NCBI RefSeq assembly: GCF_014640075.1
Contig: NZ_BMGG01000002.1
Coordinates: 1-64,000 of the forward strand
Source of the DNA: Chelatococcus reniformis
GTDB taxonomy: Bacteria > Pseudomonadota > Alphaproteobacteria > Rhizobiales > Beijerinckiaceae
Length of the DNA stretch: 64,000 bases
Reading direction: 5' to 3'
The translations under genes were made by a program, and so were the position numbers. The notes beneath the pieces are model-generated. The model was not told where the DNA came from and made no database searches. It saw nothing but the letters and a program-made list of their open reading frames with translations. This document shows, piece by piece, positions 1-64,000 of the stretch. Numbering within the stretch: position 1 is the stretch's first letter; the number at the start of each line of letters is the position of its first letter.

Positions 1-1
1 C

Positions 2-316
2 CACCTGGCCGAGATCGCGACCGAGATCGCGCCGGGCAAGCATGCCGTTCTTCTTCTCGATCAGGCCGGCTGGCACCTCTCCCGCCACCTCGTGGTGCCG
101 CCGACCATCACACTGATGCCTCTCCCACCCAAATGCCCCGAGCTGAACCCCGTAGAGAACGTCTGGCAGTTCATGCGCGACAACTGGCTCTCAAACCGCG
201 TCTTCCAGTCCTACGACAATCTCGTCGACCACTGCTGTGAGGCCTGGAACCGCCTCGTCGATCAGCCGTGGAAGATCATGACAATCGGCGTGCGCGAATG
301 GGCTCACCGGTACTGA
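2..316 (+). CDS. IS630-family transposase, C-terminal fragment
   Basis: This is the C-terminal end of a DDE transposase that catalyses cut-and-paste transposition of an IS630/Tc1-mariner-like element. The reading frame is already open at the first bases of the window, so the 5' part lies outside. About 104 residues are visible. They include the second catalytic Asp in LLLDQAGWH and the third acidic residue in the strongly conserved ELNPVENVW, followed by the usual short tail ending in W-A-H-R-Y. The frame is intact to its TGA. No complete element can be delimited here, because the left end is missing and I could not match a terminal repeat; the sequence just after the stop (gggacttggtataa) could be part of the right end with a TA target. 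The AT-rich tract that follows hints at an acquired segment. Family assignment is confident; whether the copy is active cannot be judged. Confidence 0.85.
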   Translation, partial: HLAEIATEIAPGKHAVLLLDQAGWHLSRHLVVPPTITLMPLPPKCPELNPVENVWQFMRDNWLSNRVFQSYDNLVDHCCEAWNRLVDQPWKIMTIGVREWAHRY

Positions 317-1243
317 TCAACGGGACTTGGTATAAGCGATGATTTAAGCAATGATGTATTATTGTTGGCTATTCTCGCTTTTGCTCTCCGTTATATCTTA
401 TTTATTCGACAAATTTACTAGTCTTCGTCATTTAATTGTTTTGCATAGAAGAGTACCAATAGTAAGATTGCAAGTGACACTGTGGCGACGAATCCGGGAA
501 GTATTAGAGAGTTTAGGTTCATTTTATCACTTCAAGGTGATTGCGGGATAGGAGCATAGCCCGCTATGCGATCCCTGGGGCCGGAGGCTCCGATTGGGCG
601 GCTGAGCAGTGAGAATTGCTAGCCGGTCGAGGGGGTTGCGCAAATGCGTGCGGTAATGGCCTGATGGGAGTAGAACTCAACGTCGGAGAAGGTAGCTCGG
701 TGACCTCCGACTAAAATAAGCCGCCGGCGCGAAAATCACAATCACAACGAACGGTGCGCCGACGCCCAGTCCGCCGAGGACGTGCATTTTACCTTCGTCG
801 CGCCTCCAAACACGTGGTTGAAGAAATCCAGTACCCCGCGTCCTTCGGTGGTGACAGCTGGGAGGGGATAGACTTGTCCCCCGTCATTCACAAGTGCTGT
901 CGACGTATGCCGCTGATGCGCTTGAGGCGACCCTTGTGCTTGGGCGATTTCCCAGGGCATGCGGCGAGTGCCATAGCCGTGACGAGGTTGCTTTCCGCTG
1001 TAAGCGGCACGTTATGACGACGTGCCGCTTATCCGCATGCGCCTGCAGCCGCCGGAAATTGCGCCAAGCGATACGGCGGAGAGCCGCAGCGGCTGCGGCC
1101 ACGGAGCGGCGAGGCACGCGACAAGACGGGCCGCGGCCGCCGTCCGCGTGGTTCTTGTGTAGCGTGAGAGTGCATTTGGGGTGAGGCAAGCCGGTCTTGG
1201 CCACTCACTCAGTTCGCAGATCCAATCCAAGCGGAGAACCAGC
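317..1243. other. Intergenic region with AT-rich tract; no firm gene
   Basis: From about 317 to 545 the base composition drops sharply to AT-rich, unlike almost everything else in the window. It contains a 66-codon open frame at 351-551 (+) that begins with a hydrophobic, Leu/Ser/Tyr-rich stretch. I see no convincing ribosome binding site and recognise no family, so I do not call it as a gene. The tract directly follows the IS630 fragment and is probably foreign or a decayed remnant. A short inverted repeat (catagc-cc-gctatg) lies near 554-567. The remaining part, 750-1243, has overlapping frames on both strands but none with a start signal or a recognisable protein; it may hold a decayed gene on the minus strand. 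Confidence 0.5.
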
Positions 1244-2122
1244 ATGCAACAGAACCAGGCCAGTGCCCTGGTGCGCGTCCTCGTGTATGAGGGCGGCCGG
1301 GTCGACGATCCGCGCGATCCGGGCGGGCGCACCAATCGCGGCGTGACGCAGCGCGTCTACAATGCCTTCCGGCGGCGCAAGGGTCTGGCGAACCGAGATG
1401 TCTATTTGATCACAGGCGGGGAGGTCGCCGAGGTCTACGAGGGCCAGTATTGGGACAAGATCAGGGGCGACGAACTGCCTGGTGGCGTCGACCTGGTGGT
1501 CTTCGACGGCGCGGTGAACTCGGGACCTGTGCAGGCGGTCAAGTGGCTGCAGCGCTGCCTCGGCGTGAAGGCCGACGGGATCGTCGGCGCGGTGACCTTG
1601 CAGGGCGCGCGCGAGCACCCCGATCATGATCGGCTGATTGCCGACATCTGCGAGCGCCGCATGATCTTTCTCAGGGCGCTGCGCACCTGGGCCGTGTTCG
1701 GCAGGGGCTGGACGAGCCGGGTCGGCAATGTCAGGGCTGCGGGGCAGGCGCTGGCGTCCGGTGCGGGTGGCCCGGGGCCGGTGTTTTCGGCGGCGGGCAG
1801 CGCCAAGGCGCCGATCGAGGCGGCGAGGAGCGCGCCGCCCAAGGGCGTCGCCGATGCGCTAGCAGGCGGCGGCGTAGTCACCACTGCGTTGACGCAGATC
1901 ACCGACGCGGTGACCCCGCTGGCCGACCGGCTGCCGGCCATGGCCGTCGTCGTCACCGTGCTGACGGCAGCAGGGGCGTTCGCGGTGGCCGGCGGCGTCG
2001 CCTACCGGCTGTGGGCCGCCCGCCGGCAGGACGAGCTCGTCGACGCGCTCGACCTGCCAGTGGTGGCAGCACCGGTGCCGGCGGCGACCGCCGCGGCCGA
2101 GGCGCCGGGGATGCCGGCATGA
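1244..2122 (+). CDS. Phage-type N-acetylmuramidase (GH108) with C-terminal membrane anchor
   Basis: A predicted peptidoglycan hydrolase of the GH108 family, the phage endolysin / secretion-activator type, that cleaves the glycan strand. The ATG at 1244 is chosen because GGAG lies 8-9 nt upstream. The N-terminus carries the family signature with the catalytic Glu16 in Y-E-G-G followed by D-P-x-D-P-G-G and the T-N-R-G-V-T segment. Residues about 95-165 match the family's peptidoglycan-binding part (V-K-A-D-G-I-V-G). After residue 170 the protein becomes Ala/Gly-rich and ends in one hydrophobic segment (near residues 243-267) with a positively charged flank, which suggests membrane anchoring. 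At 292 aa it is longer than the usual roughly 170-200 aa enzyme because of this tail. It is the first gene of a three-gene lysis-type cassette and overlaps the next by ATGA. Confidence 0.85.
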   Translation: MQQNQASALVRVLVYEGGRVDDPRDPGGRTNRGVTQRVYNAFRRRKGLANRDVYLITGGEVAEVYEGQYWDKIRGDELPGGVDLVVFDGAVNSGPVQAVKWLQRCLGVKADGIVGAVTLQGAREHPDHDRLIADICERRMIFLRALRTWAVFGRGWTSRVGNVRAAGQALASGAGGPGPVFSAAGSAKAPIEAARSAPPKGVADALAGGGVVTTALTQITDAVTPLADRLPAMAVVVTVLTAAGAFAVAGGVAYRLWAARRQDELVDALDLPVVAAPVPAATAAAEAPGMPA

Positions 2123-2622
2123 TCGCCTTCGTCGTGGCCTATTGGCATTGGCTCGCCATGGCCCTGCCGGTCATCGCGGTCCTCGCCGTCGTGGCCCGGG
2201 CGACGCGGGATTGGCGGCTGGCGGCGGCGGCCGGGGCGCTCGTCGCTGCCCTGCTGCAGGGGGCGCGCGTGTTCCAGGCGGGCCGCGAGGCGCAGAGCCG
2301 GGATCTCGAGCAGGCAAACAGCGCCGCGGCACGGGCGCGGGACGCGGCTGACCGGACGGCGGCCGGCAAGCCCCGAGCGGAGCTGGAGCGGGATTTTGAG
2401 CGCTGGGGCAAGCCGGCGCTGCTGCTGGGCCTGCTCGCGCTTGGCGGCTGCGCCAGCCTCGCCGGCGGCGGCGCTGGCGGGGCGTTCTGCGAGACGGCGA
2501 GGCCGATCAAGCTATCGGCCGCGGCTCGGGCCGGCCTGTCCGATGCCGAGCTGCGCCGCCTCTGGGCCCACAACGACTTCGGCGAGCGCCGGTGCGGTGC
2601 GCGTTGGGTCAGGCAAGGCTGA
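2119..2622 (+). CDS. Spanin-like lysis protein: TM/coiled-coil part fused to lipobox part
   Basis: A 167-aa protein that looks like the two halves of a phage spanin pair in one frame. Residues 1-50 hold one or two membrane segments (W-L-A-M-A-L-P-V-I-A-V-L). Residues about 50-97 are charged and Ala-rich with heptad-like spacing, as in inner-membrane spanins. A second hydrophobic stretch then ends in a lipobox, L-A-L-G-G-C-A-S, and the C-terminal part carries the F-C-E-T-A-x-P-I motif and the H-N-x-x-G-x-x-x-C ending seen in small Rz1-like phage lipoproteins. No stop codon separates the two parts. The start overlaps the muramidase stop (ATGA), so the two are probably translationally coupled. 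An internal start producing the lipoprotein part separately is possible but I see no clear start codon with a Shine-Dalgarno. The role in outer-membrane disruption is inferred. Confidence 0.6.
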   Translation: MIAFVVAYWHWLAMALPVIAVLAVVARATRDWRLAAAAGALVAALLQGARVFQAGREAQSRDLEQANSAAARARDAADRTAAGKPRAELERDFERWGKPALLLGLLALGGCASLAGGGAGGAFCETARPIKLSAAARAGLSDAELRRLWAHNDFGERRCGARWVRQG

Positions 2623-2636
2623 GGAGGACGGGCGGC

Positions 2637-2930
2637 ATGAGCAAGGATGAACTGCCGAGCGACGGCGGCGGCTATGTCGTGCTGCCCAAGCGCGTATCGT
2701 TCCTGGTCGCGACCGCCGTCGTCGCCCAGATCGGCGGCGGCATGTGGTTCGCCGCCAAATCCGAAGCCCGCATCGATGCCCTCGATGCGGAGCGCACACG
2801 CAGCGTAGGACGGCTCGACAGTCTCGACCGGGATCGGGACCGCATCGTGCGGCTCGAGGAGCAGGTGCGGCTGCAGACCGACATCCTGCGGGAGATCAAG
2901 GCCAGGCTCGACCAGGCCGCGCGGCATTGA
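2637..2930 (+). CDS. Small membrane protein with coiled coil, lysis cassette
   Basis: A 97-aa protein of unknown function with one transmembrane segment (residues about 20-38, V-S-F-L-V-A-T-A-V-V) followed by a highly charged coiled coil to the C-terminus (R-I-V-R-L-E-E-Q-V-R-L-Q). The ATG at 2637 has a strong GAGGAGG 9 nt upstream. It follows the spanin-like gene by 14 nt and closes the cassette. Proteins of this shape often lie beside phage holin/endolysin genes; a holin accessory or a second inner-membrane spanin component are both possible. No downstream phage gene is visible. Confidence 0.65.
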   Translation: MSKDELPSDGGGYVVLPKRVSFLVATAVVAQIGGGMWFAAKSEARIDALDAERTRSVGRLDSLDRDRDRIVRLEEQVRLQTDILREIKARLDQAARH

Positions 2931-3350
2931 CCGCACCCGGCATCACCGCGGCGCGCGCCCCTCCTCCCCCTAGGGGGCATGGCCCGGCCGGACGCTCCCT
3001 CCTAGTCTAGCGAAGCTCGAGCTGCGGGAGTGTTCCTATGGCAACGTACTATTATGCGGCAAAGCTGAGTATCAGCCGATATCGATCTTCTGGAGTACGT
3101 CCTTGGTCGAGTGTGTATACCACTCCGCAGAGGCGTGTCCGGTCAAGATTTCCTTGCGGCGGCGCACCAAGTTCAGCGGGGTGAAGACGCGACAGCTTCC
3201 GATGGCAGAGACGGTCAACATGCGCTGTGGCCCTCCATGAAAGGCCGCCGGCTCGAGCCCGGCGGCCGCGGAAATCTTACGGGCGTCCCCACCGCGACGC
3301 AAACCAGCTCATCGGACGGGCGGATCGGGCCCGAGGGTATACCACGCTCC
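2931..3350. other. Intergenic region, no firm gene
   Basis: Convergent spacer between the lysis cassette and a minus-strand gene. A 48-codon frame at 3038-3184 (+) has a GGGAG 8 nt before its ATG, but the peptide (Ser/Arg-rich, no family) is not convincing. Several palindromic GC-rich runs occur (cggcggccg around 3260-3275) that could terminate transcription. Nothing else is recognised. Confidence 0.4.
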
Positions 3351-3692
3351 TCAGCCGGTGCGGAACCATTCGGTCAACCGCCTGGCCGAGCCCGGCGCGA
3401 GCTGGAACGCGATCCAGCCGAAGCCGGGATGGCGGATGTTGAGCGCGATCGCCCCGGTCGGCAGCCGCTCGAGCTGGATGGCCGGATCGTCAACCGGGGC
3501 CGGCAGGGCGTCGGGGCGTTTCGGCACGGGCTCCAGCAACTGCGCTCTCAGCGCCGCGAAGGTCTTGATGAACTGGGACACCTGATCGGCGTCGAGCTTC
3601 GCCGTGGCCACCGCCTGGTCGTCGACCAACGTCGCGAGCGCGGCGGAACGGCGGTCGTTGGCAGGACTCGCCCGGAATTCGACTTTTGGCAT
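3351..3692 (-). CDS. Hypothetical protein, 113 aa
   Basis: Unrecognised protein. The ATG at 3692 is preferred over a TTG two codons upstream because GGGAGG sits six bases before the ATG and would overlap the TTG's spacing. The sequence is soluble-looking, mixed alpha/beta, with no signal peptide or membrane segment. Its C-terminal half (hydrophobic G-A-I-A-L-N-I-R and F-G-W-I-A-F-Q-L strands separated by turns) resembles a small beta-rich domain. It stands alone between the lysis cassette and a LuxR-type regulator, and codon use is typical for the window, which supports a real gene. No function proposed. Confidence 0.6.
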   Translation of the reverse strand: MPKVEFRASPANDRRSAALATLVDDQAVATAKLDADQVSQFIKTFAALRAQLLEPVPKRPDALPAPVDDPAIQLERLPTGAIALNIRHPGFGWIAFQLAPGSARRLTEWFRTG

Positions 3693-3777
3693 ACGCAACC
3701 TCCCGTCGGGGAGATGTCAGCACGCGTGGGCGGGTGCCGTCGAGCCCCTCAAGGGCAAAAGGCGGGGGCCGGGCCCC

Positions 3778-4548
3778 TCAGCCGGCCGCATCCAGGGCCC
3801 GCGTCGCCAGGGCGAGCTCGGTGCGGTTTCTCGCGTTGAGCTTGCGCATCATGGCCTTGACGTTGACCTTCACGGTGCTCTCGCTCATGGCCAGATCGTA
3901 GGCGATCGCCTTGTTCGAGCCGCCCCGGCGGATGGCCCTGGCGATGGCGAGCTGGCGCGGCGACAGGAGGCTTGCCAGCTCGGCCGCGCGCCGCGCCGGC
4001 CCGTCGCCGGCCGGGGCCATCGCCGCGAGCGCGCTCGCGGGTATGAAGCTGCCCCCGGCGCGCACGATGGCCAGCACCTTGGCCGCCACATCCACGCCCA
4101 TGCTCGTGGGCAGGAAGGCGCGCGCGCCGCTGTCGATCGCGTGGGCGACGCAATCAGGACGATCCAGATCGGACATCACGGCCACGGGCGGCGGCGCAGG
4201 CGCTGCGAGCACCTGCTTGAGGCGGCCGGCGAAGACGCCGTCGACGGCCGTGGGCTGATCCGACGCCGACATCCAGAGAATGAGCAGCGCCGTCCTGCGC
4301 GCCTCGGCGCTCTGCGCCCACGCGCCCACGCTGTCGAAGACCTGGAAGCGGTGGCCGGGGTCCATGGCCTGCAGCGCGGCGCCGACGCACTCCCGGTAGA
4401 GGACCCTGTCCTCGATCATGACCGTGCAGGCCCCGACCGGCGCGGCGGACGCGCGCACCGCGTCGAACCGCGCGGGCTGCGCTGCCGCGCCTGTCGTGGA
4501 GCTCACCGATCGCCGCAGGCGGTCGGTTGCAGTAGCTTGGGTGCTCAT
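3778..4548 (-). CDS. LuxR/NarL-type regulator with degenerate receiver
   Basis: A 256-aa DNA-binding transcriptional regulator. Residues about 188-250 form a LuxR (GerE) helix-turn-helix: [20 protein letters not shown] and [16 protein letters not shown]. The N-terminal part resembles a response-regulator receiver and keeps the acidic pair (E46-D47) but seems to lack the phospho-acceptor: the strand that should end in Asp reads L-L-I-L-W-M-S (W92 near that place). The conserved Lys of F-L-P-K is Thr (F-L-P-T-S-M). It therefore probably does not work by standard phosphorylation. The ATG at 4548 has GGGAGG upstream; longer in-frame starts exist but lack this. No histidine kinase gene is adjacent. 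Target genes unknown; the neighbouring protease-like gene lies on the same strand upstream. Confidence 0.8.
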
Positions 4549-4763
4549 GGCTGCCCTCCCGTCGAACCGTGCGCCGGTGGAACGGCGCAGGGGCATCCAA
4601 CAGGACGGCCGCACGAACGGATGTGCGCGGGCGCGCCTGCCGCAAGGCCCGGGCCGGGGGCGGCGGCGCCGGCGAGTGGCCCCAGGTGCTGGCGAGCACG
4701 TCGCGGCATGGTCCCGTCACGGGGGCGGAGCGCCAACACGCGCGTGCGCCTCCGCAGTTCATC

Positions 4764-5597
4764 TCACTCCACGCGGATCTCGGCCGACGCCTGCATCACC
4801 TCCAGCGAGCGCATCAGCCAGCTGCGGATGAACTCGATTCGCGTGGCGATCAGGCAGGCCTTGGACGAGGACCAGCCCCAGACGACGCCGGTGACCTTGG
4901 CATCCTGCGGCGTCCAGAGCTGCCCGCGGCTGCGCGCCTCGGTGTAGCCCGTGTTCCACACCAGGGAGCCGCTGAAGCCCTTGGGCGCCGGCAGGCCCTG
5001 GTCGGCGCTGGGCTCCGCGTCCAGATCGCCCCAATATTGGAGTGCGAAGTGGAAGCGCTCGTCGCCGTATTCGGGCGGCACGGGGGCCTCCTGGGTGACG
5101 TGGGCGGCCATCCTGTCGGGCAGCGTCGCGTAGGCCAACGTCTGTCCCTCGCCCAGGTAGCCCTCGAAGAACAGCAGTTCGTTCTCCACCGGGTCGTGGG
5201 CCAGCGCCAGCTGGGCTTCCGCAATGGCGGCGCCGGCGGGGGCGTCGCCCCCGGCCTGCGTCCACACCTCCGGGGCGATGCGCGACAGCGCACAATCGAT
5301 GGGATAGCCGATCGCGTAGAGCGAGTTGTGGACGTGGTAGAACAGCGGGCTGCCGGCGAACATGATGGCCAGGTCGTCCGGCGCGCATGATCTGCCCCGA
5401 AAATCGAAGTTGTGGTCGTTGGTGACGAGCATGGTCTGGCCCAGGGCCGACACGTAGGCGCCCGTGCCGTGCAAGGCGCCCTCGCGCTCATTGATGTTGC
5501 TGCAAATCGGCGTCACGCAACCCTTGGTATATTCGCGCATTGTGTCAGTCACGCGCCGGCATTCTTCCTTCCAGTCGACGGTATCCGGCAATTTCAT
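4764..5597 (-). CDS. Trypsin-fold serine peptidase-like protein
   Basis: A 277-aa protein without a recognised family name, but with an arrangement that fits a chymotrypsin/trypsin-like peptidase. G-T-G-A-Y-V (44-49) followed by M-L-V-T-N-D-H puts a candidate catalytic His at 62, P-I-D-C-A-L-S-R-I puts Asp at 101, and G-F-S-G-S-L-V-W puts the nucleophile Ser at 209 in the usual GxSG context. The strand A-K-V-T-G-V-V-W-G follows as expected. The ATG at 5597 is preferred (GGAG seven bases upstream) over one at 5621. No signal peptide is seen, so it is probably cytosolic, which is unusual for this fold. It is separated from neighbours. It could be an inactive homolog; the residue assignment is by eye. 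Confidence 0.6.
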   Translation of the reverse strand: MKLPDTVDWKEECRRVTDTMREYTKGCVTPICSNINEREGALHGTGAYVSALGQTMLVTNDHNFDFRGRSCAPDDLAIMFAGSPLFYHVHNSLYAIGYPIDCALSRIAPEVWTQAGGDAPAGAAIAEAQLALAHDPVENELLFFEGYLGEGQTLAYATLPDRMAAHVTQEAPVPPEYGDERFHFALQYWGDLDAEPSADQGLPAPKGFSGSLVWNTGYTEARSRGQLWTPQDAKVTGVVWGWSSSKACLIATRIEFIRSWLMRSLEVMQASAEIRVE

Positions 5598-5924
5598 CAG
5601 CAGTCTCCAGCTTTCTGCCATGTTGATTGGTGTCAAAACGGTCAAGAATGCGATCGGCCACCGGGCCCGGCTCCGCGGAATCGATGGGCGACGGCTTCGT
5701 GTAGCACACCGATCATCACCGGCCGCGGGCGCGCGCCCGCGCCGGCGGCGGCACGCGAGGGGCATCACATGGTGACGCATGCCCCGCCGGCGACTGACGC
5801 GTCCAGGGTCTCCGCGGGCAGCCACGCACCGTCCGCGCGCGCCTCGCGCCATCGCTCCGGATGCGGTGAGCGGAACCTTTGCAACGGGACGGCGTTCGGC
5901 TGCGGCGAGACAGGCGGCACATCC
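5598..5924. other. Divergent intergenic region
   Basis: Spacer between the minus-strand peptidase-like gene and the plus-strand iron permease; promoters for both must lie here. A very GC-rich stretch around 5718-5757 could form hairpins. The segment 5597-5650 is less GC-rich and is the likelier promoter region for the peptidase-like gene. No operator or RNA gene recognised. Confidence 0.4.
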
Positions 5925-6380
5925 ATGCAGGCCGCCGCCATCAGGGAGCGCTCCTTGACCCAGGCATCGTGGTTCAACGCGACATTCGCCAAGTTCGCCA
6001 CCATGACGGCCCACTTTGCCGGCAGCCCGGCCACGTTCCTCGTCAGCCTTCTCGTCGTCGTCGGCTGGGCAGCGTCGGGGCCCTTCTTCGGCTATTCGGA
6101 GACCTGGCAGCTAGTCATCAATACCGGCACCACGATCGTGACCTTCCTCATGGTGTTCGTGATCCAGAACACCCAGAACCGCGATGGCGCGGCCGTGCAG
6201 ACCAAGCTCGACGAGCTGATCCGCTCGTCCGCGGCGGAGGACGAGTTCATGGGCATCGAGCGGCTCACCGACGCCGAGCTGGAGGAACTGCACGCGCATT
6301 GCGAGAGCGCGGCGCAGCGGTCCCATTCGGCCCTGGAGCGCACGCGGGCCGAGCGCGAGGCGCGCCGCGGCCGAAGCTGA
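5925..6380 (+). CDS. Low-affinity iron permease family protein
   Basis: A 151-aa inner-membrane protein of the small bacterial low-affinity iron permease family (related in name to yeast Fet4). It shows the characteristic core: F-N-A-T-F-A-K-F near the N-terminus, a first membrane segment, then G-Y-S-E-T-W-Q-L-V-I-N-T-G-T-T and I-V-T-F-L-M-V-F-V-I-Q-N-T-Q-N-R-D, followed by K-L-D-E-L-I-R. The C-terminal 45 residues are acidic then Arg-rich and probably cytoplasmic. The ATG at 5925 includes the F-A-x-F segment that belongs to the family; starting at 6003 would lose it. Solitary gene. Transport of iron is the family annotation and is weakly established for bacterial members. Confidence 0.85.
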   Translation: MQAAAIRERSLTQASWFNATFAKFATMTAHFAGSPATFLVSLLVVVGWAASGPFFGYSETWQLVINTGTTIVTFLMVFVIQNTQNRDGAAVQTKLDELIRSSAAEDEFMGIERLTDAELEELHAHCESAAQRSHSALERTRAEREARRGRS

Positions 6381-6486
6381 CCGGGCGGAGCGACGGCCGG
6401 GGAGTGTTGCTCGCAAGACCTTGCCTTGGGGCCGCTAGCTCCGGTCTAATACCGGCTCATCGATTTTTCGTCGGTCGGGGGCTGGT

Positions 6487-7797
6487 TTGGCATCGCGCGA
6501 GCGCTTCGTGGCTCTGGACGGCTTGCGGGGAGCGGCGGCCGTCTATGTGGTCCTCTTCCACGTCAACTGGCAGACGCACCTCTCGCGTAGCACGTTCATC
6601 GCCAATGGCTTCCTGGCGGTCGACCTGTTCTTCGTGCTGTCCGGCTTCGTGATCGCGACCGTCTACGGCCGCCGCATCGCGGACGGGCTGGATTTCACCC
6701 GCTTCATGCTGCGCCGGTTCTTCCGGCTCTACCCGCTGCATCTGTTCGTGCTGGCGTGCTTCCTGGCGCTGGAGACGGCGCGGGCGGTGTGGGTCGGCCT
6801 GGGGCACCCGCCCAACGGGCCGATGCCGTTCGCCGGCGAGCGGGGACTGGATCTCGTCGCCGCCCACCTCTTCCTGGTGCAGGGGCTGGGCTTCAACGGC
6901 ACCATCGGCTGGAACGCGCCCAGTTGGAGCATTTCGTGCGAGTTCGCCGCCTATGTCGCGTTCGGCCTGCTTGCGCTGGCGGCCGCCTCGCGCGGCCGCG
7001 GCGCCGCCGGCCATGGCGCGGCCCCCGCGGCGGCTCCCCAGCCTCGGGACCCGGGCGTGGGCGCGCGCGGGCTGATGCTGGCGCTGGCCGCGCTGGCGGC
7101 CCTGGCCCTCTATTGGCCGATCGCCGTCGGCGCCTTCGGCACCTTCAGCGGCTCGGCGCGTTGTGCCGCGGGCTTCACGCTCGGCGCGTGCATCGCCGGC
7201 TTGGTGCGCCGACCGTCGTGGCGCCGGCTTGCCGACGGGGTCGGCACCGGCGGCCTTGCCGCAGCCCAACTGGCCGTGGCCGCGACGGTGCTCGCGATTC
7301 TCGCCTTCGTCAGCGGCCCCTGGGCCTTCGCCGTGGTGCCGTTGTTCGGCGCAGCCCTCCTCCTCCTGGTCGGCGACGTCGGCCCGCTGGCCGTGCCCTT
7401 GACCACGGCGACGGCCCAGTTCCTGGGCCGCATCTCCTACTCGGTGTACATGGTGCACGTCTTCGTCGTCATTCCCTTCACCTTCGCCTTGAAGCGGCTG
7501 CCGGGCAGCGGCAGCTTCTCACCGCTGCCGGACGGCCGGCTGCTGATGCTGGCGAACCCCGCCATCGGCGACGTTCTCATGGTCGTCTACCTGGCAGTGG
7601 TCCTGCTCGTCTCCACCGCCACCTACCGCTACGTCGAAGCGCCGGGGCGGGCCCTGGGGCAGCGGCTCACCGACGGGCCGGGCTACCGGCGGCGCGCTGC
7701 CGCGGGGCGCCAGGCAGGCGACGCGACGGCCGTCAGAGCGCTTCCCGCCGATCGGCTGGAACCGCCCGTGCGGAAAGAAGCGCTCCACGTTCAGTAG
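6487..7797 (+). CDS. Acyltransferase 3 family membrane protein (OafA-like)
   Basis: A 436-aa polytopic membrane O-acyltransferase of the acyltransferase-3 family, which transfers acyl groups to surface sugars or lipids. The family opening F-V-A-L-D-G-L-R-G-A-A-A with the catalytic-type His in V-V-L-F-H-V is present at residues 7-27, then F-V-L-S-G-F-V-I and R-R-F-F-R-L-Y-P-L-H. About ten hydrophobic segments follow to R-Y-V-E-A-P near the end, the usual signature before the C-terminal tail. It starts with TTG at 6487 after a G-rich run; no ATG fits the conserved N-terminus. It stands alone, so the substrate cannot be inferred. A hairpin lies just after the stop. Confidence 0.88.
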   Translation: MASRERFVALDGLRGAAAVYVVLFHVNWQTHLSRSTFIANGFLAVDLFFVLSGFVIATVYGRRIADGLDFTRFMLRRFFRLYPLHLFVLACFLALETARAVWVGLGHPPNGPMPFAGERGLDLVAAHLFLVQGLGFNGTIGWNAPSWSISCEFAAYVAFGLLALAAASRGRGAAGHGAAPAAAPQPRDPGVGARGLMLALAALAALALYWPIAVGAFGTFSGSARCAAGFTLGACIAGLVRRPSWRRLADGVGTGGLAAAQLAVAATVLAILAFVSGPWAFAVVPLFGAALLLLVGDVGPLAVPLTTATAQFLGRISYSVYMVHVFVVIPFTFALKRLPGSGSFSPLPDGRLLMLANPAIGDVLMVVYLAVVLLVSTATYRYVEAPGRALGQRLTDGPGYRRRAAAGRQAGDATAVRALPADRLEPPVRKEALHVQ

Positions 7798-7802
7798 GCC
7801 GG

Positions 7803-7846
7803 AGCATTCGACCCGATCAGACGATGCCGTCCGATCGGGTCATGCT
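7803..7846. terminator. Bidirectional hairpin between convergent genes
   Basis: A long inverted repeat in the 50-base gap between the acyltransferase stop and the Nudix stop. GACCCGATC (7810-7818) pairs with GATCGGGTC (7833-7841), extended by AGCAT (7803-7807) with ATGCT (7842-7846) across a two-base bulge. Its position between two convergent stops makes a shared terminator the natural reading, although only a short T-run follows on the plus strand. Confidence 0.6.
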
Positions 7847-7847
7847 T

Positions 7848-8426
7848 TCAGTCCGGCGCTCGCGCCGAGGCGCGGCGAGTCTCGCCTCGCCCGGGGGCGC
7901 GAGCGCGCTCAGTCGACCGGCACCGGCCGCGGCCGACATTGTCATTGCTCGCCGGCGGGAGTGCCAGGGTCTTGCTTTGCTTCTTGACGCGGCGTTTGCG
8001 GCGGCGCGTGCCTGCCTTCCTGCCGAGGAGGCTCGTAAAGCTCTCGATCAGGGCGGCCAGGCCCGGCTCGTCGACGATCAGCGCCGCATCGGCGGCCGAG
8101 AGCCAGCGGCATTGGCGCTGCCCCATCTCCGGCCAGCGCTTGCGCTGCCGGGTGACACGCAGGGGATAGACCTTCACCTCGACGAAACGGAAGTGATCGT
8201 CGAGCCGCTTCCAATAGCCGTAGGTGCCGATCGGCCGCTTGCCGATCTTGCCGGTCAGCCCAGCCTCCTCCAGCGCTTCCCGGGCGGCCGCCGCACTGTC
8301 CTTCATGCCCTTGATCGGCCAGCCTTTGGGGATCACCGGCCGCCGCGTGCTGCGCGAGGTGAGCATCAGGATCTCGATTCCCTTGCGGGCGCGATACGGG
8401 AGTGCCGCGACCTGCTTACCCTTCAA
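7848..8426 (-). CDS. Nudix hydrolase with basic C-terminal tail
   Basis: A 192-aa Nudix-fold protein predicted to hydrolyse a nucleoside-diphosphate-linked or polyphosphate substrate. The N-terminal part has I-P-K-G-W-P-I-K-G-M and A-R-E-A-L-E-E-A-G-L, the REUxEExGU core of the Nudix box. The first Glu of the textbook box is replaced, which I regard as normal for the subfamily carrying P-K-G-W-P. W-L-S-A-A-D-A closes the fold at about residue 110. From residue about 135 a tail rich in Arg and Lys (R-R-R-K-R-R-V-K-K) extends beyond the usual 140-150 aa length. The ATG at 8426 is the only suitable start. Convergent with the acyltransferase. Substrate unknown. Confidence 0.8.
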   Translation of the reverse strand: MKGKQVAALPYRARKGIEILMLTSRSTRRPVIPKGWPIKGMKDSAAAAREALEEAGLTGKIGKRPIGTYGYWKRLDDHFRFVEVKVYPLRVTRQRKRWPEMGQRQCRWLSAADAALIVDEPGLAALIESFTSLLGRKAGTRRRKRRVKKQSKTLALPPASNDNVGRGRCRSTERARAPGRGETRRASARAPD

Positions 8427-8802
8427 TGCTCACCTCCGGCGGCGCGCAAACCTGACAACTGGCGAAGGCGCCGGCGCGGGCAGGAGGCATGGCCGCCCGC
8501 ATCGGCCGCGGCCGATTCGGCCGCAGAATTCACGGCCGGAACGCGTAAACGGGTCGATGGGTCCGTCAAGAGCGATTGCTTCAATCGATCACTCGGGCGC
8601 GATCCGTGGCGGCTCGCGCGGCCGAGGGCGGCGATCGGCGTGCGTTCGCGCGTCGCAGTGCGGCCCCATTGCCAGCGCGGTGAAGCCCTGCGATTTTCAG
8701 CGCGGCCGAAGCAGCGGCGAGCTGGGCGCCGACGCATGTGCGATCGGTCCACCCGAGGGGCGACCGGGATGGCCAGCGGGCGCAAACGAGGCAGGGCAGG
8801 TC
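8427..8802. other. Divergent intergenic region
   Basis: Between the Nudix gene (minus) and the first of two paralogous membrane-anchored proteins (plus). GC-rich, no recognised gene, operator or RNA. An in-frame extension of the downstream gene runs through it without stops, but its Arg-rich translation is typical of non-coding high-GC DNA. Confidence 0.4.
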
Positions 8803-9186
8803 GTGAACAAGTATCTTATGGGCGCGCTGTTCACCGTGCCGTTCGCCGGCATCCTCACGGCCGCGTATTTCAGCGTCAAATCCACGTGCGACAACGTCCC
8901 CCAGATCAAGTCGGCGGCACAGGGGGCGGTCAAGGCGCACGCGATCTTTCCGGAGATGGCGAAGTTCGGCGACGATATGACCATCACCGGCGTAGGCACG
9001 CTGGACATCCAGGTCACAGGAAGCGTCGATATCCACGACAAACCGGGCGCGGTGTTGCAGAAGGACTTCGTCGTCAAGCTCAAATGCAATCCCGGCGCAC
9101 ACACGATCGAGTGGATCGACGACCGGCTGTCGGACCACGCGGCGGTGCAACCGGCCCAGAGCACATCGGGGCAGCGGCCGAACTGA
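8803..9186 (+). CDS. Membrane-anchored hypothetical protein, paralog 1
   Basis: A 127-aa protein of unknown function. It begins with GTG at 8803 (purine-rich GAGGCAGGGCAGG upstream) and opens with a single membrane anchor or uncleaved signal (A-L-F-T-V-P-F-A-G-I-L-T-A-A). The rest is a small beta-rich domain: T-I-T-G-V-G-T-L-D-I-Q-V-T-G-S-V-D, then F-V-V-K-L-K-C. Two Cys residues (S-T-C-D and K-L-K-C) could form a periplasmic disulfide. The next gene encodes a shorter paralog with the same plan, so this is a tandem duplication. No longer upstream start is supported. Probably periplasm-facing; function unknown. Confidence 0.65.
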   Translation: MNKYLMGALFTVPFAGILTAAYFSVKSTCDNVPQIKSAAQGAVKAHAIFPEMAKFGDDMTITGVGTLDIQVTGSVDIHDKPGAVLQKDFVVKLKCNPGAHTIEWIDDRLSDHAAVQPAQSTSGQRPN

Positions 9187-9355
9187 GGCCACGCCGAACG
9201 GCCGGTCGCCTGATCTGATCACCGTCCCCCAAGCCCCTGCAATCGGCGCGTTTTACCCGCCGAGGTGGGGCGCCGACGGCGCGATCGCGGCCCGTGAGTC
9301 TTGTCTCCGGGCGGCTTTGCTGCGATCATCGCTATGCAAACAAGCGGGTTCAAGC

Positions 9356-9727
9356 GTGGACGCATTCATCAAGTCGACGGCCTTCGGTTGCGTCATCCTG
9401 GCCATCGCCGCGGTGGTCTATTCCCGCATCCCATCCGTCTGCACGAGCCACGACATGGCGCATAAATCGGCGCGCGGCGCCGTCATGGCGCTGCTGCGGT
9501 CGCCCGGCCTCGCCAAGTTCCACGCGGAGGCGGACGTCTCCGGCCTCGGCTCCGAGCATGTCCAAGTCACCGGCGTGGTCGATACCAACGAGCCGTCGCG
9601 GGCGACGGAGCGGAAGCGCTTCCATGTGAAGATGTCCTGCGCCTCCCAGCAGTACATGCAGGTTCTGGAGGCGCACCTCTCCGAGCACGACACGGCCCCG
9701 CGCGAGCAGCCGGTGAGCGACGGCTGA
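9356..9727 (+). CDS. Membrane-anchored hypothetical protein, paralog 2
   Basis: A 123-aa paralog of the protein encoded just upstream. It starts at GTG 9356, giving an N-terminal anchor (A-F-G-C-V-I-L-A-I-A-A-V-V-Y), then S-V-C-T-S-H and a beta-rich domain with H-V-Q-V-T-G-V-V-D-T and F-H-V-K-M-S-C. These align with the Q-V-T-G-S-V-D and V-V-K-L-K-C segments of paralog 1, with both Cys kept. An ATG in the same frame at 9317 is possible but adds a non-hydrophobic leader and makes the anchor internal. The 169-bp spacer suggests separate or loosely coupled transcription. Function unknown. Confidence 0.62.
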   Translation: MDAFIKSTAFGCVILAIAAVVYSRIPSVCTSHDMAHKSARGAVMALLRSPGLAKFHAEADVSGLGSEHVQVTGVVDTNEPSRATERKRFHVKMSCASQQYMQVLEAHLSEHDTAPREQPVSDG

Positions 9728-10044
9728 GCTTCGTCGCGCCGCGCGGGCTGGCCGTCGCCGGAGCGGTGGCGCTGCGCGCTCAAGCCTCGGAAGGAGCGAC
9801 CTGCGGAGGGGGTGTGGGCACGCGAGCCCTCGATTATCCAGCAAGGTCGTAATCTGCTATGACCATGGCGCAGGCGCGCCGCGGCACGGCAGGCCCCGCC
9901 GTTTGGGGACATGGTGTCGCGGTGACCGGCTTGCCTTCCTTTCGCTCGCGTTAACCCATCGGAGCGACAAGAAGGCTGGCTAACCGGATCGGGCCCGTTG
10001 GGGAATCGTCCCCATGCGGGCGTTGGTGGAGGCAGGAGAACGCG
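9728..10044. other. Intergenic region, nothing recognised
   Basis: Spacer upstream of a small secreted protein gene. Plus-strand promoter for that gene is expected here; the segment near 10020-10044 provides a purine-rich GGAGGCAGGAG ribosome binding site for it. No other feature seen. Confidence 0.4.
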
Positions 10045-10296
10045 ATGCGCGTGTTGAAGGCTTGGGTTTTCGCCGGGGCGCTGGCGGCCGTGGCCGCATC
10101 GTCCGGAAGCGGCATGGCCGCCAAACTGGAGAAGCCCGAGAAGCCGACGCAGGCCGCGGCCAGCGAGACCGGTGAGCGCGATATCGAAGCCTTCATCGCC
10201 CGCAACAAGGCGCTCAAGGACGCCGAAGAGCGGAGCTTCCAGAAGCGTGATGCGGAGCTCAAACGCAAGGTCAACGGCATCTGCTCGAATTGTTGA
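10045..10296 (+). CDS. Small secreted charged protein, 83 aa
   Basis: Unrecognised small protein with a clear Sec signal peptide (M-R-V-L-K-A then A-G-A-L-A-A-V-A-A-S, cleavage likely after the A-A near residue 26). The mature part is very rich in Lys, Glu, Ala and Arg, predicted helical (A-L-K-D-A-E-E-R-S-F-Q-K-R-D-A-E-L-K-R-K), and ends in a C-S-N-C motif. The GGAGGCAGGAG upstream gives strong support for the ATG. The terminal CxxC could bind metal or form a disulfide. Solitary; function unknown. Confidence 0.65.
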   Translation: MRVLKAWVFAGALAAVAASSGSGMAAKLEKPEKPTQAAASETGERDIEAFIARNKALKDAEERSFQKRDAELKRKVNGICSNC

Positions 10297-10608
10297 GGCC
10301 GCCGCCGCGGGCCGCGGGCAGCGGTCCGGCGGCGCGGTGCTGGACCAACAGCCGCGATCGGGAGGCTGACGGCGCCGGAGGCGCCGCGGCGGCGTCGATC
10401 GAGACGAGCCCGTCGATGCGTGTCCCCACGGCGACGACAGGGCTTCAATCCGGCCTTCCCGCGACATTCTGTGCACCGGTCCGGATCGCTTCCGCCGTGC
10501 GATGCGGGCCTCACGGCTCGCCTTCGGGCCGGCCGCGAAAAAGACATCTTGTCGGCGGGGGCGGCGGCGGACTACCTTGCCGCGGGCTGATCTCAACTGG
10601 CGGGCGTC
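10297..10608. other. Intergenic region, nothing recognised
   Basis: Spacer between the small secreted protein and the methyltransferase-like gene. High GC, no recognisable gene, repeat or RNA. Confidence 0.4.
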
Positions 10609-12018
10609 ATGAGTATTGCGACCAGAGTAGCGTCGGGCGATGTGTCGCTGTTTTCGGTGGAGACGCAAACCTCGCCGCACGACAGGCGATCCCTGTTGCT
10701 GCTGCAGAACATCGTTGCGTCATACTACGGCGAGCGCGGCTACAAGTACTTCGAGATCGGCTCCCATCTCGGCGGCAGTATCTTGCCGCATCTGCTGGAT
10801 GAGCGGTGCCAGGGCATCGTGTCGCTCGATGCGCGCACGCCCATGCAGCCCGACGAGCGCGGTGTCTCCTTCCGCTACAAGGAGAATACCACGGCGGCGA
10901 TGATGGGCACCCTGGCCAAGGCCGCGCCGCAAGCCGATCTCGGCAAGATCAGGGCCATCGACGGCACGTCGGCGCAGCTCACGCCTGCCGCGATCGGGAT
11001 GGACACCAGGCTAGTGCTCATCGACGGCGAGCACACCAATCGGGCGGCCTTTGCAGATTTCGTCAATGTGCTGAGACTGGTCGGGAAGGACGTCATCATC
11101 GCCTTTCACGACGCAAACCTGCTCGTCGACGCGATCTGGAACGTTCCGGCCATGCTGTCGTTCCTCGGGCGGCCCTGCGAGGTCGTGATGCTGCCGGATG
11201 TGGTGTGCGCCGTCGCGCTGGGGGACCTGATCGCGCCCACCAAGGCTGCGACGCGCGATGTCCGCATGCATGCCGAGAACTTCTACCAGAATTCCAAGCG
11301 CGGGCTGGTCGAATTCCACCAGGGCCTGCCCAAGCGGCCCCCCCAGCAGGGCCTCGGCGTACCCCTGGTGATGAAGCAGCCGGCCGCCGATAGGCCGGCC
11401 GAGGGATCGCCGCCGGGCCGGCCGCAACCGGCGCGGCCCGCCGCGCCGCCGGACCGCCGGCCCGACCGACCAACGGCGGACAGGGGGGTGCCGCAGACGG
11501 CGCCGGCCGAGCGTCCGCGACCGGCGAGGCCAGCGCCCGCGCGGCCCGCCGCAGACGGACCCGTGGCCGCCGCCGCGGTCGAGCGGACGGTTCCGGTCGA
11601 GGGCGTGCCCGAGAGGCCAGCGCCCAGGCGGCCGCAGCCAGTGCGGCCCGTGCCCGCAGACCTCAGCGGTCGTCCGGAGGGCGAGCAGGGCAGGGCGCCG
11701 AGCCGGCCGCCCGAAGGGCCGGCTCGCCCCGCCGCAGCCGCGAGACCCGCGCCGGCCAGGCCTGTTTCGGACGGCCCCGCGCCGGCCGGGACGACCGACA
11801 GACCGACGGCTGACAAGGGCACGCCCGACCGCGCGCCGGCCCAACGCCCCTTGCCGGGACAGGCGGCCGCCGCGCGGGTGCTACCCGCCCAGCCCACACC
11901 GCAGGAGCCGGCTGCCGACAAGCCGACGATGGCCGAGCCGCCGCGCCCGACGTCCGCGGCCTCGGTCGACGCGCCAGACCCGGCGCTTGCGGCGGCAGCG
12001 GCCGCCTCCACCGCGTAG
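10609..12018 (+). CDS. Class I methyltransferase-like protein with long Pro/Ala-rich tail
   Basis: A 469-aa two-part protein. Residues about 25-235 look like a class I SAM-dependent methyltransferase of the small sugar/antibiotic O-methyltransferase type: Y-F-E-I-G-S-H-L-G-G-S (motif I), then L-V-L-I-D-G-E-H-T-N and I-I-A-F-H-D-A-N. From about residue 255 the protein becomes low complexity, roughly 210 residues dominated by Pro, Ala, Arg, Gly and Asp. It contains at least two recognisable internal units, D-R-P-T-A-D-R-G-V-P and D-R-P-T-A-D-K-G-T-P, each followed by A-P-A-(E/Q)-R-P. The tail is probably disordered. The ATG at 10609 has only weak Shine-Dalgarno sequence, but the domain begins shortly after. 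No glycan genes are adjacent, so the acceptor is unknown. Confidence 0.7.
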   Translation: MSIATRVASGDVSLFSVETQTSPHDRRSLLLLQNIVASYYGERGYKYFEIGSHLGGSILPHLLDERCQGIVSLDARTPMQPDERGVSFRYKENTTAAMMGTLAKAAPQADLGKIRAIDGTSAQLTPAAIGMDTRLVLIDGEHTNRAAFADFVNVLRLVGKDVIIAFHDANLLVDAIWNVPAMLSFLGRPCEVVMLPDVVCAVALGDLIAPTKAATRDVRMHAENFYQNSKRGLVEFHQGLPKRPPQQGLGVPLVMKQPAADRPAEGSPPGRPQPARPAAPPDRRPDRPTADRGVPQTAPAERPRPARPAPARPAADGPVAAAAVERTVPVEGVPERPAPRRPQPVRPVPADLSGRPEGEQGRAPSRPPEGPARPAAAARPAPARPVSDGPAPAGTTDRPTADKGTPDRAPAQRPLPGQAAAARVLPAQPTPQEPAADKPTMAEPPRPTSAASVDAPDPALAAAAAASTA

Positions 12019-12250
12019 GCTCGCGGGAGCTCGTCCGGTCTCAGCCTGAGCGCAGACATCCCGCATCCTGCGCGAAGCCCGATGGATATGTGCGGCAGCG
12101 CGAACACGCCGCACTCGGGCTGTGGCGCGGTGTCGCCGGGGTCCCCCTCCTGGGCTGTGCACAAGAGCTTCGACTTGTCCGTTAAGCGGCTTGCGGTGCC
12201 GAAGGGACGCCGCTATAAGTCCGCCTCCGCCGGGCCATTCCCGGCGCTGT

Positions 12251-12327
12251 CGGAGTGTAGCGCAGCCTGGTAGCGCACCTCGTTCGGGACGAGGGGGTCG
12301 CAGGTTCAAATCCTGCCACTCCGACCA
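12251..12327 (+). tRNA. tRNA-Pro (anticodon CGG)
   Basis: Full cloverleaf by eye: acceptor stem CGGAGTG/CACTCCG, D-arm GCGC...GCGC with GCCTGGTAGC, anticodon stem CCTCG/CGAGG with loop TTCGGGA (anticodon CGG), T-arm GCAGG-TTCAAAT-CCTGC, and an encoded CCA end. Confidence 0.95.
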
Positions 12328-12690
12328 CTAAGCCAATTCCCTCAATATCTTAGTTGATTGGCCTGCTGATGCCGGCAGGCCTGCGGACAGGTTGAACCGC
12401 GCTGTCGCGCTATGCCTGACGCGGCTCAGGCGAGAGATGATGCGCGACCCTGCCTTTGGCTTGCCACGGCTTGCCACGGCTTGAGGGGCGAGCCCAGGTC
12501 TAGGCGCCTCGACCGCCGCTCGGGCACGGGCCCCATCGAAAGCCGGCGAATCGCAGGCCAGATATTCCAACTCATTGAAATCGGCACACTTTGCGATCGG
12601 ATGCCTTCACCCGACGGTTTGGCCGCCCTAGGTAGACTGGAGAGGACACGGCCGTCGCCCCCGCGACCGCCAACCGCGGAGGCCGAAGGC
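12328..12690. other. Intergenic region after tRNA-Pro
   Basis: Contains a short hairpin (GCCTGC 12361-12366 with GCAGGC 12375-12380) that may end the tRNA transcript, and a small tandem repeat of the ten-base unit ttgccacggc (12461-12483, a little over two copies). No gene recognised, and no integrase or tRNA 3'-end duplication is seen. Confidence 0.4.
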
Positions 12691-12900
12691 TTGATCATCA
12701 CCGTGCTGACCCATGCGCTCGTGACGCTTCTCATCGCGGGCCTGATCATCTGGCTCATCGCTTTCCTGCCCTTCGACGGCCGCATCAAGATGATTCTGCG
12801 AGTCGTGGTCGTCGTGCTGGCGCTGGTGTCGATCGTTCGCTCCTTGGATCTGCTCGCCATCTCGCCGTCGACGGCGCCATCGACGAAAATCACCGAGTAG
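12691..12900 (+). CDS. Small two-helix membrane protein, 69 aa
   Basis: A 69-aa inner-membrane protein starting with TTG at 12691; GGAGG lies eight bases upstream. Two hydrophobic segments (V-T-L-L-I-A-G-L-I-I-W-L-I and I-L-R-V-V-V-V-V-L-A-L-V) are separated by F-D-G-R-I-K, a layout seen in a widespread family of small uncharacterised bacterial membrane proteins. The tail is polar. It lies between two tRNA genes. Function unknown; real-gene call rests on the RBS and the hydrophobic pattern. Confidence 0.6.
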   Translation: MIITVLTHALVTLLIAGLIIWLIAFLPFDGRIKMILRVVVVVLALVSIVRSLDLLAISPSTAPSTKITE

Positions 12901-13013
12901 GGCGGCCGCCCGCTGTCGGGCGGTGCGCCTCCTCGAGGATGTGCACAGCCCCGCCGGCCGTTCGCACCACGCATTGCAAGCCGACGTTCACGCCACTATG
13001 GTCCGCGGCGCAT

Positions 13014-13085
13014 TGGGGCGTCGCCAAGTGGTAAGGCAACGGTTTTTGGTACCGTCATTCCCAGGTTCGAATCCTGGCGCCCCAG
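13014..13085 (+). tRNA. tRNA-Gln (anticodon TTG)
   Basis: Acceptor TGGGGCG/CGCCCCA, anticodon stem ACGGT/ACCGT with loop TTTTGGT (anticodon TTG), T-arm CCAGG-TTCGAAT-CCTGG, discriminator G. The CCA end is not encoded, in contrast to the nearby tRNA-Pro. Confidence 0.95.
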
Positions 13086-13584
13086 CGCATCCCGATTATC
13101 ACGTAGATCCAGTTCGTTTTGATCGGCGCCTGACGTAATACTTCGCCGTCGTGAGGCGGTCGCGGCTTGGGAACGCTGGCTGCTGGAATCGGAGGCGCCA
13201 CCTGGAACGGCTGCGTCGTGCCACGCGCGAGGGCGAGATCGCCCGTCGCAGCCGCGCCCGGAACCGCACCAGCTTCAAGGCGTACAGCCCGCTCGAAGCT
13301 GCCGTATGACACCACCCGCCAACCATTTCGCTCTATGGGACGATTGCCGATCGTCAGGGAGAGCGCCGTGAGCCTGGTCGAGAACGAACGCAAGAGGCTG
13401 GCCGCGAACGCCCTGGATCGATGCTCGACGGGCTTCATCACGGTCGGAACTGTCGCGCCGATCGCCGCCTATATTCACCGAACGCGATCCCATTCGATCG
13501 GGTCCATATGCTGGGGCCGATTGCTTGGTTGGTCGCGGGTGGCGTGCTAGATTTCGCAGCGCGCCTTGCCCTAAGGGGGCTGAG
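13086..13584. other. Intergenic region after tRNA-Gln, no firm gene
   Basis: Both strands have open frames of about 128 codons here, but the minus-strand one ends inside tRNA-Gln and the plus-strand one is Arg/Thr-rich with no start signal. Nothing convincing; it could be a decayed gene. Confidence 0.4.
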
Positions 13585-13698
13585 ATGAGCTACGAGGTCT
13601 TTGCCTGGATCGTGATGCCACTCGCCGTGGCGGCCGTCGGCGTGGGCTACGCGCTGTATGTGGGCCGCGACCGTGAGCGCATGCACCCTGGCGAGTGA
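13585..13698 (+). CDS. Tiny single-pass membrane protein, 37 aa
   Basis: A 37-aa peptide with one membrane span (V-M-P-L-A-V-A-A-V-G-V-G-Y-A-L-Y-V) flanked by S-Y-E-V-F-A-W on one side and G-R-D-R-E-R-M on the other. This is a plausible N-out or N-in single-pass topology with positive residues after the span. The ATG has AAGGGGGC a few bases upstream. No family recognised. It is too short for most gene finders; support is the RBS plus a clean hydrophobic-then-charged layout. Confidence 0.5.
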   Translation: MSYEVFAWIVMPLAVAAVGVGYALYVGRDRERMHPGE

Positions 13699-13882
13699 TG
13701 GACGTCGACTGGCGATACATCCTCGCCGGTTCCCGCGCATTCGCCCGCCCGTCGCGGCGTCGCCGCACTCTCCTGATCGACCAGTGACACGCGCCGAACC
13801 GCCGCGAAGCCTAGCCTGAAACATGGAGCCGCGCACGCCCGGTCGGCTTCGAACGGTATCAGCCGTCGGTTGGACCCGCCTG

Positions 13883-13985
13883 GAGCGTTTTCGAGCGGAG
13901 TGGACGCCGGTTAGCGTTAAGAAAACGCGATAAATCAAATAGATAGAGCATTTCGGCGATTCGAAGAAACGCGGAAATGCTCTAG
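13883..13985. repeat. Dispersed palindromic intergenic repeat, copy 1
   Basis: About 103 bp. The left half (gagcgttttcgagcggagtg...cgccggtt) is followed by a right half that forms a hairpin: AGAGCATTTC at 13945 pairs with GAAATGCTCT ending near 13983. A second copy lies at 41573-41674 with the same two-part layout. It is AT-richer than its surroundings and sits downstream of the sugar-acid dehydratase. This type of element is common between genes in Hyphomicrobiales genomes. The rest of 13699-14117 shows nothing recognisable. Confidence 0.75.
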
Positions 13986-14117
13986 CGGCTCAGCGCAATG
14001 AACTTGAGGCCTTTGAGCGGATGCCCGGCCCGCGTTGACAAATCCATCCCATCGCGAAATGCTCTCGGCGCCCCGTCGGATCTCGCGTCGGTGCACCGCA
14101 TCAATCGCGTGGGCGCG

Positions 14118-15923
14118 TCAGTGGTTGTCGCGGGGTATCCCCTTCGTCTCGGCAAGGCGTTGGTAGCGCACCGCCGGCTCCAGGACGGCTCCGGTCTCGA
14201 GTTGTCCGACGAGGCCGCGCTGGATTTCCTGCCAGGGCGTCTGGTGCGCTGGGTAGGCATAGCCGCCGGCAGCCTCGAGGGCGCGCCGGCGCTCGGCGAG
14301 CTCGTCCTCCGGCACCAGCATGTCGGCGGTGCCGCGCGTGAGATCGATGCGCACGCGGTCACCGGTGCGCAGCAGCGCCAGGCCGCCGCCAATGGCAGCC
14401 TCCGGCGAGGCGTTGAGGATCGACGGCGAGCCCGACGTGCCCGACTGGCGGCCGTCGCCGATGCAGGGCAGGGCGTGGATGCCGGCTTTGATGAGGTGGG
14501 CGGGCGCGCGCATGTTCACCACCTCGGCCGCGCCGGGGTAGCCGATCGGTCCGGCGCCGCGCATGAACAGAATGGTCGTCTCGTCGATGGCGAGGGCGGG
14601 GTCGTCGATGCGGGCGTGATAGTCCTCCGGCCCGTCGAACACCACGGCGCGCCCCTCGAAGGCCTCAGGGTCGTCCGGGTTCGAGAGGTAGCGAAGGCGG
14701 AACTCCGACGAGATCACGCTGAGCTTCATGATGGCGGACGAAAAGAGATTGCCGCGCAGCACGCGAAAACCAGCCTTCTCCTTCAGCGGGCGATCGTAGG
14801 GCCAGATGACCGCCTCGTCGGCGATCGCGGCGCCGCGACAATTGTCGCCGATCGAGCGACCGTTGACAGTGAGGGCCTTCTCGTGGACGAGGCCCTGCGT
14901 CATCAGCTGGTTGACGACGGCGGGCACGCCACCGGCGTGATAGTAGTCCTCGCCGAGATAGATTCCCGCCGGCTGAAGGTTGACCAGGAGCGGGATATCC
15001 TCGCCATAGGTCTGCCAGTCGTCGATGGTGAGCTCGACGCCCACGTGGCGGGCGAGCGCATTGAGATGGATCGGCGCATTGGTCGAGCCGCCGATGGCCG
15101 AGTTGACCCGAATGGCGTTGATGAAGGCCTCGCGCGTGAGGATGTCCGACGGCTTCAGATCCTCGCGCACCATGTCGACGATGCGCAGCCCGGTGCGGTA
15201 GGCGATCTCTTGGCGGTCCCGGTAGGGGGCGGGGATGGCGGCGGAGCCGGGGAGCTGCATGCCGAGCGCTTCGGCGAGCGAGTTCATCGTCGTCGCCGTG
15301 CCCATGGTGTTGCAGTAGCCGGTCGACGGCGCCGAGGAGGCGACCAGCTTGACGAAGCCCGCATAGTCGATCTCGCCGGCCGCCAACAACTCGCGCGCCT
15401 TCCACACGATGGTGCCGGACCCCGTGCGTTCGCCCTTGTGCCAGCCGTTCAGCATCGGTCCAACGGACAGCGCGATGGCCGGGATGTTCACCGTCGCTGC
15501 GGCCATGAGACAGGCCGGGGTGGTCTTGTCGCAGCCGATGGTCAGCACGACGCCGTCGAGCGGATAGCCGTAGAGCACCTCGACGAGCCCGAGATAGGCG
15601 AGGTTGCGGTCGAGGCCGGCCGTGGGGCGCTTGCCGGTCTCCTGGATCGGGTGGACCGGGAACTCGATGGCGATGCCGCCCGCCTCGCGGATGCCCTCGC
15701 GCACCCGCTTCGCCAGCTCCAGATGGTGGCGGTTGCAGGGCGACAGGTCGGATCCGGTCTGGGCGATGCCGATGATCGGTCGGCCGCTTTGCAACTCCTC
15801 CTGGCTAAGCCCGAAATTGAGGTAGCGCTCCAGATAGAGCGCCGTCATGTCGACGTTGTCGGGGTTGTCGAACCAGGCCTTGGAGCGAAGCGGGCGGGCT
15901 GATGTCTCGACCTTGTCGGCCAT
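14118..15923 (-). CDS. Sugar-acid dehydratase, IlvD/Edd family (arabonate/xylonate type)
   Basis: A 601-aa Fe-S dehydratase that removes water from an aldonic acid such as xylonate or arabonate to give a 2-keto-3-deoxy acid. Cluster-type cysteines are visible in [19 protein letters not shown] and S-T-G-Y-C-N-T-M-G. The stretches [16 protein letters not shown] and [12 protein letters not shown] match the sugar-acid branch rather than true dihydroxy-acid dehydratase (IlvD). Length is usual for this branch. The ATG at 15923 has AGGGAG upstream; a longer in-frame leader to 16136 lacks similarity. No transporter or aldolase adjoins it, so the exact sugar acid is open. Confidence 0.88.
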
Positions 15924-16089
15924 GGCGGCGCTCCCTGCGATTCGAGCGGCGGCGACGCGGCCGATGGACCATGCCGGCCCGTCCGCCGGGAGGGTGCCGA
16001 AGGAAGAAGCGCCGTCGTCGTCGCGCATGAGGCTAGCGCGAGTCGATACCGCCTGGCGAGCTACGCTTGTCGCCGCCTTCTCGCCAGGC

Positions 16090-16335
16090 TCAGCTGCCCA
16101 GACTGCGATAGACGCACACGCGTCCGCGGTCTTCATATCCTGCCGGGCAGGATTGGACGCAGGCGCCGGCCGCGAATTTCAGCCCCGATGGGCAGTTGGA
16201 TGAGAGCTGCGCATAGGCCGCACCTCCCGTCAGCCCCCATAGCACCAGAGCTGCGGCGAAGACCTTCGACACCCTCGGCGCGCCGGGACACAACAGCTCA
16301 CGCCGCATGGCAGCGTTTCCAGGGCAGACAGTCAT
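16090..16335 (-). CDS. Cys-rich secreted protein, 81 aa, paralog 1
   Basis: A small exported protein with a signal sequence ([18 protein letters not shown]) and a mature part of about 38 residues carrying four Cys in [18 protein letters not shown] and R-V-C-V-Y. The 19052-19297 gene encodes a paralog with the same spacing. The start at 16335 gives GAGG eight bases upstream and makes both paralogs exactly 81 aa; a start at 16308 is the alternative. The two disulfides expected would make a compact knot. No function known to me; periplasmic or secreted. Confidence 0.7.
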
Positions 16336-16528
16336 GGCGCCAACCTCATCTACTGGCCGATCCAAATGTTCGCGATGGGTCACACCATGCGGCCGCACGA
16401 TCGACTTGTGATGACGTACGTGGGTATGATCCGCTCCCGCAGATCATCGCACGAAATCGTCTTGCCATTGGAGCGGCCGGCGCGCCCGAGCCGCCGCCGG
16501 AGGCGGGAGGAGCCGTCGTGAGGGCGTC

Positions 16529-17176
16529 ATGAGCGCATTCCTGGGTGGGGAAATCGAGCGGCAGATCGATGACATGGTGGCGGTGGTGCGTGCCGTGGCG
16601 CCGGCGGTCGATGCCGCGCGGCTATCGCAGCGGGTACGCGATGGATACGACGTCGCTTATCGCAGCAATGCGTATCGGCAGCGCACCGAGCAGGATGCCT
16701 TCCTGCTCTCCCTCTGCTGTATCGTGCTCGCGTGTTGGCGGGCCCTGCGCGAGGCGCTGGGCTCGGACGCGCGGGCGTTGGTCATCCTGCGGCAGAGCTT
16801 CGTCGAGCCGCGCCGTGCCCATGTGCGGGAGTGGCTCGCAAGCCGGATGAAGATCACCCGCGAGGACGCCGGGCACGCCTTCGAGCGTGCCGCCGAGAAT
16901 TTCAAATCGGGCGGCGAAGCGGTGTTCGGCGAGAGCTTTGCCTACGTTCAGGAGGTGCAGGACGGCGAGCGCAGCTTCGTTAACGTCGAGCGCTGCTTCT
17001 TCAACGACTTCTTCCGCGGCAACGGCGCGCCGCAAGTGACGCCGGTATTCTGCGCGCTCGATACGGTCTGGGCCGACGAGTTGAACGCGGGCCCCTATAA
17101 CGTCACCTTCGAGCGGCCGTCGGTGCTCTCCAGCGGCGCCGACAGATGCCGCTTTCAGTTTCACCGGCGGCCTTGA
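16529..17176 (+). CDS. L-2-amino-thiazoline-4-carboxylate hydrolase family protein
   Basis: A 215-aa protein resembling the ATC hydrolase family, named for the enzyme that opens 2-amino-thiazoline-4-carboxylate to N-carbamoyl-cysteine in cysteine synthesis in Pseudomonas. Supporting features are the C-terminal F-V-N-V-E-R-C-F-F-N-D-F-F, P-V-F-C-A-L-D-T-V-W-A-D-E-L and C-R-F-Q-F-H, with conserved Cys residues. The N-terminal half is helical. Many family members in unrelated contexts are probably not true ATC hydrolases, and no cysteine-pathway gene is adjacent, so the reaction is uncertain. ATG at 16529 with GAGGG close upstream. Confidence 0.7.
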   Translation: MSAFLGGEIERQIDDMVAVVRAVAPAVDAARLSQRVRDGYDVAYRSNAYRQRTEQDAFLLSLCCIVLACWRALREALGSDARALVILRQSFVEPRRAHVREWLASRMKITREDAGHAFERAAENFKSGGEAVFGESFAYVQEVQDGERSFVNVERCFFNDFFRGNGAPQVTPVFCALDTVWADELNAGPYNVTFERPSVLSSGADRCRFQFHRRP

Positions 17177-17195
17177 GGGGCGTGAGCCTCCGGCG

Positions 17196-17900
17196 CTACG
17201 CCTCCGCCCAGGTCACGACCTCCGGCAGCTTGGCGCGGGTCGTCCGAAAGCCGTTGGCCGGGTGGGCATCATCGGCGTAGCCGAATGAGATGCCGCAGAC
17301 GATCAACCGATCGGGCGGCAGGGCGAAGAACTCCCTGATGAAGGGCGAATGCGAGGCGAGGGCGGCCTGGGCGATCGTCGCGACGCCGAGGCTTGTGGCG
17401 GCCAGGCAGAAGGTGCTGACGAAGGCGCCGCAGTCGACGGCCCCATAGGGGCCGAGCGCCTCGTCGCTGGTGATGATGGCCGCGTGCGGCGCACCGAACA
17501 GACGGAAGTTCTCCATGGCCTGGACTGTCGAGCCGGCGCGGTCGCCGCGCGCGATGCCGACGCTCTCGTAGAGCTGGAAGCCGCATTCGCGCCGCCGCTC
17601 CTGATAGACGCCACGGTATTCGCGCGGCGCTGGAATGTCCGGTTTGGGAGCATTGGCCGCAGCATAGGCTGCGAGCCCCGTGCGGAACCGCTCGGTCTCC
17701 GCACCGGAGGTCACGATCACCTTCCACGGCTGGGCGTTGCACCAGGAGGCGGTGCGCTGGGCGAGCGTCAGCATGCGCTCGATCACGGGCCGCCCGACGG
17801 GCTCGGGGCGGAAGCCGCGGCAGCTGTAGCGGCGGTTGAGCAGGCCTTCGAGGGTCTCGCTCTCAGTTTCGGCGGGCAGCCCGGCCGGGGTCGTGTCCAT
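17196..17900 (-). CDS. Nitroreductase family protein
   Basis: A 234-aa FMN-dependent nitroreductase-fold oxidoreductase. The N-terminal R-R-Y-S-C-R-G-F and A-Q-R-T-A-S-W-C-N-A-Q-P-W-K, the phosphate/FMN-binding signature, are present. The C-terminal part has G-V-A-T-I-A-Q-A-A-L and I-V-C-G-I-S-F-G-Y-A-D. NAD(P)H is the expected donor; the natural substrate is usually unknown in this family. The ATG at 17900 is preferred; longer frames add an unrelated leader. It follows the enoyl-CoA hydratase on the same strand after 83 bp and may be cotranscribed with it. Confidence 0.88.
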   Translation of the reverse strand: MDTTPAGLPAETESETLEGLLNRRYSCRGFRPEPVGRPVIERMLTLAQRTASWCNAQPWKVIVTSGAETERFRTGLAAYAAANAPKPDIPAPREYRGVYQERRRECGFQLYESVGIARGDRAGSTVQAMENFRLFGAPHAAIITSDEALGPYGAVDCGAFVSTFCLAATSLGVATIAQAALASHSPFIREFFALPPDRLIVCGISFGYADDAHPANGFRTTRAKLPEVVTWAEA

Positions 17901-17983
17901 CTTTGGTCTCCCATGGGCGGAGCGGCGGGCTCCGCGATGCCGCCGCCGCGGATCTCCGTCCGGGGCGGCGGCCAGTGGTATGG

Positions 17984-18796
17984 TCAGCTGTTGGTGTAGA
18001 CCGGCTTGCGCTTCTCGAGGAACGCCTTCAGCCCCTCGGCGAAGTCGTTGGAGCGCGCGCACATCACCTGATTGCGGTTCTCGATCGCCATGGCCGCCTC
18101 CAGGCTGGCCGCGTCGACCGCCATGGAGAGACCTTCCTTGGTCATCCGCAGGCCCATCGGCGAGGTGGCCAGCATCTCGTCGAGATAAGGCTGCGCCGCG
18201 GCCTCCAGCTGATCATCGGGCACCACCTCGGAGACGAGGCCGGTGGCCAAGGCTCGCTGGGCGTTGATGAAGCGGCCGGTCAGCATCAGCTCGGAGGCGA
18301 CCGACACGCCCACCAGCCGCGGCAGGAAGTAGCTCACGCCCATGTCGCAGGACGACAGGCCGAGCTTGATGAAGGCGGCGTTCATACGGGCGCTCTCGCC
18401 GGCGATGCGGATGTCCGAAGCCAGCACGAAGGCGAAGCCGCCGCCGGAGGCCGGGCCGTGGACCAGCGAGACGATCGGCTGCGGGGCGCGGCGCATCTTG
18501 ATGTAGACCTCGGCCAGGAAGCCCTGGAAGCCGAAGCCGCCGCCGAAGGGCACCTCCTCGTTGCCGCGGGTGCTGCGTTCCTTGATGTCGAGCCCGGCGC
18601 AGAAAGCGCGGCCGGCGCCCTTCAGCACGACGATGCGGGTCTGCGCGTCATCGTAGAGCCCGCCGAAATAGGCGCTGAGCTCGCGCACCATGCGGGTGGA
18701 GATGGCGTTGAGCGAATCGGGCCGGTTCAGCGTCACCCAGTCCACTTGGCCGCGCTTCTCGACGCGGATCGTTTCGTATGGGGCCTGGGCGGTCAT
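17984..18796 (-). CDS. Enoyl-CoA hydratase/isomerase family protein
   Basis: A 270-aa crotonase-fold enzyme acting on acyl-CoA thioesters in beta-oxidation-type pathways. The oxyanion-hole segments A-F-C-A-G-L-D-I-K-E and P-A-S-G-G-G-F-A are clear. The active-site region reads L-G-L-S-S-C-D-M-G-V-S-Y-F-L-P-R-L-V-G, a variant common in actinobacterial and alphaproteobacterial members, with Asp in place of one of the usual acidic residues. An isomerase or other crotonase activity is therefore possible. ATG with AGAGGAG upstream. First of a two-gene minus-strand pair with the nitroreductase. Confidence 0.9.
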   Translation of the reverse strand: MTAQAPYETIRVEKRGQVDWVTLNRPDSLNAISTRMVRELSAYFGGLYDDAQTRIVVLKGAGRAFCAGLDIKERSTRGNEEVPFGGGFGFQGFLAEVYIKMRRAPQPIVSLVHGPASGGGFAFVLASDIRIAGESARMNAAFIKLGLSSCDMGVSYFLPRLVGVSVASELMLTGRFINAQRALATGLVSEVVPDDQLEAAAQPYLDEMLATSPMGLRMTKEGLSMAVDAASLEAAMAIENRNQVMCARSNDFAEGLKAFLEKRKPVYTNS

Positions 18797-19051
18797 GGGC
18801 GCGCTCCTCTTGCGTTCGGCTTGAGTTTTGTAACGCGTTCATGGCATCGGCGCCCATCGACTGCAAATGCGAAAAAAGCGCAGCGCTTGGCCGCCGTTTC
18901 GCAAGGCGGCTGCGGCCAACGCTCGCGACGCGGACCAGCGCTGCCGCGGCGAGCGCGCGTCCCGATTGGCCGGGCGCGACAAGGGAAAGCTCCAGGTACA
19001 AGCGGCTGGTAACGTCCCCGCAGCCGCCCTCAGCAGCTCCAACAGCGCTCT

Positions 19052-19297
19052 CTAGTCACCCATGTTGCGCAGGCGGCAATAGGTCCCCTGGTCCGAGTAG
19101 CCGGCCGGACAGGAGGTGACGCAGGCACCGGCCGCGAACTTCTGCCCGCGTGGGCACGAGCCAGCGTAGTATTGCGCGATGGCCGGCCCGGCACCCGCGA
19201 GCAAGAGCAACGTCACGATGGAGCCGGCATACACGCCGCCCCGCCAGGCCCGATGCATCCTGGCGGGTCTGGAAGAGCGGCCGATCGACAGGGACAT
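19052..19297 (-). CDS. Cys-rich secreted protein, 81 aa, paralog 2
   Basis: An 81-aa exported protein with a basic N-terminus, a hydrophobic signal (V-T-L-L-L-L-A-G-A-G-P-A-I-A) and a mature domain C-P-R-G-Q-K-F-A-A-G-A-C, S-C-P-A-G-Y-S-D-Q-G, Y-C-R-L-R. The four Cys and the K-F-A-A-G-A-C-V core are the same as in the 16090-16335 protein about 2.7 kb away on the same strand. It stands alone between the enoyl-CoA hydratase and an SDR gene. Function unknown; likely disulfide-stabilised and periplasmic. Confidence 0.7.
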   Translation of the reverse strand: MSLSIGRSSRPARMHRAWRGGVYAGSIVTLLLLAGAGPAIAQYYAGSCPRGQKFAAGACVTSCPAGYSDQGTYCRLRNMGD

Positions 19298-19428
19298 TCG
19301 GGTAAGCCTCGTTGACGGGTTGCGATAGATAGCGCCAACCGAGCGGCAAACGGAACCGGGTCGTCGATCAATTCACGAAATTTGGCGGCAGGCCTCATGA
19401 ACTGGCCCACCGCCTTGCTTCCTCAGGG

Positions 19429-20223
19429 TCAGGCGAGACCGGTGCCGAGATTGCGGCGCGAGGCATCGCCCAACTGCGAGCCGCCATCGCAATCGAGGAT
19501 CGTGCCGCTGATGTAGGAGGCAGAGGGGCTCGACAGGAAGACGGCGCACTCGGCCACCTCGTCAACCTCGCCCCACCGGCCCATGGCGATGCGGGCGTAG
19601 TGGGCTTCGCGCGTTGCCGGATCGGGCGCCAAGCGGGACATGCCCTCGGTGTTGGCGATCGGGCCGGGCGAGATGCCGTTCACCCGCACGTCCGGACCCC
19701 ACTCCATGGCGAGCACGCGAATGACCTGGTTGATACCGGCCTTGGCCGCGCAAGCGTGAATCTGGAGAGGAATGGCGTTGACGGCCTGGCCGGCGGTGAT
19801 GGCGATCAGCGACGCGCCCGGGCGCCGCAACAGGTCGTAGCAGCCGCGGAAGACGTTGAAGGTGCCGTTGAGGTCGATATCGACGACGGTGCGGAAGGCA
19901 TTGGCCGACATGCCGTTCGCCGGCGCCAGGAAGTTGCCCGCCGCGCCGGACACGACGATATCGAGCGGCCCGAACGCCTGTGCGACCTGCTCCATGGCGC
20001 CGCGGATCGCGCCGTACTCGCGCACGTCCGCCGATAGGCCGAGCGCGCCGCCGCCGATCTCGCGGGCCGCGTTTGCGGCTTTCTCGGGGTTGCGGCCGAC
20101 CACCGCGACCTTGGCCCCGAGGGCCGCGAAGCGCTTGGCGATGCCCAGGTTGATGCCGCTGGTGCCGCCGGCGACGAAGGCGGTCTTGCCGGCGAGAAGG
20201 TCGTCCTTGAAGGCGCTGGTCAT
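19429..20223 (-). CDS. SDR oxidoreductase, 2,4-dienoyl-CoA reductase-like
   Basis: A 264-aa short-chain dehydrogenase/reductase. The dinucleotide site is [18 protein letters not shown] and N-G-I-S-P-G-P-I follow. The classical Y-x-x-x-K is not present: the segment reads H-A-C-A-A-K-A-G, as in the 2,4-dienoyl-CoA reductase branch, which uses a different Tyr/Lys geometry. This suggests reduction of dienoyl-CoA during breakdown of unsaturated acids. The start at 20223 (AGGA eight bases upstream) is preferred over 20232, whose RBS would be too close. Divergent from its probable TetR repressor with paired operators between them. Confidence 0.82.
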
Positions 20224-20236
20224 GGGTCCCATCCTG

Positions 20237-20276
20237 CTGAACAGTGTTCAGCACTTGCCTACTGAACGCTGTTCGG
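20237..20276. promoter_or_regulatory. Paired palindromic TetR operators
   Basis: CTGAACAGTGTTCAG (20237-20251) is a perfect palindrome about a central G. A second, imperfect copy CTGAACGCTGTTCGG lies at 20262-20276, 25 bp centre to centre. They fill the gap between the divergent SDR and TetR genes, so the TetR protein probably represses both. Palindromes of this GAACA-type shape are common for TetR regulators. Confidence 0.7.
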
Positions 20277-20288
20277 TATGACAAGGGG

Positions 20289-20900
20289 GTGCCGCCGCTG
20301 CTGACAGACGATCAGGTTCGGGATGCCCGCGGGCGCATCTGCGCCATCGCCGAACGGCAGTTCGCCGAGCGCGGCTTTCCCAAGACCTCGCTGCGCTCGA
20401 TCGCAGGCGAGCTCGGTTGGAGCGCGGCCTCCCTCTACCGCTACTTCCGCGACAAGGAGGCGTTGCTCGCCGCCACCCGCGCCGCCGCGCTCGAACGCTT
20501 TTCCGAGCGGATCGAGAGGGCCTACGCCGAGCCGGGCGACCTGTGGGAACGCTCGCGCGCGCTGGGCCAGGCCTATGTGGACTTCGCCTTCGCGGAGCCG
20601 GCCGCCTACAAGCTGATGTTCGCCCTCGACCAGCCCTCCGATGCGGCCTTTCCCGATCTGGCGCGGGCCGAGACGCGCTCACGGCGTACGCTCACGAGCT
20701 ATGTGGAGGATATGGTTGGCGCCGGCCTGCTCGAGGGCGAACCCGAGATCCTGAGCCGCGTCTACTGGGCGGCCCTGCACGGGCTGATCGTGCTGGAGAT
20801 GGCCGGCAAGCTGAAGGGCTCACCGCCCTTCGATCTGTTGCGCCGCGAGGCGGTGCGTCTGATCACCCGCGGCGCGCGGCCCGACGACGGGCGCGGCTGA
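20289..20900 (+). CDS. TetR family transcriptional regulator
   Basis: A 203-aa repressor-type regulator. The N-terminal helix-turn-helix is clear: I-A-E-R-Q-F-A-E-R-G-F, T-S-L-R-S-I-A-G-E-L-G-W-S and S-L-Y-R-Y-F-R-D-K-E-A-L-L. The C-terminal ligand domain (A-Y-V-D-F-A-F-A-E-P-A-A-Y-K-L-M-F) is of the broad TetR_C type with F-A-E-P followed by Y. An upstream ATG at 20244 would lie inside the first operator and has no RBS, so GTG 20289 is preferred; the RBS there is also weak, and the transcript may be short-leadered. Likely controls the divergent dienoyl-CoA-reductase-like SDR and itself, with an acyl-CoA as a plausible inducer. Confidence 0.85.
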   Translation: MPPLLTDDQVRDARGRICAIAERQFAERGFPKTSLRSIAGELGWSAASLYRYFRDKEALLAATRAAALERFSERIERAYAEPGDLWERSRALGQAYVDFAFAEPAAYKLMFALDQPSDAAFPDLARAETRSRRTLTSYVEDMVGAGLLEGEPEILSRVYWAALHGLIVLEMAGKLKGSPPFDLLRREAVRLITRGARPDDGRG

Positions 20901-21168
20901 GCCGTCGCCATTGCCGAGCGGCGGTGCGCCCGCAACGCTGTGTTCGCTTGCGTCAGTTCGAGGAGTCATCGGCCGGCTGGCGGAACAGGTCGGGGTCGCC
21001 GCGCGTCGGGCTGGGAGGGCCTCGATCACGTCCCGACCAGATAGGGATCATCTGATCACGTGGACATGCTCCAAGTCTCTCAGCCTGGAGCGGCCCGCCC
21101 GACCCGTGGTTTGACCCGATCGGTAGGCGCTCCGGGCGCCGCCCCAGTCCGCCGCTTGGAGACGCAAG

Positions 21169-21615
21169 ATGAAGCTCAGAATTCCACACGATGCCTGGAT
21201 CGTCGTCTGCGACGGCCGCAAGGCGCTGTTTCTGCGCAACGCGGGCGATGCGACTTACCCGAACCTCACCGTCGAATGCGTGCGCGAGGCTGCGGAGAAA
21301 GACCGTACCGCTGCGTTGGGGACGGATCGGCCCGGGCGCCTGCAGAACGGGCGCGGCCCGACCAGCGCCGTCGAGGGCACCGATTGGCACACGCTCGCGG
21401 AGCAGGCCTTCGCGGAGGAGACGGCCCGCGAGATCGAGGCGCGGCACGCGGCCGACAGCCACCGTGGCTTCGTTCTCGCGGCGCCGCCGAAGACCTTGGC
21501 GGTGCTCCGGGCCGCCATCGGCAGCAAGCTCGGCTCCGCGGTGCTGGCCGAGGTGGACAAGGATTTGACCCGGCATCCGACCCACGAGATCGAGCGGCTG
21601 CTGACGGCCGTATGA
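21169..21615 (+). CDS. Host attachment family protein
   Basis: A 148-aa protein of the family annotated as required for attachment to host cells, first named from an Agrobacterium attachment locus. It shows W-I-V-V-C-D-G-R-K-A-L-F, G-R-L-Q-N-G-R-G, A-V-E-G-T-D-W-H, F-A-E-E-T-A-R-E-I and L-V-A-A-P-P-K-T-L-type segments, ending in the helical T-R-H-P-T-H-E-I-E-R-L-L. It is probably a cytosolic stress or nucleotide-binding protein in spite of the family name; eRF1-like fold relationships have been suggested for this group. ATG 21169 with GGAG eight bases upstream. Confidence 0.85.
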   Translation: MKLRIPHDAWIVVCDGRKALFLRNAGDATYPNLTVECVREAAEKDRTAALGTDRPGRLQNGRGPTSAVEGTDWHTLAEQAFAEETAREIEARHAADSHRGFVLAAPPKTLAVLRAAIGSKLGSAVLAEVDKDLTRHPTHEIERLLTAV

Positions 21616-21675
21616 GCGGGGCAGATCGCGGCGACCGCCGCCGCGCGCTCGCGATCGGAGCCCTATCGATGGCCG

Positions 21676-21712
21676 AGAAATGCTCCAGATTCAAAGAATC
21701 GCAGCATTCTCT
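21676..21712. terminator. Palindromic hairpin between convergent genes
   Basis: ATGCT-CCA-GATTC-AAA-GAATC-GC-AGCAT: a hairpin with a perfect inner GATTC/GAATC stem, AAA loop and an outer ATGCT/AGCAT stem, in the gap between the host-attachment gene and the ABC-2 permease gene, which converge. Reads as a bidirectional terminator; it also resembles, in inverted form and with changes, the hairpin half of the dispersed repeat at 13883 and 41573. Confidence 0.5.
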
Positions 21713-21754
21713 GCACGTGGAGGATTGGTCCGGTCGCAGGAGCCTGCTCCGGTA

Positions 21755-22870
21755 TCAGCCGAGCGCCGCGACCGTGCTGCGAAAGCGGGCGAGGGCGATG
21801 GCGAACAGCGCCGCCCCGATCGCGGCGATGGCCGCCAGCTGCGGCCAGACCACGTCGAGCCCCGCCCCGCGGAACAGGATCGCCTGCGCCAGGGTGACGA
21901 AGTGCGTGGTCGGCGCCGCCAGCATGATCGTCTGCACGAAGTCGGGCATGCTCTCCCGTGGCGTCGTTCCGCCGGACAGCATCTGCAAGGGCAGCAGCAC
22001 CAGCACCAGCAGCAACCCGAACTGCGGCATGGACCGTGCCATGGTGGCGAGGAAGATGCCGAGTGACGTGGCAGCGAACAGGTGCAGCGCGACGCCCGCC
22101 AGGAACAGGACGACCGATCCCTCGATCGGCACGGCGAGCAGGCCCTGCACTACGACGAGGAGTGCGACCGCAGAAGCTGCGAGCACCACCAGCCCCATCG
22201 CCCAGATCTTGCTGGTCATGATCTGGAAGGGGGTCACGGGCATGACCATCAGGTGCTCCAGCGTCCCGTGCTCGCGCTCGCGGATCAGCGCGGCCCCCGT
22301 CAGCACGATCGCCAGCATGGTGATATTGTTGATCACCTGATTGATGGCGCCGAACCAGGTGCGGTTCAGCTCCGGATTGAAGCGTGAACGCATGACCAGA
22401 CCCACCGGCAGGTCCTGCACGGACCGGTAGCGCTTGGTGAACTCGCGCACCTCGTCGGAGATGATGGTCTGGATGTAGCCGCCGCCGGTAAAGGCCTGGG
22501 ACATGCGCGTGGCGTCGACGTTGAGCTGCACCGCCGGATTGCGGCCGGCGAGCACGTCGCGCTGGAAGTTGGGCGGGATGACCACGGCGAAGGTGTCGCT
22601 GCCGGCATCCATGCGTTTGTCCATGCCGGCGAAGGTGATGAGCTCCGGCGGCTTGAAGTAGGGCTCGTGAAAGGCACGCACGATGCGCTCTGACAGCTGC
22701 GAACGGTCCTCGTCGACGATCGCGATGGGGGCGCGGTTGAGCGTTTCCGGCACCGCCTTGGCCCCGGAGTAAATGGCGAAGGTGAAGGCATAGGCGATGA
22801 GCAGCAGCATGGCGGGATCGCGCCAGAGGCTGCGCAACTCCTTAATGCCGAGATTGAAGATGTTGGCCAT
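21755..22870 (-). CDS. ABC-2 type transporter permease (YhhJ-like)
   Basis: A 371-aa integral membrane subunit. One N-terminal span, a large extracytoplasmic domain of about 150 residues (containing V-D-E-D-R-S-Q-L-S and V-I-P-P-N-F-Q-R-D-V), then five spans including R-E-R-E-H-G-T-L-E-H-L-M-V-M-P-V, the typical ABC-2 signature. Third gene of an HlyD / RbbA-type / permease operon and starts immediately after the RbbA-like stop. Expected to pair with the C-terminal membrane half of that protein to form an export channel. The substrate is unknown; relatives have been linked to drug or toxin export. Confidence 0.9.
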   Translation of the reverse strand: MANIFNLGIKELRSLWRDPAMLLLIAYAFTFAIYSGAKAVPETLNRAPIAIVDEDRSQLSERIVRAFHEPYFKPPELITFAGMDKRMDAGSDTFAVVIPPNFQRDVLAGRNPAVQLNVDATRMSQAFTGGGYIQTIISDEVREFTKRYRSVQDLPVGLVMRSRFNPELNRTWFGAINQVINNITMLAIVLTGAALIREREHGTLEHLMVMPVTPFQIMTSKIWAMGLVVLAASAVALLVVVQGLLAVPIEGSVVLFLAGVALHLFAATSLGIFLATMARSMPQFGLLLVLVLLPLQMLSGGTTPRESMPDFVQTIMLAAPTTHFVTLAQAILFRGAGLDVVWPQLAAIAAIGAALFAIALARFRSTVAALG

Positions 22871-22871
22871 C

Positions 22872-25649
22872 TCAACGCTCCTGCTTCGGGAGGAAGGCGG
22901 CGGCGAGCCCGAGCAGCACGGGAATGGCGATCAGCAGCGGGACGAAGTAGACGGCGAGATCGCGAAACCCGAGCGCCTTGGAGAAGGTCCCGCGGGCGAT
23001 GATGAGAAAGTAGGTGGCGGGGTAGAGTTCACCGACGAGCCGGCCGGCGCCCTCCAGCGAGGTCACGGGATCGATCAGGCCGGAGAAGCTCACCGCCGGC
23101 AATATGGTGAGGACCGCGGTGCCGAAGATGGCGGCGATCTGGCTCTTCAGGAAGGTCGACATCAGCAGGCCGACGGCCGTCGCTGCCGTGAGGTAACAGA
23201 GCGCGGCGAGCGCCAGGGTGAGAAAGCTGCCCTTCAGCGGGACCTGAAGGACGACCACCGCCAACAGCACCAGGGTTAAAAAGCTCAGGAACGACAGGGC
23301 GACGTAGGGTAGCTGTTTGCCGAGCAGGAACTCCAGCCGTGTCGTCGGCGTGACGTAAAGGTTGACGATCGAGCCGAGCTCTTTCTCGCGGGCCACGCTG
23401 AGCGCCGCCAGCATGGCGGGGATCAGCATCAGCAGCACGGGAATGACGCCCGGCACGATGGCCACCAGGCTCTTGATGTCCGGGTTGTAGCGAAAGCGCG
23501 TCTCGATGGTCGCCAGCGGCTGCACCAGCTTGTCCTGCCCCCTCGCCGTGGCTTGCGCCGACAGCCATTGCGCATGCATGCCCTGGACGTAGCCGTTGAT
23601 CGTTTCGGCGCGGGTCGGCATGGCGCCGTCGACCCAGGCGCCGATCGAGGGCTTGCGGCCGCGTGCGGCGTCGCGCGCGAAGCCCGGGGGAATCTCGATG
23701 GCGAGGCTGATCTCCCCCCGCCGCATGCGCCGATCCAGGTCCTGGTAGCTGGTGATCGGCGGGCGCTCGACGAAATAGCGGGAGCCGGCGATGTTGAGCG
23801 CGTAATCGCGGCTGGTCGTGGTCTGGTCCCGGTCGAGCACGGCGAAGGTCAGGTCCTCCACGTCGAGGCTGATGCCGAAGCCCATCACGAACATGAGGAT
23901 GACGCTGCCGAGCAGGGCGAGCGTGAGGCGCACGGGGTCGCGCCTGAGCTCCAGCCCCTCGCGATTGGCGTAGCTGGCGATGCGGCGCGGATCGAAACGC
24001 CGCCGCATCGTGGCGTGCGCAGGCGTGACAGCGGCTGCCGCGGGCGCGGTCGCCGCGGAGGCATCCGCTCCGCCGGGCGGGTCGCCCGCGCCAGCTTCCT
24101 CCAGGTAGAGGATGAAGGCGTCTTCCAGTGTTTTGGCGCCGCGCCGTGCAACAAGCGCCTGCGGCCGGTCGGTGACCAGGACATGGCCGGCGTGCATGAG
24201 CGAAATGCGGTCGCAGCGCTCGGCCTCGTTCATGAAGTGGGTGGCGATGAAGATGGTCACCCCATCGTTGCGCGACAGCTCGACCAGGATGCGCCAGAAC
24301 GCATCGCGGGCCACGGGATCGACCCCGGACGTCGGCTCGTCCAGGATCAGGATCTCCGGGCGGTGCACGAGCGCCACGGCGAGCGAGAGGCGCTGGCGGT
24401 GACCGAGGGGAAGCGCCTCGGGAAACTGGTCGGCAATGGATGTGAGATCGAAGTGGTCGATCATCTCTTCGACGCGCCGGGGGATCTCGTCGGCCGGCAG
24501 CTGGAACAGGCGGGCGTGCAGCTCGAGGTTCTGGCGGACGGTGAGTTCGCCGTAGAGGGAGAAGGCCTGGGACATGTAGCCGACGCGGCGGCGGCTGCTG
24601 AGGTCGGTGGAATCGACGGGCTGTCCGAAGATCCAGGCCTGGCCCTCGCTTGCCGCGAGGAGGCCGGTCAGCATCTTCATCGTCGTCGACTTGCCGCAGC
24701 CGTTCGAGCCGAGAAAGCCGAAGATCTCCCCGCGCGTCACGCGGAAGTCCACATGATCGACGGCGGTGAAGTCACCAAAGCGCATGGTGAGGCCCCGGGC
24801 TTCGATGGCGACCTCCTCGCTTCCATCCAGGGCGAGCGGCGGGATCACCAGCGGTCCGTCGCCGCCGCGCTTCTGTTCCGGCAGCAGCGCGGTGAAGGCC
24901 GCCTCCAGCGTGTCGGTGCCGGTGCGTGCGAGGAGCTCCCGAGGCGAGCCGCTCGCCAGCGGCCGGCCTGCATCCATGGCGACGAGCCAGTCGAAGCGCG
25001 CTGCTTCCTCCATGTAAGCGGTGGCGACGATTACGCTCATGCCGGGCCGCTCGGCCCGGATGGTGTCGATGAGCTCCCAGAACTGGCGGCGCGACAGCGG
25101 ATCGACGCCGGTGGTCGGCTCGTCGAGGATCAACAGGTCCGGGTCGTGGATCAGTGCGCAGCAGAGGCCGAGTTTCTGCTTCATGCCGCCGCTGAGCTTG
25201 CCGGCGGGGCGGTCGCGGAAGGGCGACAGCCGCGTGCTCGCCGTCAGCGCCGCAATGCGCCGCTCGCGCTCGGCCTTGTCGTGGCCGAACAGGCGGCCGA
25301 AGAAGTCGATGTTCTCCGCCACCGACAGGACGGGGTAGAGGTTCTTGCCGAGACCCTGCGGCATGTAGGCGATGCGCGGACAGACGTCGGTGCGGAAGCT
25401 CGCGCTCGCCATGTTGCCGCCGAGAACCTCGACGGTGCCCTCCTGGATCCTCCGCGCGCCAGCGAGCAGGGAAAGCAGGCTCGACTTGCCGACGCCGTCC
25501 GGTCCGACCAGGCCCACGGTGCAGCCTCGCGGCAGGTCCAGGGTCACGCGGTCGAGCGCCGTCACCTCGCCGTAACGCACCGTGACCTCGGCGAAGCGCG
25601 CGACCGGCCGCCCCGGCGACGCGCCTTCGCTGCCCGCCTCGCCACTCAT
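22872..25649 (-). CDS. rbbA: RbbA-type fused ABC transporter (two ATPases plus permease)
   Basis: A 925-aa fusion: ABC ATPase 1 (about 10-220, Walker [10 protein letters not shown], signature L-S-G-G-M-K-Q, Walker B L-L-I-L-D-E-P), ABC ATPase 2 (about 285-510, [21 protein letters not shown]) and an ABC-2 membrane half (about 560-920, with [10 protein letters not shown]). In ATPase 2 the signature reads L-P-L-G-H-R-Q-R, as in other RbbA/YhiH proteins. The E. coli homolog is of similar size and was described as a ribosome-associated ATPase. The HlyD-type gene upstream overlaps it by ATGA and the permease gene follows. Function as an exporter is the likelier reading here; any ribosomal role is uncertain. 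Confidence 0.9.
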
Positions 25650-26713
25650 TTGGGCAGGCTCACATTCAGCCGTGCCGGCCAGGCGGCGTTCTGGTCCAGT
25701 CGCACATAGGCGGTGCCGGGCAGCCCGGTCTTGACGTACTTCATATATTCCTTGAGCAGTTCGGGCTTGATGCGCGCCTTGATGCGGAACATCAGCTTCT
25801 CACGCTCCTCCTCGGTCTCGACCGTCTTGGGGGTGAACTGGGCGACGTCGGCGACGAAGGAGATCTCGGCCGGGATCACGTATTGCGGCACGGCGTCGAG
25901 GACGATGCGGCCCTCGGCCGCGAGCGCCACGCGCCCCGCCTGCCGCGTCGGCAGGAAGAAGGTCATGTAGACGTCGCTCAGGTCCACGAGGTCGAGCACG
26001 ACGCCGCCCGCGCTCACCACCTCGCCGGGGTGGGCGACCAGGTACTGCACGCGCCCGTCGCGCGGGGCGCGCAACGTGCTATCGTCGATGTCCGCCTTGA
26101 TGCGCTCCATCGTGGCTTTGGACGCCTCCACGGCAGCACGCGCCGAGACGATTTCCGCGCGCGCGTTGCTGATGGCGGCGTTGGCGGCGGCGACCTGGGC
26201 TTCGGCGGCGGCGAGCGCCGCCTTGCTACCCTGGAACGCCGCCGTGGTGTCGTCCAGGCGCTGAATCGAGCCGGAGCCGCTGCTTGCCAGCTCCTTGGCC
26301 CGGGACAGGTTCTTCTCGGCCGAATCGAGCTCGGCCTGGCGCTGGGCCACGAGTGCCGTGGCCGCCTGCTGCTGAGCCTCCTGCTGCTTGACGGCGAAGC
26401 CCGCGGTCTCGACGCTGATCTGCGCGCGCTGCCAATTGGCCGTGGCCTCCGCGAACTGGGCCCTCAGCACGGCGGTGTCCATCCTGGCCAGCTCCTGGCC
26501 GGTGGTGACGAACTCGCCTTCCCGCACCAGGAGTTCCGCGACCCGGCCGGCGATCTTGGCGGCGACGTTGATCTCCGTCGCCTCGATGCGGCCGTTCCCG
26601 CTGGCGAAGCCGTCGGGCAGATCGGCGGGGCGCAGGCGCGTCCAGAGGCCGTAGCCGATCGCTGCCAGGATGGCGACGATCGCCAGCAGGCGAAGCGCTC
26701 TCGATGCTGTCAT
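25646..26713 (-). CDS. HlyD family membrane-fusion/adaptor protein
   Basis: A 355-aa periplasmic adaptor with an N-terminal membrane anchor ([14 protein letters not shown]), a lipoyl-like half-motif ([18 protein letters not shown]), a long Gln/Ala-rich coiled-coil hairpin (about 75-190), the second half-motif ([11 protein letters not shown]) and a beta-barrel part with V-Y-M-T-F-F-L-P. It heads the operon yhiI-rbbA-yhhJ and should join the ABC exporter to an outer-membrane channel. No outer-membrane TolC-type gene is in the window. ATG at 26713. Confidence 0.92.
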
Positions 26714-27250
26714 TGCTTAAGCCGTCCTCTGCTGGGGAAAGGCGGCGCGGTCGCCGTTACCGGCGGTCCCGCCGGGGGGGACTACCGGCGGCGCGGCGCT
26801 GCCGCGCACATCCGGACCGAGGCCTGGCCGTCTCGGTCTCCGAGCTCGCCGTCGGTCGGGCGAGGGGTGCGCGCCGAAGGCCGGCGGAAATGGTCAGGCA
26901 CCCGGAGGTCAGCGCGGCGTCCAATATGCCCCCTATATCGCTGGACCGACGAAGGCCGCGTTCGAATCGGAGCCGTCGCCTAGCCCGCTTGTCTTAGCAC
27001 CGATAGGCGGCCCCTGCGGCGTGTCTCCAGTCTTTGTGCCGAGGGCTGTGCCAGCCGGGGGCGTGGGGCGGGTGCCCACCGCCAAGCCGGGCTTGCGCAT
27101 CGATCAACGGCGGGGGTCACACGCGAGACCTGCCGCGGGACCGCCCGTTCTGCTATCTCATGGCGCATCAGGCGTTGATCGCGATCAAGTTCGTGGATCG
27201 ATGGAAGCCGTAGCAGAGCTGGAGAGCTCACCGAAGCGGGAGGCAGAACC
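26714..27250. other. Divergent intergenic region
   Basis: Between the HlyD gene (minus) and the CBS-BON gene (plus). The right end holds the FNR/FixK-type box at 27175-27188 and the GGGAGG ribosome binding site (27238-27243). The left 400 bases are GC-rich with nothing recognised. Confidence 0.5.
27175..27188. promoter_or_regulatory. FNR/FixK-type binding site (TTGAT-N4-ATCAA)
   Basis: TTGATCGCGATCAA is a perfect match to the anaerobox consensus bound by FNR, FixK and Anr. Its centre is about 69 bases before the CBS-BON start codon, which places a class II transcription start near 27223 with a leader of about 28 bases. This predicts activation of the CBS-BON gene under low oxygen. Confidence 0.7.
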
Positions 27251-27943
27251 ATGCAGGCGGGCGACGTCATGACCCTTGGGGCGGCCACCGTCCACCCCGA
27301 CGCGACCGTGCTGGAGGCGGCGCAGCTCATGCTCCGCAACCGCATCAGCGGGCTGCCGGTCGTCGAGACGGACGGCCAGCTCGTCGGCATCGTCACCGAG
27401 GGTGACCTGATCCGCCGCGTGGAGCTCGGCACCGAGCGGCATCGGGCGCGCTGGCTCGAGTTCCTGACCGATCCGGGCCTGCGGGCGGACGAGTACACCC
27501 GCGCCCACGGCCGCACGGTCGGGGAGGTGATGACCCGTGCTCCGGAAACCATCGCCCGCGAGACGCCGCTGCGAGAGGTCGCGGACCTAATGGAGCGGCG
27601 TGGCTTCAAGCGGCTACCGGTCGTCCGTGATGGCAAAATCATCGGAATCGTCAGCCGGGCCAACCTCCTGGCCGCGCTGGCGCGGCGGCTCGAGGCCCTG
27701 CCGGAGCCGATTCAGGACGACCTGAGCATACGCAGCCGCATCGTCGAGGAGGTCGACCGCGGCGGCTGGGCCGCGATCGACGCGATCGACGTCAGCGTCC
27801 GCGGCGGCAAGGTGGAGCTGACGGGCACAGTCGGCGACGACCGGGTGCGCGATGCCGCCCAGGTCGTGGCCGAGAACGTGGCAGGAGTCGGGCAGGTGGC
27901 GAACCGGATCGAGGTCATCCCCATCGTCTTTCCCTGGGCGTGA
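27251..27943 (+). CDS. CBS-domain pair plus BON-domain protein
   Basis: A 230-aa cytosolic protein with two CBS domains (about 1-60 and 88-148: V-M-T-L-G-A-A-T-V-H-P, G-L-P-V-V-E-T-D-G-Q-L-V-G-I-V-T-E-G-D-L and V-M-T-R-A-P-E-T-I, L-P-V-V-R-D-G-K-I-I-G-I-V-S-R) followed by a BON domain (about 152-222: V-R-G-G-K-V-E-L-T-G-T-V-G-D-D-R-V-R). CBS pairs bind adenosyl ligands and BON domains bind phospholipid, so it may sense energy charge at the membrane. Strong GGGAGG RBS. The anaerobox upstream and a universal stress gene downstream point to a low-oxygen or stress role. Confidence 0.9.
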   Translation: MQAGDVMTLGAATVHPDATVLEAAQLMLRNRISGLPVVETDGQLVGIVTEGDLIRRVELGTERHRARWLEFLTDPGLRADEYTRAHGRTVGEVMTRAPETIARETPLREVADLMERRGFKRLPVVRDGKIIGIVSRANLLAALARRLEALPEPIQDDLSIRSRIVEEVDRGGWAAIDAIDVSVRGGKVELTGTVGDDRVRDAAQVVAENVAGVGQVANRIEVIPIVFPWA

Positions 27944-28474
27944 GCACGGCGCCGCTGTCTCGGCAGCATCCAGTTGACCGGCGGCCTGATCAGCCCTCGT
28001 GGCCAGTGCCATCGAATATGGAAATGCGCGTCGCGTCCCGCCGTCTGGTCCTAGCATCCTAGAGCCCAGGGTTGCCGTCGGGCGTGCTCAACGACGTCTC
28101 GTATGGGATCGTCGATGGCTGCCGAATACGTGCCGTTCGGCGCGGAAGGCTGGTCAATATAATCAGTAATTAAGCCACGTCGCGATAAGTACTATTGCGG
28201 CCGGCGCGATATGGGCACTATAGAATTCTAGTAGAAATATTGTTGATGCAGCAGGAGACGAAGCGCGTCGCGTGCGGAGGCGAACGGTGAGCCGATCGGC
28301 TTCGGGCACTCCTCGAACATACTCGCCTCCACATGGCCCGTCGTGCGCGGCGTGGGGCGGGTTGAGGATAGTGGCCCGGGCCGCCACTGGCGCTTTCTTC
28401 GCATCGCGTTCGACGACCGAGGAATACCGAGTCACTATGGCTACGCTATCGGCGCGGCAGCCTGGGAGAGCCTG
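27944..28474. other. Intergenic region upstream of the stress-protein gene
   Basis: The middle part (about 28145-28260) is notably AT-rich (caatataatcagtaatt; atagaattctagtagaaata) and is the likely promoter region of the USP gene. No complete TTGAT-N4-ATCAA box was seen here. Small frames exist but none is convincing. Confidence 0.45.
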
Positions 28475-29308
28475 ATGATCGCCAATCTGAAGAATCTGCT
28501 GATCGGCTTCAGCGCGGACGACAAGAAGCCGAGCTCGGCCGTGCCCTACGGGCTCGGGCTCGCCCGCGAGGCGCAAGCCCATGCCACCCTCCAGGCCGTG
28601 TCGTGCGAGTTGCCCGTCTCGCACTCCATCTTCAGCAACTTCGGGTCGGGGCTGATCCGCGAGGAAAACGTCAACAGGATGCTCGCGGCCGAGGCCGCCT
28701 GCAATGCCGCGCGCCAGGATGCCGCCGCGCAAGGCGTTCCGTGCACGGCGCAGGCCGTGCAGCGACCGTTTCCGGACGCCGTGAGCACTTTTGGCGTGCA
28801 CGCCCGGGTGCACGGGCTCGTCATCCTGGACAGCCGACCGGACCGGCTGTCCCTGGAGCGCGCGATGACCGAGGAGGTGCTGTTCAACTGCGGACGGCCC
28901 GTCGTGGTCGTGCCCGAGGACCGCACGGAGTTCCGCCTCGACCGTGTGATGGTGGCATGGGACAGGAGCGCCCAGGCGACGAGGGCGCTGAACGACGCCC
29001 TGCCGTTCCTCGCTGCCGCGCGGACGGTCAACGTGGTCAGCATTGCCGAGGACGCCAAGGGCGACGCGCTGCCCGGCGCCGAGATCGCGCTCCATCTGTC
29101 ACGGCACGGCGTCAAGGCCGAGATGCTGGCCCTGAAGGCGGGCGTTGACGGCGCGCTCGGCACATTGCGCGAGCAGGCCCACGCACATCGCACAGACCTG
29201 ATCGTCATGGGCGCCTTCGTTCACTCCTGGTGGCGCCAGGTCACGCTGGGCGGCGTCACCCAGGCCTTTCTGGCGGAACCGCCGGCACCGCTGTTCCTGG
29301 CCCACTGA
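28475..29308 (+). CDS. Universal stress protein with two USP-type domains
   Basis: A 277-aa tandem-USP protein. The N-terminal domain starts N-L-L-I-G-F-S-A-D-D; the C-terminal domain starts D-R-V-M-V-A-W-D-R-S-A-Q-A-T-R-A and ends D-L-I-V-M-G-A-F-V-H-S-W-W-R-Q-V-T-L-G-G-V-T, the usual USP end without the full ATP-binding G-x2-G-x9-G(S/T). The ATG at 28475 follows GGGAGAG. Such proteins typically rise under oxygen limitation or starvation. It forms a short stress island with the CBS-BON gene. Confidence 0.88.
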   Translation: MIANLKNLLIGFSADDKKPSSAVPYGLGLAREAQAHATLQAVSCELPVSHSIFSNFGSGLIREENVNRMLAAEAACNAARQDAAAQGVPCTAQAVQRPFPDAVSTFGVHARVHGLVILDSRPDRLSLERAMTEEVLFNCGRPVVVVPEDRTEFRLDRVMVAWDRSAQATRALNDALPFLAAARTVNVVSIAEDAKGDALPGAEIALHLSRHGVKAEMLALKAGVDGALGTLREQAHAHRTDLIVMGAFVHSWWRQVTLGGVTQAFLAEPPAPLFLAH

Positions 29309-29405
29309 GGCTCTGACCGGCCCAAGGCGTGCGCGGCAAGTCGACCCTCGACCTCGCAGGCCGCGTCGACCGTGCGCATGACGCGGCGGTCCGCTCAGCC
29401 CGTGG

Positions 29406-30235
29406 TCAAGCCGACCCGACATTCGACACGACCAGGCCGAGTGATCCGGCGCCCAACGCGGCGAGTGTCACGATTGCCAGTCGCAACGCCAACGGGCCGC
29501 GCTCGATGAAGCCGGCGTAGCAAGCGCGGGCGATCCCGTTGGAGGCGAGCGCCACCAGGATGGCCGTGGCCGCTGTCGCGATCTCGATGCTCTTGCTGGC
29601 GAGACGGGCCGTGGAGACGGAGACCGCATCGACATCCACGAGCCCTGTCACCGCGGCGAAGGGGTAGAGGCCGGCGGCGCCGAAGCGGCTGTTGACCCAG
29701 GCCGCAACCAGGCTCACGCTCGCGAGGAGCAGGGCAAAGATGAGAGCGGGCACCAAGTCGAATGGATTGCCCAGCTTCATGTCGGCTGCGGCGCTTTTAG
29801 GGGGACTCAAGAAGGTAAGGGCGGCTGGCACCAGGAAGACGGCCGCCGCGGCGAGTGCGGGAAGCACGAGGGGCAGGCCAGCGCTGCGGCGACCTGCATG
29901 TCACCGACCACCGCGCACGCCCCCAGGGCGTAGACGAGCATGGCCGCGACGGTGCCGGTGGCGCTGTAGTCCCGGTCATGCTCCGCCTCCGCGCGGCTCA
30001 ACCACGCGAAGACGGCGCTGAACCCGACGAAGCCAATGCCGATGAGCGCGGGGCCGCCGCTCGCGTTGCTCAGCGCGCCGAAGACGCCGCCGAGTAGGCC
30101 GATCAAGCTGAAGGTGCGAATGCCTGCGGTACGGCTGCCAGCCGCCTCGTCCCGTTGCCGCCAGCCGCGCTCCAGGCCGACGATCAGGCCGATACCGAGC
30201 GCCAGCGCGAGCTTGAGCGCCAGATCGGTGTTCAT
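29406..30235 (-). pseudogene. MgtC/SapB-DUF4010 membrane protein, internally deleted and frameshifted
   Basis: The 5' part (30235 to about 29890) encodes a good MgtC-family N-terminus: L-A-L-A-L-G-I-G-L-I-V-G-L-E-R-G-W, R-T-F-S-L-I-G-L-L-G-G and V-Y-A-L-G-A-C-A-V-V. It then shifts frame and stops at 29807. In another minus frame, 29867-29406 carries the C-terminal half of a DUF4010 region: N-P-F-D-L-V-P-A-L-I-F-A, G-A-A-G-L-Y-P-F-A-A-V-T-G-L-V-D-V-D-A-V-S and L-A-S-K-S-I-E. From family layout about 120-130 residues between these parts are missing. The simplest explanation is one deletion, not a multiple of three, near 29880-29900. Intact relatives are about 420 aa. A sequencing error alone would not explain the missing middle. 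Confidence 0.72.
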
Positions 30236-30276
30236 GAGGGAGATATAGGTGCCGCGAGACGGAAGGCCGAACCCCG

Positions 30277-30738
30277 CTATACCTCATTTTCGAGAAGGGC
30301 TGCGAGCCGGCCGAGCAGGGGTTGCTGGCCTGACAGGATCTTATTGCGCGCGGCGGCGAAGGTGAACCAGCAGGCGCGGTCGATCTCCGGAAATGTCTGC
30401 CGCTCACCGCTCCGCGGCGGCCATTCGATTTCGAATGTGTTGCTGCGCAATCGGCTGGCGTCGATGTCGCCCTCGAGTGCAAAGGCCTCGACCTCCTTGC
30501 CGCCGCGCTGGCGGATGCTGCCGAGGGGCCGCAGGGGGCCATCGACCGTCACCCCCAATTCCTCCGCGAACTCGCGGCGCGCCGTCGCTTCGGCACTCTC
30601 TCCGGAGGCGCGCAATCCCTTCGGAATGGTCCACGCGCCGATATCTTTCCGCTGCCAGAAAGGTCCGCCCGGGTGGACGAGAAGCACCTGCGTGTCCCCC
30701 TTGTCACGTCTGTACATGAGGATGCCGGCGCTCTTCAT
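30277..30738 (-). CDS. Nudix hydrolase, 153 aa
   Basis: A Nudix enzyme of the small MutT-like shape, expected to hydrolyse a nucleoside diphosphate linked to another moiety with Mg2+. The Nudix box is complete: G-L-R-A-S-G-E, seven residues, then R-E-F-A-E-E-L-G-V. S-A-G-I-L-M-Y-R-R at the N-terminus and W-T-I-P-K-G-L before the box match the branch that includes many predicted ADP-ribose or Ap4A hydrolases. The start at 30738 (M-K-S-A-G) has GGAAGGG upstream. Downstream on the same strand lies the tandem CoA-ligase pair's end, but they are separate. Substrate unknown. Confidence 0.88.
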   Translation of the reverse strand: MKSAGILMYRRDKGDTQVLLVHPGGPFWQRKDIGAWTIPKGLRASGESAEATARREFAEELGVTVDGPLRPLGSIRQRGGKEVEAFALEGDIDASRLRSNTFEIEWPPRSGERQTFPEIDRACWFTFAAARNKILSGQQPLLGRLAALLENEV

Positions 30739-30901
30739 CATCCCTTCCGCCCCCTCGCACGTCGAGCGACGCGGCGGTAACCGGCAACGCGGCACAATCA
30801 GTCACCGCATCGACAGGTCCGCCGCGCCAAGGCCGATGATGCCCGACCGTGACGTCACGGCGGGGCATCATATGGCATGACCGGTATTCGAGCGCGCGCT
30901 C

Positions 30902-32452
30902 TCAGACGATGCGGCTGGTGCGGTTGCCCCAGTAACGGTCGCGCAGCAGGCGCTTGTAGAGTTTGCCGGTGGGCAGGCGCGGCAGCTCCTCCTCGAAATC
31001 GACGGAGCGCGGGCACTTCTGCCGTGCCAGGTGTTCGGCGCAGAACGCCATCAGCTCGCGGGCAAGTTCGTCGCCGGCCTCGATCCCCGGCATGGCTTGG
31101 ACGACCGCCTTCACCTCCTCGCCCAGGTCTTCGTTAGGGACGCCGAAGACGGCGGCGTCCGCCACCTTGGGGTGGGTAATCAGCAGGTTCTCGCACTCCT
31201 GCGGGTAGATGTTCACGCCGCCGGAGATAATCATGAACGTCGCCCGGTCGGTCAGGTAGAGGTAGTTGTCGTCGTCCACGTAGCCGACGTCGCCGACGGT
31301 CGTCATAGTGCCGTCCGTCGAGCGGGTCTCGGCCGTTTTCTCCGGATCGTTGAAATATTCGAACGGGCTCGCCGTCTTGAACCAGATGGTGCCGGGCGTG
31401 CCCTTTGGCAGCGGCTTCATGTCGTCGTCGAGGATGTGGACGTCGCCGAACACGATCTGGCCGACGGTGCCGTAGTGCGAAAGCCACTGGGCGCTGTCGC
31501 AGATGGCCAGGCCGTTGGCTTCCGTCGCACCGTAGTATTCCAGCAGCACCGGTCCCCACCATTCGATCATCTGCTGCTTGACCTGGGGCGGGCAGGGAGC
31601 GGCCCCGTGGATAGCGATCTTGTACGACGACACGTCGTACTTCCGCCGGATGGCCTCGGGCAGCTTGAGTAGGCGCGAGAACATGGTCGGCACCATCTGG
31701 GTGTGCGTCGGCTTGTATTTGTCCGTCAGCGCCAGGAACTGCTCCGCATCGAACCGCTCCATGATGATCGTGGTGCCGCCGCTGCGGATACACAGCGTCA
31801 GCGCCCCCAGCGGGGCGGAATGGTAGAGCGGGGCCGGCGATAGATAGATCGGGCTGTCGTGAAATTGCCAGGTCGCCTGCAGGAAGTCGAAAACCGGGAG
31901 CTGCTGGGCGGGGGACTGCTCCGGCAGTGGCCGCAGGATGCCTTTTGGCCGGCCGGTGGTGCCGGAGGAATAGAGCATCGCAGTGCCGAGCGTCTCGTCT
32001 GCCACAGGCGTGTCCGGCAGCCCTGCCGTCGCCTGGTCGAGGTTGACGATGCGGTCGCCGTCGCCCGGCCCGTCGACGACGACGGCGAACTCGACCTTCG
32101 GGCATTGGCCCAGCACCGCCAGCGCGGTCTCCCGCTTCGCCTGGGAGAAGATCAGCACGCGGGACTCGCTGTTGTTGACGATATAGGCAACCTCGTCGGC
32201 GGTGAGGAATGAGTTAATGCAGGTATAATAAAGCCCCGTGCGCTCGCCCGCGCAGCAACATTCGGCATAGCGAAGGTGATTTTCCATGAAGATCGAATAG
32301 TGGTCAAGTCGCTTGATGCCACGGCTGCGCAGCAGGTGCGCCAGGCGGTTACTGCGCTTCTCCAACTCCCCGTAGGTCAGCGTTTCGCCGGAGGAGGCCA
32401 TGATGATGGCCGGCGCGTCAGGATGCTGACGGGCAAAAGGTGCAGGATACAT
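30902..32452 (-). CDS. AMP-dependent acyl-CoA ligase, tandem copy A
   Basis: A 516-aa adenylate-forming enzyme that activates a carboxylic acid to its CoA thioester via acyl-AMP. The P-loop-like A3 motif M-L-Y-S-S-G-T-T-G-R-P-K-G is followed by E-Y-Y-G-A-T-E-A (A5), T-T-V-G-D-V-G-Y-V-D-D-D (A7) and L-P-T-G-K-L-Y-K-R (A10 Lys). The ATG at 32452 has GAGAGGAAAC upstream, shared with copy B, and both proteins are exactly 516 aa. The last third is nearly identical to copy B while the middle differs. Third gene of a minus-strand unit after the LIV-type binding protein at 34399-35631 and copy B. Substrate likely an aromatic or branched acid; unproven. Confidence 0.9.
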   Translation of the reverse strand: MYPAPFARQHPDAPAIIMASSGETLTYGELEKRSNRLAHLLRSRGIKRLDHYSIFMENHLRYAECCCAGERTGLYYTCINSFLTADEVAYIVNNSESRVLIFSQAKRETALAVLGQCPKVEFAVVVDGPGDGDRIVNLDQATAGLPDTPVADETLGTAMLYSSGTTGRPKGILRPLPEQSPAQQLPVFDFLQATWQFHDSPIYLSPAPLYHSAPLGALTLCIRSGGTTIIMERFDAEQFLALTDKYKPTHTQMVPTMFSRLLKLPEAIRRKYDVSSYKIAIHGAAPCPPQVKQQMIEWWGPVLLEYYGATEANGLAICDSAQWLSHYGTVGQIVFGDVHILDDDMKPLPKGTPGTIWFKTASPFEYFNDPEKTAETRSTDGTMTTVGDVGYVDDDNYLYLTDRATFMIISGGVNIYPQECENLLITHPKVADAAVFGVPNEDLGEEVKAVVQAMPGIEAGDELARELMAFCAEHLARQKCPRSVDFEEELPRLPTGKLYKRLLRDRYWGNRTSRIV

Positions 32453-32653
32453 GGTGGCGTTTCCTCTCCGATGGGTTCGATCCGCGTTGAACGGTATCGT
32501 GTTCGGCGGCCAGGACAGCCGACGGGGCCGGCTCCTGGCAACACATTCTTGCAGGTTCTCAGTCGCTGGGGTGGCAGGGCCGAGATCCGGGGCGGTGAAT
32601 GGCCGGGCATCGGCCATCTGTCTCGCGAGGCCGCGGTTCCCGCGGCTGTAATA

Positions 32654-34204
32654 TCAGACGATGCGGCTCGTGCGGTTGCCCCAGTAGCGGTCGCGCAGCA
32701 GGCGCTTGTACAGCTTGCCGGTGGGCAGGCGCGGCAGCTCTTCCTCGAAGTCGATGGAGCGCGGACACTTTTGCCGCGCCAGGTGCTCGGCGCAGAAAGC
32801 CATCAGCTCGCGGCCAAGTTCGTCGCCGGCCTCGATCCCTGGCATGGCTTGCACGACCGCCTTCACCTCCTCGCCCAGGTCTTCGTTGGGGACGCCGAAG
32901 ACGGCGGCGTCCGCCACCTTCGGGTGGGTAATCAGCAGGTTCTCGCACTCCTGCGGGTAGATGTTCACGCCACCGGAAATGATCATGAACGTCGCCCGGT
33001 CGGTCAGATAGAGGTAGCCGTCGTCGTCCACGTAGCCGACGTCGCCGACGGTGCTCATGGAGCCGTCGGCGGAGCGCGTCTCCGCGGTCTTGGCCGGATC
33101 GTTGAAATACTCGAATTGTGTCGCCGTCTTGAACCACAGGGTGCCGGGCGTCCCCTTCGGCAACGGCTTCATCTCCTCGTCCAGCACCTGGAGGTCGCCC
33201 AGGACGATCTTCCCGACCGTGCCGCGATGGGCAAGCCACTGGGCGCTATCGCAGGTGGCGAAACCGAGGCCTTCGGTGGCGCCGTAGTATTCATGTATGA
33301 TCGGGCCCCACCATTCGATCATCTGCTCCTTCACCTGGGGCGGGCAGGGCGCGGCGGCATGGATCGCCACTTCGAGCGACGATAGATCGTACTTCCGGCG
33401 CACGTCATCCGGCAGCTTGAGCATGCGTGAGAACATGGTCGGCACCAGCTGGCTGTGTGTGGGCCGATAGCGCTCGACGAGCTGGAGATACTGCTCCGGA
33501 TCGAAGCGCTCCATGATGATGGCCGTGCCGCCATGGCGAATGGTGAGGTTGACCGCCCCCTGGGGCGCCGAATGATAGAGCGGCGCGGGCGACAGGTAGG
33601 TCATGCCCTCCCGGTAGTGCCACAGCTTGACCAGAAACTCGAACAGCGGCAGTGGCTGCGCCGGGGGCTGTTCAGGCAGCGGCCGCACGATACCCTTGGG
33701 TCGCCCGGTGGTGCCGGAGGAGTAGAGCATCGCTGTGCCGGCCGCCTCGTCGGCCACCGGCGTGTCGGGCAACCCGGCAGAGGCCTCCTCGAGGTTGAGG
33801 ATGCTGTCGCCGTCGCCCGGCCCATCCACGACGATGGCGAACTCCACCTTGGGGCATTGACGCAGCGCCTCGATCGCGATCTCCCGCTTCGCCTGCGAGA
33901 AGATCAGCGCTCGTGATTCGCTGTTGTTGACGATATAGGCTAGTTCGTCCGCCGTCAGGAACGAGTTGATACATGTATAGTAAAGACCTGTTCGCTCGCC
34001 TGCCGCGCAGCATTCGATATAGTAAACGTTGTTTTCCATGAAGATGGAGTAATGATCGAGGCGCTTGAGGCCACGATTGCGCAGCAGATGCGCCAGGCGG
34101 TTGCTGCGCTTCTCCAGCTCTCCGTAGGTCACCGTTTCGCCGGACGAAGCCATGATGATGGCGGGGCGGTCCGCGTTCCGGGTCGCGTACACTCCAGGGT
34201 ACAT
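32654..34204 (-). CDS. AMP-dependent acyl-CoA ligase, tandem copy B
   Basis: A 516-aa paralog of copy A with the same motifs: M-L-Y-S-S-G-T-T-G-R-P-K-G, H-E-Y-Y-G-A-T-E-G, T-V-G-D-V-G-Y-V-D-D-D, L-P-T-G-K-L-Y-K-R. The start at 34204 gives M-Y-P-G-V and a GAGAGGAAAC leader as in copy A; an in-frame extension to 34297 is not supported. The substrate pocket region (about residues 200-330) differs clearly from copy A, for example H-Y-R-E-G-M-T-Y against Q-F-H-D-S-P-I-Y, so the two may activate different acids. It follows the LIV-type binding protein after a strong hairpin. Confidence 0.9.
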   Translation of the reverse strand: MYPGVYATRNADRPAIIMASSGETVTYGELEKRSNRLAHLLRNRGLKRLDHYSIFMENNVYYIECCAAGERTGLYYTCINSFLTADELAYIVNNSESRALIFSQAKREIAIEALRQCPKVEFAIVVDGPGDGDSILNLEEASAGLPDTPVADEAAGTAMLYSSGTTGRPKGIVRPLPEQPPAQPLPLFEFLVKLWHYREGMTYLSPAPLYHSAPQGAVNLTIRHGGTAIIMERFDPEQYLQLVERYRPTHSQLVPTMFSRMLKLPDDVRRKYDLSSLEVAIHAAAPCPPQVKEQMIEWWGPIIHEYYGATEGLGFATCDSAQWLAHRGTVGKIVLGDLQVLDEEMKPLPKGTPGTLWFKTATQFEYFNDPAKTAETRSADGSMSTVGDVGYVDDDGYLYLTDRATFMIISGGVNIYPQECENLLITHPKVADAAVFGVPNEDLGEEVKAVVQAMPGIEAGDELGRELMAFCAEHLARQKCPRSIDFEEELPRLPTGKLYKRLLRDRYWGNRTSRIV

Positions 34205-34363
34205 GCGGTCGTTTCCTCTCAGAAGCTGTCCTTGACCGCTGGTGCGGCAGATCGCAGTCCTAAGCAGAGTTTGCGCCACCGCGCCACCGCTGGGCAAGAG
34301 CCGTCGGGGTTCAGCCGGCGCGCTCGCCCGGTCGCCGGGTCGGGCGCCTTACCCAACAGCGGA

Positions 34364-34387
34364 GCGGCCCGGCTTGCGCCGGGCCGC
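34364..34387 (-). terminator. Perfect 10-bp hairpin after the binding-protein gene
   Basis: GCGGCCCGGC-TTGC-GCCGGGCCGC, 11 bases after the binding-protein stop on the minus strand. No T-run follows, so partial termination or 3'-end stabilisation is likelier than full termination. This would let the binding protein be made in excess over the two downstream ligases, as is usual for importer operons. Confidence 0.6.
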
Positions 34388-34398
34388 AGGGGCTTGCG

Positions 34399-35631
34399 TC
34401 AGTGCTTGCCCTGGGCCGACAGCAGCGGGCCGTCGGCCTCCCAGCGGTCGCCCTTGAAGCGCATGAGCTGCATCTGCTCGATGGGGAAATGGTCGGTCTT
34501 GCTTGTCGACATCACGATGCCGGGGTAGAGAACCGTCGGCGAGAAGTCCTTGAGGCTCGTCGCCACGTTCATGATATTCTCGCGGGTGAGGTTGTCGCCC
34601 GCCTGACGGAGAATGTGTTCCAGCGTCTGCCCGGCCGCGAAGCCGTAGACGGTGAGGGCGTTCGTGCGGTCCCCGTCCGGCACGTACTTGTCCATGAATT
34701 CCGACCACGCCTTGATGCCGGGGTCGCTCGCCCAGGCAGGGTCCGTTGGGTCCTTGACATAGGTCAGGGTGATGGCGTCCTGGGCATTCTCGAAGCCGGC
34801 GGGCTTGAGCACGGCGCCCACGGAGGCCGACACGTTGTTGAGCAGGTGCACCGGCTTCCAGCCGAGTTCGCCGAGCTTGCGGGTGGCCTGGGCCGCGAAC
34901 TTCGGCGTGGCGAAGTTGACGAAGACGTCCGCGCCCGAGGCCTTCAGCTTCAGCATCTGCGAGTCGACCGTGGGCTCGGCGAGATCGTAGGGCGCCTCCG
35001 CCACGATCATCGACGTCTTGTCGCCGAGGCCCTCCTTGAAGCCCTTGTAGATGTCCTTGCCGTAATCGTCGTTCTGGACGAGCACCGCGATCTTGGCGTT
35101 CGGCAGCGTCTGGAGGATGTACTGCGCATAGAGGCGCCCTTCCGTCTCGTAGGACGGGTTGAACGGCATGGTCCAGGGGAACTGCTTGGGGTCGTTGCCG
35201 AACTTGCTGCCGCCTGACGATACGAAGATCTGCGGCACTTTCTTGGAATTGGTGTACTTCATGATGGCGCTGTTGGACGGAGTCCCCAGCGTCTGGAACA
35301 GGAACAGCACCTCGTCGCTTTCGACGAGCTTGCGGGTCTGCTCCACGGCCTTGGGCGGGCTGTAGGCGTCGTCGTACGAGATATAGTTGATCCTGCGCCC
35401 GTTGATGCCGCCCTTGTCGTTGAGCATACGGACGTAGGCCGCTTCCACCTTGCCGACGATGCCGTAGGCCGACGCGGGGCCGCTATAGGGCACGAAGTTG
35501 CCCACCTTGATTTCCTGATCGCTGGCACCGGGGCCGTAGGCCTTCTGCGCCGAGGCCTGGCCAACCAGTGCCAAGGCGATCGCTGCCGCGCTCGCGCTGA
35601 TGGCGAGCGTGCGTCCACTCCAACTCCGCAT
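34399..35631 (-). CDS. LIV-type ABC transporter substrate-binding protein 1
   Basis: A 410-aa periplasmic binding protein of the branched-chain amino acid (Peripla_BP_6) family, with a signal peptide ending near A-L-V-G-Q-A-S-A-Q. The mature start I-K-V-G-N-F-V-P-Y-S-G-P-A-S and K-A-V-E-Q-T-R-K-L-V-E-S-D-E-V are typical of the family branch that binds aromatic or fatty acids, not leucine. ATG 35631 with AGAGGGAAG upstream. The two CoA ligases follow on the same strand, which suggests that its ligand is the acid they activate. No permease adjoins; the LivHMGF set about 7 kb away may serve it. Confidence 0.9.
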   Translation of the reverse strand: MRSWSGRTLAISASAAAIALALVGQASAQKAYGPGASDQEIKVGNFVPYSGPASAYGIVGKVEAAYVRMLNDKGGINGRRINYISYDDAYSPPKAVEQTRKLVESDEVLFLFQTLGTPSNSAIMKYTNSKKVPQIFVSSGGSKFGNDPKQFPWTMPFNPSYETEGRLYAQYILQTLPNAKIAVLVQNDDYGKDIYKGFKEGLGDKTSMIVAEAPYDLAEPTVDSQMLKLKASGADVFVNFATPKFAAQATRKLGELGWKPVHLLNNVSASVGAVLKPAGFENAQDAITLTYVKDPTDPAWASDPGIKAWSEFMDKYVPDGDRTNALTVYGFAAGQTLEHILRQAGDNLTRENIMNVATSLKDFSPTVLYPGIVMSTSKTDHFPIEQMQLMRFKGDRWEADGPLLSAQGKH

Positions 35632-35926
35632 TACGTCTTGCTTCCCTCTGGTCTTCGACAAAACTTGGCCCGCGGACCGGCCAAAAGGCCGTGCGGGTTG
35701 TCCGCGCCAATGGCTGCTGAGACTGGGGGAGTCAAGGCGACGGGGCGCCGCCCTCCGGGCGCGCGAGATCACGGCGCTGCGTCTCGGCGAGAGACACACC
35801 GCGGCCGAAGCCCAGCCGGGCTTTGGCCGGCAATCTGGCCGACGCTGCCCGGGTGTCCGGCTGGCTTAGCTCGTGAGGAAAGGCCCATGAGAGGCGGCGG
35901 CGCGCCTTCCTCGACGGCGGGTTGCG

Positions 35927-36967
35927 CTATGGCGACGACGCGACCGCTCTTCCTCTTCGATAATTTAGCGGAGAGAAGCCGGTCCAACGCTTAAAGGCGC
36001 GTGAGAAGCTCGCAGTCTCGGCGAAGCCGAGCATGTCGGCGATCTGCTCGACCGACAGCGTGGATTTCTCCAGGAGTTCGGTCGCGCGCTGATTGCGGAC
36101 CTTGGCGAGCACCGCGCTGAAGCCCATCCCGCGATCCGCCAGCCGTCTGTGCAAGGTTCGCTCTGACATCGACAGCAGCGCCGCTGCGGCGCGAGCTGAG
36201 GGAAAACCCCGGCCGGACCGCACCATCACCTGATAGAGCCTGCCGAGGAACGCGTCGCCGGCACCGGCGGCGCCGATCAGCCTGCTGCACAGCGACTGAT
36301 AAGTCTCCTCCAGCAGCGGGCTCGCCATCGGCAGGGGTGCCGCTCCGGCGTTTGGCGCAAAGACCCAGCGCGTCATCTCCGCGCCGAACATCACGGGCAC
36401 GCCCAACAGGCGCTCGCATTGCTGCCAATCGCGAGGGCGGGACAGGGCGGACTCGATTCGCACCAGCGGAAAGGCCGGCTGGCACATGTCATTGAGAAAC
36501 GTCGTCACCGAGCCAAGCGAGCGCTCGTGCAAAAACTCGCGCAACTCCGCAGGAGCATCGTCATCGTAAGCGACGAGCGCAACGGGCAGCCCGTCCTCGT
36601 ACTCGAACTGATAGCGCATCAGGGAGAATGTCAGCGCCTGGAAGCCGTCGAGAACGCGCAGTCCCTCAGCGACATTCGCTGCGGCAAGCACCGCAAGGCC
36701 CAAGGGACCATAGGACATGATGCGGTAGCGAAGGCCGGTTCGCATCCACAAGCCGGGGATATCGCGCGTGGCGCCGACGAAGGCCTGCTGGAAGCGCAAT
36801 TCGTCCGTGCCGCTGACATCGGCCTGCGGCGCGTCAGCGACCGACAAATCGACGCCGGCCCGTCTGAACACGGGGGCCGGATCGATCGCCGCCTCACGCA
36901 GCATCGACACCATGATCCGGATGCTCTGGTTCGAGAGCCGAACCGTATCGAGCAGCTCGTTCTTCAT
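35927..36967 (-). CDS. AraC family regulator (arabinose-binding-like N-terminus)
   Basis: A 346-aa activator-type regulator. The N-terminal part (about 10-210) matches the arabinose-binding-domain type found in OruR-like regulators (R-I-M-V-S-M-L-R-E-A-A-I-D-P, Y-G-P-L-G-L-A-V-L-A-A). The C-terminal part has two HTH units: R-A-A-A-A-L-L-S-M-S-E-R-T-L-H-R-R-L and V-E-Q-I-A-D-M-L-G-F-A-E-T-A-S-F-S-R-A-F-K-R-W-T-G. The ATG at 36967 has GGAGAG close by. It is divergent from the thiolase/CoA-ligase pair across a 433-bp region and also just upstream of the binding-protein unit; it may control both. Confidence 0.9.
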   Translation of the reverse strand: MKNELLDTVRLSNQSIRIMVSMLREAAIDPAPVFRRAGVDLSVADAPQADVSGTDELRFQQAFVGATRDIPGLWMRTGLRYRIMSYGPLGLAVLAAANVAEGLRVLDGFQALTFSLMRYQFEYEDGLPVALVAYDDDAPAELREFLHERSLGSVTTFLNDMCQPAFPLVRIESALSRPRDWQQCERLLGVPVMFGAEMTRWVFAPNAGAAPLPMASPLLEETYQSLCSRLIGAAGAGDAFLGRLYQVMVRSGRGFPSARAAAALLSMSERTLHRRLADRGMGFSAVLAKVRNQRATELLEKSTLSVEQIADMLGFAETASFSRAFKRWTGFSPLNYRRGRAVASSP

Positions 36968-37400
36968 CCGCTCTCCGACGGCAGCTTTAGAAAATCTGGC
37001 AGCTAAAATCAAAAAAGTGGCGAATTTGAACATTCCAGAAGATCAAGGCCTGCGCAAGAAGGGAGAACGAGGATACGGCCGAAGAGCCGCTTCGATATGA
37101 GGGAGGAAGCCCATGAATCGGCAGCCGGCTCGGCGCGCACGCTGAGCGCGGTATCTTCTACTGTGCTGGCCGCGGGCCGAAAGCGTTCAGGAATGTGCCG
37201 CGCCGCGGATGTCGACATGGTGTCGCCCCGTCGGTTCGACGGCCGTCGCCCGATCGGGATCTCTGCCGCTGGTTCGTGCGGTCCGCCGGCTGACTGACGC
37301 CGAGCATCTTGCCACCCAGTCCGACAAACGATCGCGCGTGACGGCCTGACGCTGACGTCCGAGCCGGCTCGCCTGACCATTCTATCCCGAGGAGCGCCTT
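36968..37400. other. Divergent regulatory region, AraC and thiolase
   Basis: The segment 36985-37040 (tttagaaaatctggcagctaaaatcaaaaaag) is AT-rich and the likely AraC promoter. The thiolase GTG is preceded by GAGGAG at 37389-37394. The middle is GC-rich with no recognised gene. AraC operator half-sites could not be identified with confidence. Confidence 0.45.
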
Positions 37401-38624
37401 GTGAAGCAGAATGCCATCATCGCCGGTGTCGGCATGACGCCATTCGGTCGGCATCTCGACCGCAGCCTATCCAGCCTCGCGCACGAGGCGATAGAGGGAG
37501 CCCTCGCCGACGCCGGTTTGCCGCTCGCGCGTGTCCAGGCGGCGTGGGCGGGCAACGCCGGCGCGGGCATCGTCACCGGCCAGGTGTGCATCGCAGGCCA
37601 GACGGTTCTGCGCCAGCTCGGCCTGGGAGGCATTCCGGTCGTCAATGTCGAGAACGCCTGTGCCACTGCGTCGACCGCCTTCCAGCAAGCCTGCACTATG
37701 GTGACGCTCGGTGCCTACGACGTCGTCCTCGCCTTCGGCATGGAAAAACTCCACCACATGGACAAGGAGCGGCCCATGCACGTCTATGCGGGCTGCACCG
37801 ATACCGAGCATCCAGAGCAGCTCGATGCCTATGTGACCGGAGACCGGTCGGCCGAGGAGCTCGCGGCGGCGCCGCGAGAGAGGCGGTCCGTGTTCATGGA
37901 TGTCTACGCCCGCATGGCGCGCGACTACATGGCTTCGAGCGGGGCGACCCAGCGCGACTTTGCAATGGTCTCGGCCAAGAATTCGCGTCATGGCAGCCTC
38001 AATCCCAACGCTCAGTTTCGCGACGTCCTGACGGCGGACGATGTGCTCGCGGCGCGCCCCATCTCACCGCCCCTGACCTTGCCGATGTGCTCGCCGATCG
38101 GCGATGGCGCCGCGGCGGCGGTCATCGTGTCGCCCAAGGTCGCCCGCGAGCTCGGGATCGCAAGGCCGGTCCGTGTGCTGAGCGCGGTACTGGCGAGCGG
38201 GTTCGACGCCACGCCGGGCATGCCGAGCGTGACGGCCGCCACCGCGACCCGAGCCTACGAGGCGGCCGGCGTCGCCCCCGACGATCTCGACTGCGTCGAG
38301 CTGCATGACGCGACGTCGCCGGCTGAGTTGATCTACTACGAGGCGCTGGGCCTTTGCCGGCCGGGCGGAGGACCGGCGCTCGTCGCAAGCGGCGCCACGT
38401 CGCTCGGCGGGCGCGTGCCGGTCAACCCCTCGGGCGGCCTCGTGCGTAAGGGGCATCCAATCGGGGCCACCGGGCTGGGCCAGATCCATGAGCTCGTGCA
38501 GCAACTGCGTGGCTGCGCCGGAGCCCGCCAGGTCGAAGATGCAAAGCTGACGCTCGCCGAGAACGGCGGCGGGTTCATCGGCACAGACGCGGCGGCTCTT
38601 GCGATGACGGTGCTCGCCCGATGA
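37401..38624 (+). CDS. Thiolase family protein (SCP2/lipid-transfer-type thiolase)
   Basis: A 407-aa thiolase-fold enzyme. The nucleophile is Cys87 in V-E-N-A-C-A-T-A-S; L-H-D-A-T-S-P-A-E precedes and N-P-S-G-G-L-V-R-K-G-H-P-I-G-A-T-G carries the catalytic His. L-A-E-N-G-G-G-F at the end replaces the classical C-x-G-x-G Cys, as in the SCP2-thiolase branch that cleaves branched or sterol-side-chain 3-oxoacyl-CoAs. Starts with GTG at 37401 (GGAG upstream). Overlaps the following CoA ligase by ATGA, so they act in one pathway; direction (cleavage or condensation) is not provable here. Confidence 0.9.
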   Translation: MKQNAIIAGVGMTPFGRHLDRSLSSLAHEAIEGALADAGLPLARVQAAWAGNAGAGIVTGQVCIAGQTVLRQLGLGGIPVVNVENACATASTAFQQACTMVTLGAYDVVLAFGMEKLHHMDKERPMHVYAGCTDTEHPEQLDAYVTGDRSAEELAAAPRERRSVFMDVYARMARDYMASSGATQRDFAMVSAKNSRHGSLNPNAQFRDVLTADDVLAARPISPPLTLPMCSPIGDGAAAAVIVSPKVARELGIARPVRVLSAVLASGFDATPGMPSVTAATATRAYEAAGVAPDDLDCVELHDATSPAELIYYEALGLCRPGGGPALVASGATSLGGRVPVNPSGGLVRKGHPIGATGLGQIHELVQQLRGCAGARQVEDAKLTLAENGGGFIGTDAAALAMTVLAR

Positions 38625-40234
38625 GCCCGCCGCTTCGAACCTTGCTCGAGATCGTAGTCGACGGCGCCGCCGTCCGCGCGGAACCGGTGCTCACCTTCGT
38701 CGAGGTGAAGCACGACGGCTCGCTCGCCGAGGAGCGGCGGAGCTACGCTGAGCTGTTGGACAATGGATGTCGAATCGCGGGAGCTCTTGAGGCGGCCGGC
38801 ATGGCGGCGGGCGATGCCTTCGCCATCGTGATGAGGAACCATCCCGAATTCGTCGACGCGATGATCGGCTCCGAAGTCGCCGGCACGGTGTTCGTGCCGA
38901 TCGATCCCCGCACCCGGGGCGACAAGCTGGCGTACATGCTGCGCTTCGCCCGCTGCCGGGGCGCCATCGTGTCGCCCGAGGTGGTGGAGAACCTTCGCCC
39001 GTTGCTCGCCGATCTGCCCGATCTGGAGTGGGTCTGGGTGATCGGCGTGGGTGGGGCGGACGGACGCTTCGAGTCGTTCGCCGATGTCGTCAGAGCATCG
39101 CCACCGGCAACGGCGATGACACCGCGGCGTCTCGCCGATCCGATGCAGTTGCTGTTCACCTCCGGGACGACCGGCGACCCCAAGGCCATCGTGGCGTCAC
39201 ATGCCCGCTTCGCGGGCGTTGCAGCTCTCGGCCCAATGTTCGGGCTCCGGCCGGACGATCGCCTCTATACCGGCCTGTCACTGACCCACGCCAACGCGCA
39301 GTTCATCACGCTCAGCAGCGCCTTGGCGATGCAGGTACCGCTCGTCATCAGCCGGCAGTTCACCAAGTCGCTCCTGTGGGAGATCGTCACCCGATACAAC
39401 TGTACGACCTTCAATCTGCTGGGCGGCATGGCGACCGCGATCTTTGCCGAGCCGCCCGGCCCATTGGACCGCGCGCACCGGGTTCGCTTCGTGCTCAGCG
39501 CGGGCATGCCGGCGGCCATGTGGCGACCGTTCGAGGAGCGCTTTGGAACCCGCATCTTCGAGTTCTTTGGCACGGCGGAAGGTGGCCTGACGCTAAACCC
39601 ACCCGCGGCGGGGCCGGTCGGCTCGATCGGCAGAGCCGAACCCGGCCTGGTCTGCGAGATCCTGCTCCCGGACGACAGCATTGCACGTGCCGGCACGCTC
39701 GGCGAAATTTGCTTCCGCAACGCAGACGGTTCCGTGACACCGGTCACCTATTTCGGCAACGAGCAGGCATCCGCCGTCAAGACCAGGAACGGTTGGTTTC
39801 GCTCGGGCGATATCGGCTGGAAGGACGCGGCCGGCTGGCTCTTCTTCTCGCATCGGGCCGGACAGTCGATCCGCCGCAACGGCGATTTCATCGATGCTCG
39901 CGAGGTCGAGGCGGCCATTGCCAACATACCAGGTGTCCTGGACGCCTACGTCTATGGGGTGGCCACCGCTTCCAATACGCCGGGCGAAAAGCAGGTGGTT
40001 GCCGCGCTGGTCGTCAGCCCCGGCCTCGTCGAGCCGCGGGAAATCTTCGCCGACTGCGCGAGCAAACTGGGTTCGACGGGCGTGCCCAACTTCGTGCAGA
40101 TGGTCGCCGAAATTCCCAAGACCGCATCCGAGAAGCCGCAGGACAGGCATCTGATCGCCATGCTGAATGAGGGCAGATGTCAACTATTTGACAGGAACGG
40201 GCCGGCTGAGCTCACATTCGCGCATGAAGCATGA
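38621..40234 (+). CDS. AMP-dependent acyl-CoA ligase
   Basis: A 537-aa adenylate-forming ligase. The A3 motif is L-L-F-T-S-G-T-T-G-D-P-K-A, then F-E-F-F-G-T-A-E-G (A5), R-S-G-D-I-G-W-K-D (A7) and the C-terminal domain hinge with R-R-N-G-D-F-I-D-A. The end reads E-I-P-K-T-A-S-E-K-P-Q in place of P-x-T-x-x-G-K, so the catalytic Lys is probably present as that K. This layout resembles CaiC/crotonobetaine-type ligases. Its start overlaps the thiolase stop. With the thiolase and the Tat-type binding protein downstream it forms a short uptake-and-degradation unit. Confidence 0.88.
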   Translation: MSPPLRTLLEIVVDGAAVRAEPVLTFVEVKHDGSLAEERRSYAELLDNGCRIAGALEAAGMAAGDAFAIVMRNHPEFVDAMIGSEVAGTVFVPIDPRTRGDKLAYMLRFARCRGAIVSPEVVENLRPLLADLPDLEWVWVIGVGGADGRFESFADVVRASPPATAMTPRRLADPMQLLFTSGTTGDPKAIVASHARFAGVAALGPMFGLRPDDRLYTGLSLTHANAQFITLSSALAMQVPLVISRQFTKSLLWEIVTRYNCTTFNLLGGMATAIFAEPPGPLDRAHRVRFVLSAGMPAAMWRPFEERFGTRIFEFFGTAEGGLTLNPPAAGPVGSIGRAEPGLVCEILLPDDSIARAGTLGEICFRNADGSVTPVTYFGNEQASAVKTRNGWFRSGDIGWKDAAGWLFFSHRAGQSIRRNGDFIDAREVEAAIANIPGVLDAYVYGVATASNTPGEKQVVAALVVSPGLVEPREIFADCASKLGSTGVPNFVQMVAEIPKTASEKPQDRHLIAMLNEGRCQLFDRNGPAELTFAHEA

Positions 40235-40344
40235 AGATCGTTCGTGATAATAATAAATAACAGAAACCGATAGATTTGGAGTCGCATAGTCGAACGTAAA
40301 GCCAAATAGACAAAAAGAACCCAAGATCTACAGGGGAGAATGGC

Positions 40345-41574
40345 ATGCCAAGTATTTCAAGGCGCAATCTGCTGCGGGCCGGGGTTGGCTTCGGCGCTGC
40401 GGGCGCGCTCGGTCTTCCGGCGGGTGCCGGCGCTCAAGCGCGGACCCGGCCTTTGCGGCTCGGTGTCCTGACGGATATGACAGGCTTCTATTCAAATATC
40501 GGAGGGCCGGGATCGGTGGAAGCCGTTCGCATGGCCGTGGAGGATTTCGGCGGGCGGGTTCGCGATCTCAAGATCGAGGTGCTCCAGGGTGATCATCAGA
40601 ACAAGCCGGATGTGGGATCAGGAATCGCTCGGCGCTGGATCGACGAGCAGGGTGTCGGCGCAATTCTCGATGTACCCACCTCGTCGGTCGCGCTCGCCGT
40701 GCAGGCCTTGACCCGGGAAAAGGGCGTCGTCGCGATCTACGGGACCGCTGCGTCGGAGAGCCTGACAAACGAGGAATGCTCACCCACCGGCATACAGTAT
40801 GTGTACGACACCTACTCGATCGCCCATGTGACCGCCAAGGCGACCATCGCCGATGGGGGTGATACATGGTTCTTCGTGACGGCGGACTATGCGGTCGGTC
40901 ACGCATTGGAAAAATCGGTCAGTGAGGTTGTCGCGGCGAGCGGAGGCAAGATACTCGGCGCAGTCAGGGCGCCCCTGGGGACCGTCGATTTCTCTTCGTT
41001 TCTCCTGCAGGCACAGATGTCGAAGGCCAAAATTGTTGCATTCGCGAGCGCTGGTCTCGACACGGTCAATGCTATCAAACAGGCGCAGGAGTTCGGCTTG
41101 GTCAACGGTGGCCAGCGCCTTGTGGGACTCCTCCTGTTCCTCTCCGATATTGATGCGCTCGGGCTTGATGCGGCACAGGGGAGTCTCTTCGCGACATCCT
41201 TTTATTGGGACGCCGATGAAGGTAGCCGCGCGTGGTCGAAGCGATACTTCGAGCGCATGAGGCGGATGCCGAACGACGTCCAGGCCGGCCTCTACTCGGC
41301 CACGACGCACTACTTGAAGGGCGTGCAGGCTGCCGGGCCGGTCGGCATAGACGCTGTTCGCTGGATGACGAATAACGAGGTGACGGATTTCTTTGCGAAG
41401 CCGGGCCGTATTGGACGCAATGGACGATTGTACAAGGACATGTATCTCGCCGAGGTTAAGAAGCCATCCGAGTCCAAGGGACGCTGGGATTGTCTCAAGC
41501 TCGTGGCAACTTCACCTGCGGGCCAATCCTTCAAGTCTGAAGCGGACAGCAAGTGCAAGGTTCGCCCGATCTAG
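40345..41574 (+). CDS. LIV-type ABC transporter substrate-binding protein 2
   Basis: A 409-aa periplasmic binding protein. The N-terminus S-R-R-N-L-L-R-A-G-V-G-F-G-A-A-G-A is a twin-arginine (Tat) type signal, unlike binding proteins 1 and 3. The mature part L-R-L-G-V-L-T-D-M-T-G-F-Y and G-P-G-S-V-E-A-V-R-M-A-V-E-D belongs to the branched-chain family. AGGGGAG precedes the ATG. It follows the CoA ligase after a 110-bp AT-rich gap (own promoter likely). No permease adjoins. Its stop codon TAG is the first base triplet of the dispersed repeat. Confidence 0.88.
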   Translation: MPSISRRNLLRAGVGFGAAGALGLPAGAGAQARTRPLRLGVLTDMTGFYSNIGGPGSVEAVRMAVEDFGGRVRDLKIEVLQGDHQNKPDVGSGIARRWIDEQGVGAILDVPTSSVALAVQALTREKGVVAIYGTAASESLTNEECSPTGIQYVYDTYSIAHVTAKATIADGGDTWFFVTADYAVGHALEKSVSEVVAASGGKILGAVRAPLGTVDFSSFLLQAQMSKAKIVAFASAGLDTVNAIKQAQEFGLVNGGQRLVGLLLFLSDIDALGLDAAQGSLFATSFYWDADEGSRAWSKRYFERMRRMPNDVQAGLYSATTHYLKGVQAAGPVGIDAVRWMTNNEVTDFFAKPGRIGRNGRLYKDMYLAEVKKPSESKGRWDCLKLVATSPAGQSFKSEADSKCKVRPI

Positions 41575-41674
41575 AGCATTTTTGAGCGAAGTGACGCCGG
41601 TTCGCGTGAAAAAAATGCGACAAAACAGATAAGTAGAGCGTTTCCGCGATTCAGAGAAACGCGGAAATGCTCTA
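41573..41674. repeat. Dispersed palindromic intergenic repeat, copy 2
   Basis: The second copy of the 13883-13985 element. The left half (agagcatttttgagcgaagtgacgccggttcgcg) is followed by a hairpin, AGAGCGTTTCCGCG (41636) against CGCGGAAATGCTCT. The element begins within the stop codon of the binding-protein gene, so its insertion may have set the present 3' end. It lies between convergent genes and probably stops transcription from both sides. Confidence 0.75.
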
Positions 41675-41844
41675 AGGGTCTGAATGCCGTCGGGTCGCGA
41701 TCCCAGCGTATACGGGCTCGACGGCCGAGCCGTCCGGCCGCCCATCAGTTCCAGACCGCATGCGTCGGCGGCTGAGCCACCTGCCGCATCGCCAGGACGA
41801 CGAATGGCGATGCGAACCGCCTTTCCGAAGTTGGCACGCTTCTG

Positions 41845-42669
41845 TCACGACAGCCACCGCCGCCGTTGCCGGTAGTGCTTCACCGCGGCGTAGTCGACCT
41901 GATGCCCCCCGCCCAGGTAGGCCGCCTGCACGTCGGGATTAGCCTTCACGGTGGCAGCCGCGCCGCCCATCACGACGCGACCGTTGTCGACCAGATAGGC
42001 TTGATCGACGAAGTCGAGGGCTGCGGCGGCGTTCTGCTCCACCAGCAGCACCGCGACGCCGGCCTCTGCGTTCACTTTGCGCAGAATGTCGAAGATCTCG
42101 TCGACGAGCAGCGGCGAAAGCCCGAGGCTCGGCTCGTCCAGCATGAGCAGCTTGGGCTCGGTCATCAAGGCGCGGCCGATGGCCAGCATCTGCTGCTCAC
42201 CGCCTGAAAGGTAGCCGGCCTTGGCCTTGGCCCGCTCGGCGAGCCTTGGAAACCAGGTGAAGGTGCGATCGATCAGGTCCTTCACGCCGCGTCGGTCGCG
42301 GTGCATGGAGGTCGCCGCGATCAGGTTCTCGCGCGGCGTCAGGTGCTCGAACACCCTTCGGCCTTCGAGCACGTGCACCAGCCCCAGCCGCACCCGGTCC
42401 GGCGGGTCGAGGCCGAGGAGGCTCTCGCCTCGGAAGGCGATGTCGCCGCGAGTGACGGCGCCGCGCTCCGGCTTGAGCAGGCCGCTGATCGCCTTCAGCG
42501 TCGTGCTCTTGCCGGCGCCGTTGGCGCCGAGGAGGGCGACGACGCCGCCCTCCGCCACGTCGAGCGAAACGCCCTTCACCGCCAGGAAGACGTTGTCGTA
42601 GACCACCTCGATGTTGTTCACCGAAAGGATCGGCGGCGAGCCTGCGGCCGCCGTGGAGATGTCGCCCAT
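41845..42669 (-). CDS. livF: LIV-type ABC transporter ATP-binding protein LivF
   Basis: A 274-aa cytosolic ATPase that drives import. Walker A G-A-N-G-A-G-K-S-T-T, signature L-S-G-G-E-Q-Q, Walker B L-L-M-L-D-E-P-S and the L-V-E-Q-N ending of the LivF type are all present. An unusual 20-residue C-terminal tail is basic (H-Y-R-Q-R-R-R-W). The ATG at 42669 begins shortly after the binding-protein gene's stop (11 bases). Last gene of the ten-gene minus-strand operon. Confidence 0.93.
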   Translation of the reverse strand: MGDISTAAAGSPPILSVNNIEVVYDNVFLAVKGVSLDVAEGGVVALLGANGAGKSTTLKAISGLLKPERGAVTRGDIAFRGESLLGLDPPDRVRLGLVHVLEGRRVFEHLTPRENLIAATSMHRDRRGVKDLIDRTFTWFPRLAERAKAKAGYLSGGEQQMLAIGRALMTEPKLLMLDEPSLGLSPLLVDEIFDILRKVNAEAGVAVLLVEQNAAAALDFVDQAYLVDNGRVVMGGAAATVKANPDVQAAYLGGGHQVDYAAVKHYRQRRRWLS

Positions 42670-42680
42670 CGACCCGCCGC

Positions 42681-43934
42681 CTATTTGCCCGTCGCTTTGA
42701 ACTCGGCCGCCTGCTTGCGGATCATCTCCCAGATGATGTCCTGGTTGGCCGCGCCCCACCCGGTGACGGCGACCCATTTGACGCCGTCCCAGCGGGCCAC
42801 CTTGCCCTGGCCGCCGCCCTGGTGGTCCTCCGGCGTGATGGTGATGGGCGGCAGGAAGCCGCCGAGGTCGAACTTGGAGATGCTGGTCAGACCGGCGTTG
42901 AGCCATTCGCCGGTGAAGGGGCCGGTCGGGTTCTTCTCCAGCGCCTTGCGGGCACCCTCGGCCGCGAGCGCTGCGGCCATCACGCCGACGTTGTAGTAGG
43001 AGGTGCCGACCTTGTCCTTGGGACCGGCGCCCTTACCCTTGTCGACGACTTCGGCGATGATGTCCTTGATCACCTTGCTGTCGGCGCCCTGCTCGGTGAC
43101 GGCGAACTTCAGCACGCCCTTTGCCTCGGCGCGGCCGACCACGTCCATGTCCGATTCCGACAGCCACACCCAGGAGGCGATGCGGTCGACGCGGATGCCG
43201 TTGCGGATCGCCTCCTTGATCGAGACGGGCTGGCCGACGCCGCCGCCGCCGATGAACACCCAGTCGGGCCGGAAACGGCGCACCTGGGTCCACACCGCCG
43301 ACTGCTCGTTGCCCGGCGGCGCGTAGGGGTAGGTCTGCAGCTCGAAGCCGTCCTTCTTGGCCAAGGCCTCCCATAGGGGCAACGACTCCCGGCCGAACGG
43401 CGTGTCGATATAGACATAGGCGAGCTTCTTGCCCTTGAGGTCCTTCTCCTCCTGCCGGATATAGTCGACCATGCGGGCGACCTGCGACCAGTAGCTTGGC
43501 GACATGGGCAGCACGTAGGGGAAGACGGTGCCGTCGGCCGCGTCGCTGCGGCCCGACATGGTGGTGATCAGATTGACCTTGTCCTGCAGGGCGCGCGTCA
43601 CCAGCGCTCGGCTCACCGGCGTCGACAGCGGATCGACCAGTATGGCGCCGTCGCGCGTGGAGCGCTCGAAGGCTTCCATGCCGCGCTGGATGGCGTTGCC
43701 GTGGTCGGAGACGAGCACGTCGATCTTGATCCCGCCGAGGCCGCCGCGCTCGTTGATCAATGTGATGTAGTCCCGATAGCCCTGGTTGTACTCGGCCGTC
43801 ACGAAGGTATAGACGACGGTGAAATCCTGCGGCGTGGCGAACTTCAGCACCTTGTCCTGCGCCATGACTGGTTGAGCCAGCAGCGGCAAGGCGGCAAGCG
43901 CGGCGCATGCGGCTGCACGGATGGTCGTGAGCAT
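42681..43934 (-). CDS. LIV-type ABC transporter substrate-binding protein 3
   Basis: A 417-aa periplasmic binding protein with a Sec signal (A-A-A-C-A-A-L-A-A-L-P-L-L-A-Q-P-V-M-A-Q). The mature protein starts K-F-A-T-P-Q-D-F-T-V-V-Y and has G-L-G-G-I-K-I-D-V-L-V-S-D-H-G-N and S-G-R-S-D-A-A-D-G-T. This branch (long, with F-T-x-V-Y) often lies beside an acyl-CoA ligase and LivHMGF in proteobacteria and probably binds aromatic or fatty acids. GGAGGAG precedes the ATG. Ninth gene of the operon, between LivM and LivF. Confidence 0.92.
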   Translation of the reverse strand: MLTTIRAAACAALAALPLLAQPVMAQDKVLKFATPQDFTVVYTFVTAEYNQGYRDYITLINERGGLGGIKIDVLVSDHGNAIQRGMEAFERSTRDGAILVDPLSTPVSRALVTRALQDKVNLITTMSGRSDAADGTVFPYVLPMSPSYWSQVARMVDYIRQEEKDLKGKKLAYVYIDTPFGRESLPLWEALAKKDGFELQTYPYAPPGNEQSAVWTQVRRFRPDWVFIGGGGVGQPVSIKEAIRNGIRVDRIASWVWLSESDMDVVGRAEAKGVLKFAVTEQGADSKVIKDIIAEVVDKGKGAGPKDKVGTSYYNVGVMAAALAAEGARKALEKNPTGPFTGEWLNAGLTSISKFDLGGFLPPITITPEDHQGGGQGKVARWDGVKWVAVTGWGAANQDIIWEMIRKQAAEFKATGK

Positions 43935-43984
43935 GGTGTCTCCTCCGAGTTCGGCCCCGCGCTTCTTGTGGCGCGGGAGGCCGG

Positions 43985-45055
43985 TTAGCTGCGGGCGTGG
44001 CGGAACGGCCAGACCAGCAGATACTTGCGAGCGTTGTCGTAGAGCTTGGCGAGGCCCAGCGGCTCCGCGATCAGAAATCCCACGATGAGCGCGCCATAGA
44101 GCACAAGTGGCAGGTGGGCGCGCAGGTCGCTGCCGATGGGCAGCCCGCTGCTGGCGAGGCTCGCCACCAACGCGCTGAGCGCCAGCGGCGCCAGCAGGAT
44201 CAACGCTGCGCCCAGGAACGTGCCGAGCACGCTGCCAAGGCCCCCGACGATGACCATGGCGACGAGCTGGACCGACGTCTCCAGGTGGAACTGCTCGGGC
44301 GAGACGCTGCGGTAGTAGCAGAACACCAGGATCGCGCCGGCGACGCCGCCGATGAACGAGCTGGTCCAGAACGCCATCAGCTTGTAGCGGAAAGCGCTGA
44401 TGCCGAGGATCTCGGCCGCATAGTCCTTCTCGCGGATGGCCGCCAGCGCCCGCCCGAAACTGGTCCGCCGCAGGTTGAGCATGAACAGCGTCACCACGAT
44501 GCAGACCACCAGCGCGATGTAATAGCCGCCGACCGGGCCTTCGACGGGGATGCCGAGGATGCGCGGCGTCGGTGTCGCCACGGTCGCCTGCGTGCCGCCG
44601 CTGATGGCCGGGATGTGGCCGATGGCGAAGTCGACGATGTACTGCATGGCCAGCGTGGCGATGGCGAGATAGAGGCCGCGGATGCGCAGCGCCGCCGCGC
44701 CGAAGATGACGCCGATGACGGCACTGGCGAGGCCCGCAACGAGGAGGCTCAGCTCGAACGGCAGGCCGGCGCGGGCGGCGTGGGTGGCGCTGTAGGCGCC
44801 GATCGCCATGACCGCGGCGTAGCCGAGGTGAATCTGGCCGGCGCCGCCCATCAGCAGGTTGAGGCCCAGCGCCGCGATGGACCAGATCACCCAGGGCAGC
44901 AGGTAGCTGGACAGCAGCAGGGGGCTGAGCAGCGCCGGCGCGATCAGGGCCAGCGCCAGGATCAGGCCCATCAGCACGCGCTCGATGCCGAGCGGCCACA
45001 GCTGCCGTTCGGCCGGGTAGCTGGTGTAGCGGATGCCGGCCTGGCGGTAGAACAT
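43985..45055 (-). CDS. livM: LIV-type ABC transporter permease LivM
   Basis: A 356-aa inner-membrane permease with about nine spans. It carries L-G-L-N-L-L-M-G-G-A-G-Q-I-H-L-G-Y-A-A, R-I-R-G-L-Y-L-A-I-A-T-L-A and the cytoplasmic coupling loop R-R-T-S-F-G-R-A-L-A-A-I-R-E-K-D-Y-A-A. The ATG at 45055 follows the LivH stop by two bases. Forms the channel with LivH, driven by LivG and LivF. Confidence 0.93.
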   Translation of the reverse strand: MFYRQAGIRYTSYPAERQLWPLGIERVLMGLILALALIAPALLSPLLLSSYLLPWVIWSIAALGLNLLMGGAGQIHLGYAAVMAIGAYSATHAARAGLPFELSLLVAGLASAVIGVIFGAAALRIRGLYLAIATLAMQYIVDFAIGHIPAISGGTQATVATPTPRILGIPVEGPVGGYYIALVVCIVVTLFMLNLRRTSFGRALAAIREKDYAAEILGISAFRYKLMAFWTSSFIGGVAGAILVFCYYRSVSPEQFHLETSVQLVAMVIVGGLGSVLGTFLGAALILLAPLALSALVASLASSGLPIGSDLRAHLPLVLYGALIVGFLIAEPLGLAKLYDNARKYLLVWPFRHARS

Positions 45056-45057
45056 CG

Positions 45058-45945
45058 CTACACCCGCTCGATGTGTTCGCGGCCGAAGAGGCCCTCGGGC
45101 TTCACCAGCAGCGTCGCCAGGATGATGACGCACGCGACGATGTCGCGCGTGCCGCCGCCGACGAGCGGGTCGAAGAGCCCGGACGCGATGGCCTCGGCGA
45201 CGCCGACGATGAGGCCGGCGACGACGACGCCGACGATGCTGTCGAGGCCGCCGAGGATGGCGATGGCGAGCGCCTTGATCAGAAGCAGCGACAGGGTCCA
45301 GTCGACGCCCTGGGAGCCGCCCCAGAGGATGCCGGCGGCGGTGCCGGTGACGGCGGCCAGGCCCCACGCGAAGGCGATGGCCCACTCGACGCGGATGCCG
45401 ACCGACCACGACGCGGTCTGATCGTCCGAAACCGCGCGCAACATGATGCCTATGCGCGAGTTGAACAGCGCGAGGGTCGCCAGGATGATGATGAGGGCGA
45501 TGCCCGCCGACACCAGATAGGTGCGGTTGATCAGCATGTCGCCGAGAAACAGAGGCGCGTCCGAGATGCCGAGGTCGAGCCGCTTGACGCCGGAGCCGAG
45601 CAGGCCGGGCACCAGGCCGCGCATCAGGATTTCCAGGCCGATCGTCACCATGATGATCATGATCACCGGCTGGCCGATCAGCGGGCGCAAGGTGGTGCGC
45701 TCGATGCCGAGGCCGATGGCGAACATCACGACCATGGCGACGAGCGCCCCGAGGATCGGGTGGAGGCCGAGCCAGGCGATGGTGATCCAGCCGAGGTAAC
45801 CGCCGAGCATGGCGATGGCGCCCTGGGCCAGGTTGGCGAGGCCGGAGGTCCGATACACCAGCACGATGCCGAGCGCTGCCAGCGCATACATCAGCCCGAC
45901 CAGGGCGCCGTTGATGATCAGTTCGCCGAAGAGCGCGAGATCCAT
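45058..45945 (-). CDS. livH: LIV-type ABC transporter permease LivH
   Basis: A 295-aa permease of the LivH type: I-I-N-G-A-L-V-G-L-M-Y-A-L-A-A-L-G, L-A-Q-G-A-I-A-M-L-G, the E-R-T-T-L-R-P-L element and the coupling loop S-R-I-G-I-M-L-R-A-V-S-D-D. Start at 45945 overlaps the preceding acyl-CoA ligase stop as TGATG, which indicates coupled translation. Partner of LivM. Confidence 0.93.
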   Translation of the reverse strand: MDLALFGELIINGALVGLMYALAALGIVLVYRTSGLANLAQGAIAMLGGYLGWITIAWLGLHPILGALVAMVVMFAIGLGIERTTLRPLIGQPVIMIIMVTIGLEILMRGLVPGLLGSGVKRLDLGISDAPLFLGDMLINRTYLVSAGIALIIILATLALFNSRIGIMLRAVSDDQTASWSVGIRVEWAIAFAWGLAAVTGTAAGILWGGSQGVDWTLSLLLIKALAIAILGGLDSIVGVVVAGLIVGVAEAIASGLFDPLVGGGTRDIVACVIILATLLVKPEGLFGREHIERV

Positions 45946-47966
45946 CACCGGCCCTCCATCGCCTGCCGCTGCGCACCGTTGCCGAGGCGAACGGGTATGG
46001 CCCGGTCCTCGAATGCCGCATCGGCGACGTCGGCCAGCGCCAGCCTGCGGGCGAAGGCGCCGGTGGTGCCATTCTCGTAGGTGATGGTGATCTCGACGTC
46101 GGCGTGCTCGGCCCCCGCATAGAGCGCCGCGATCAGTGGCGCATAGCGCTCCTCCACGACGGTGCGGCGCAGCTTGCGGGTGCGGGTGATCTCGCCGTCG
46201 TCGGCATCGAAGTCCTTGTGCAGGTTGACGAAGCGGCGGATGCGAAGGGGCGCCGACAGCTGCCGGTTGATGTCGTCGAGGCTGTTGCGGACGAGCTCGC
46301 ACACCTGGGGCAGCTGCGACAGCTCGGCGAAGGACGAATAGGCGAGGCCGCGCTGCTCGGCCCAGTGGCCCACCGCCTCCCGATCGATGCAGACGATGGC
46401 GGCGAGCCACGGCTTGCCCGCGCCCAGCACCGCCAGATTGCGGATGTAGGGGCTGAACTTGATGCGGTTCTCGAGGTAATTGGGGATGTAGCGATCCCCC
46501 GCCGCCGTGTGCACGACTTCGCTCACCCGGCCGTAGACGACGAGCTGTCCATCCGGCTCGATCGCTCCGGCATCTCCGGTGCGCAGCCAGCCGTCGCCGG
46601 TGAATGCCTTCGCTGTCGCCGCCGGGTCGTTGAAATAGCCATCGACGGTCGATTGGGAGCGGACGAGGATCTCGCCGTCGTCACCGAGCTTGATCTCGAC
46701 GCCCGGCAGCGGGCGGCCGACCGTGTCGAGGCGGACGTCGTCTGCGAATTGTATGGCGGTCATGGCGCAGGTCTCGGTCTGGCCGTAGAGCTGGGTGAGC
46801 TTGATGCCGAGGGCACGGAAGAACAGGAAGGTGTCCTCCCCCAGCGCCTCGCCGCCGGTGAAGGCGTGCCTGGCGCGCGACAAGCCGAGGTAATCCTTCA
46901 GCGGGGCGAAGATGACGGCCTCGCCCACCCGGCGCACGAGTTCGTCGCGCGCCGACGGGGCCTCGCCGGCCAGGCGCCGCCGCTCCATGGCGATGGCCCG
47001 CGGCATGAAGAAGTTGAACAGCGCGCGCTTGAGCGGGGTGGAATCGGCGATGCCGACCTGCACCCGCGTCAGCATGGCGTCCCAGGCGCGGGGGGCGGCG
47101 AGATACAGCGTGGGCGCCACAGCACGCAAATCCAGCATCGCCGTTTCCTGGCGCTCGGGAATGTTGATGGTGAAGCGCATCACCAGCGCCGCGGCGATGC
47201 TCAGCAGGTAGTCGCCGACCCAGGCAATCGGTAGATAGGCGAAGGTGTCCTCGCCGGTGGCGAAGGCTCCGGCGCAGCCCCCGCTCCAGGCGGCGGCCAC
47301 CGCGTTGCGCTGGCGGATGGCGATGCCCTTGGGCGTTCCCGTCGTGCCGGAGGAATGCATCAGGATGGCGATGTCGTCCGGCCGGCTACGGCCCTCCAGG
47401 TCAGCCGCCAGGCCCGGAACTGCGGCCAGCCGGGCGCGTCCCTGCTCGATGAGCTTGGCATACGGGACGAGACCGGCTGCCGTGGACTGTGCGAGCCCCC
47501 TGGGGTCGTCGTAAACGATATGCCGTGGCCGGCCGATGGAGCTGCGCAGGTCGAGCAGCTTGTCGACCTGCTCCTGGTCCTCGGCGAAGGCGACGGCCGG
47601 CTCGCCGTGGCGAGTGTAGAGCTCCAGCTCGGCCGGCGGTACGTCGGCGAACACCGGGGCGGAGAAGGCGCGCAGCACGTTGGCGGCCAGCATGGCGGCG
47701 TAGAGGCTGGCCCTGTTGTCGCCGATGATGGTGACGGCGGTGTCTGGGCCGACGCCCAGCTCCTCCAGCCCCGCGGCCAGCGCCAGCACCTCGCCGTGAA
47801 GGTCGTGCCAGCTGCGCTCGCGCCACAGCCCGAGCTCACGCTCGCGGATGGCGGTGGTGCCGCCATGGTCGCGGGCGTTGCGCGCCAGCGCGGCTATGAG
47901 CGTCGCTGGCGGACCCGTTCCGGCTGCCTCCGGAGCCACGGCGGCAGGGGTGGCACGGGCGTTCAC
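45945..47966 (-). CDS. Long-chain-type acyl-CoA ligase inside the LIV transport operon
   Basis: A 673-aa adenylate-forming ligase of the long-chain FadD/ACSL shape. A3 is I-L-M-H-S-S-G-T-T-G-T-P-K-G; Q-L-Y-G-Q-T-E-T (A5), L-R-T-G-D-A-G-A-I (A7) and R-K-L-R-R-T-V-V (A10 region) follow. The last about 70 residues form an extension beyond the usual end (V-E-I-T-I-T-Y-E-N-G-T-T-G). It starts with GTG at 47966 overlapping the LivG stop (GTGA), and its own stop overlaps the LivH start, so a ligase is translationally locked between an ATPase and a permease of the same importer. This suggests activation of the imported acid at the inner face of the membrane. Confidence 0.92.
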   Translation of the reverse strand: MNARATPAAVAPEAAGTGPPATLIAALARNARDHGGTTAIRERELGLWRERSWHDLHGEVLALAAGLEELGVGPDTAVTIIGDNRASLYAAMLAANVLRAFSAPVFADVPPAELELYTRHGEPAVAFAEDQEQVDKLLDLRSSIGRPRHIVYDDPRGLAQSTAAGLVPYAKLIEQGRARLAAVPGLAADLEGRSRPDDIAILMHSSGTTGTPKGIAIRQRNAVAAAWSGGCAGAFATGEDTFAYLPIAWVGDYLLSIAAALVMRFTINIPERQETAMLDLRAVAPTLYLAAPRAWDAMLTRVQVGIADSTPLKRALFNFFMPRAIAMERRRLAGEAPSARDELVRRVGEAVIFAPLKDYLGLSRARHAFTGGEALGEDTFLFFRALGIKLTQLYGQTETCAMTAIQFADDVRLDTVGRPLPGVEIKLGDDGEILVRSQSTVDGYFNDPAATAKAFTGDGWLRTGDAGAIEPDGQLVVYGRVSEVVHTAAGDRYIPNYLENRIKFSPYIRNLAVLGAGKPWLAAIVCIDREAVGHWAEQRGLAYSSFAELSQLPQVCELVRNSLDDINRQLSAPLRIRRFVNLHKDFDADDGEITRTRKLRRTVVEERYAPLIAALYAGAEHADVEITITYENGTTGAFARRLALADVADAAFEDRAIPVRLGNGAQRQAMEGR

Positions 47967-48778
47967 GACACGGCTCGCAGCTGGCGCCGCGCCGCGCTGT
48001 GGCCGAGGTAGGCCTCGATTACCTTGGGCGACGCCATGGCCTCGGCGGGCGGCCCCGCGGCGATGGTCTCACCGTAGTTGAGCACCAGCACGCGGTCGCA
48101 GATCGCCATCACCACGTCCATGTGATGCTCGATGACGAGCACGCTGACCCCGCGCTCGTCTCGTGCGTCCAGGATGAAGCGGGCGATATACTCCTTCTCC
48201 TCCTGGTTCATGCCGGCCATGGGCTCGTCGAGGATCAGCACGCGCGGCTCGGCGGCGAGGGCGCGGGCCAGCTCGACGCGCTTTTGCAGCCCGAGCGGCA
48301 CCACCTCGACCGGTTCGTGCCGGATCTCCTGGAGCTGCATGAACTCGATGATTTCCTCGACCACGGTGCGGTGCGCGGTCTCCTCGCGCACCGCCGCCAC
48401 CCAGTAGAACAGCGTGCCGAGCACGCTCGGATGCATGTGGATGTGGCGGCCGACCAAGATGTTGTCGAGCACGCTCATGCCCTTGAACAGCGCCAGGTTC
48501 TGGAACGTGCGGGCGATGCCGCGCCGCGTGATGGCATGGGGCGCAAGGCCGGTGATGTCGTCGCCGAACAGCGCCACGCGGCCCGCATTGGGCGGATAGA
48601 AGCCCGTGATGACGTTGACCATGGTGGTCTTGCCGCTGCCGTTCGGGCCGACGAGCCCGAAGATCTCGCCCGGCCGAACCTCCAGGTCGACGCCCTTGAG
48701 CGCCTTCAGCCCGCCGAACGAGCGCTCGATGCCGCGGCAGGCGAGGGCGGGAGCGTCCGTTGGGGCGAGGCGCGGCAT
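47963..48778 (-). CDS. livG: LIV-type ABC transporter ATP-binding protein LivG
   Basis: A 271-aa ATPase. Walker A G-P-N-G-S-G-K-T-T, a signature region L-G-L-Q-K-R-V-E that departs from LSGGQ as in many LivG-like partners of acyl-CoA ligases, Walker B V-L-I-L-D-E-P-M-A-G-M-N and H-loop V-I-E-H-H-M-D-V-V-M. R-T-F-Q-N-L-A-L-F holds the Q-loop. The start at 48778 is nine bases after the carboxyltransferase stop. Pairs with LivF. Confidence 0.92.
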   Translation of the reverse strand: MPRLAPTDAPALACRGIERSFGGLKALKGVDLEVRPGEIFGLVGPNGSGKTTMVNVITGFYPPNAGRVALFGDDITGLAPHAITRRGIARTFQNLALFKGMSVLDNILVGRHIHMHPSVLGTLFYWVAAVREETAHRTVVEEIIEFMQLQEIRHEPVEVVPLGLQKRVELARALAAEPRVLILDEPMAGMNQEEKEYIARFILDARDERGVSVLVIEHHMDVVMAICDRVLVLNYGETIAAGPPAEAMASPKVIEAYLGHSAARRQLRAVS

Positions 48779-48787
48779 CTGATCCCC

Positions 48788-50392
48788 TCACATCCGGAAG
48801 ACGCCGTAGTGCGGCGGCGGGATCGGGGCGTTGAGCGCGGCGCTCAGCGCCACGGCGAGCGCATTGCGCGTATCGACGGGATCGAGGATGCCGTCGTCCC
48901 ACAGCTCCGAGGTGGCATAATAGGCGCTCGACTGGCGCTTGTAATCGGTGAGGATAGGGTCGCGGATCGCTGCGATCTCAGCGGCGCTCAGGCTGCGGCC
49001 GTCCCGGGCGATCTGGCGCAGCTTGACGTCGGTCAGCACGCCGGCCGCCTGCTCGGCGCCCATGACGGACACCTGCGCCTGGGGCCAGGAGAACATGAAG
49101 CGCGGATCGAAGGCGCGCCCCGCCATGCCGTAGGTGCCGGCGCCGTAGGAACCGTTGACCACCACCGTGAACTTGGGCACCGCAGCGCCGGCCACAGCCA
49201 TGATCATCTTGGCGCCGTCCTTGGTGATGCCGGCGCGTTCGTAGTCGCGGCCCACCATGAAGCCGGTGATGTTCTGCAGGAAGACGAGCGGCGTACGGTT
49301 CTTGTCGCAGAGCTGGATGAAATGGGCGCCCTTGAGCGCGCTGTCGTTGAACAGCACGCCATTGTTGGCGAGGATGCCGATCTGGTAGCCGTGCAGGTTG
49401 GCGAAGCCGCAGACCAGCGTCTTGCCGTAGTTCGGCTGGTATTCATGAAAGCGGCTGCCGTCGACGATGCGGGCGATGATCTCGCGCATGTCGAACTGGA
49501 CCCGGGTGTCGCGGGGCAGGATGCCGTAGAGCTCGTCCGGGTCGTAGGCCGGGGGCTCGGGCGTGCTGCGCTCGATCGCCTTGGCCGGCCGCTCGAAGCA
49601 CCCGACGATCTCGCGCGCCATGGCCAGCGCCTCCAGTTCCGAGGCGGCGGCATAGTCGGCCGTGCCCGAGACCGACGTGTGCATGTCGGCGCCGCCCAGC
49701 TCTTCGGCGGAAACGTCTTCGCCGGTGGCGGCCTTCACCAGCGACGGGCCGCCCAGAAAGATGGCGCCGGTGCCACGGGTCATGACGCTGTAGTCGCTGA
49801 GTGCCGGCACGTAGGCGCCGCCGGCGGTGCAATGGCCGAGCACCACTGCGACCTGCGGCACGCCCATCTTCGACAGGATCGACTGGTTGCGGAAGATGCG
49901 GCCGGCGTAATAGCGGTCGGCGAACAGCTCCGCCTGCAACGGCAGAAAGCCGCCGGCGCTGTCGCAGAGGTGCACCACCGGCAGCCGGTTCTCGATGGCG
50001 ATGTCGAGCGTGCGGATGATCTTCTTGACGGACAGCGGATACCAGGCGCCGCCCTTCACGCTGGCGTCGTCCGCATGGATGATCACCTCGCGGCCGGCGA
50101 CGACGCCGATGCCGGAGACCTGGGCGGCGCCGGGGACCTCGCCGTCGTAGGCCATGTTGGCGGCGAGCGTCGACAGCTCCAGGAAGGGCGTCTGCGGGTC
50201 GAGCAACTGCTCGAGGCGCTCGCGCACCAGGAGCTTGTTCTGCCGCCGCAGCCGCTCGATGTCGCGGACCGGGCGGGCATGGCGCGCGGCGTGCTGGCGC
50301 TCCCTGAGCTCGCCGGCGAGCGCCCGGTTGTGGTCCTGATTGGCGCGGAACTCGTCGCTTCGCGTGTCCAGGAGGCTTCTGATGCGGCGCAT
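48788..50392 (-). CDS. Acyl-CoA carboxylase, carboxyltransferase (beta) subunit
   Basis: A 534-aa crotonase-fold carboxyltransferase that moves CO2 from carboxybiotin to an acyl-CoA. A-Y-D-G-E-V-P-G-A-A, A-G-G-F-L-P-L-Q, G-H-C-T-A-G-G-A-Y-V-P-A and F-L-Q-N-I-T-G-F-M-V-G match the methylcrotonyl-/geranyl-CoA carboxylase branch more than the propionyl-CoA branch. The last part (A-W-P-Q-A-Q-type F-S-W-P-Q-A-Q-V-S-V-M-G-A-E-Q-A) is also typical. Follows the biotin carrier gene by one base. Substrate most likely a branched enoyl-CoA; unproven. Confidence 0.9.
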   Translation of the reverse strand: MRRIRSLLDTRSDEFRANQDHNRALAGELRERQHAARHARPVRDIERLRRQNKLLVRERLEQLLDPQTPFLELSTLAANMAYDGEVPGAAQVSGIGVVAGREVIIHADDASVKGGAWYPLSVKKIIRTLDIAIENRLPVVHLCDSAGGFLPLQAELFADRYYAGRIFRNQSILSKMGVPQVAVVLGHCTAGGAYVPALSDYSVMTRGTGAIFLGGPSLVKAATGEDVSAEELGGADMHTSVSGTADYAAASELEALAMAREIVGCFERPAKAIERSTPEPPAYDPDELYGILPRDTRVQFDMREIIARIVDGSRFHEYQPNYGKTLVCGFANLHGYQIGILANNGVLFNDSALKGAHFIQLCDKNRTPLVFLQNITGFMVGRDYERAGITKDGAKMIMAVAGAAVPKFTVVVNGSYGAGTYGMAGRAFDPRFMFSWPQAQVSVMGAEQAAGVLTDVKLRQIARDGRSLSAAEIAAIRDPILTDYKRQSSAYYATSELWDDGILDPVDTRNALAVALSAALNAPIPPPHYGVFRM

Positions 50393-50393
50393 C

Positions 50394-50905
50394 TCAGGCC
50401 TCCTCGCCGGCGAGCGTCAGGGTGACCAGGACTGCGTCACGGTCGAAGCTCTGTCCGGCGCGCACACGCACTTCGTCCACCGAACCGGAGGCGGTGGCGC
50501 GGATCGTGGTCTCCAGCTTCATGCTCTCGATGACGATCAGCCGATCGCCCGGTTGCACCACCGCTCCCGGATCCACCGCGATCTCGAGCACGGTGCCGGG
50601 CATCGGCGCCCGGATCAGCGCGTGCCCGCCCGCTTCCGGCGCGCCGCCGGCCTGGATCGGGTCGTGGAGGCGCACTGCGTGGGCCGCGCCGTCGATGAAC
50701 ACATGGACGGTATCGCCGACGGCGGCGAGGACCACGGGATGGCTTGCGCCGTCGACGACCAGATCGTGATGGTGGCCGCCACGCGGCTCCAGGCGCACGG
50801 TGTGGCTGGCGTCGCCGAGGATCAGACGAAACGCGCCCGGCTGCCCGTCGCCAGGCGCCAGCCAGAGGCGATGATCAGCGCCCTCGATGTCGAAACGGTG
50901 CCGCA

Positions 50906-50906
<1 letters not shown>
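50394..50906 (-). CDS. Biotin carboxyl carrier protein, separate subunit
   Basis: A 170-aa protein whose last 75 residues form a biotinyl domain: A-P-M-P-G-T-V-L-E-I, then E-S-M-K-L-E with the biotinylated Lys130. The first about 90 residues are beta-rich and repetitive (H-D-L-V-V-D-G-A-S-H-P-V-V and V-H-V-F-I-D-G-A-A-H-A-V) and may correspond to the BT domain that links the two functions in fused alpha subunits. ATG 50906 overlaps the biotin carboxylase stop as TGATG. In most methylcrotonyl-type enzymes this piece is fused to the carboxylase; here it is its own gene. Confidence 0.88.
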
Positions 50907-52393
<1,487 letters not shown>

Positions 52394-52394
52394 G

Positions 52395-53027
52395 TCAGCC
52401 GGCCCTGGCGCCGGCGCGGCGCCTGGCGGGCGGCGCCAGCAGGCCGCGGGTGAGCAGAGCGGTCAGCTCGTCGGTGGTCTCCTCCACGTCGAGCGCGCCG
52501 CGGCTGTTCACGAAGCGCCAGGCCCGATGCTCGATGGCGCCGAAGATGATGTCGCGCAGCAGGCGCGGGTTGATGTCGCCGCGCACCGTGCCGGCCGCCA
52601 CGGCCTGGTCGACGATCTTGATCAGCACCGAGGTGTAGGCCCGGTTCAGCTCCTGGATGGCCGAACCGTGATAATCGCTGGCGACGCGCACCTCCGAAAT
52701 GAACAGGCGGCACAGGTCGGTATCGGCGACGAACACCGAGAGGTGCCGGCGGATCAGCTCACGCAGCTGGGCCTCGAAGGTGGTCTCGGCCATCACGGAC
52801 CGCTCGAGATCGACGAGGATGCGCTCATAGAAGACGCGCAGGACGTGGTAAAGCAGATCCCGCTTGTTGCGGAAATAACGGTAGACAAGACCGTCAGATA
52901 CATCTGCCGCGCGTGCGATATCCGCAATGGAGGATCCCTCGTAGCCCTTTTCGGAGAAGACAGTCTTGGCGGCACGAAGAATCGAGTCGGCTCGATCCTG
53001 CATCCGCTTGGCGCTGATTACAGGCAT
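52395..53027 (-). CDS. TetR family regulator heading the operon
   Basis: A 210-aa regulator with HTH I-L-R-A-A-K-T-V-F-S-E-K-G-Y, S-S-I-A-D-I-A-R-A-A-D-V-S and L-V-Y-R-Y-F-R-N-K-R-D-L-L. The C-terminal domain (V-F-V-A-D-T-D-L-C-R-L-F-I-S-E-V-R) resembles regulators of fatty-acid and branched-acid genes of the FadR/AcnR-like TetR group. First gene of the ten-gene minus-strand unit, so probably autoregulated. A TGAAT-N3-ATTCA palindrome lies about 90 bases upstream. Acyl-CoA is a plausible effector. Confidence 0.9.
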   Translation of the reverse strand: MPVISAKRMQDRADSILRAAKTVFSEKGYEGSSIADIARAADVSDGLVYRYFRNKRDLLYHVLRVFYERILVDLERSVMAETTFEAQLRELIRRHLSVFVADTDLCRLFISEVRVASDYHGSAIQELNRAYTSVLIKIVDQAVAAGTVRGDINPRLLRDIIFGAIEHRAWRFVNSRGALDVEETTDELTALLTRGLLAPPARRRAGARAG

Positions 53028-53463
53028 AGCTACCGTCTATTATGGGAATGGACCTGCTTGGCCCGCCGAACGTCCTCCCTCCGCGCGTTGTTTGCCGCGC
53101 TAGCCATAGTCATAGTGAATATCATTCATTTAAGCTTGTCAACCGCCGGCGGAGTCCGCGCACCGCATGGCCATCGTGGCGCTCGCGGGTGTTCCGGTCG
53201 GCATGGGGTGCCGACATCCCAGTCGCCGCGTCGGTGCTGCTCGACGGCTTGGTGCGCGTCCGGGTTGAGGCGCCTCGCCCCCGTGTCCTTACGCTCGATT
53301 TGACATCGGTGCAGCGACGCGCGCAGCCTGGAAAGGCCGCTCCAAGAGGCGGCTTGGCCTGCGAATTGCAGAAGCGGACACGCGTGGCCGCTCGCGTCGC
53401 CGGTCGATCCAAAAGAACGAGCAGCCGCGCCTTCGGCGAGGTTCTCCTGGGGTGGACGTTCAC
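53028..53463. other. Divergent regulatory region, TetR operon and AraC gene
   Basis: The first about 110 bases are AT-richer and hold the palindrome at 53116-53128 plus a short direct repeat (catagt-catagt). The remaining 300 bases are GC-rich with no firm gene. Promoters for the carboxylase/LIV operon and for the AraC gene must lie here. Confidence 0.5.
53116..53128. promoter_or_regulatory. Candidate TetR operator TGAAT-ATC-ATTCA
   Basis: A perfect 5+3+5 palindrome about 90 bases upstream of the TetR start codon, in the only AT-rich part of the region. Consistent with autoregulation of the operon, but a single short palindrome is modest evidence. Confidence 0.45.
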
Positions 53464-54447
53464 ATGCAGGCCATACTGACGCGCTCCCTGCCCGCGTTCG
53501 ATGCGAAGACCGTCGCCGCGGGACAGCGCTTGTCCGCCTGGACGGACAAGCTCAACGAACTGTATTACCCGCTCGACACCGAGAATCCGGGCACCGACTT
53601 CTCGATCGGCTATCTCTTCAGCACCGACGTGGGGGGCTTGCGGGTCGGCACCGTCGATTCCGATCCGGTGCTGATCCACCGCCGGCGCACGCATGTGTGC
53701 ACGCGCGCAAGCGACTACTACCTCATTCCCATGCCGGTCGATGCGCCGCTGAGGCTGCATCAGCGCGGCCGTGAGGCGCTGGTGGTCCCCGCCAGCCTCG
53801 GCATCGTCGGGACCAGCGACGTCTACACTTACGAGCAGCGGACGCGTAGCGCCTCCAGCACGCTGCGGATTCCGGGCGCGATGCTGCGCGACCGGGTGCT
53901 GGGCATCGACGACTGGACCGCCCGGAGCTTCTCGGCGCGGCAGCCCTCCGTCGCCATGTTTCTCGATTTCGCCCGCTCGTTCTGCCGCCATGGTCCCAAG
54001 CTCAGCGGCGAGGAGGGGCTGTCGATGGCCCACCATCTCATGGACCTGCTGACGTTGGCGCTGACCAGCTCGAACGAAATCGGGGAAGGCCAGGAGACTG
54101 CGGTGCGCGAGGCGCACCGGCAGCGGGCCTTGCGGGCCATCGAGAACCATTTGGGTGAGTACGACCTCACGCCGTCGCGGGTGGCCGACGTCGTCGGCGT
54201 GTCCGAGCGGCATTTGCAACGGATCTTCGCCGAGCGTGGCGAGACGGTGAGCGCCGTCATCCGTCGCCGCCGCGTCGAGGAGGCTTGCAGGCTCCTGGGC
54301 AGCGCCAAGGCGCGGGGTCGCTCCATCGCCGCCATCGGCTATCAGGTCGGCTTTGCCGATCCCGCCTATTTCAGCCGCGTGTTCCTCAAGGAGACCGGAC
54401 AGAGCCCTGCGGCCTACCGCAGCGAGCCTGGCGCGCCCGGTCCCTGA
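53464..54447 (+). CDS. AraC family regulator, AraC-binding-like N-terminus
   Basis: A 327-aa regulator. The N-terminal part (F-S-I-G-Y-L-F-S-T-D, Y-Y-L-I-P-M-P-V-D) is of the AraC-binding-like/FeaR type. The C-terminal HTH pair is clear: L-T-P-S-R-V-A-D-V-V-G-V-S-E-R-H-L-Q-R-I-F and I-A-A-I-G-Y-Q-V-G-F-A-D-P-A-Y-F-S-R-V-F-L-K-E-T-G. The ATG at 53464 is preferred to a GTG at 53452. It precedes the SnoaL-like gene by 48 bases on the same strand. It may regulate the hydantoinase or the carboxylase operon; the sequence does not decide. Confidence 0.88.
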   Translation: MQAILTRSLPAFDAKTVAAGQRLSAWTDKLNELYYPLDTENPGTDFSIGYLFSTDVGGLRVGTVDSDPVLIHRRRTHVCTRASDYYLIPMPVDAPLRLHQRGREALVVPASLGIVGTSDVYTYEQRTRSASSTLRIPGAMLRDRVLGIDDWTARSFSARQPSVAMFLDFARSFCRHGPKLSGEEGLSMAHHLMDLLTLALTSSNEIGEGQETAVREAHRQRALRAIENHLGEYDLTPSRVADVVGVSERHLQRIFAERGETVSAVIRRRRVEEACRLLGSAKARGRSIAAIGYQVGFADPAYFSRVFLKETGQSPAAYRSEPGAPGP

Positions 54448-54495
54448 TCGGACGGCCGGGGCCGCTCCTCGATGCGCAAATGCGGGAGAACGAGC

Positions 54496-54972
54496 GTGAA
54501 CTCAATCGAAGCAAGGCTGGCGGATCTGGAGTCGGCTCAAGCCATTCGGATGCTCAAGCACCGCTATATGTTGGAGTGCGACCACGGTTATCCACCGGCC
54601 AATCTGGGGCCGATGTTCACCGACGACGCAGTCTGGGAAAACACCCAGCTGTTCGGTCGCCACGAAGGGCGGACTGCCATCGAGGCGTTCTTCGCCGACG
54701 TCTCCGCGCAGATCATGTTCGCAGCGCATCTGGCGCTCAACGACATCATCGAGGTCGACGGCGACACCGCGACGGGGAAATGGCGGATGCTGATGCCCTG
54801 CACGATGAATGAAGATGGCAAGCCCGTCAGCCGGTTGATCCTCGGCGACTACGAGGAGCGATATGTCCGGAAGAACGGGGTCTGGCTGTTCCGGAGTATC
54901 GACTTCTTCATCAACTTCAATACGCCGATCGCCGAGGGCTGGGCCGGCACGGAGGCCGTGCGGGCCCGCTGA
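54496..54972 (+). CDS. SnoaL-like / NTF2-fold protein
   Basis: A 158-aa protein of the SnoaL_4 type: a cone-shaped NTF2 fold used by small isomerases, dehydratases and dioxygenase beta subunits. R-M-L-K-H-R-Y, F-T-D-D-A-V-W-E-N, G-R-T-A-I-E-A-F-F and the closing W-L-F-R-S-I-D-F are visible. GTG at 54496 has GGGAG seven bases upstream; ATG 54472 is an alternative. Convergent with the hydantoinase gene (26 bases). Reaction unknown. Confidence 0.8.
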   Translation: MNSIEARLADLESAQAIRMLKHRYMLECDHGYPPANLGPMFTDDAVWENTQLFGRHEGRTAIEAFFADVSAQIMFAAHLALNDIIEVDGDTATGKWRMLMPCTMNEDGKPVSRLILGDYEERYVRKNGVWLFRSIDFFINFNTPIAEGWAGTEAVRAR

Positions 54973-54998
54973 GGCTTCGGGCCGAGGGTTCGCCGCCG

Positions 54999-57900
54999 CT
55001 ATCCGGCGGCGATCGATCTGCGCAGGTCCTGGCGCCGTCGGCGTGTCGCCTCCCGGTCGACGGCGAGCGTCTCGTCGGCGACGTCGCCGGTGAACACGAC
55101 TCCATACACGCTCTCGGCTGCGGCGCGGCTGACCCAGCGCTCGATCACGTCCTCGCGCACCCGTTCCACATCGCGATCGAGCGGGTCGCCGTAGCCGCCA
55201 CCGCCGTTGTCGACGCCGATGACATGCTCGCCGGGGGCGATTTCGAACATGGCGACGTTGGGCATCCGCTCGCGCCGCCCGTCGGCATGCACCTTGTAGG
55301 TCCGGGCGGCCGCGCCGTCGTGGCCGCCGCGCACCCCGCGCGGCGGATTGTGCTGGCCGTCGGAGGGCACCACGATGGTCATCGGCAAGCCCTTGGTGCC
55401 GTACATCACTTCGCTGCCCGGCGCGCCGCGCAGGCGTCCGGCGCCCCCGGAGTCGGGCACCAGCCGCTGATAGCGGATGTCGAGCGGGTGCTTGATCTCG
55501 TCGAGCTCGATCGAATCCCGGTAGATGAGGCCGCTGCAGCACGGCAACAGGTAGGTCACCCAGCCGTCCGCCTGCGGGCTCGCCGGCCCGCCGTTGGTGC
55601 CCAGGAACAGCTGATTGATGTAAGGCGCATCGCCGCACCGGGCGTCGAGGCCCGACACCACGGCGTTCGGCGCCCCGATGGCGTTGCCGCCTTGAGCCAG
55701 TCCGAAGCCTTCGCCGAACTCGGCGAAAGCCGATTGCGTGACGTTGATGATGCGGTCGGCCAGGTTGGTCGTCGCCATCGAGCACGAGTGTGGAAACTGC
55801 GGGATGCCGACGACGCAGTTCTCGCGCAGCTTGATGTCGATGCGCCGGATGCTGCCGGAGTTCTTGGGCACGTCCCAGTCGACGCAGTTGAACACGCCAG
55901 TGAGCGTATTGTTGACTGCGCAGGCCTCGGACTGGTTGAGCCCGCAATCGAGGCAATCGGGATTGTCGCGCAGGTCGATCTCGACGCGTCCCGCTTCAGG
56001 ATCGGTGGTCACCACCACCTTGACGGGGATGCCGTCCGGAACAGCCGGGGTCGGGTCGTGCGCCGTCGTGTTGACGACGCGCCCTTTCGGCAGCTTGGCC
56101 AGGGCCATGCTCATGCGGCGCTCGGAATAGTCGAACCACTGCTCGACGAACTTCTCCACGGCGAGCCGGCCATAGGCGGCGACGAACTCCTTCAGGCGCC
56201 GCTCGCCGATGCGGGCCGCGCCGACGCCGGCCAGATAGTCGCCGAACCACTGGTCGGGGATGCGGATGCGCGAGCGGCACATGCGGATCACATCCGCGAT
56301 GTCGTCGTAGTTCTCCTGCACCTTGACGCAGGGGAAGATCAGCGAGCCTTCCTGGTAGACGTCCTTCGCCTCGGCGAAGTAGGTGGTGGGGATGGAGTTG
56401 CCGATGTCGGCCTGATGGGCCTTGGCCGACGTCGTGAACAGGTGGACACCGTCGACGAAGACTGGGACCAGGATCGTGTGGTCGGCCGGGTGCGTGTTGC
56501 CGAGGTAGACGTCGTTGTGAAGGTAGGCGTCGCCCTCGCTGGGCACATGGAACTGGCGGATCGAGGCGGCCTGCAGGTGGGCGCCGAAGATGTGCACGGG
56601 CAGGCCCTCGGCGACCGAGAGCAGCCGGTTGTCGGCGGTCACGATGGCGTTGGAGAAGTCGCGCGCCTGGTTGATGACGGCGGAGCGGCCGGCCTTCAGC
56701 AGCGTGTTCGACATTTCGCGCACGATGCCGTCGAGACGGTTCGCCATCACCGCCAGGGTGATGGCGTCGAGGTCGGAGGAGATCGCCGCCGGCGCCGCGA
56801 TCACTCCGCCGGCCGCAGCCTGAGCCTGGTCGCCGAAGACATCGATGACGTAGCTGCCCGACGGCGAGACCCGCGCGACGGAGCCGGGATAGACGACCAG
56901 CGTCGTCGTCGGTTCCTCGATGACCGCCGGGCCGGCGACGACGGCACCGCGCGGCAGCTCGGTGCCCAGGTGAACCGGCGCCTGGGTGAGGCCGACGCCC
57001 GCGAAATAGACCTCCCGGCTGTGCCGAGGCTCGGGGCGGCTTGCGCCCGCGATGTCGACGCGCTCGGGCGGAAGGGTCGGCAGTTCGCCGCTGTAGCGGG
57101 CCTTCCAGTTGAGGCATTCGACCGGCTGTCCCGCCTGTTTGACGGCGAAGGCGCGCTCGTGGACTTCGTGAAAGGCTTCCTCCAGCGCCGCGACGTCGGC
57201 CGGGCTGTCGAAGCGGCTTTTGGCGAGCGGTACCTCCAGCTCCCACACCTGAAACAAATAGCGCGCCTCGACGAAGAACGAGACTCTGGAGCGATCGACG
57301 CCGCGCTGCGCCGCGTTGGCGGCAAAGCGACCCACCTCCGCTTCGATCGCCGACAAGGTTGCGTTGACCTTGTCGTAGTCGAAGGCGTCGGTGCGGGCGA
57401 CGGCGCTGCCGCCGTGCTCGAACGCGATGTTGGAGTAGTGGGCGCCACAGGCGCTGAGCGCCGCCGCGGTGCGCGGCAGGATGACATGGGCGCAGCCCAG
57501 CTTGCGTGCGATCTCAACCGCGTTGAAGCCGCTCGAGCCGCCGCCCGCGACGATGGTGCTGCGCTTGGGATCGTGCCCCTCGTTGACGGTGAGCTCCTGG
57601 ATGGCTTTGACCATGTGCTCGCCGGCGAGCGACATGATTCCGGCGGCCGTCTCCTCGACGCCTTTGGCCAGCGCCGCCGCCAGCTTGGCGACCGCGGCCG
57701 TGGCTGCGGCCATGTCGAGTTGCATGCGGCCGCCGAGGAAATAGTTCGGATCGATATAGCCGAGCACCAGCGCCGCATCGGTCACCGTCGGCTCGGTGCC
57801 GCCACGGCCGTAGCAGGCGGGCCCGGGCGCCGATCCCGCCGAGTGAGGGCCGACGCGCAATAGCCCGCCGGAATCGATCCACGCGATCGAGCCGCCGCCG

Positions 57901-58907
57901 GCCCCGATCGAACGGACGTCCACCGAGGAGAGGCCCAGGCAGTCGCCGGTGAACTGGCCGCCGAGCCATGTCTCGCGGGTGTATTTCACGTCGCCCCCGC
58001 GCACGAGCGACACATCGAAGGTGGTGCCGCCGGCGTCGCAGACGATGACGCTGTCGCCCAGCCCTTCAGCCGCAGCATAGGTATAGCCGGCCACCGGCGC
58101 CATCGCCGGCCCCGACTTCGTCATGTAGACGGTGCGCTCGACGATGTCGTCGAGGTGCATGACGCCGCCGAACGAGGTCGAGACCAGGAGCTCGCCCTGG
58201 TAGCCATCGCCGCGCAGGTCCGTTTCCAGATCGCGCAGGTGACGGCGCATGATCGGCGCCAGCGAGGCGTCGATGGCGGTGGCTGACGCGCGACGGTATT
58301 CGCGCAGGATCGGATTGACCTTGTGCGACAGGGAGAAGGGCACGCCCGGCAGCAGCTCCGTCAGGAGTTCGCCGACACGTTGTTCGTGCCGCGGCTCCAC
58401 GATCGACCACAGGAAGCAGACCGCCACCGCCTCGAACCTGTCCCGCCCCATCTGCTCGATGATCGTGCGTACCGACGCTTCGTCGAGCGGAACGTCCACG
58501 GTCCCCTCGGACGTGATGCGCTCCGGCACCTCGAAGGTGTAGCGGCGCGGCACATAGGGCTTGGGGTAATCCGTGTCCCATTTATGCGGGTCGAAGCGGC
58601 CGCCCTCCTTGAGCACCAGGATCTCGGGAAACCCTTGCGTTACCAGAAGCGCCGTCTTGGCGGCCTTGCGCTCGACGATGGCGTTCGTCGCCCTGGTGGT
58701 GCCGTAGGTGAAAAGCGAGGTGCGGGCCAGCAGATCGGTCCGCGTCAAGCTCAGCGCCCGGGCGGCATCGTCGAGCGACGCCGACAAGCCCTCGTAGGCG
58801 CGAGCGGGCGTCGTCAGCGCCTTGCCGATGTGCAACCGGCCACCAGGATCGGCTACGACCACGTCCGTGAAGGTGCCGCCGGTGTCGACGGAAATCCGGT
58901 AATTCAT
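54999..58907 (-). CDS. Fused hydantoinase/oxoprolinase (HyuA-HyuB)
   Basis: A 1302-aa ATP-dependent lactam- or hydantoin-opening enzyme. The N-terminal half is HyuA: S-V-D-T-G-G-T-F-T-D-V-V-V at residue 6, T-Y-G-T-T-R-A-T-N-A, V-C-D-A-G-G-T-T-F-D-V-S (nucleotide site) and the HyuA C-terminal domain up to about residue 730. The second half is HyuB: A-V-M-A-N-R-L-D-G-I-V-R-E-M, A-R-D-F-S-N-A-I, H-I-F-G-A-H-L, N-D-V-Y-L-G-N-T-H-P-A-D-H and N-G-G-G-G-Y-G-D-P near the end. Most prokaryotic versions are two genes; the fusion resembles 5-oxoprolinase. The ATG at 58907 begins the HyuA signature. The peptide-type ABC importer next to it may supply the substrate. Confidence 0.9.
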   Translation of the reverse strand: MNYRISVDTGGTFTDVVVADPGGRLHIGKALTTPARAYEGLSASLDDAARALSLTRTDLLARTSLFTYGTTRATNAIVERKAAKTALLVTQGFPEILVLKEGGRFDPHKWDTDYPKPYVPRRYTFEVPERITSEGTVDVPLDEASVRTIIEQMGRDRFEAVAVCFLWSIVEPRHEQRVGELLTELLPGVPFSLSHKVNPILREYRRASATAIDASLAPIMRRHLRDLETDLRGDGYQGELLVSTSFGGVMHLDDIVERTVYMTKSGPAMAPVAGYTYAAAEGLGDSVIVCDAGGTTFDVSLVRGGDVKYTRETWLGGQFTGDCLGLSSVDVRSIGAGGGSIAWIDSGGLLRVGPHSAGSAPGPACYGRGGTEPTVTDAALVLGYIDPNYFLGGRMQLDMAAATAAVAKLAAALAKGVEETAAGIMSLAGEHMVKAIQELTVNEGHDPKRSTIVAGGGSSGFNAVEIARKLGCAHVILPRTAAALSACGAHYSNIAFEHGGSAVARTDAFDYDKVNATLSAIEAEVGRFAANAAQRGVDRSRVSFFVEARYLFQVWELEVPLAKSRFDSPADVAALEEAFHEVHERAFAVKQAGQPVECLNWKARYSGELPTLPPERVDIAGASRPEPRHSREVYFAGVGLTQAPVHLGTELPRGAVVAGPAVIEEPTTTLVVYPGSVARVSPSGSYVIDVFGDQAQAAAGGVIAAPAAISSDLDAITLAVMANRLDGIVREMSNTLLKAGRSAVINQARDFSNAIVTADNRLLSVAEGLPVHIFGAHLQAASIRQFHVPSEGDAYLHNDVYLGNTHPADHTILVPVFVDGVHLFTTSAKAHQADIGNSIPTTYFAEAKDVYQEGSLIFPCVKVQENYDDIADVIRMCRSRIRIPDQWFGDYLAGVGAARIGERRLKEFVAAYGRLAVEKFVEQWFDYSERRMSMALAKLPKGRVVNTTAHDPTPAVPDGIPVKVVVTTDPEAGRVEIDLRDNPDCLDCGLNQSEACAVNNTLTGVFNCVDWDVPKNSGSIRRIDIKLRENCVVGIPQFPHSCSMATTNLADRIINVTQSAFAEFGEGFGLAQGGNAIGAPNAVVSGLDARCGDAPYINQLFLGTNGGPASPQADGWVTYLLPCCSGLIYRDSIELDEIKHPLDIRYQRLVPDSGGAGRLRGAPGSEVMYGTKGLPMTIVVPSDGQHNPPRGVRGGHDGAAARTYKVHADGRRERMPNVAMFEIAPGEHVIGVDNGGGGYGDPLDRDVERVREDVIERWVSRAAAESVYGVVFTGDVADETLAVDREATRRRRQDLRRSIAAG

Positions 58908-59209
58908 GAAGCAGCTCGCATGTGAGTGGGCGGCGCGTGGCCGCGGGCTGCGGCGCGTGGACGGCAGCGCCGGTGACGGGCGACGCGGACTTGCAAACTC
59001 GCGGCGCGCTTTAGCTAAACTGCACTGAATGTGCCTGATGGCGACGGCTTGGGTTTCCAAGTCGATGGATGGTCGGGTCAAGCCCGACCATGACGAGTGG
59101 GAACGGAAAGCCTTTGTCCTAACGTTATGGCCGGGCTTGATCCGGCATCCATCCGATCAAGGCTCAAATTTCGGTGCGGATATCCTAAAATATTAGATAA
59201 AACTCACCA
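58908..59209. other. Intergenic region between hydantoinase and binding-protein genes
   Basis: Both flanking genes are on the minus strand, so this region holds the 3' side of the binding-protein gene and the promoter of the hydantoinase gene. The right half is filled by the palindromic element at 59064-59153; the last 50 bases are AT-rich. No gene recognised. Confidence 0.5.
59064..59153. repeat. Palindromic intergenic element with 27-bp inverted arms
   Basis: The left arm (starting gatggatggtcgggtcaag) and the right arm (atggccgggcttgatccgg...) are near-perfect inverted repeats about 36 bases apart. The left arm also contains its own hairpin GGTCGGG-TCAAG-CCCGACC. The consensus of the arms (ccggatcaagcccggccat) is a sequence type that recurs between genes in many alphaproteobacteria. 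It may terminate transcription of the binding-protein gene. Confidence 0.7.
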
Positions 59210-60829
59210 CTAGTCGGCGATTTTGATTTCCGATACTTTGTAATACTGGGTGGTGAACCACTTCCAGCCGGAGAGCTTCGCCGACATGGCGTTCACATAG
59301 TAGGGCTCGGCGATCCAGCCGATCGCCGCATCCTTGCTGATCTGCTCTTCGGCGGGGGCATGGAAGGCGTTGCGTTGTGCGCTGTCGACGATGGCCGCCC
59401 CTTCCGCCAGGATGCGGTCGACCTCGGGGTTGTGGTAGTTCTGGTAGTTCACGGCATTGCCGCTGCCGTAGAGCAGGCCTAGCGAGTAGTTCGGGTCCGG
59501 TTGGATCGGGAAATCGATCCAGAGCGCGAAATCAGCGCGCTTCGACTGCACGAGGTCCGACTGGGCGGCGACCGGCATCTTCTGGAGGCCGACGTCGATG
59601 TTGAGCGGCGCCAGCACCGATTTGAGAAGAATGGCGATATTCTCTTGCACGGGGTCGCCGGCGCTGAAGGCGAGGGTGGTCTTGAAGCCGTTCGGCGACT
59701 TGGACTGCGCCAGAAGCTGCTTTGCCTTCTCGATGTCGAAGCCGTAGCGGCTCATCGCTACGTAACCGGGATAGGTGCTGGGCATCACCCCCTGCCAGGG
59801 CTCGGCGAGGCCGCGGTAGATGTCCTTCACGATCTGCTCGCGCGGGATCGCCGTGTTGATGGCCTGGCGGACGAGCGGGTCGTCGAACGGCGGCTTGGTG
59901 TTGTTCATGACGGCGTAGATCGATTGATTGCCGCGCACGGCCGCCACCCGCAGGGAGGTATCGGAGGCGAGCGCCATGGCTTCGTCCGGCGACAGGCCCT
60001 CGACCAGGTCGACCTTGCCCTGGCGGAGCAGCGCCACGCGGTTGGTGGATTCCGGCACCACCAGGTAGATGATCCGCTTGATCGCCGGGGCGCCCTTCCA
60101 GTAGTTGGCGTTCGCCTTCATGACGACGCGCTTGCCGGCCTCCCAGCTGTCGATGACGTAGGGGCCGAAGCCGACGCCCGCGGTCGGCACCCACTTCGTC
60201 GCCCAAGGATCGTCCGCTGTCGCGTGCTTCTTGGCTTCGCGGGAGTCGAACCAATACCAGTAGAGATTGGCCAGGATCTTACAGACCAGCGGCATCGGCT
60301 TGCCGGACGAGATCTTGACGGTGTGATCGTCGACCTTCGTCCACTGGGCCGGATCATTGGCGTTGGCGGCCGTCTGGAGAAAGGCTCCGATGGCCTTCAA
60401 CGCCTGGGCGCGCTGTACCCGCCACAGCACGTCGTCGGCGGTGAACTCGTTGCCGGTCGCCGATTTGACGCCCTTGCGCAGATGATAGGTCGCCGACAGC
60501 CCGTCCGTTGCGAGCTCGCACGTCTCGACGATGCCCGGTGTCATCGCCTGCTCGGCGAAGTTGGGATAGCTGAAGCCCGGCACCTTGGTCGGGTCGGCGC
60601 CCGCCACGCCCTTGTAGGGATAGGGCACAGGCGACCATTCGGCGCCCAGCTCGATCACCTGTCCCGCCATCGACCAGCTCTGCGGCCCGGCCTGCCGGTC
60701 GAGATCGATTCCCTGCGGCGTGCCCGGGATCGCGATCACGATGGTGTCCTTGGCGGCGGCGGCGCCGGCACCGGCGGCAAGACCTGCAGCCAGAATGGCG
60801 AGGGATAGGAAGGGGGAGCGCTTGGCCAT
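59210..60829 (-). CDS. Peptide-type ABC transporter substrate-binding protein (family 5)
   Basis: A 539-aa periplasmic protein with a Sec signal (L-A-I-L-A-A-G-L-A-A-G-A-G-A-A-A-A-K). The family-5 features are Y-H-L-R-K-G-V-K-S-A-T-G-N-E-F-T-A-D-D-V at about 130, G-P-Y-V-I-D-S-W and P-L-V-R-Q-A-I-N-T-A-I-P-R-E. It binds oligopeptides or peptide-like solutes. It is divergent from the permease genes and on the same strand as the hydantoinase. A ligand such as a cyclic peptide, hydantoin or glutathione-like compound is plausible from context. Confidence 0.92.
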   Translation of the reverse strand: MAKRSPFLSLAILAAGLAAGAGAAAAKDTIVIAIPGTPQGIDLDRQAGPQSWSMAGQVIELGAEWSPVPYPYKGVAGADPTKVPGFSYPNFAEQAMTPGIVETCELATDGLSATYHLRKGVKSATGNEFTADDVLWRVQRAQALKAIGAFLQTAANANDPAQWTKVDDHTVKISSGKPMPLVCKILANLYWYWFDSREAKKHATADDPWATKWVPTAGVGFGPYVIDSWEAGKRVVMKANANYWKGAPAIKRIIYLVVPESTNRVALLRQGKVDLVEGLSPDEAMALASDTSLRVAAVRGNQSIYAVMNNTKPPFDDPLVRQAINTAIPREQIVKDIYRGLAEPWQGVMPSTYPGYVAMSRYGFDIEKAKQLLAQSKSPNGFKTTLAFSAGDPVQENIAILLKSVLAPLNIDVGLQKMPVAAQSDLVQSKRADFALWIDFPIQPDPNYSLGLLYGSGNAVNYQNYHNPEVDRILAEGAAIVDSAQRNAFHAPAEEQISKDAAIGWIAEPYYVNAMSAKLSGWKWFTTQYYKVSEIKIAD

Positions 60830-61185
60830 GTCTTGGCGTCCTTTTCCATCTCGCGCCGACGCACAGACGGCCAGCGGCCCGGCGGGGCACCGTTGACGCG
60901 CCGCAATCGAGCGGAGCCTGCGACGTGACGGCATGTTTCGGAATTATAGGCAGGCCGCCGCGACAGGCCCGACCAAAACGTTGGACTGGAGCGCCAAGGC
61001 ATGCCGGTACACGCAAACGATGTCATAACTGCCTGGCGAGAAGGTGGTGCCGCGCCAGCGCATGTCCCGAACCGATGGGTTCGTCCGATCTCGGGGCAGG
61101 CGGCGGCTCTCGCGGTCCGCCGCGCTTGTCGGCCGGCGATGCGGCCGGGCCGGCACTCGCTCCACGATGCACAGCGAGGTCGCCA
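60830..61185. other. Divergent intergenic region of the importer
   Basis: Between the binding-protein gene (minus) and the first permease gene (plus). Contains promoters for both arms. The part 60935-61030 is less GC-rich. An open frame continuous with the permease gene runs through the region, but its translation lacks similarity to permeases. No operator recognised. Confidence 0.4.
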
Positions 61186-62220
61186 GTGCGCAGCCTTATC
61201 TACATCGGCCGTCGCCTGCTGCTGCTGGTTCCGCAGCTTCTCCTGATCTCCATCGCCACCTTCGTGCTGATCCGCGCGCTGCCCGGTGATCCGGCGCGCC
61301 TGGAACTTGGGCCGCTTGCGCCCCAGGAAGGCGTCGACCAACTGCGGCGGCAGCTGCGGCTGGATCAGCCGTTGCCGCAGCAGTATCTCGCCTATGTCGA
61401 GCGGCTGGCGCAGGGCAACCTGGGACGGTCCTGGGTTGGATCGACCGAAGTGTCGGCCGATCTCGCGGTCAGACTGCCCGCTACGCTCGAGCTGATCATC
61501 GGCGGCATGCTGCTTGTCGCCGTGGTCCTTGTGCCCCTGGCTATGGTTTCGGCCATGCCGGGAGGCGGGATCGCGGGCCAGCTCGCCCGCAAGGTGTCGT
61601 TCGGCTACGGCCTGCTGGCCGGCGCCCTTCCGGATTTCTGGTTGGGGCTGGTGCTGATCTTCGTCTTCTTCAGCCTGCTCGGCTGGGCGCCCGGGCCGGA
61701 GGGGCGCCTCGGCATTCTCGACGTGTCGCCTGACCACGTGACCGGCATGTACACCGTCGATGCCCTCATCGCCGGTGATCTGGCGACCTTCTGGTCCGCG
61801 CTCGCCCATTTGGCTCTGCCGTGCATCACGCTGGCGTTCGTCTACGGCGCGCCGGTCTTCAAGATGGTCCGGTCGAGCCTCGAGAGTGCATTGAAGGCCG
61901 ACTATACCCTCTATGCGCGGGCCGTCGGCCTGCGGCCCACGACCGTGCTTCGCTACGCCATGCGCAATGCCGCACCCCCCTCGATCGTGATGGCAGGCGT
62001 GGTTTCGGGCTACCTCCTCGGCGGCGCCGTGCTGATCGAGACCGTGTTCAACCTCAATGGTCTCGGGCAGTATGCGGTGCAGGCGGTCACGACAGCCGAC
62101 TATGCGCCCATTCAGGCCTTCGTGCTGATCTCGGCGGTCTTCACGATGCTGGTCTACCTCCTCGTCGATCTGGCCTATTTCGCGCTTGATCCGCGCGTGT
62201 CACGGGGAGCCACGCGGTGA
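61186..62220 (+). CDS. Peptide-type ABC transporter permease 1 (DppB-like)
   Basis: A 344-aa inner-membrane subunit with six spans. The N-terminal L-I-Y-I-G-R-R-L-L-L-L-V-P-Q and R-A-L-P-G-D-P-A, and the coupling region R-S-S-L-E-S-A-L-K-A-D-Y-T-L-Y-A-R-A-V-G-L, are typical of DppB/OppB. The start is GTG at 61186 (GAGG about eight bases upstream), which gives the proper membrane-start. Overlaps the following gene by four bases (ATGA at 62217). Confidence 0.92.
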   Translation: MRSLIYIGRRLLLLVPQLLLISIATFVLIRALPGDPARLELGPLAPQEGVDQLRRQLRLDQPLPQQYLAYVERLAQGNLGRSWVGSTEVSADLAVRLPATLELIIGGMLLVAVVLVPLAMVSAMPGGGIAGQLARKVSFGYGLLAGALPDFWLGLVLIFVFFSLLGWAPGPEGRLGILDVSPDHVTGMYTVDALIAGDLATFWSALAHLALPCITLAFVYGAPVFKMVRSSLESALKADYTLYARAVGLRPTTVLRYAMRNAAPPSIVMAGVVSGYLLGGAVLIETVFNLNGLGQYAVQAVTTADYAPIQAFVLISAVFTMLVYLLVDLAYFALDPRVSRGATR

Positions 62221-63962
62221 TGGCATTCGTGGCGTCGAAGGGGCCTTCCCGCCGGCTACACGGCGTGCGGCGCGTCTGGGCCGGCCTGTCCGCGGGCGAT
62301 CGCATCGTCGTTCTGCTGTTCGCGCTGATCGTGTCCGTCGCGATTGCCGGGCCATGGCTCGCGCCCCATCCGACCATGACGGCCGATCCCGCCCAACGGC
62401 TGCTGCCGCCGAGCCTGGAGCACTGGCTCGGCACCGACGACAACGGCATCGACGTGTTCTCGCGGCTGCTGGCTGCGCCGCGCACCGACGTCACCATTGC
62501 GCTGGTCGCGACCCTCCTGTCGGTGCTCGTCGGCGCGCCGCTCGGCGTGCTCGCCGGCCTGTTCGAGTCCCATCCCCGCCGTGTGCTGTCGCTCACCGGC
62601 GAGGGCATGCTGCGTCTGCTGGACGTGTTGCAGGCGTTCCCTGTTTTCATCCTGGCGATGGTGCTGGTGGCCATCCGCGGTCCCGGCACCGAGAACGTGA
62701 TCCTGGCCGTCGCATTCGTGAACTTTCCAGTGTTTCTGAGGCTCGTGCGCTCCGAGTTGCTGTCGCTCAGGCAGCGGCCATTCGCGGAGGCGGCTCGCGC
62801 GATCGGCAGGTCCGACCTTGCCGCGGCGTTCGTCCACCTGTTGCCGAACGCCCTGCCGACGGTGGTCGTGCAGCTATCGGTGACGGTGGGGTTCGCCGTG
62901 CTGCTGACCGCCGGCTTGAGCTTCGTCGGCGCCGGCATCCGGCCGCCGACACCGGAGCTCGGCGCCATGATCGCCGGCGGCGCCAAGTTCATGGCGCTGG
63001 GGCAGTGGTGGGTGTCGTTGTTCCCGGGCCTCGCCCTCGGCGCGATCGTCTTCGTCTGCGGCCTGTTCGGCGAGGTGATCGGCCGCGCGCTCGAGCCGGG
63101 GGCCTCCTCAGCCCCTCGGCGTCGGCGGGCGCCACCGCTCGCCGCGGCTGCCGCAGCCACGAATGCGCCGGCCGCCGACCCGCAGGCGCTCCTTGCCGTC
63201 GACCGGTTGTCGCTGATCGGCGACGATCCGGAGGCGCCGCTCCTGGAGACTATGTCCCTGTCCCTGCGCCCCGGCGAGCGGCTCGGCATCGTCGGCGTCG
63301 CCGGCGCGGGTAAGTCGCTGCTGCTCAGGACGGTGCTGGCGCTGCCGCCGCCCGGCACCACGGTGCGTGGCCGGGTCCGGTTCGAGGGCCGCGATCTCGA
63401 GACCCTGCCGGCGGCGGAGCTGCGCCGGCTGCGCGGCGCGACGCTCGCCGCGATCCTGCCGAACGCCAAGGCGCAGCTGAACCCGCTAGTGCGGATCGGC
63501 GACTTCATGGCCGCGCAGATCCGGGCGCACGTACGCTGCTCGGAGGCCGAGGCCCGCCGCCGCGCGGCGAAGATGCTGGTGGCGGTGGGGCTGACCGATC
63601 CGGAGCGACGCCTCGACGCCTATCCCCATGAGCTCAGCGGCGGCATGGCGCAGCGGGTCTGCATCGCCATCGCCTTGCTGCACCGTCCGCGCCTGCTGGT
63701 GGCGGACGAGCCGACGGCCGGCCTCGACGTGACGGTGCAGCGTCAGGTCCTCGACCTCATGCTGAAGCTGTCGAAGGAGCAGAATGTGGCCCAGATCGTC
63801 GCCACGCGCGATCTCGGCATCGTCGCCCACTACTGCGATACGGTCGCCGTCCTCGAGGGCGGCCGTCTCGTCGAGATGGGCCCGGTGGCCGCCGTGCTGA
63901 CGGCGCCGTCGAGCGCCGTGACGCACCGCCTCATCGCCGCGAGCCGGGGAGAGACGGCATGA
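62217..63962 (+). CDS. Permease 2 (DppC-like) fused to an ABC ATPase domain
   Basis: A 581-aa fusion. Residues 1-295 are a DppC-type permease: I-A-G-P-W-L-A-P-H-P, L-G-T-D-D-N-G-I-D-V-F-S-R, R-S-E-L-L-S-L-R-Q-R-P-F-A-E-A-A-R-A-I-G. A Pro/Ala-rich linker (about 296-325) leads to an ABC ATPase with Walker A G-V-A-G-A-G-K-S, signature L-S-G-G-M-A-Q-R and Walker B L-L-V-A-D-E-P-T-A-G-L-D. The Q-loop reads L-P-N-A (Pro in place of Gln) and the H-loop reads V-A-T-R-D-L-G-I (Arg in place of His), so this ATP site half appears degenerate. Translationally coupled on both sides by ATGA overlaps. Confidence 0.88.
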   Translation: MMAFVASKGPSRRLHGVRRVWAGLSAGDRIVVLLFALIVSVAIAGPWLAPHPTMTADPAQRLLPPSLEHWLGTDDNGIDVFSRLLAAPRTDVTIALVATLLSVLVGAPLGVLAGLFESHPRRVLSLTGEGMLRLLDVLQAFPVFILAMVLVAIRGPGTENVILAVAFVNFPVFLRLVRSELLSLRQRPFAEAARAIGRSDLAAAFVHLLPNALPTVVVQLSVTVGFAVLLTAGLSFVGAGIRPPTPELGAMIAGGAKFMALGQWWVSLFPGLALGAIVFVCGLFGEVIGRALEPGASSAPRRRRAPPLAAAAAATNAPAADPQALLAVDRLSLIGDDPEAPLLETMSLSLRPGERLGIVGVAGAGKSLLLRTVLALPPPGTTVRGRVRFEGRDLETLPAAELRRLRGATLAAILPNAKAQLNPLVRIGDFMAAQIRAHVRCSEAEARRRAAKMLVAVGLTDPERRLDAYPHELSGGMAQRVCIAIALLHRPRLLVADEPTAGLDVTVQRQVLDLMLKLSKEQNVAQIVATRDLGIVAHYCDTVAVLEGGRLVEMGPVAAVLTAPSSAVTHRLIAASRGETA

Positions 63963-64000
63963 CGTTCGCGCCGCTCGTCCAGGTGGCGCATCTGAGCAAG
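63959..64000 (+). CDS. Second ABC ATPase of the peptide importer, 5' end only
   Basis: Starts with ATG overlapping the fusion gene's stop (ATGA) and runs out of the window after 14 codons. The visible residues M-T-F-A-P-L-V-Q-V-A-H-L-S-K are the normal opening of a DppF/OppF-type ATPase (the L-V-x-V-x-x-L-x-K strand). Identity as the partner ATPase is inferred from position. Confidence 0.75.
   Translation, partial: MTFAPLVQVAHLSK

What the first reader, a model, noticed from the sequence alone, without database searches (positions are those of the whole stretch)
41845..53027. Ten-gene unit joining LIV-type import, acyl-CoA activation and biotin-dependent carboxylation
TetR, biotin carboxylase, biotin carrier, carboxyltransferase, LivG, a 673-aa acyl-CoA ligase, LivH, LivM, a binding protein and LivF lie on one strand. 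Most overlap or lie within about 10 bases (TGATG, GTGA junctions); only binding protein to LivM has a somewhat larger gap of about 50. The ligase is translationally coupled to LivG before it and LivH after it. Seen: the order, overlaps and motifs. Known: acyl-CoA ligases near LIV transporters, and methylcrotonyl/geranyl-type carboxylases in branched-acid breakdown. Inferred: a vectorial system in which an acid is imported, CoA-activated at the membrane and then carboxylated, regulated by an acyl-CoA-sensing TetR.
Basis: partly seen in the sequence, partly recalled or inferred. Interest (0 to 1): 0.75.

Follow-up and report, generated by a model that had tools for sequence, protein, structure and literature searches.

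The report
Operon pairing acid import with carboxylation
A bacterial gene cluster that seems to import an oily, branched plant-type acid, tag it with coenzyme A and then add carbon dioxide to it, using an unusual three-piece version of the enzymes that break down leucine and the fragrance compound geraniol.

Summary
The ten genes, order and junctions are as reported. The unit is not a chance run: the exact order recurs in 4 of 105 related loci (a fifth has one inserted gene), LIV/ligase genes lie within about 10 kb in 21 of 105, and of 385 class genomes all 5 holding both genes keep ligase and carboxyltransferase within 10 kb. The carboxylase is a distinct clade of the methylcrotonyl/geranyl-CoA (gamma-carboxylating) lineage: BC and BCCP are separate genes, cut inside the BT domain (97 of 97 scorable loci), with Ala/Gly/Ser, never Phe, at the residue that limits substrate size (105 of 106, one gapped). 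Frequent neighbours are acyclic-terpene-type genes (AtuA, ACAD, hydratase; at least one in 69 of 105). A palindrome, TGAATNNNATTCA, marks TetR/ACAD/hydratase/LivG promoters. This genome has four exact copies in 6.8 Mb: before this operon, before a ligase/binding-protein operon, before an SDR orthologue, and inside a tRNA; a one-mismatch copy precedes an ACAD orthologue 25 kb away. Best reading: a FadR-like-TetR regulon that imports, activates, desaturates and gamma-carboxylates an isoprenoid-type 3-methyl-branched acid bigger than C5. Activation 'at the membrane' is unsupported; the substrate is unproven. New variant of a known kind.

The parts
53116..53128 (.). Operator palindrome TGAATATCATTCA, just downstream of a TTGACA at 53142-53137 (minus strand) in the TetR-operon promoter region
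   Evidence: conserved before TetR/ACAD/ECH/LivG in related loci
52395..53027 (-). TetR-family regulator, FadR/YsiA-like (210 aa)
   Evidence: Pfam TetR_N, TetR_C_24, YsiA-like TetR_C_4; NCBIfam FadR 109 bits, below its 200-bit cut-off; best PDB matches 1vi0 and 3whb
50906..52393 (-). Biotin carboxylase subunit (495 aa), ends ...GGWRN* before the BT beta-strands
   Evidence: Pfam Biotin_carb_N, CPSase_L_D2, Biotin_carb_C; split conserved; BC tree
50394..50906 (-). Biotin carrier subunit (170 aa from the ATG at 50906): BT beta-strands plus BCCP domain, biotin motif ESMKL
   Evidence: Pfam Biotin_lipoyl and BT_MCC_alpha model positions 40-118; predicted eight strands then BCCP fold, pLDDT 88.9; structure matches to MCC/PCC alpha
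48788..50392 (-). Carboxyltransferase subunit (534 aa), Ala163 at the MCC Phe191 position
47963..48778 (-). LivG-type ATPase (271 aa)
   Evidence: Pfam ABC_tran + BCA_ABC_TP_C; NCBIfam LivG 244 bits, below cut-off 362
45945..47966 (-). Long acyl-CoA ligase (673 aa), FadD11/AMP-binding_C_3 type
   Evidence: Pfam AMP-binding + AMP-binding_C_3; NCBIfam FadD11 270 bits, below cut-off 950; SSGTTGTPKG and TRTRKLRR motifs
45058..45945 (-). LivH-type permease (295 aa)
   Evidence: PF02653 hit; 65-68% identity to LivH in syntenic loci; 96 hydrophobic windows
43985..45055 (-). LivM-type permease (356 aa)
   Evidence: Pfam BPD_transp_2
42681..43934 (-). Periplasmic binding protein (417 aa, signal-peptide-like N terminus)
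   Evidence: Pfam Peripla_BP_6; nearest structure 4ru0; 56-63% identical to those of ten LIV-linked loci
41845..42666 (-). LivF-type ATPase (273 aa)
   Evidence: Pfam ABC_tran; NCBIfam LivF 201 bits, below cut-off 441

Best explanation
This is the core operon of a TetR (FadR-like) regulon for uptake and breakdown of an isoprenoid-type, 3-methyl-branched carboxylic acid larger than C5. The binding protein and LivHMGF import the acid (inferred); the ligase makes the CoA thioester (inferred from family and motifs); a regulon acyl-CoA dehydrogenase encoded 25 kb away makes the 2-enoyl-CoA if the acid is saturated (inferred from orthology and operator); the BC-BCCP-CT complex, a three-gene relative of methylcrotonyl- and geranyl-CoA carboxylase, carboxylates the gamma-methyl group (lineage shown, substrate inferred), after which hydration and an AtuA-type lyase would remove the branch as acetate, as in the Atu pathway (inferred). 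The TetR blocks the promoter until an acyl-CoA accumulates (operator supported by conservation, ligand inferred).
For: Carboxylase: CT nearest to MCC-beta (608-618 bits), then GCC-beta (449 bits), far above PCC-beta (268 bits); split clade on one side of a branch, SH-aLRT 99 for CT and BC, BC nested among fused alpha subunits. Pocket: the MCC Phe191 site is Ala in 97, Gly in 7, Ser in 1, gapped in 1 of 106 clade CTs; Phe here blocks geranyl-CoA and Gly admits it (PMC4673880, passages). Context: 69 of 105 loci carry AtuA, ACAD or ECH partners; AtuA in 39 of 105 against 0 of 19 canonical MCC loci, P=0.0004. LIV link: ligase orthologue in 7 and CT clade in 15 of 385 genomes, both in 5, P=9e-7, within 10 kb in 5 of 5; exact ten-gene order in L050, L099, L117, L134, plus L109 with one inserted gene, each of the five with a divergent ACAD. 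Regulon: exact TGAATNNNATTCA in 12 places over 103 loci, 12 of 12 just upstream of ACAD/TetR/ECH/LivG, against none upstream for 29 permuted half-sites; own genome 4 exact sites, 3 on this contig before this operon, a ligase/SBP operon and an SDR 72-73% identical to SDRs of L109, L117 and L134; a 1-mismatch site precedes the ACAD orthologue, 78-80% identical to those of L050/L134.
Against: No substrate is shown. AtuA and hydratase orthologues of the closest clusters were not found in this genome (best 54% and 44%), so the late steps would have to borrow other genes. 84 of 105 loci have no LIV/ligase genes within about 10 kb, and 36 of 105 have no atu-type partner by my criteria, 25 of them in rhizobial genera. 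On the 65-row CT tree the LIV label needs 9 changes, so it is not an obligate trait. The clade is patchy: 4 of 60 family genomes have it, and the one other genome of the same genus in that draw does not. One of 19 control MCC loci has LIV permease-like genes about 9 kb away (L190). The ligase-only contrast with controls is modest (P=0.026). The palindrome was read off some of the same promoters on which it was then counted, and related loci are not independent; most LivG sites carry one mismatch.
Confidence: 0.62

Rival explanations
1. The split carboxylase is a second methylcrotonyl-CoA carboxylase, and the operon imports and uses short branched acids (isovalerate, 3-methylcrotonate) or leucine-like compounds.
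For: CT is up to 56% identical to canonical MCC-beta (54% to this genome's own) and keeps the MCC-like three-residue insertion; LIV transporters are named for branched amino acids.
Against: Phe191 is absent in every scorable clade member; the genome has a canonical MCC, CT at C2:730889 with a 682-aa fused alpha at C2:721589; the frequent neighbours are AtuA and close ACAD, which 0 of 19 control MCC loci have; two loci hold the split cluster followed by a second, Phe-bearing MCC-type CT (L166, L180).
Confidence: 0.12
2. The substrate is a sterol-type or other C24-branched side chain, or a cyclic or other non-acyclic branched acid, gamma-carboxylated by the same chemistry.
For: Small residue at the pocket-limiting site; the clade occurs in Nevskia, Solimonas and Zhongshania, which I recall as including hydrocarbon and steroid degraders; this genome also has a GCC-type cluster, suggesting a different substrate for the split enzyme; a PF08028 acyl-CoA-dehydrogenase-like gene, a domain I recall from steroid-ring monooxygenases among others, lies opposite the SDR at the C2:112176 site.
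Against: No clearly steroid-specific gene among the neighbours that I ran against Pfam, only a sample; the PF08028 gene has no relative in the 105 loci; a periplasmic-binding-protein importer is an unlikely route for whole sterols; the stigmasterol paper I searched for the word (PMC11061730) mentions no carboxylase.
Confidence: 0.15
3. The liv/ligase block and the carboxylase are two unrelated modules that lie together by chance in a genome full of LIV operons.
For: The genome has 114 PF02653 matches, so LIV genes are everywhere; 84 of 105 carboxylase loci lack them nearby.
Against: Ten-gene order kept in four other loci and nearly so in a fifth; 5 of 5 genomes with both ligase orthologue and CT have them within 10 kb (P for sharing genomes 9e-7); the palindrome also stands before LivG in L089, L095, L163 and L177 (six sites, five with one mismatch).
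Confidence: 0.05
4. BC and BCCP are really one protein, separated here by a sequencing error or rejoined by programmed frameshifting.
For: TGATG junction; MCC/GCC alpha subunits are single chains of 650-684 aa (18 of 18 scored; 2 of 20 control loci had no BC in range).
Against: Split in 97 of 97 scorable loci, ending at W-x-N in 91 and W-x-N plus one residue in 6; the BCCP frame relative to BC is 0, +1 or +2 in 12, 44 and 37 cases, window included (5 without a scorable motif); in L109 another gene lies between them.
Confidence: 0.03

Closest known systems
Geranyl-CoA carboxylase (AtuC/AtuF) and the atuRABCDEFGH cluster of Pseudomonas
   Same: Gamma-carboxylase lineage, small residue at the Phe191/Gly162 site; in relatives, neighbours AtuA, ACAD, hydratase, SDR, CoA ligase and a TetR regulator
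   Different: Alpha subunit split into two genes; CT keeps the MCC-like three-residue insertion and is a separate clade; in part of the loci it comes with a LIV importer, which the atu operon as described in PMC4847356 (passages) does not list
3-Methylcrotonyl-CoA carboxylase (LiuB/LiuD)
   Same: CT up to 56% identical; long N-terminal region
   Different: Fused alpha subunit, Phe at 191, biotin motif EAMKM in 15 of 18 controls (3 unscored) against ESMK in 102 of 105 split loci (one EGMKL, 2 unscored)
Three-subunit (BC, BCCP, CT) archaeal acetyl/propionyl-CoA carboxylase (PMC3199775, passages)
   Same: Three separate genes
   Different: Here the break is inside the BT domain and BC nests among fused bacterial alpha subunits, so it looks like a later fission; the archaeal enzymes themselves were not in my trees
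LIV (HAAT) importers with a built-in long acyl-CoA ligase gene
   Same: All five full-length matches to this ligase in the genome lie within about 2 kb of LIV permease genes; among 20 carboxylase-linked ligase loci the ligase ends in TGATG in 12
   Different: Of the five in this genome only this one showed carboxylase genes among the references used
FadR/YsiA-type TetR fatty-acid regulators
   Same: Best sequence and PDB matches; few operators per genome, as for FadR of Sulfolobus, which binds four genomic sites (PMC6449355, passages)
   Different: Controls a carboxylase/import unit; operator TGAATNNNATTCA defined here by comparison only

Membership tests
Geranyl-CoA carboxylase | Gly at the MCC Phe191 position | tested here: not met
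   Ala163 in the window; Ala 97, Gly 7, Ser 1, gap 1 of 106 clade CTs
Geranyl-CoA carboxylase | No three-residue insertion before that residue | tested here: not met
   The window keeps the MCC-like length, this genome's GCC-type CT lacks it
Geranyl-CoA carboxylase | Fused BC-BT-BCCP alpha subunit | tested here: not met
   Split in the window and in 97 of 97 scorable related loci
Geranyl-CoA carboxylase | Activity on geranyl-CoA | not testable with these tools
   Needs enzyme assay
3-Methylcrotonyl-CoA carboxylase | Phe191 | tested here: not met
   Phe in 0 of 106 clade CTs
3-Methylcrotonyl-CoA carboxylase | Fused alpha subunit | tested here: not met
MCC/GCC gamma-carboxylase lineage | CT groups with MCC/GCC rather than PCC; long N-terminal helix region | tested here: met
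   Scores; N-terminal stretch aligned with MCC; tree with only two PCC rows, both on long branches. The helix itself was not modelled
Acyclic terpene utilisation (Atu) cluster | AtuA, ACAD, hydratase, SDR next to the carboxylase | tested here: inconclusive
   Met in many relatives (AtuA 39, ACAD 54, ECH 36 of 105); in this genome ACAD and SDR orthologues lie elsewhere on the contig behind operators, AtuA/ECH orthologues not found
LIV/HAAT ABC importer | Two ATPases, two BPD_transp_2 permeases, one Peripla_BP_6 protein | tested here: met
LIV/HAAT ABC importer | Ligand | not testable with these tools
   Nearest structure 4ru0 is itself labelled putative
FadR/YsiA TetR | Sequence match to FadR | tested here: inconclusive
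   Best NCBIfam hit, 109 bits, below the 200-bit cut-off; best PDB matches 1vi0 and 3whb

The most novel reading that the evidence does not exclude
A third, widespread lineage of gamma-carboxylating acyl-CoA carboxylases, made of three separate subunits by an old gene fission inside the BT domain, acts on an unknown isoprenoid-type acyl-CoA distinct from the GCC substrate, and in several bacterial families is wired by one acyl-CoA-sensing TetR to a dedicated LIV importer and ligase, giving acyclic-terpenoid acids a high-affinity uptake route.
Probability: 0.45. Interest if true: 0.72.

Novelty: new variant of a known kind. Interest (0 to 1): 0.6.

Why it matters
It gives a concrete substrate class, testable by growth and enzyme assay, to some of the very numerous LIV transporters that carry a CoA ligase, and it marks out a carboxylase subfamily that passed none of the curated NCBIfam cut-offs among the rows shown. 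The fission inside the BT domain is also a natural test of how that domain holds these large complexes together. In the library searched I found no description of a split methylcrotonyl/geranyl-type alpha subunit or of a LIV importer in an acyclic-terpene cluster (searches; listings, with passages of five papers); subscription papers are mostly not held.

Tried and rejected
Frameshift or sequencing error for the BC/BCCP break: rejected, because the split is in 97 of 97 scorable loci, the frame varies and one locus has a gene between them. Chance adjacency of liv and carboxylase genes: rejected. Sterol side-chain carboxylase: kept as a rival; PMC11061730, searched for words only, has no mention of a carboxylase. 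Membrane-bound ligase: no support. BC structure prediction without an alignment failed (pLDDT 36) and was not used. NCBIfam names: no window protein passed a curated cut-off among the rows shown. A literature search with six gene terms returned nothing. The site at C7:452800 was rejected as an operator because it lies inside a tRNA-Ala gene.

Rows dropped or unscored: 8 of 105 loci had no scorable BC; 5 junctions had no biotin motif; two of 20 control loci gave no BC; L132 has a broken CT row; two duplicate loci (L084, L087) were dropped. In one search three of the eight comparison rows (own_liuB, cG084, cG012) were translated on the wrong strand and not used. Trees hold 65 of 106 clade CTs and 42 split BCs. 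Genome samples are draws, not full sets. The 19 canonical MCC controls are all from the same order. LIV and partner counts depend on my identity thresholds. Contig ends cut some loci, so absences near ends are unsafe. One-mismatch palindromes were not counted over the whole genome, only in the fetched stretches. Gene starts are starts of the matched region, not proven start codons.
Full report
OBSERVATION. The ten genes lie on the minus strand at 41845-53027 in the stated order with the stated close junctions. Exact spacings are TetR/BC 1, BC/BCCP overlap TGATG, BCCP/CT 1, CT/LivG 9, LivG/ligase overlap of 4 (GTGA), ligase/LivH overlap of 1 (TGATG), LivH/LivM 2, LivM/SBP 50, SBP/LivF 14 bases. 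The only correction is that SBP/LivF is 14, not 10 or less. BCCP most likely starts at the ATG at 50906; a GTG at 50918 is the alternative. The neighbours on both sides face the other way, so the unit is bounded. Pfam supports nine of the ten; LivH was sent in the wrong frame there and rests.

THE CARBOXYLASE IS A DISTINCT SUBFAMILY. Against solved structures the CT is nearest to methylcrotonyl-CoA carboxylase beta chains: 618 bits for 9tps, deposited as a propionyl-CoA carboxylase beta subunit although one search lists entry 9tqc, which has the same sequence, as an L. pneumophila methylcrotonyl-CoA carboxylase; 608 bits for 3u9r. Geranyl-CoA carboxylase follows (449 bits), and the other chains named propionyl-CoA carboxylase are far below (268 bits or less). 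In 150 genomes of the order it forms a group with seven CTs at 68-76% identity, clearly above the canonical MCC group at 56% or less. With 65 split, 22 MCC-type, 2 GCC-type and 2 PCC-type CTs the split group is one side of a branch with SH-aLRT 99 (a quick tree, with long-branch warnings for the PCC and GCC rows).

SPLIT ALPHA SUBUNIT. In MCC and GCC the BC, BT and BCCP domains are one alpha subunit (PMC3199775 and PMC4673880, passages read). Here BC and BCCP are separate genes. This holds in 97 of 97 related loci with a scorable BC (8 of 105 had none), while 18 of 18 scored control alpha subunits are fused, 650-684 aa (2 of 20 control loci gave no BC). The BC ends at W-x-N in 91 and at W-x-N plus one residue in 6 of the 97. 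The BCCP frame relative to BC is 0, +1 or +2 in 12, 44 and 37 cases, window included, with 5 lacking a scorable motif, and in L109 a nitronate-monooxygenase-like gene lies between BC and BCCP. So neither a sequencing slip nor programmed frameshifting explains it. Pfam matches the BCCP protein to the MCC BT domain from model position 40 on, and the predicted structure of the BCCP subunit (pLDDT 88.9) has eight strands, read as the BT barrel, followed by a BCCP domain. It aligns over its length with BT-BCCP of MCC and PCC alpha chains (TM by query length only 0.38-0.47 and rmsd often 14-16 A, as expected if the two domains sit differently). So the cut falls inside BT, leaving its strands with BCCP. 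The BC tree puts the split BCs together (SH-aLRT 99) among fused alpha subunits, next to this genome's GCC alpha (85, weak), away from two of its three stand-alone AccC-sized proteins; the third (L224) branches between. That fits a later fission (inference). The biotin motif is ESMK in 102 of 105 loci against EAMKM in 15 of 18 controls, 3 unscored.

SUBSTRATE POCKET. MCC Phe191 blocks the larger geranyl-CoA and is Gly in GCC; mutating it changes substrate preference (PMC4673880, passages). I placed Phe191 by counting on the human MCC chain shown. The window has Ala163 there; across 106 clade CTs it is Ala 97, Gly 7, Ser 1, gap 1, never Phe; of the three non-clade CTs in the same alignment two have Phe and one Gly. 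The MCC-like three-residue insertion is kept. By the published guidelines the enzyme is therefore neither MCC nor GCC, with room for a substrate larger than methylcrotonyl-CoA (inference).

GENOMIC COMPANY. Among 105 loci, 39 have AtuA, 54 a close ACAD, 36 a close enoyl-CoA hydratase, 69 at least one of these. [quoted passage not shown] Of 19 canonical MCC loci from the same order, 0 have AtuA or the ligase, and one has LIV permease-like genes about 9 kb off. LIV/ligase genes lie within about 10 kb in 21 of 105 loci, 16 on the same strand, in two subfamilies of LIV/ligase. The exact ten-gene order is in L050, L099, L117 and L134, and in L109 with one inserted gene; each of the five has an ACAD facing away from TetR. 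In 385 genomes of the class the CT clade is in 15 and the ligase orthologue in 7; 5 hold both, and in all 5 they lie within 10 kb (0.8, 6.2, 6.2, 9.0 and 9.9 kb; in the 9.0-kb case on opposite strands) (hypergeometric P 9e-7). Two genomes have the ligase without the carboxylase and ten the reverse, at these thresholds. In the family draw 4 of 60 genomes have the CT clade and the one other genome of the same genus does not. On the 65-row CT tree the LIV label needs 9 changes, so the link is recurrent and also often absent. [quoted passage not shown]

REGULON. The TetR is closest to FadR/YsiA-type acyl-CoA regulators, below the NCBIfam cut-off. Comparing promoters gave the palindrome TGAATNNNATTCA (it was read off related loci, not off the window). 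Over 103 loci it occurs exactly 12 times, all 12 between 300 bases upstream and 60 downstream of the matched start of ACAD, TetR, ECH or LivG; 29 permuted half-sites gave 0.3 exact sites on average and none upstream; with up to one mismatch 50 of 71 sites are upstream, against a mean of 2.2 and a maximum of 10 for controls. This count is partly circular, since some of these promoters suggested the motif, and related loci are not independent. The own-genome sites are the cleaner test. In L089, L095, L163 and L177 the palindrome stands before LivG (six sites, five with one mismatch). In this 6.8-Mb genome there are four exact sites and none of the backward control: 53116 before this operon, just after a TTGACA; C2:73092 between an AMP-ligase/binding-protein operon and a DUF7064 gene, the latter 60-65% identical to genes in L094, L098 and L165; C2:112176 before an SDR 72-73% identical to the SDRs of L109, L117 and L134; and one inside a tRNA-Ala gene on C7. 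A one-mismatch site at C2:77622 lies about 60 bases before the ACAD orthologue, 78-80% identical to L050/L134. Some of the genes missing from the window's cluster are thus found again behind related operators on the same contig. Orthologues of AtuA and the hydratase were not found; the best AtuA (54% to L134) belongs to this genome's GCC-type cluster at C5, whose CT matches GCC 5ikl at 585 bits; no palindrome was found in the two fetched AtuA stretches.

MECHANISM. Shown: gene order, close junctions, lineage, split, pocket residue, recurrent association, conserved palindrome. Inferred: ABC import of an acid, activation by the ligase, dehydrogenation by the regulon ACAD, gamma-carboxylation, later hydration and lyase steps, and TetR release by an acyl-CoA. 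The ligase has no convincing membrane segment, so membrane-site activation remains unsupported. The ligand of the binding protein is unknown; the nearest structure 4ru0 is labelled only putative.

NOVELTY. The parts are known kinds. What I could not find described in the searched library is the conserved split-alpha gamma-carboxylase subfamily and its tie to a LIV importer. I rate it a new variant of a known kind, interest 0.6.

Noticed in passing
L103, L104, L107, L108, L110, L111, L113, L115, L116, L118, L119, L121-L126, L128-L130, L133, L139, L141: Many Bradyrhizobium, Ensifer, Sinorhizobium and Mesorhizobium genomes carry the split carboxylase, often with one AMP ligase, but without LIV or atu genes by my criteria; neighbours sampled in L103, L123 and L125 include M16 peptidases, an aldehyde dehydrogenase, aminotransferases and anthranilate-phosphoribosyltransferase/IGPS-like genes. 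Possibly a symbiosis-region use of the enzyme (a guess).
   Followed up: partly
L166 and L180: The split-carboxylase cluster is directly followed by a second CT with Phe at the 191 site, a hydratase, a BC and an ACAD, as if an Atu-like unit were joined to a Liu unit.
   Followed up: partly
L090, L091, L092, L169: BCCP and CT of the split type without a recognisable BC beside them; in L091 a glyoxalase-family gene sits next to BCCP.
   Followed up: partly
G000 C10:61792, C6:379407, C7:263310, C1:364820 and window 45945: All five full-length matches to this ligase in the genome lie within about 2 kb of LIV permease genes; the genome has 114 BPD_transp_2 matches.
   Followed up: partly
L132 (Bradyrhizobium valentinum): CT appears in two pieces and two BC pieces are seen: a broken gene or an assembly fault.
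   Followed up: no
L109:8528-9419: A nitronate-monooxygenase-like gene lies between BC and BCCP; the same family follows the carboxylase genes in L051-L053.
   Followed up: no
L206:4323-12225 (G000 C2:66-74 kb): AMP ligase, two LIV-type binding proteins, an APH-fold gene and a hydratase on one strand, opposite a DUF7064 gene, around an exact palindrome; DUF7064 relatives also sit near split carboxylases in L094, L098 and L165, APH relatives in L094, L098 and L157.
   Followed up: partly
window 38621-41574: A second CoA ligase and a LIV-type binding protein on the plus strand, convergent with the operon.
   Followed up: no
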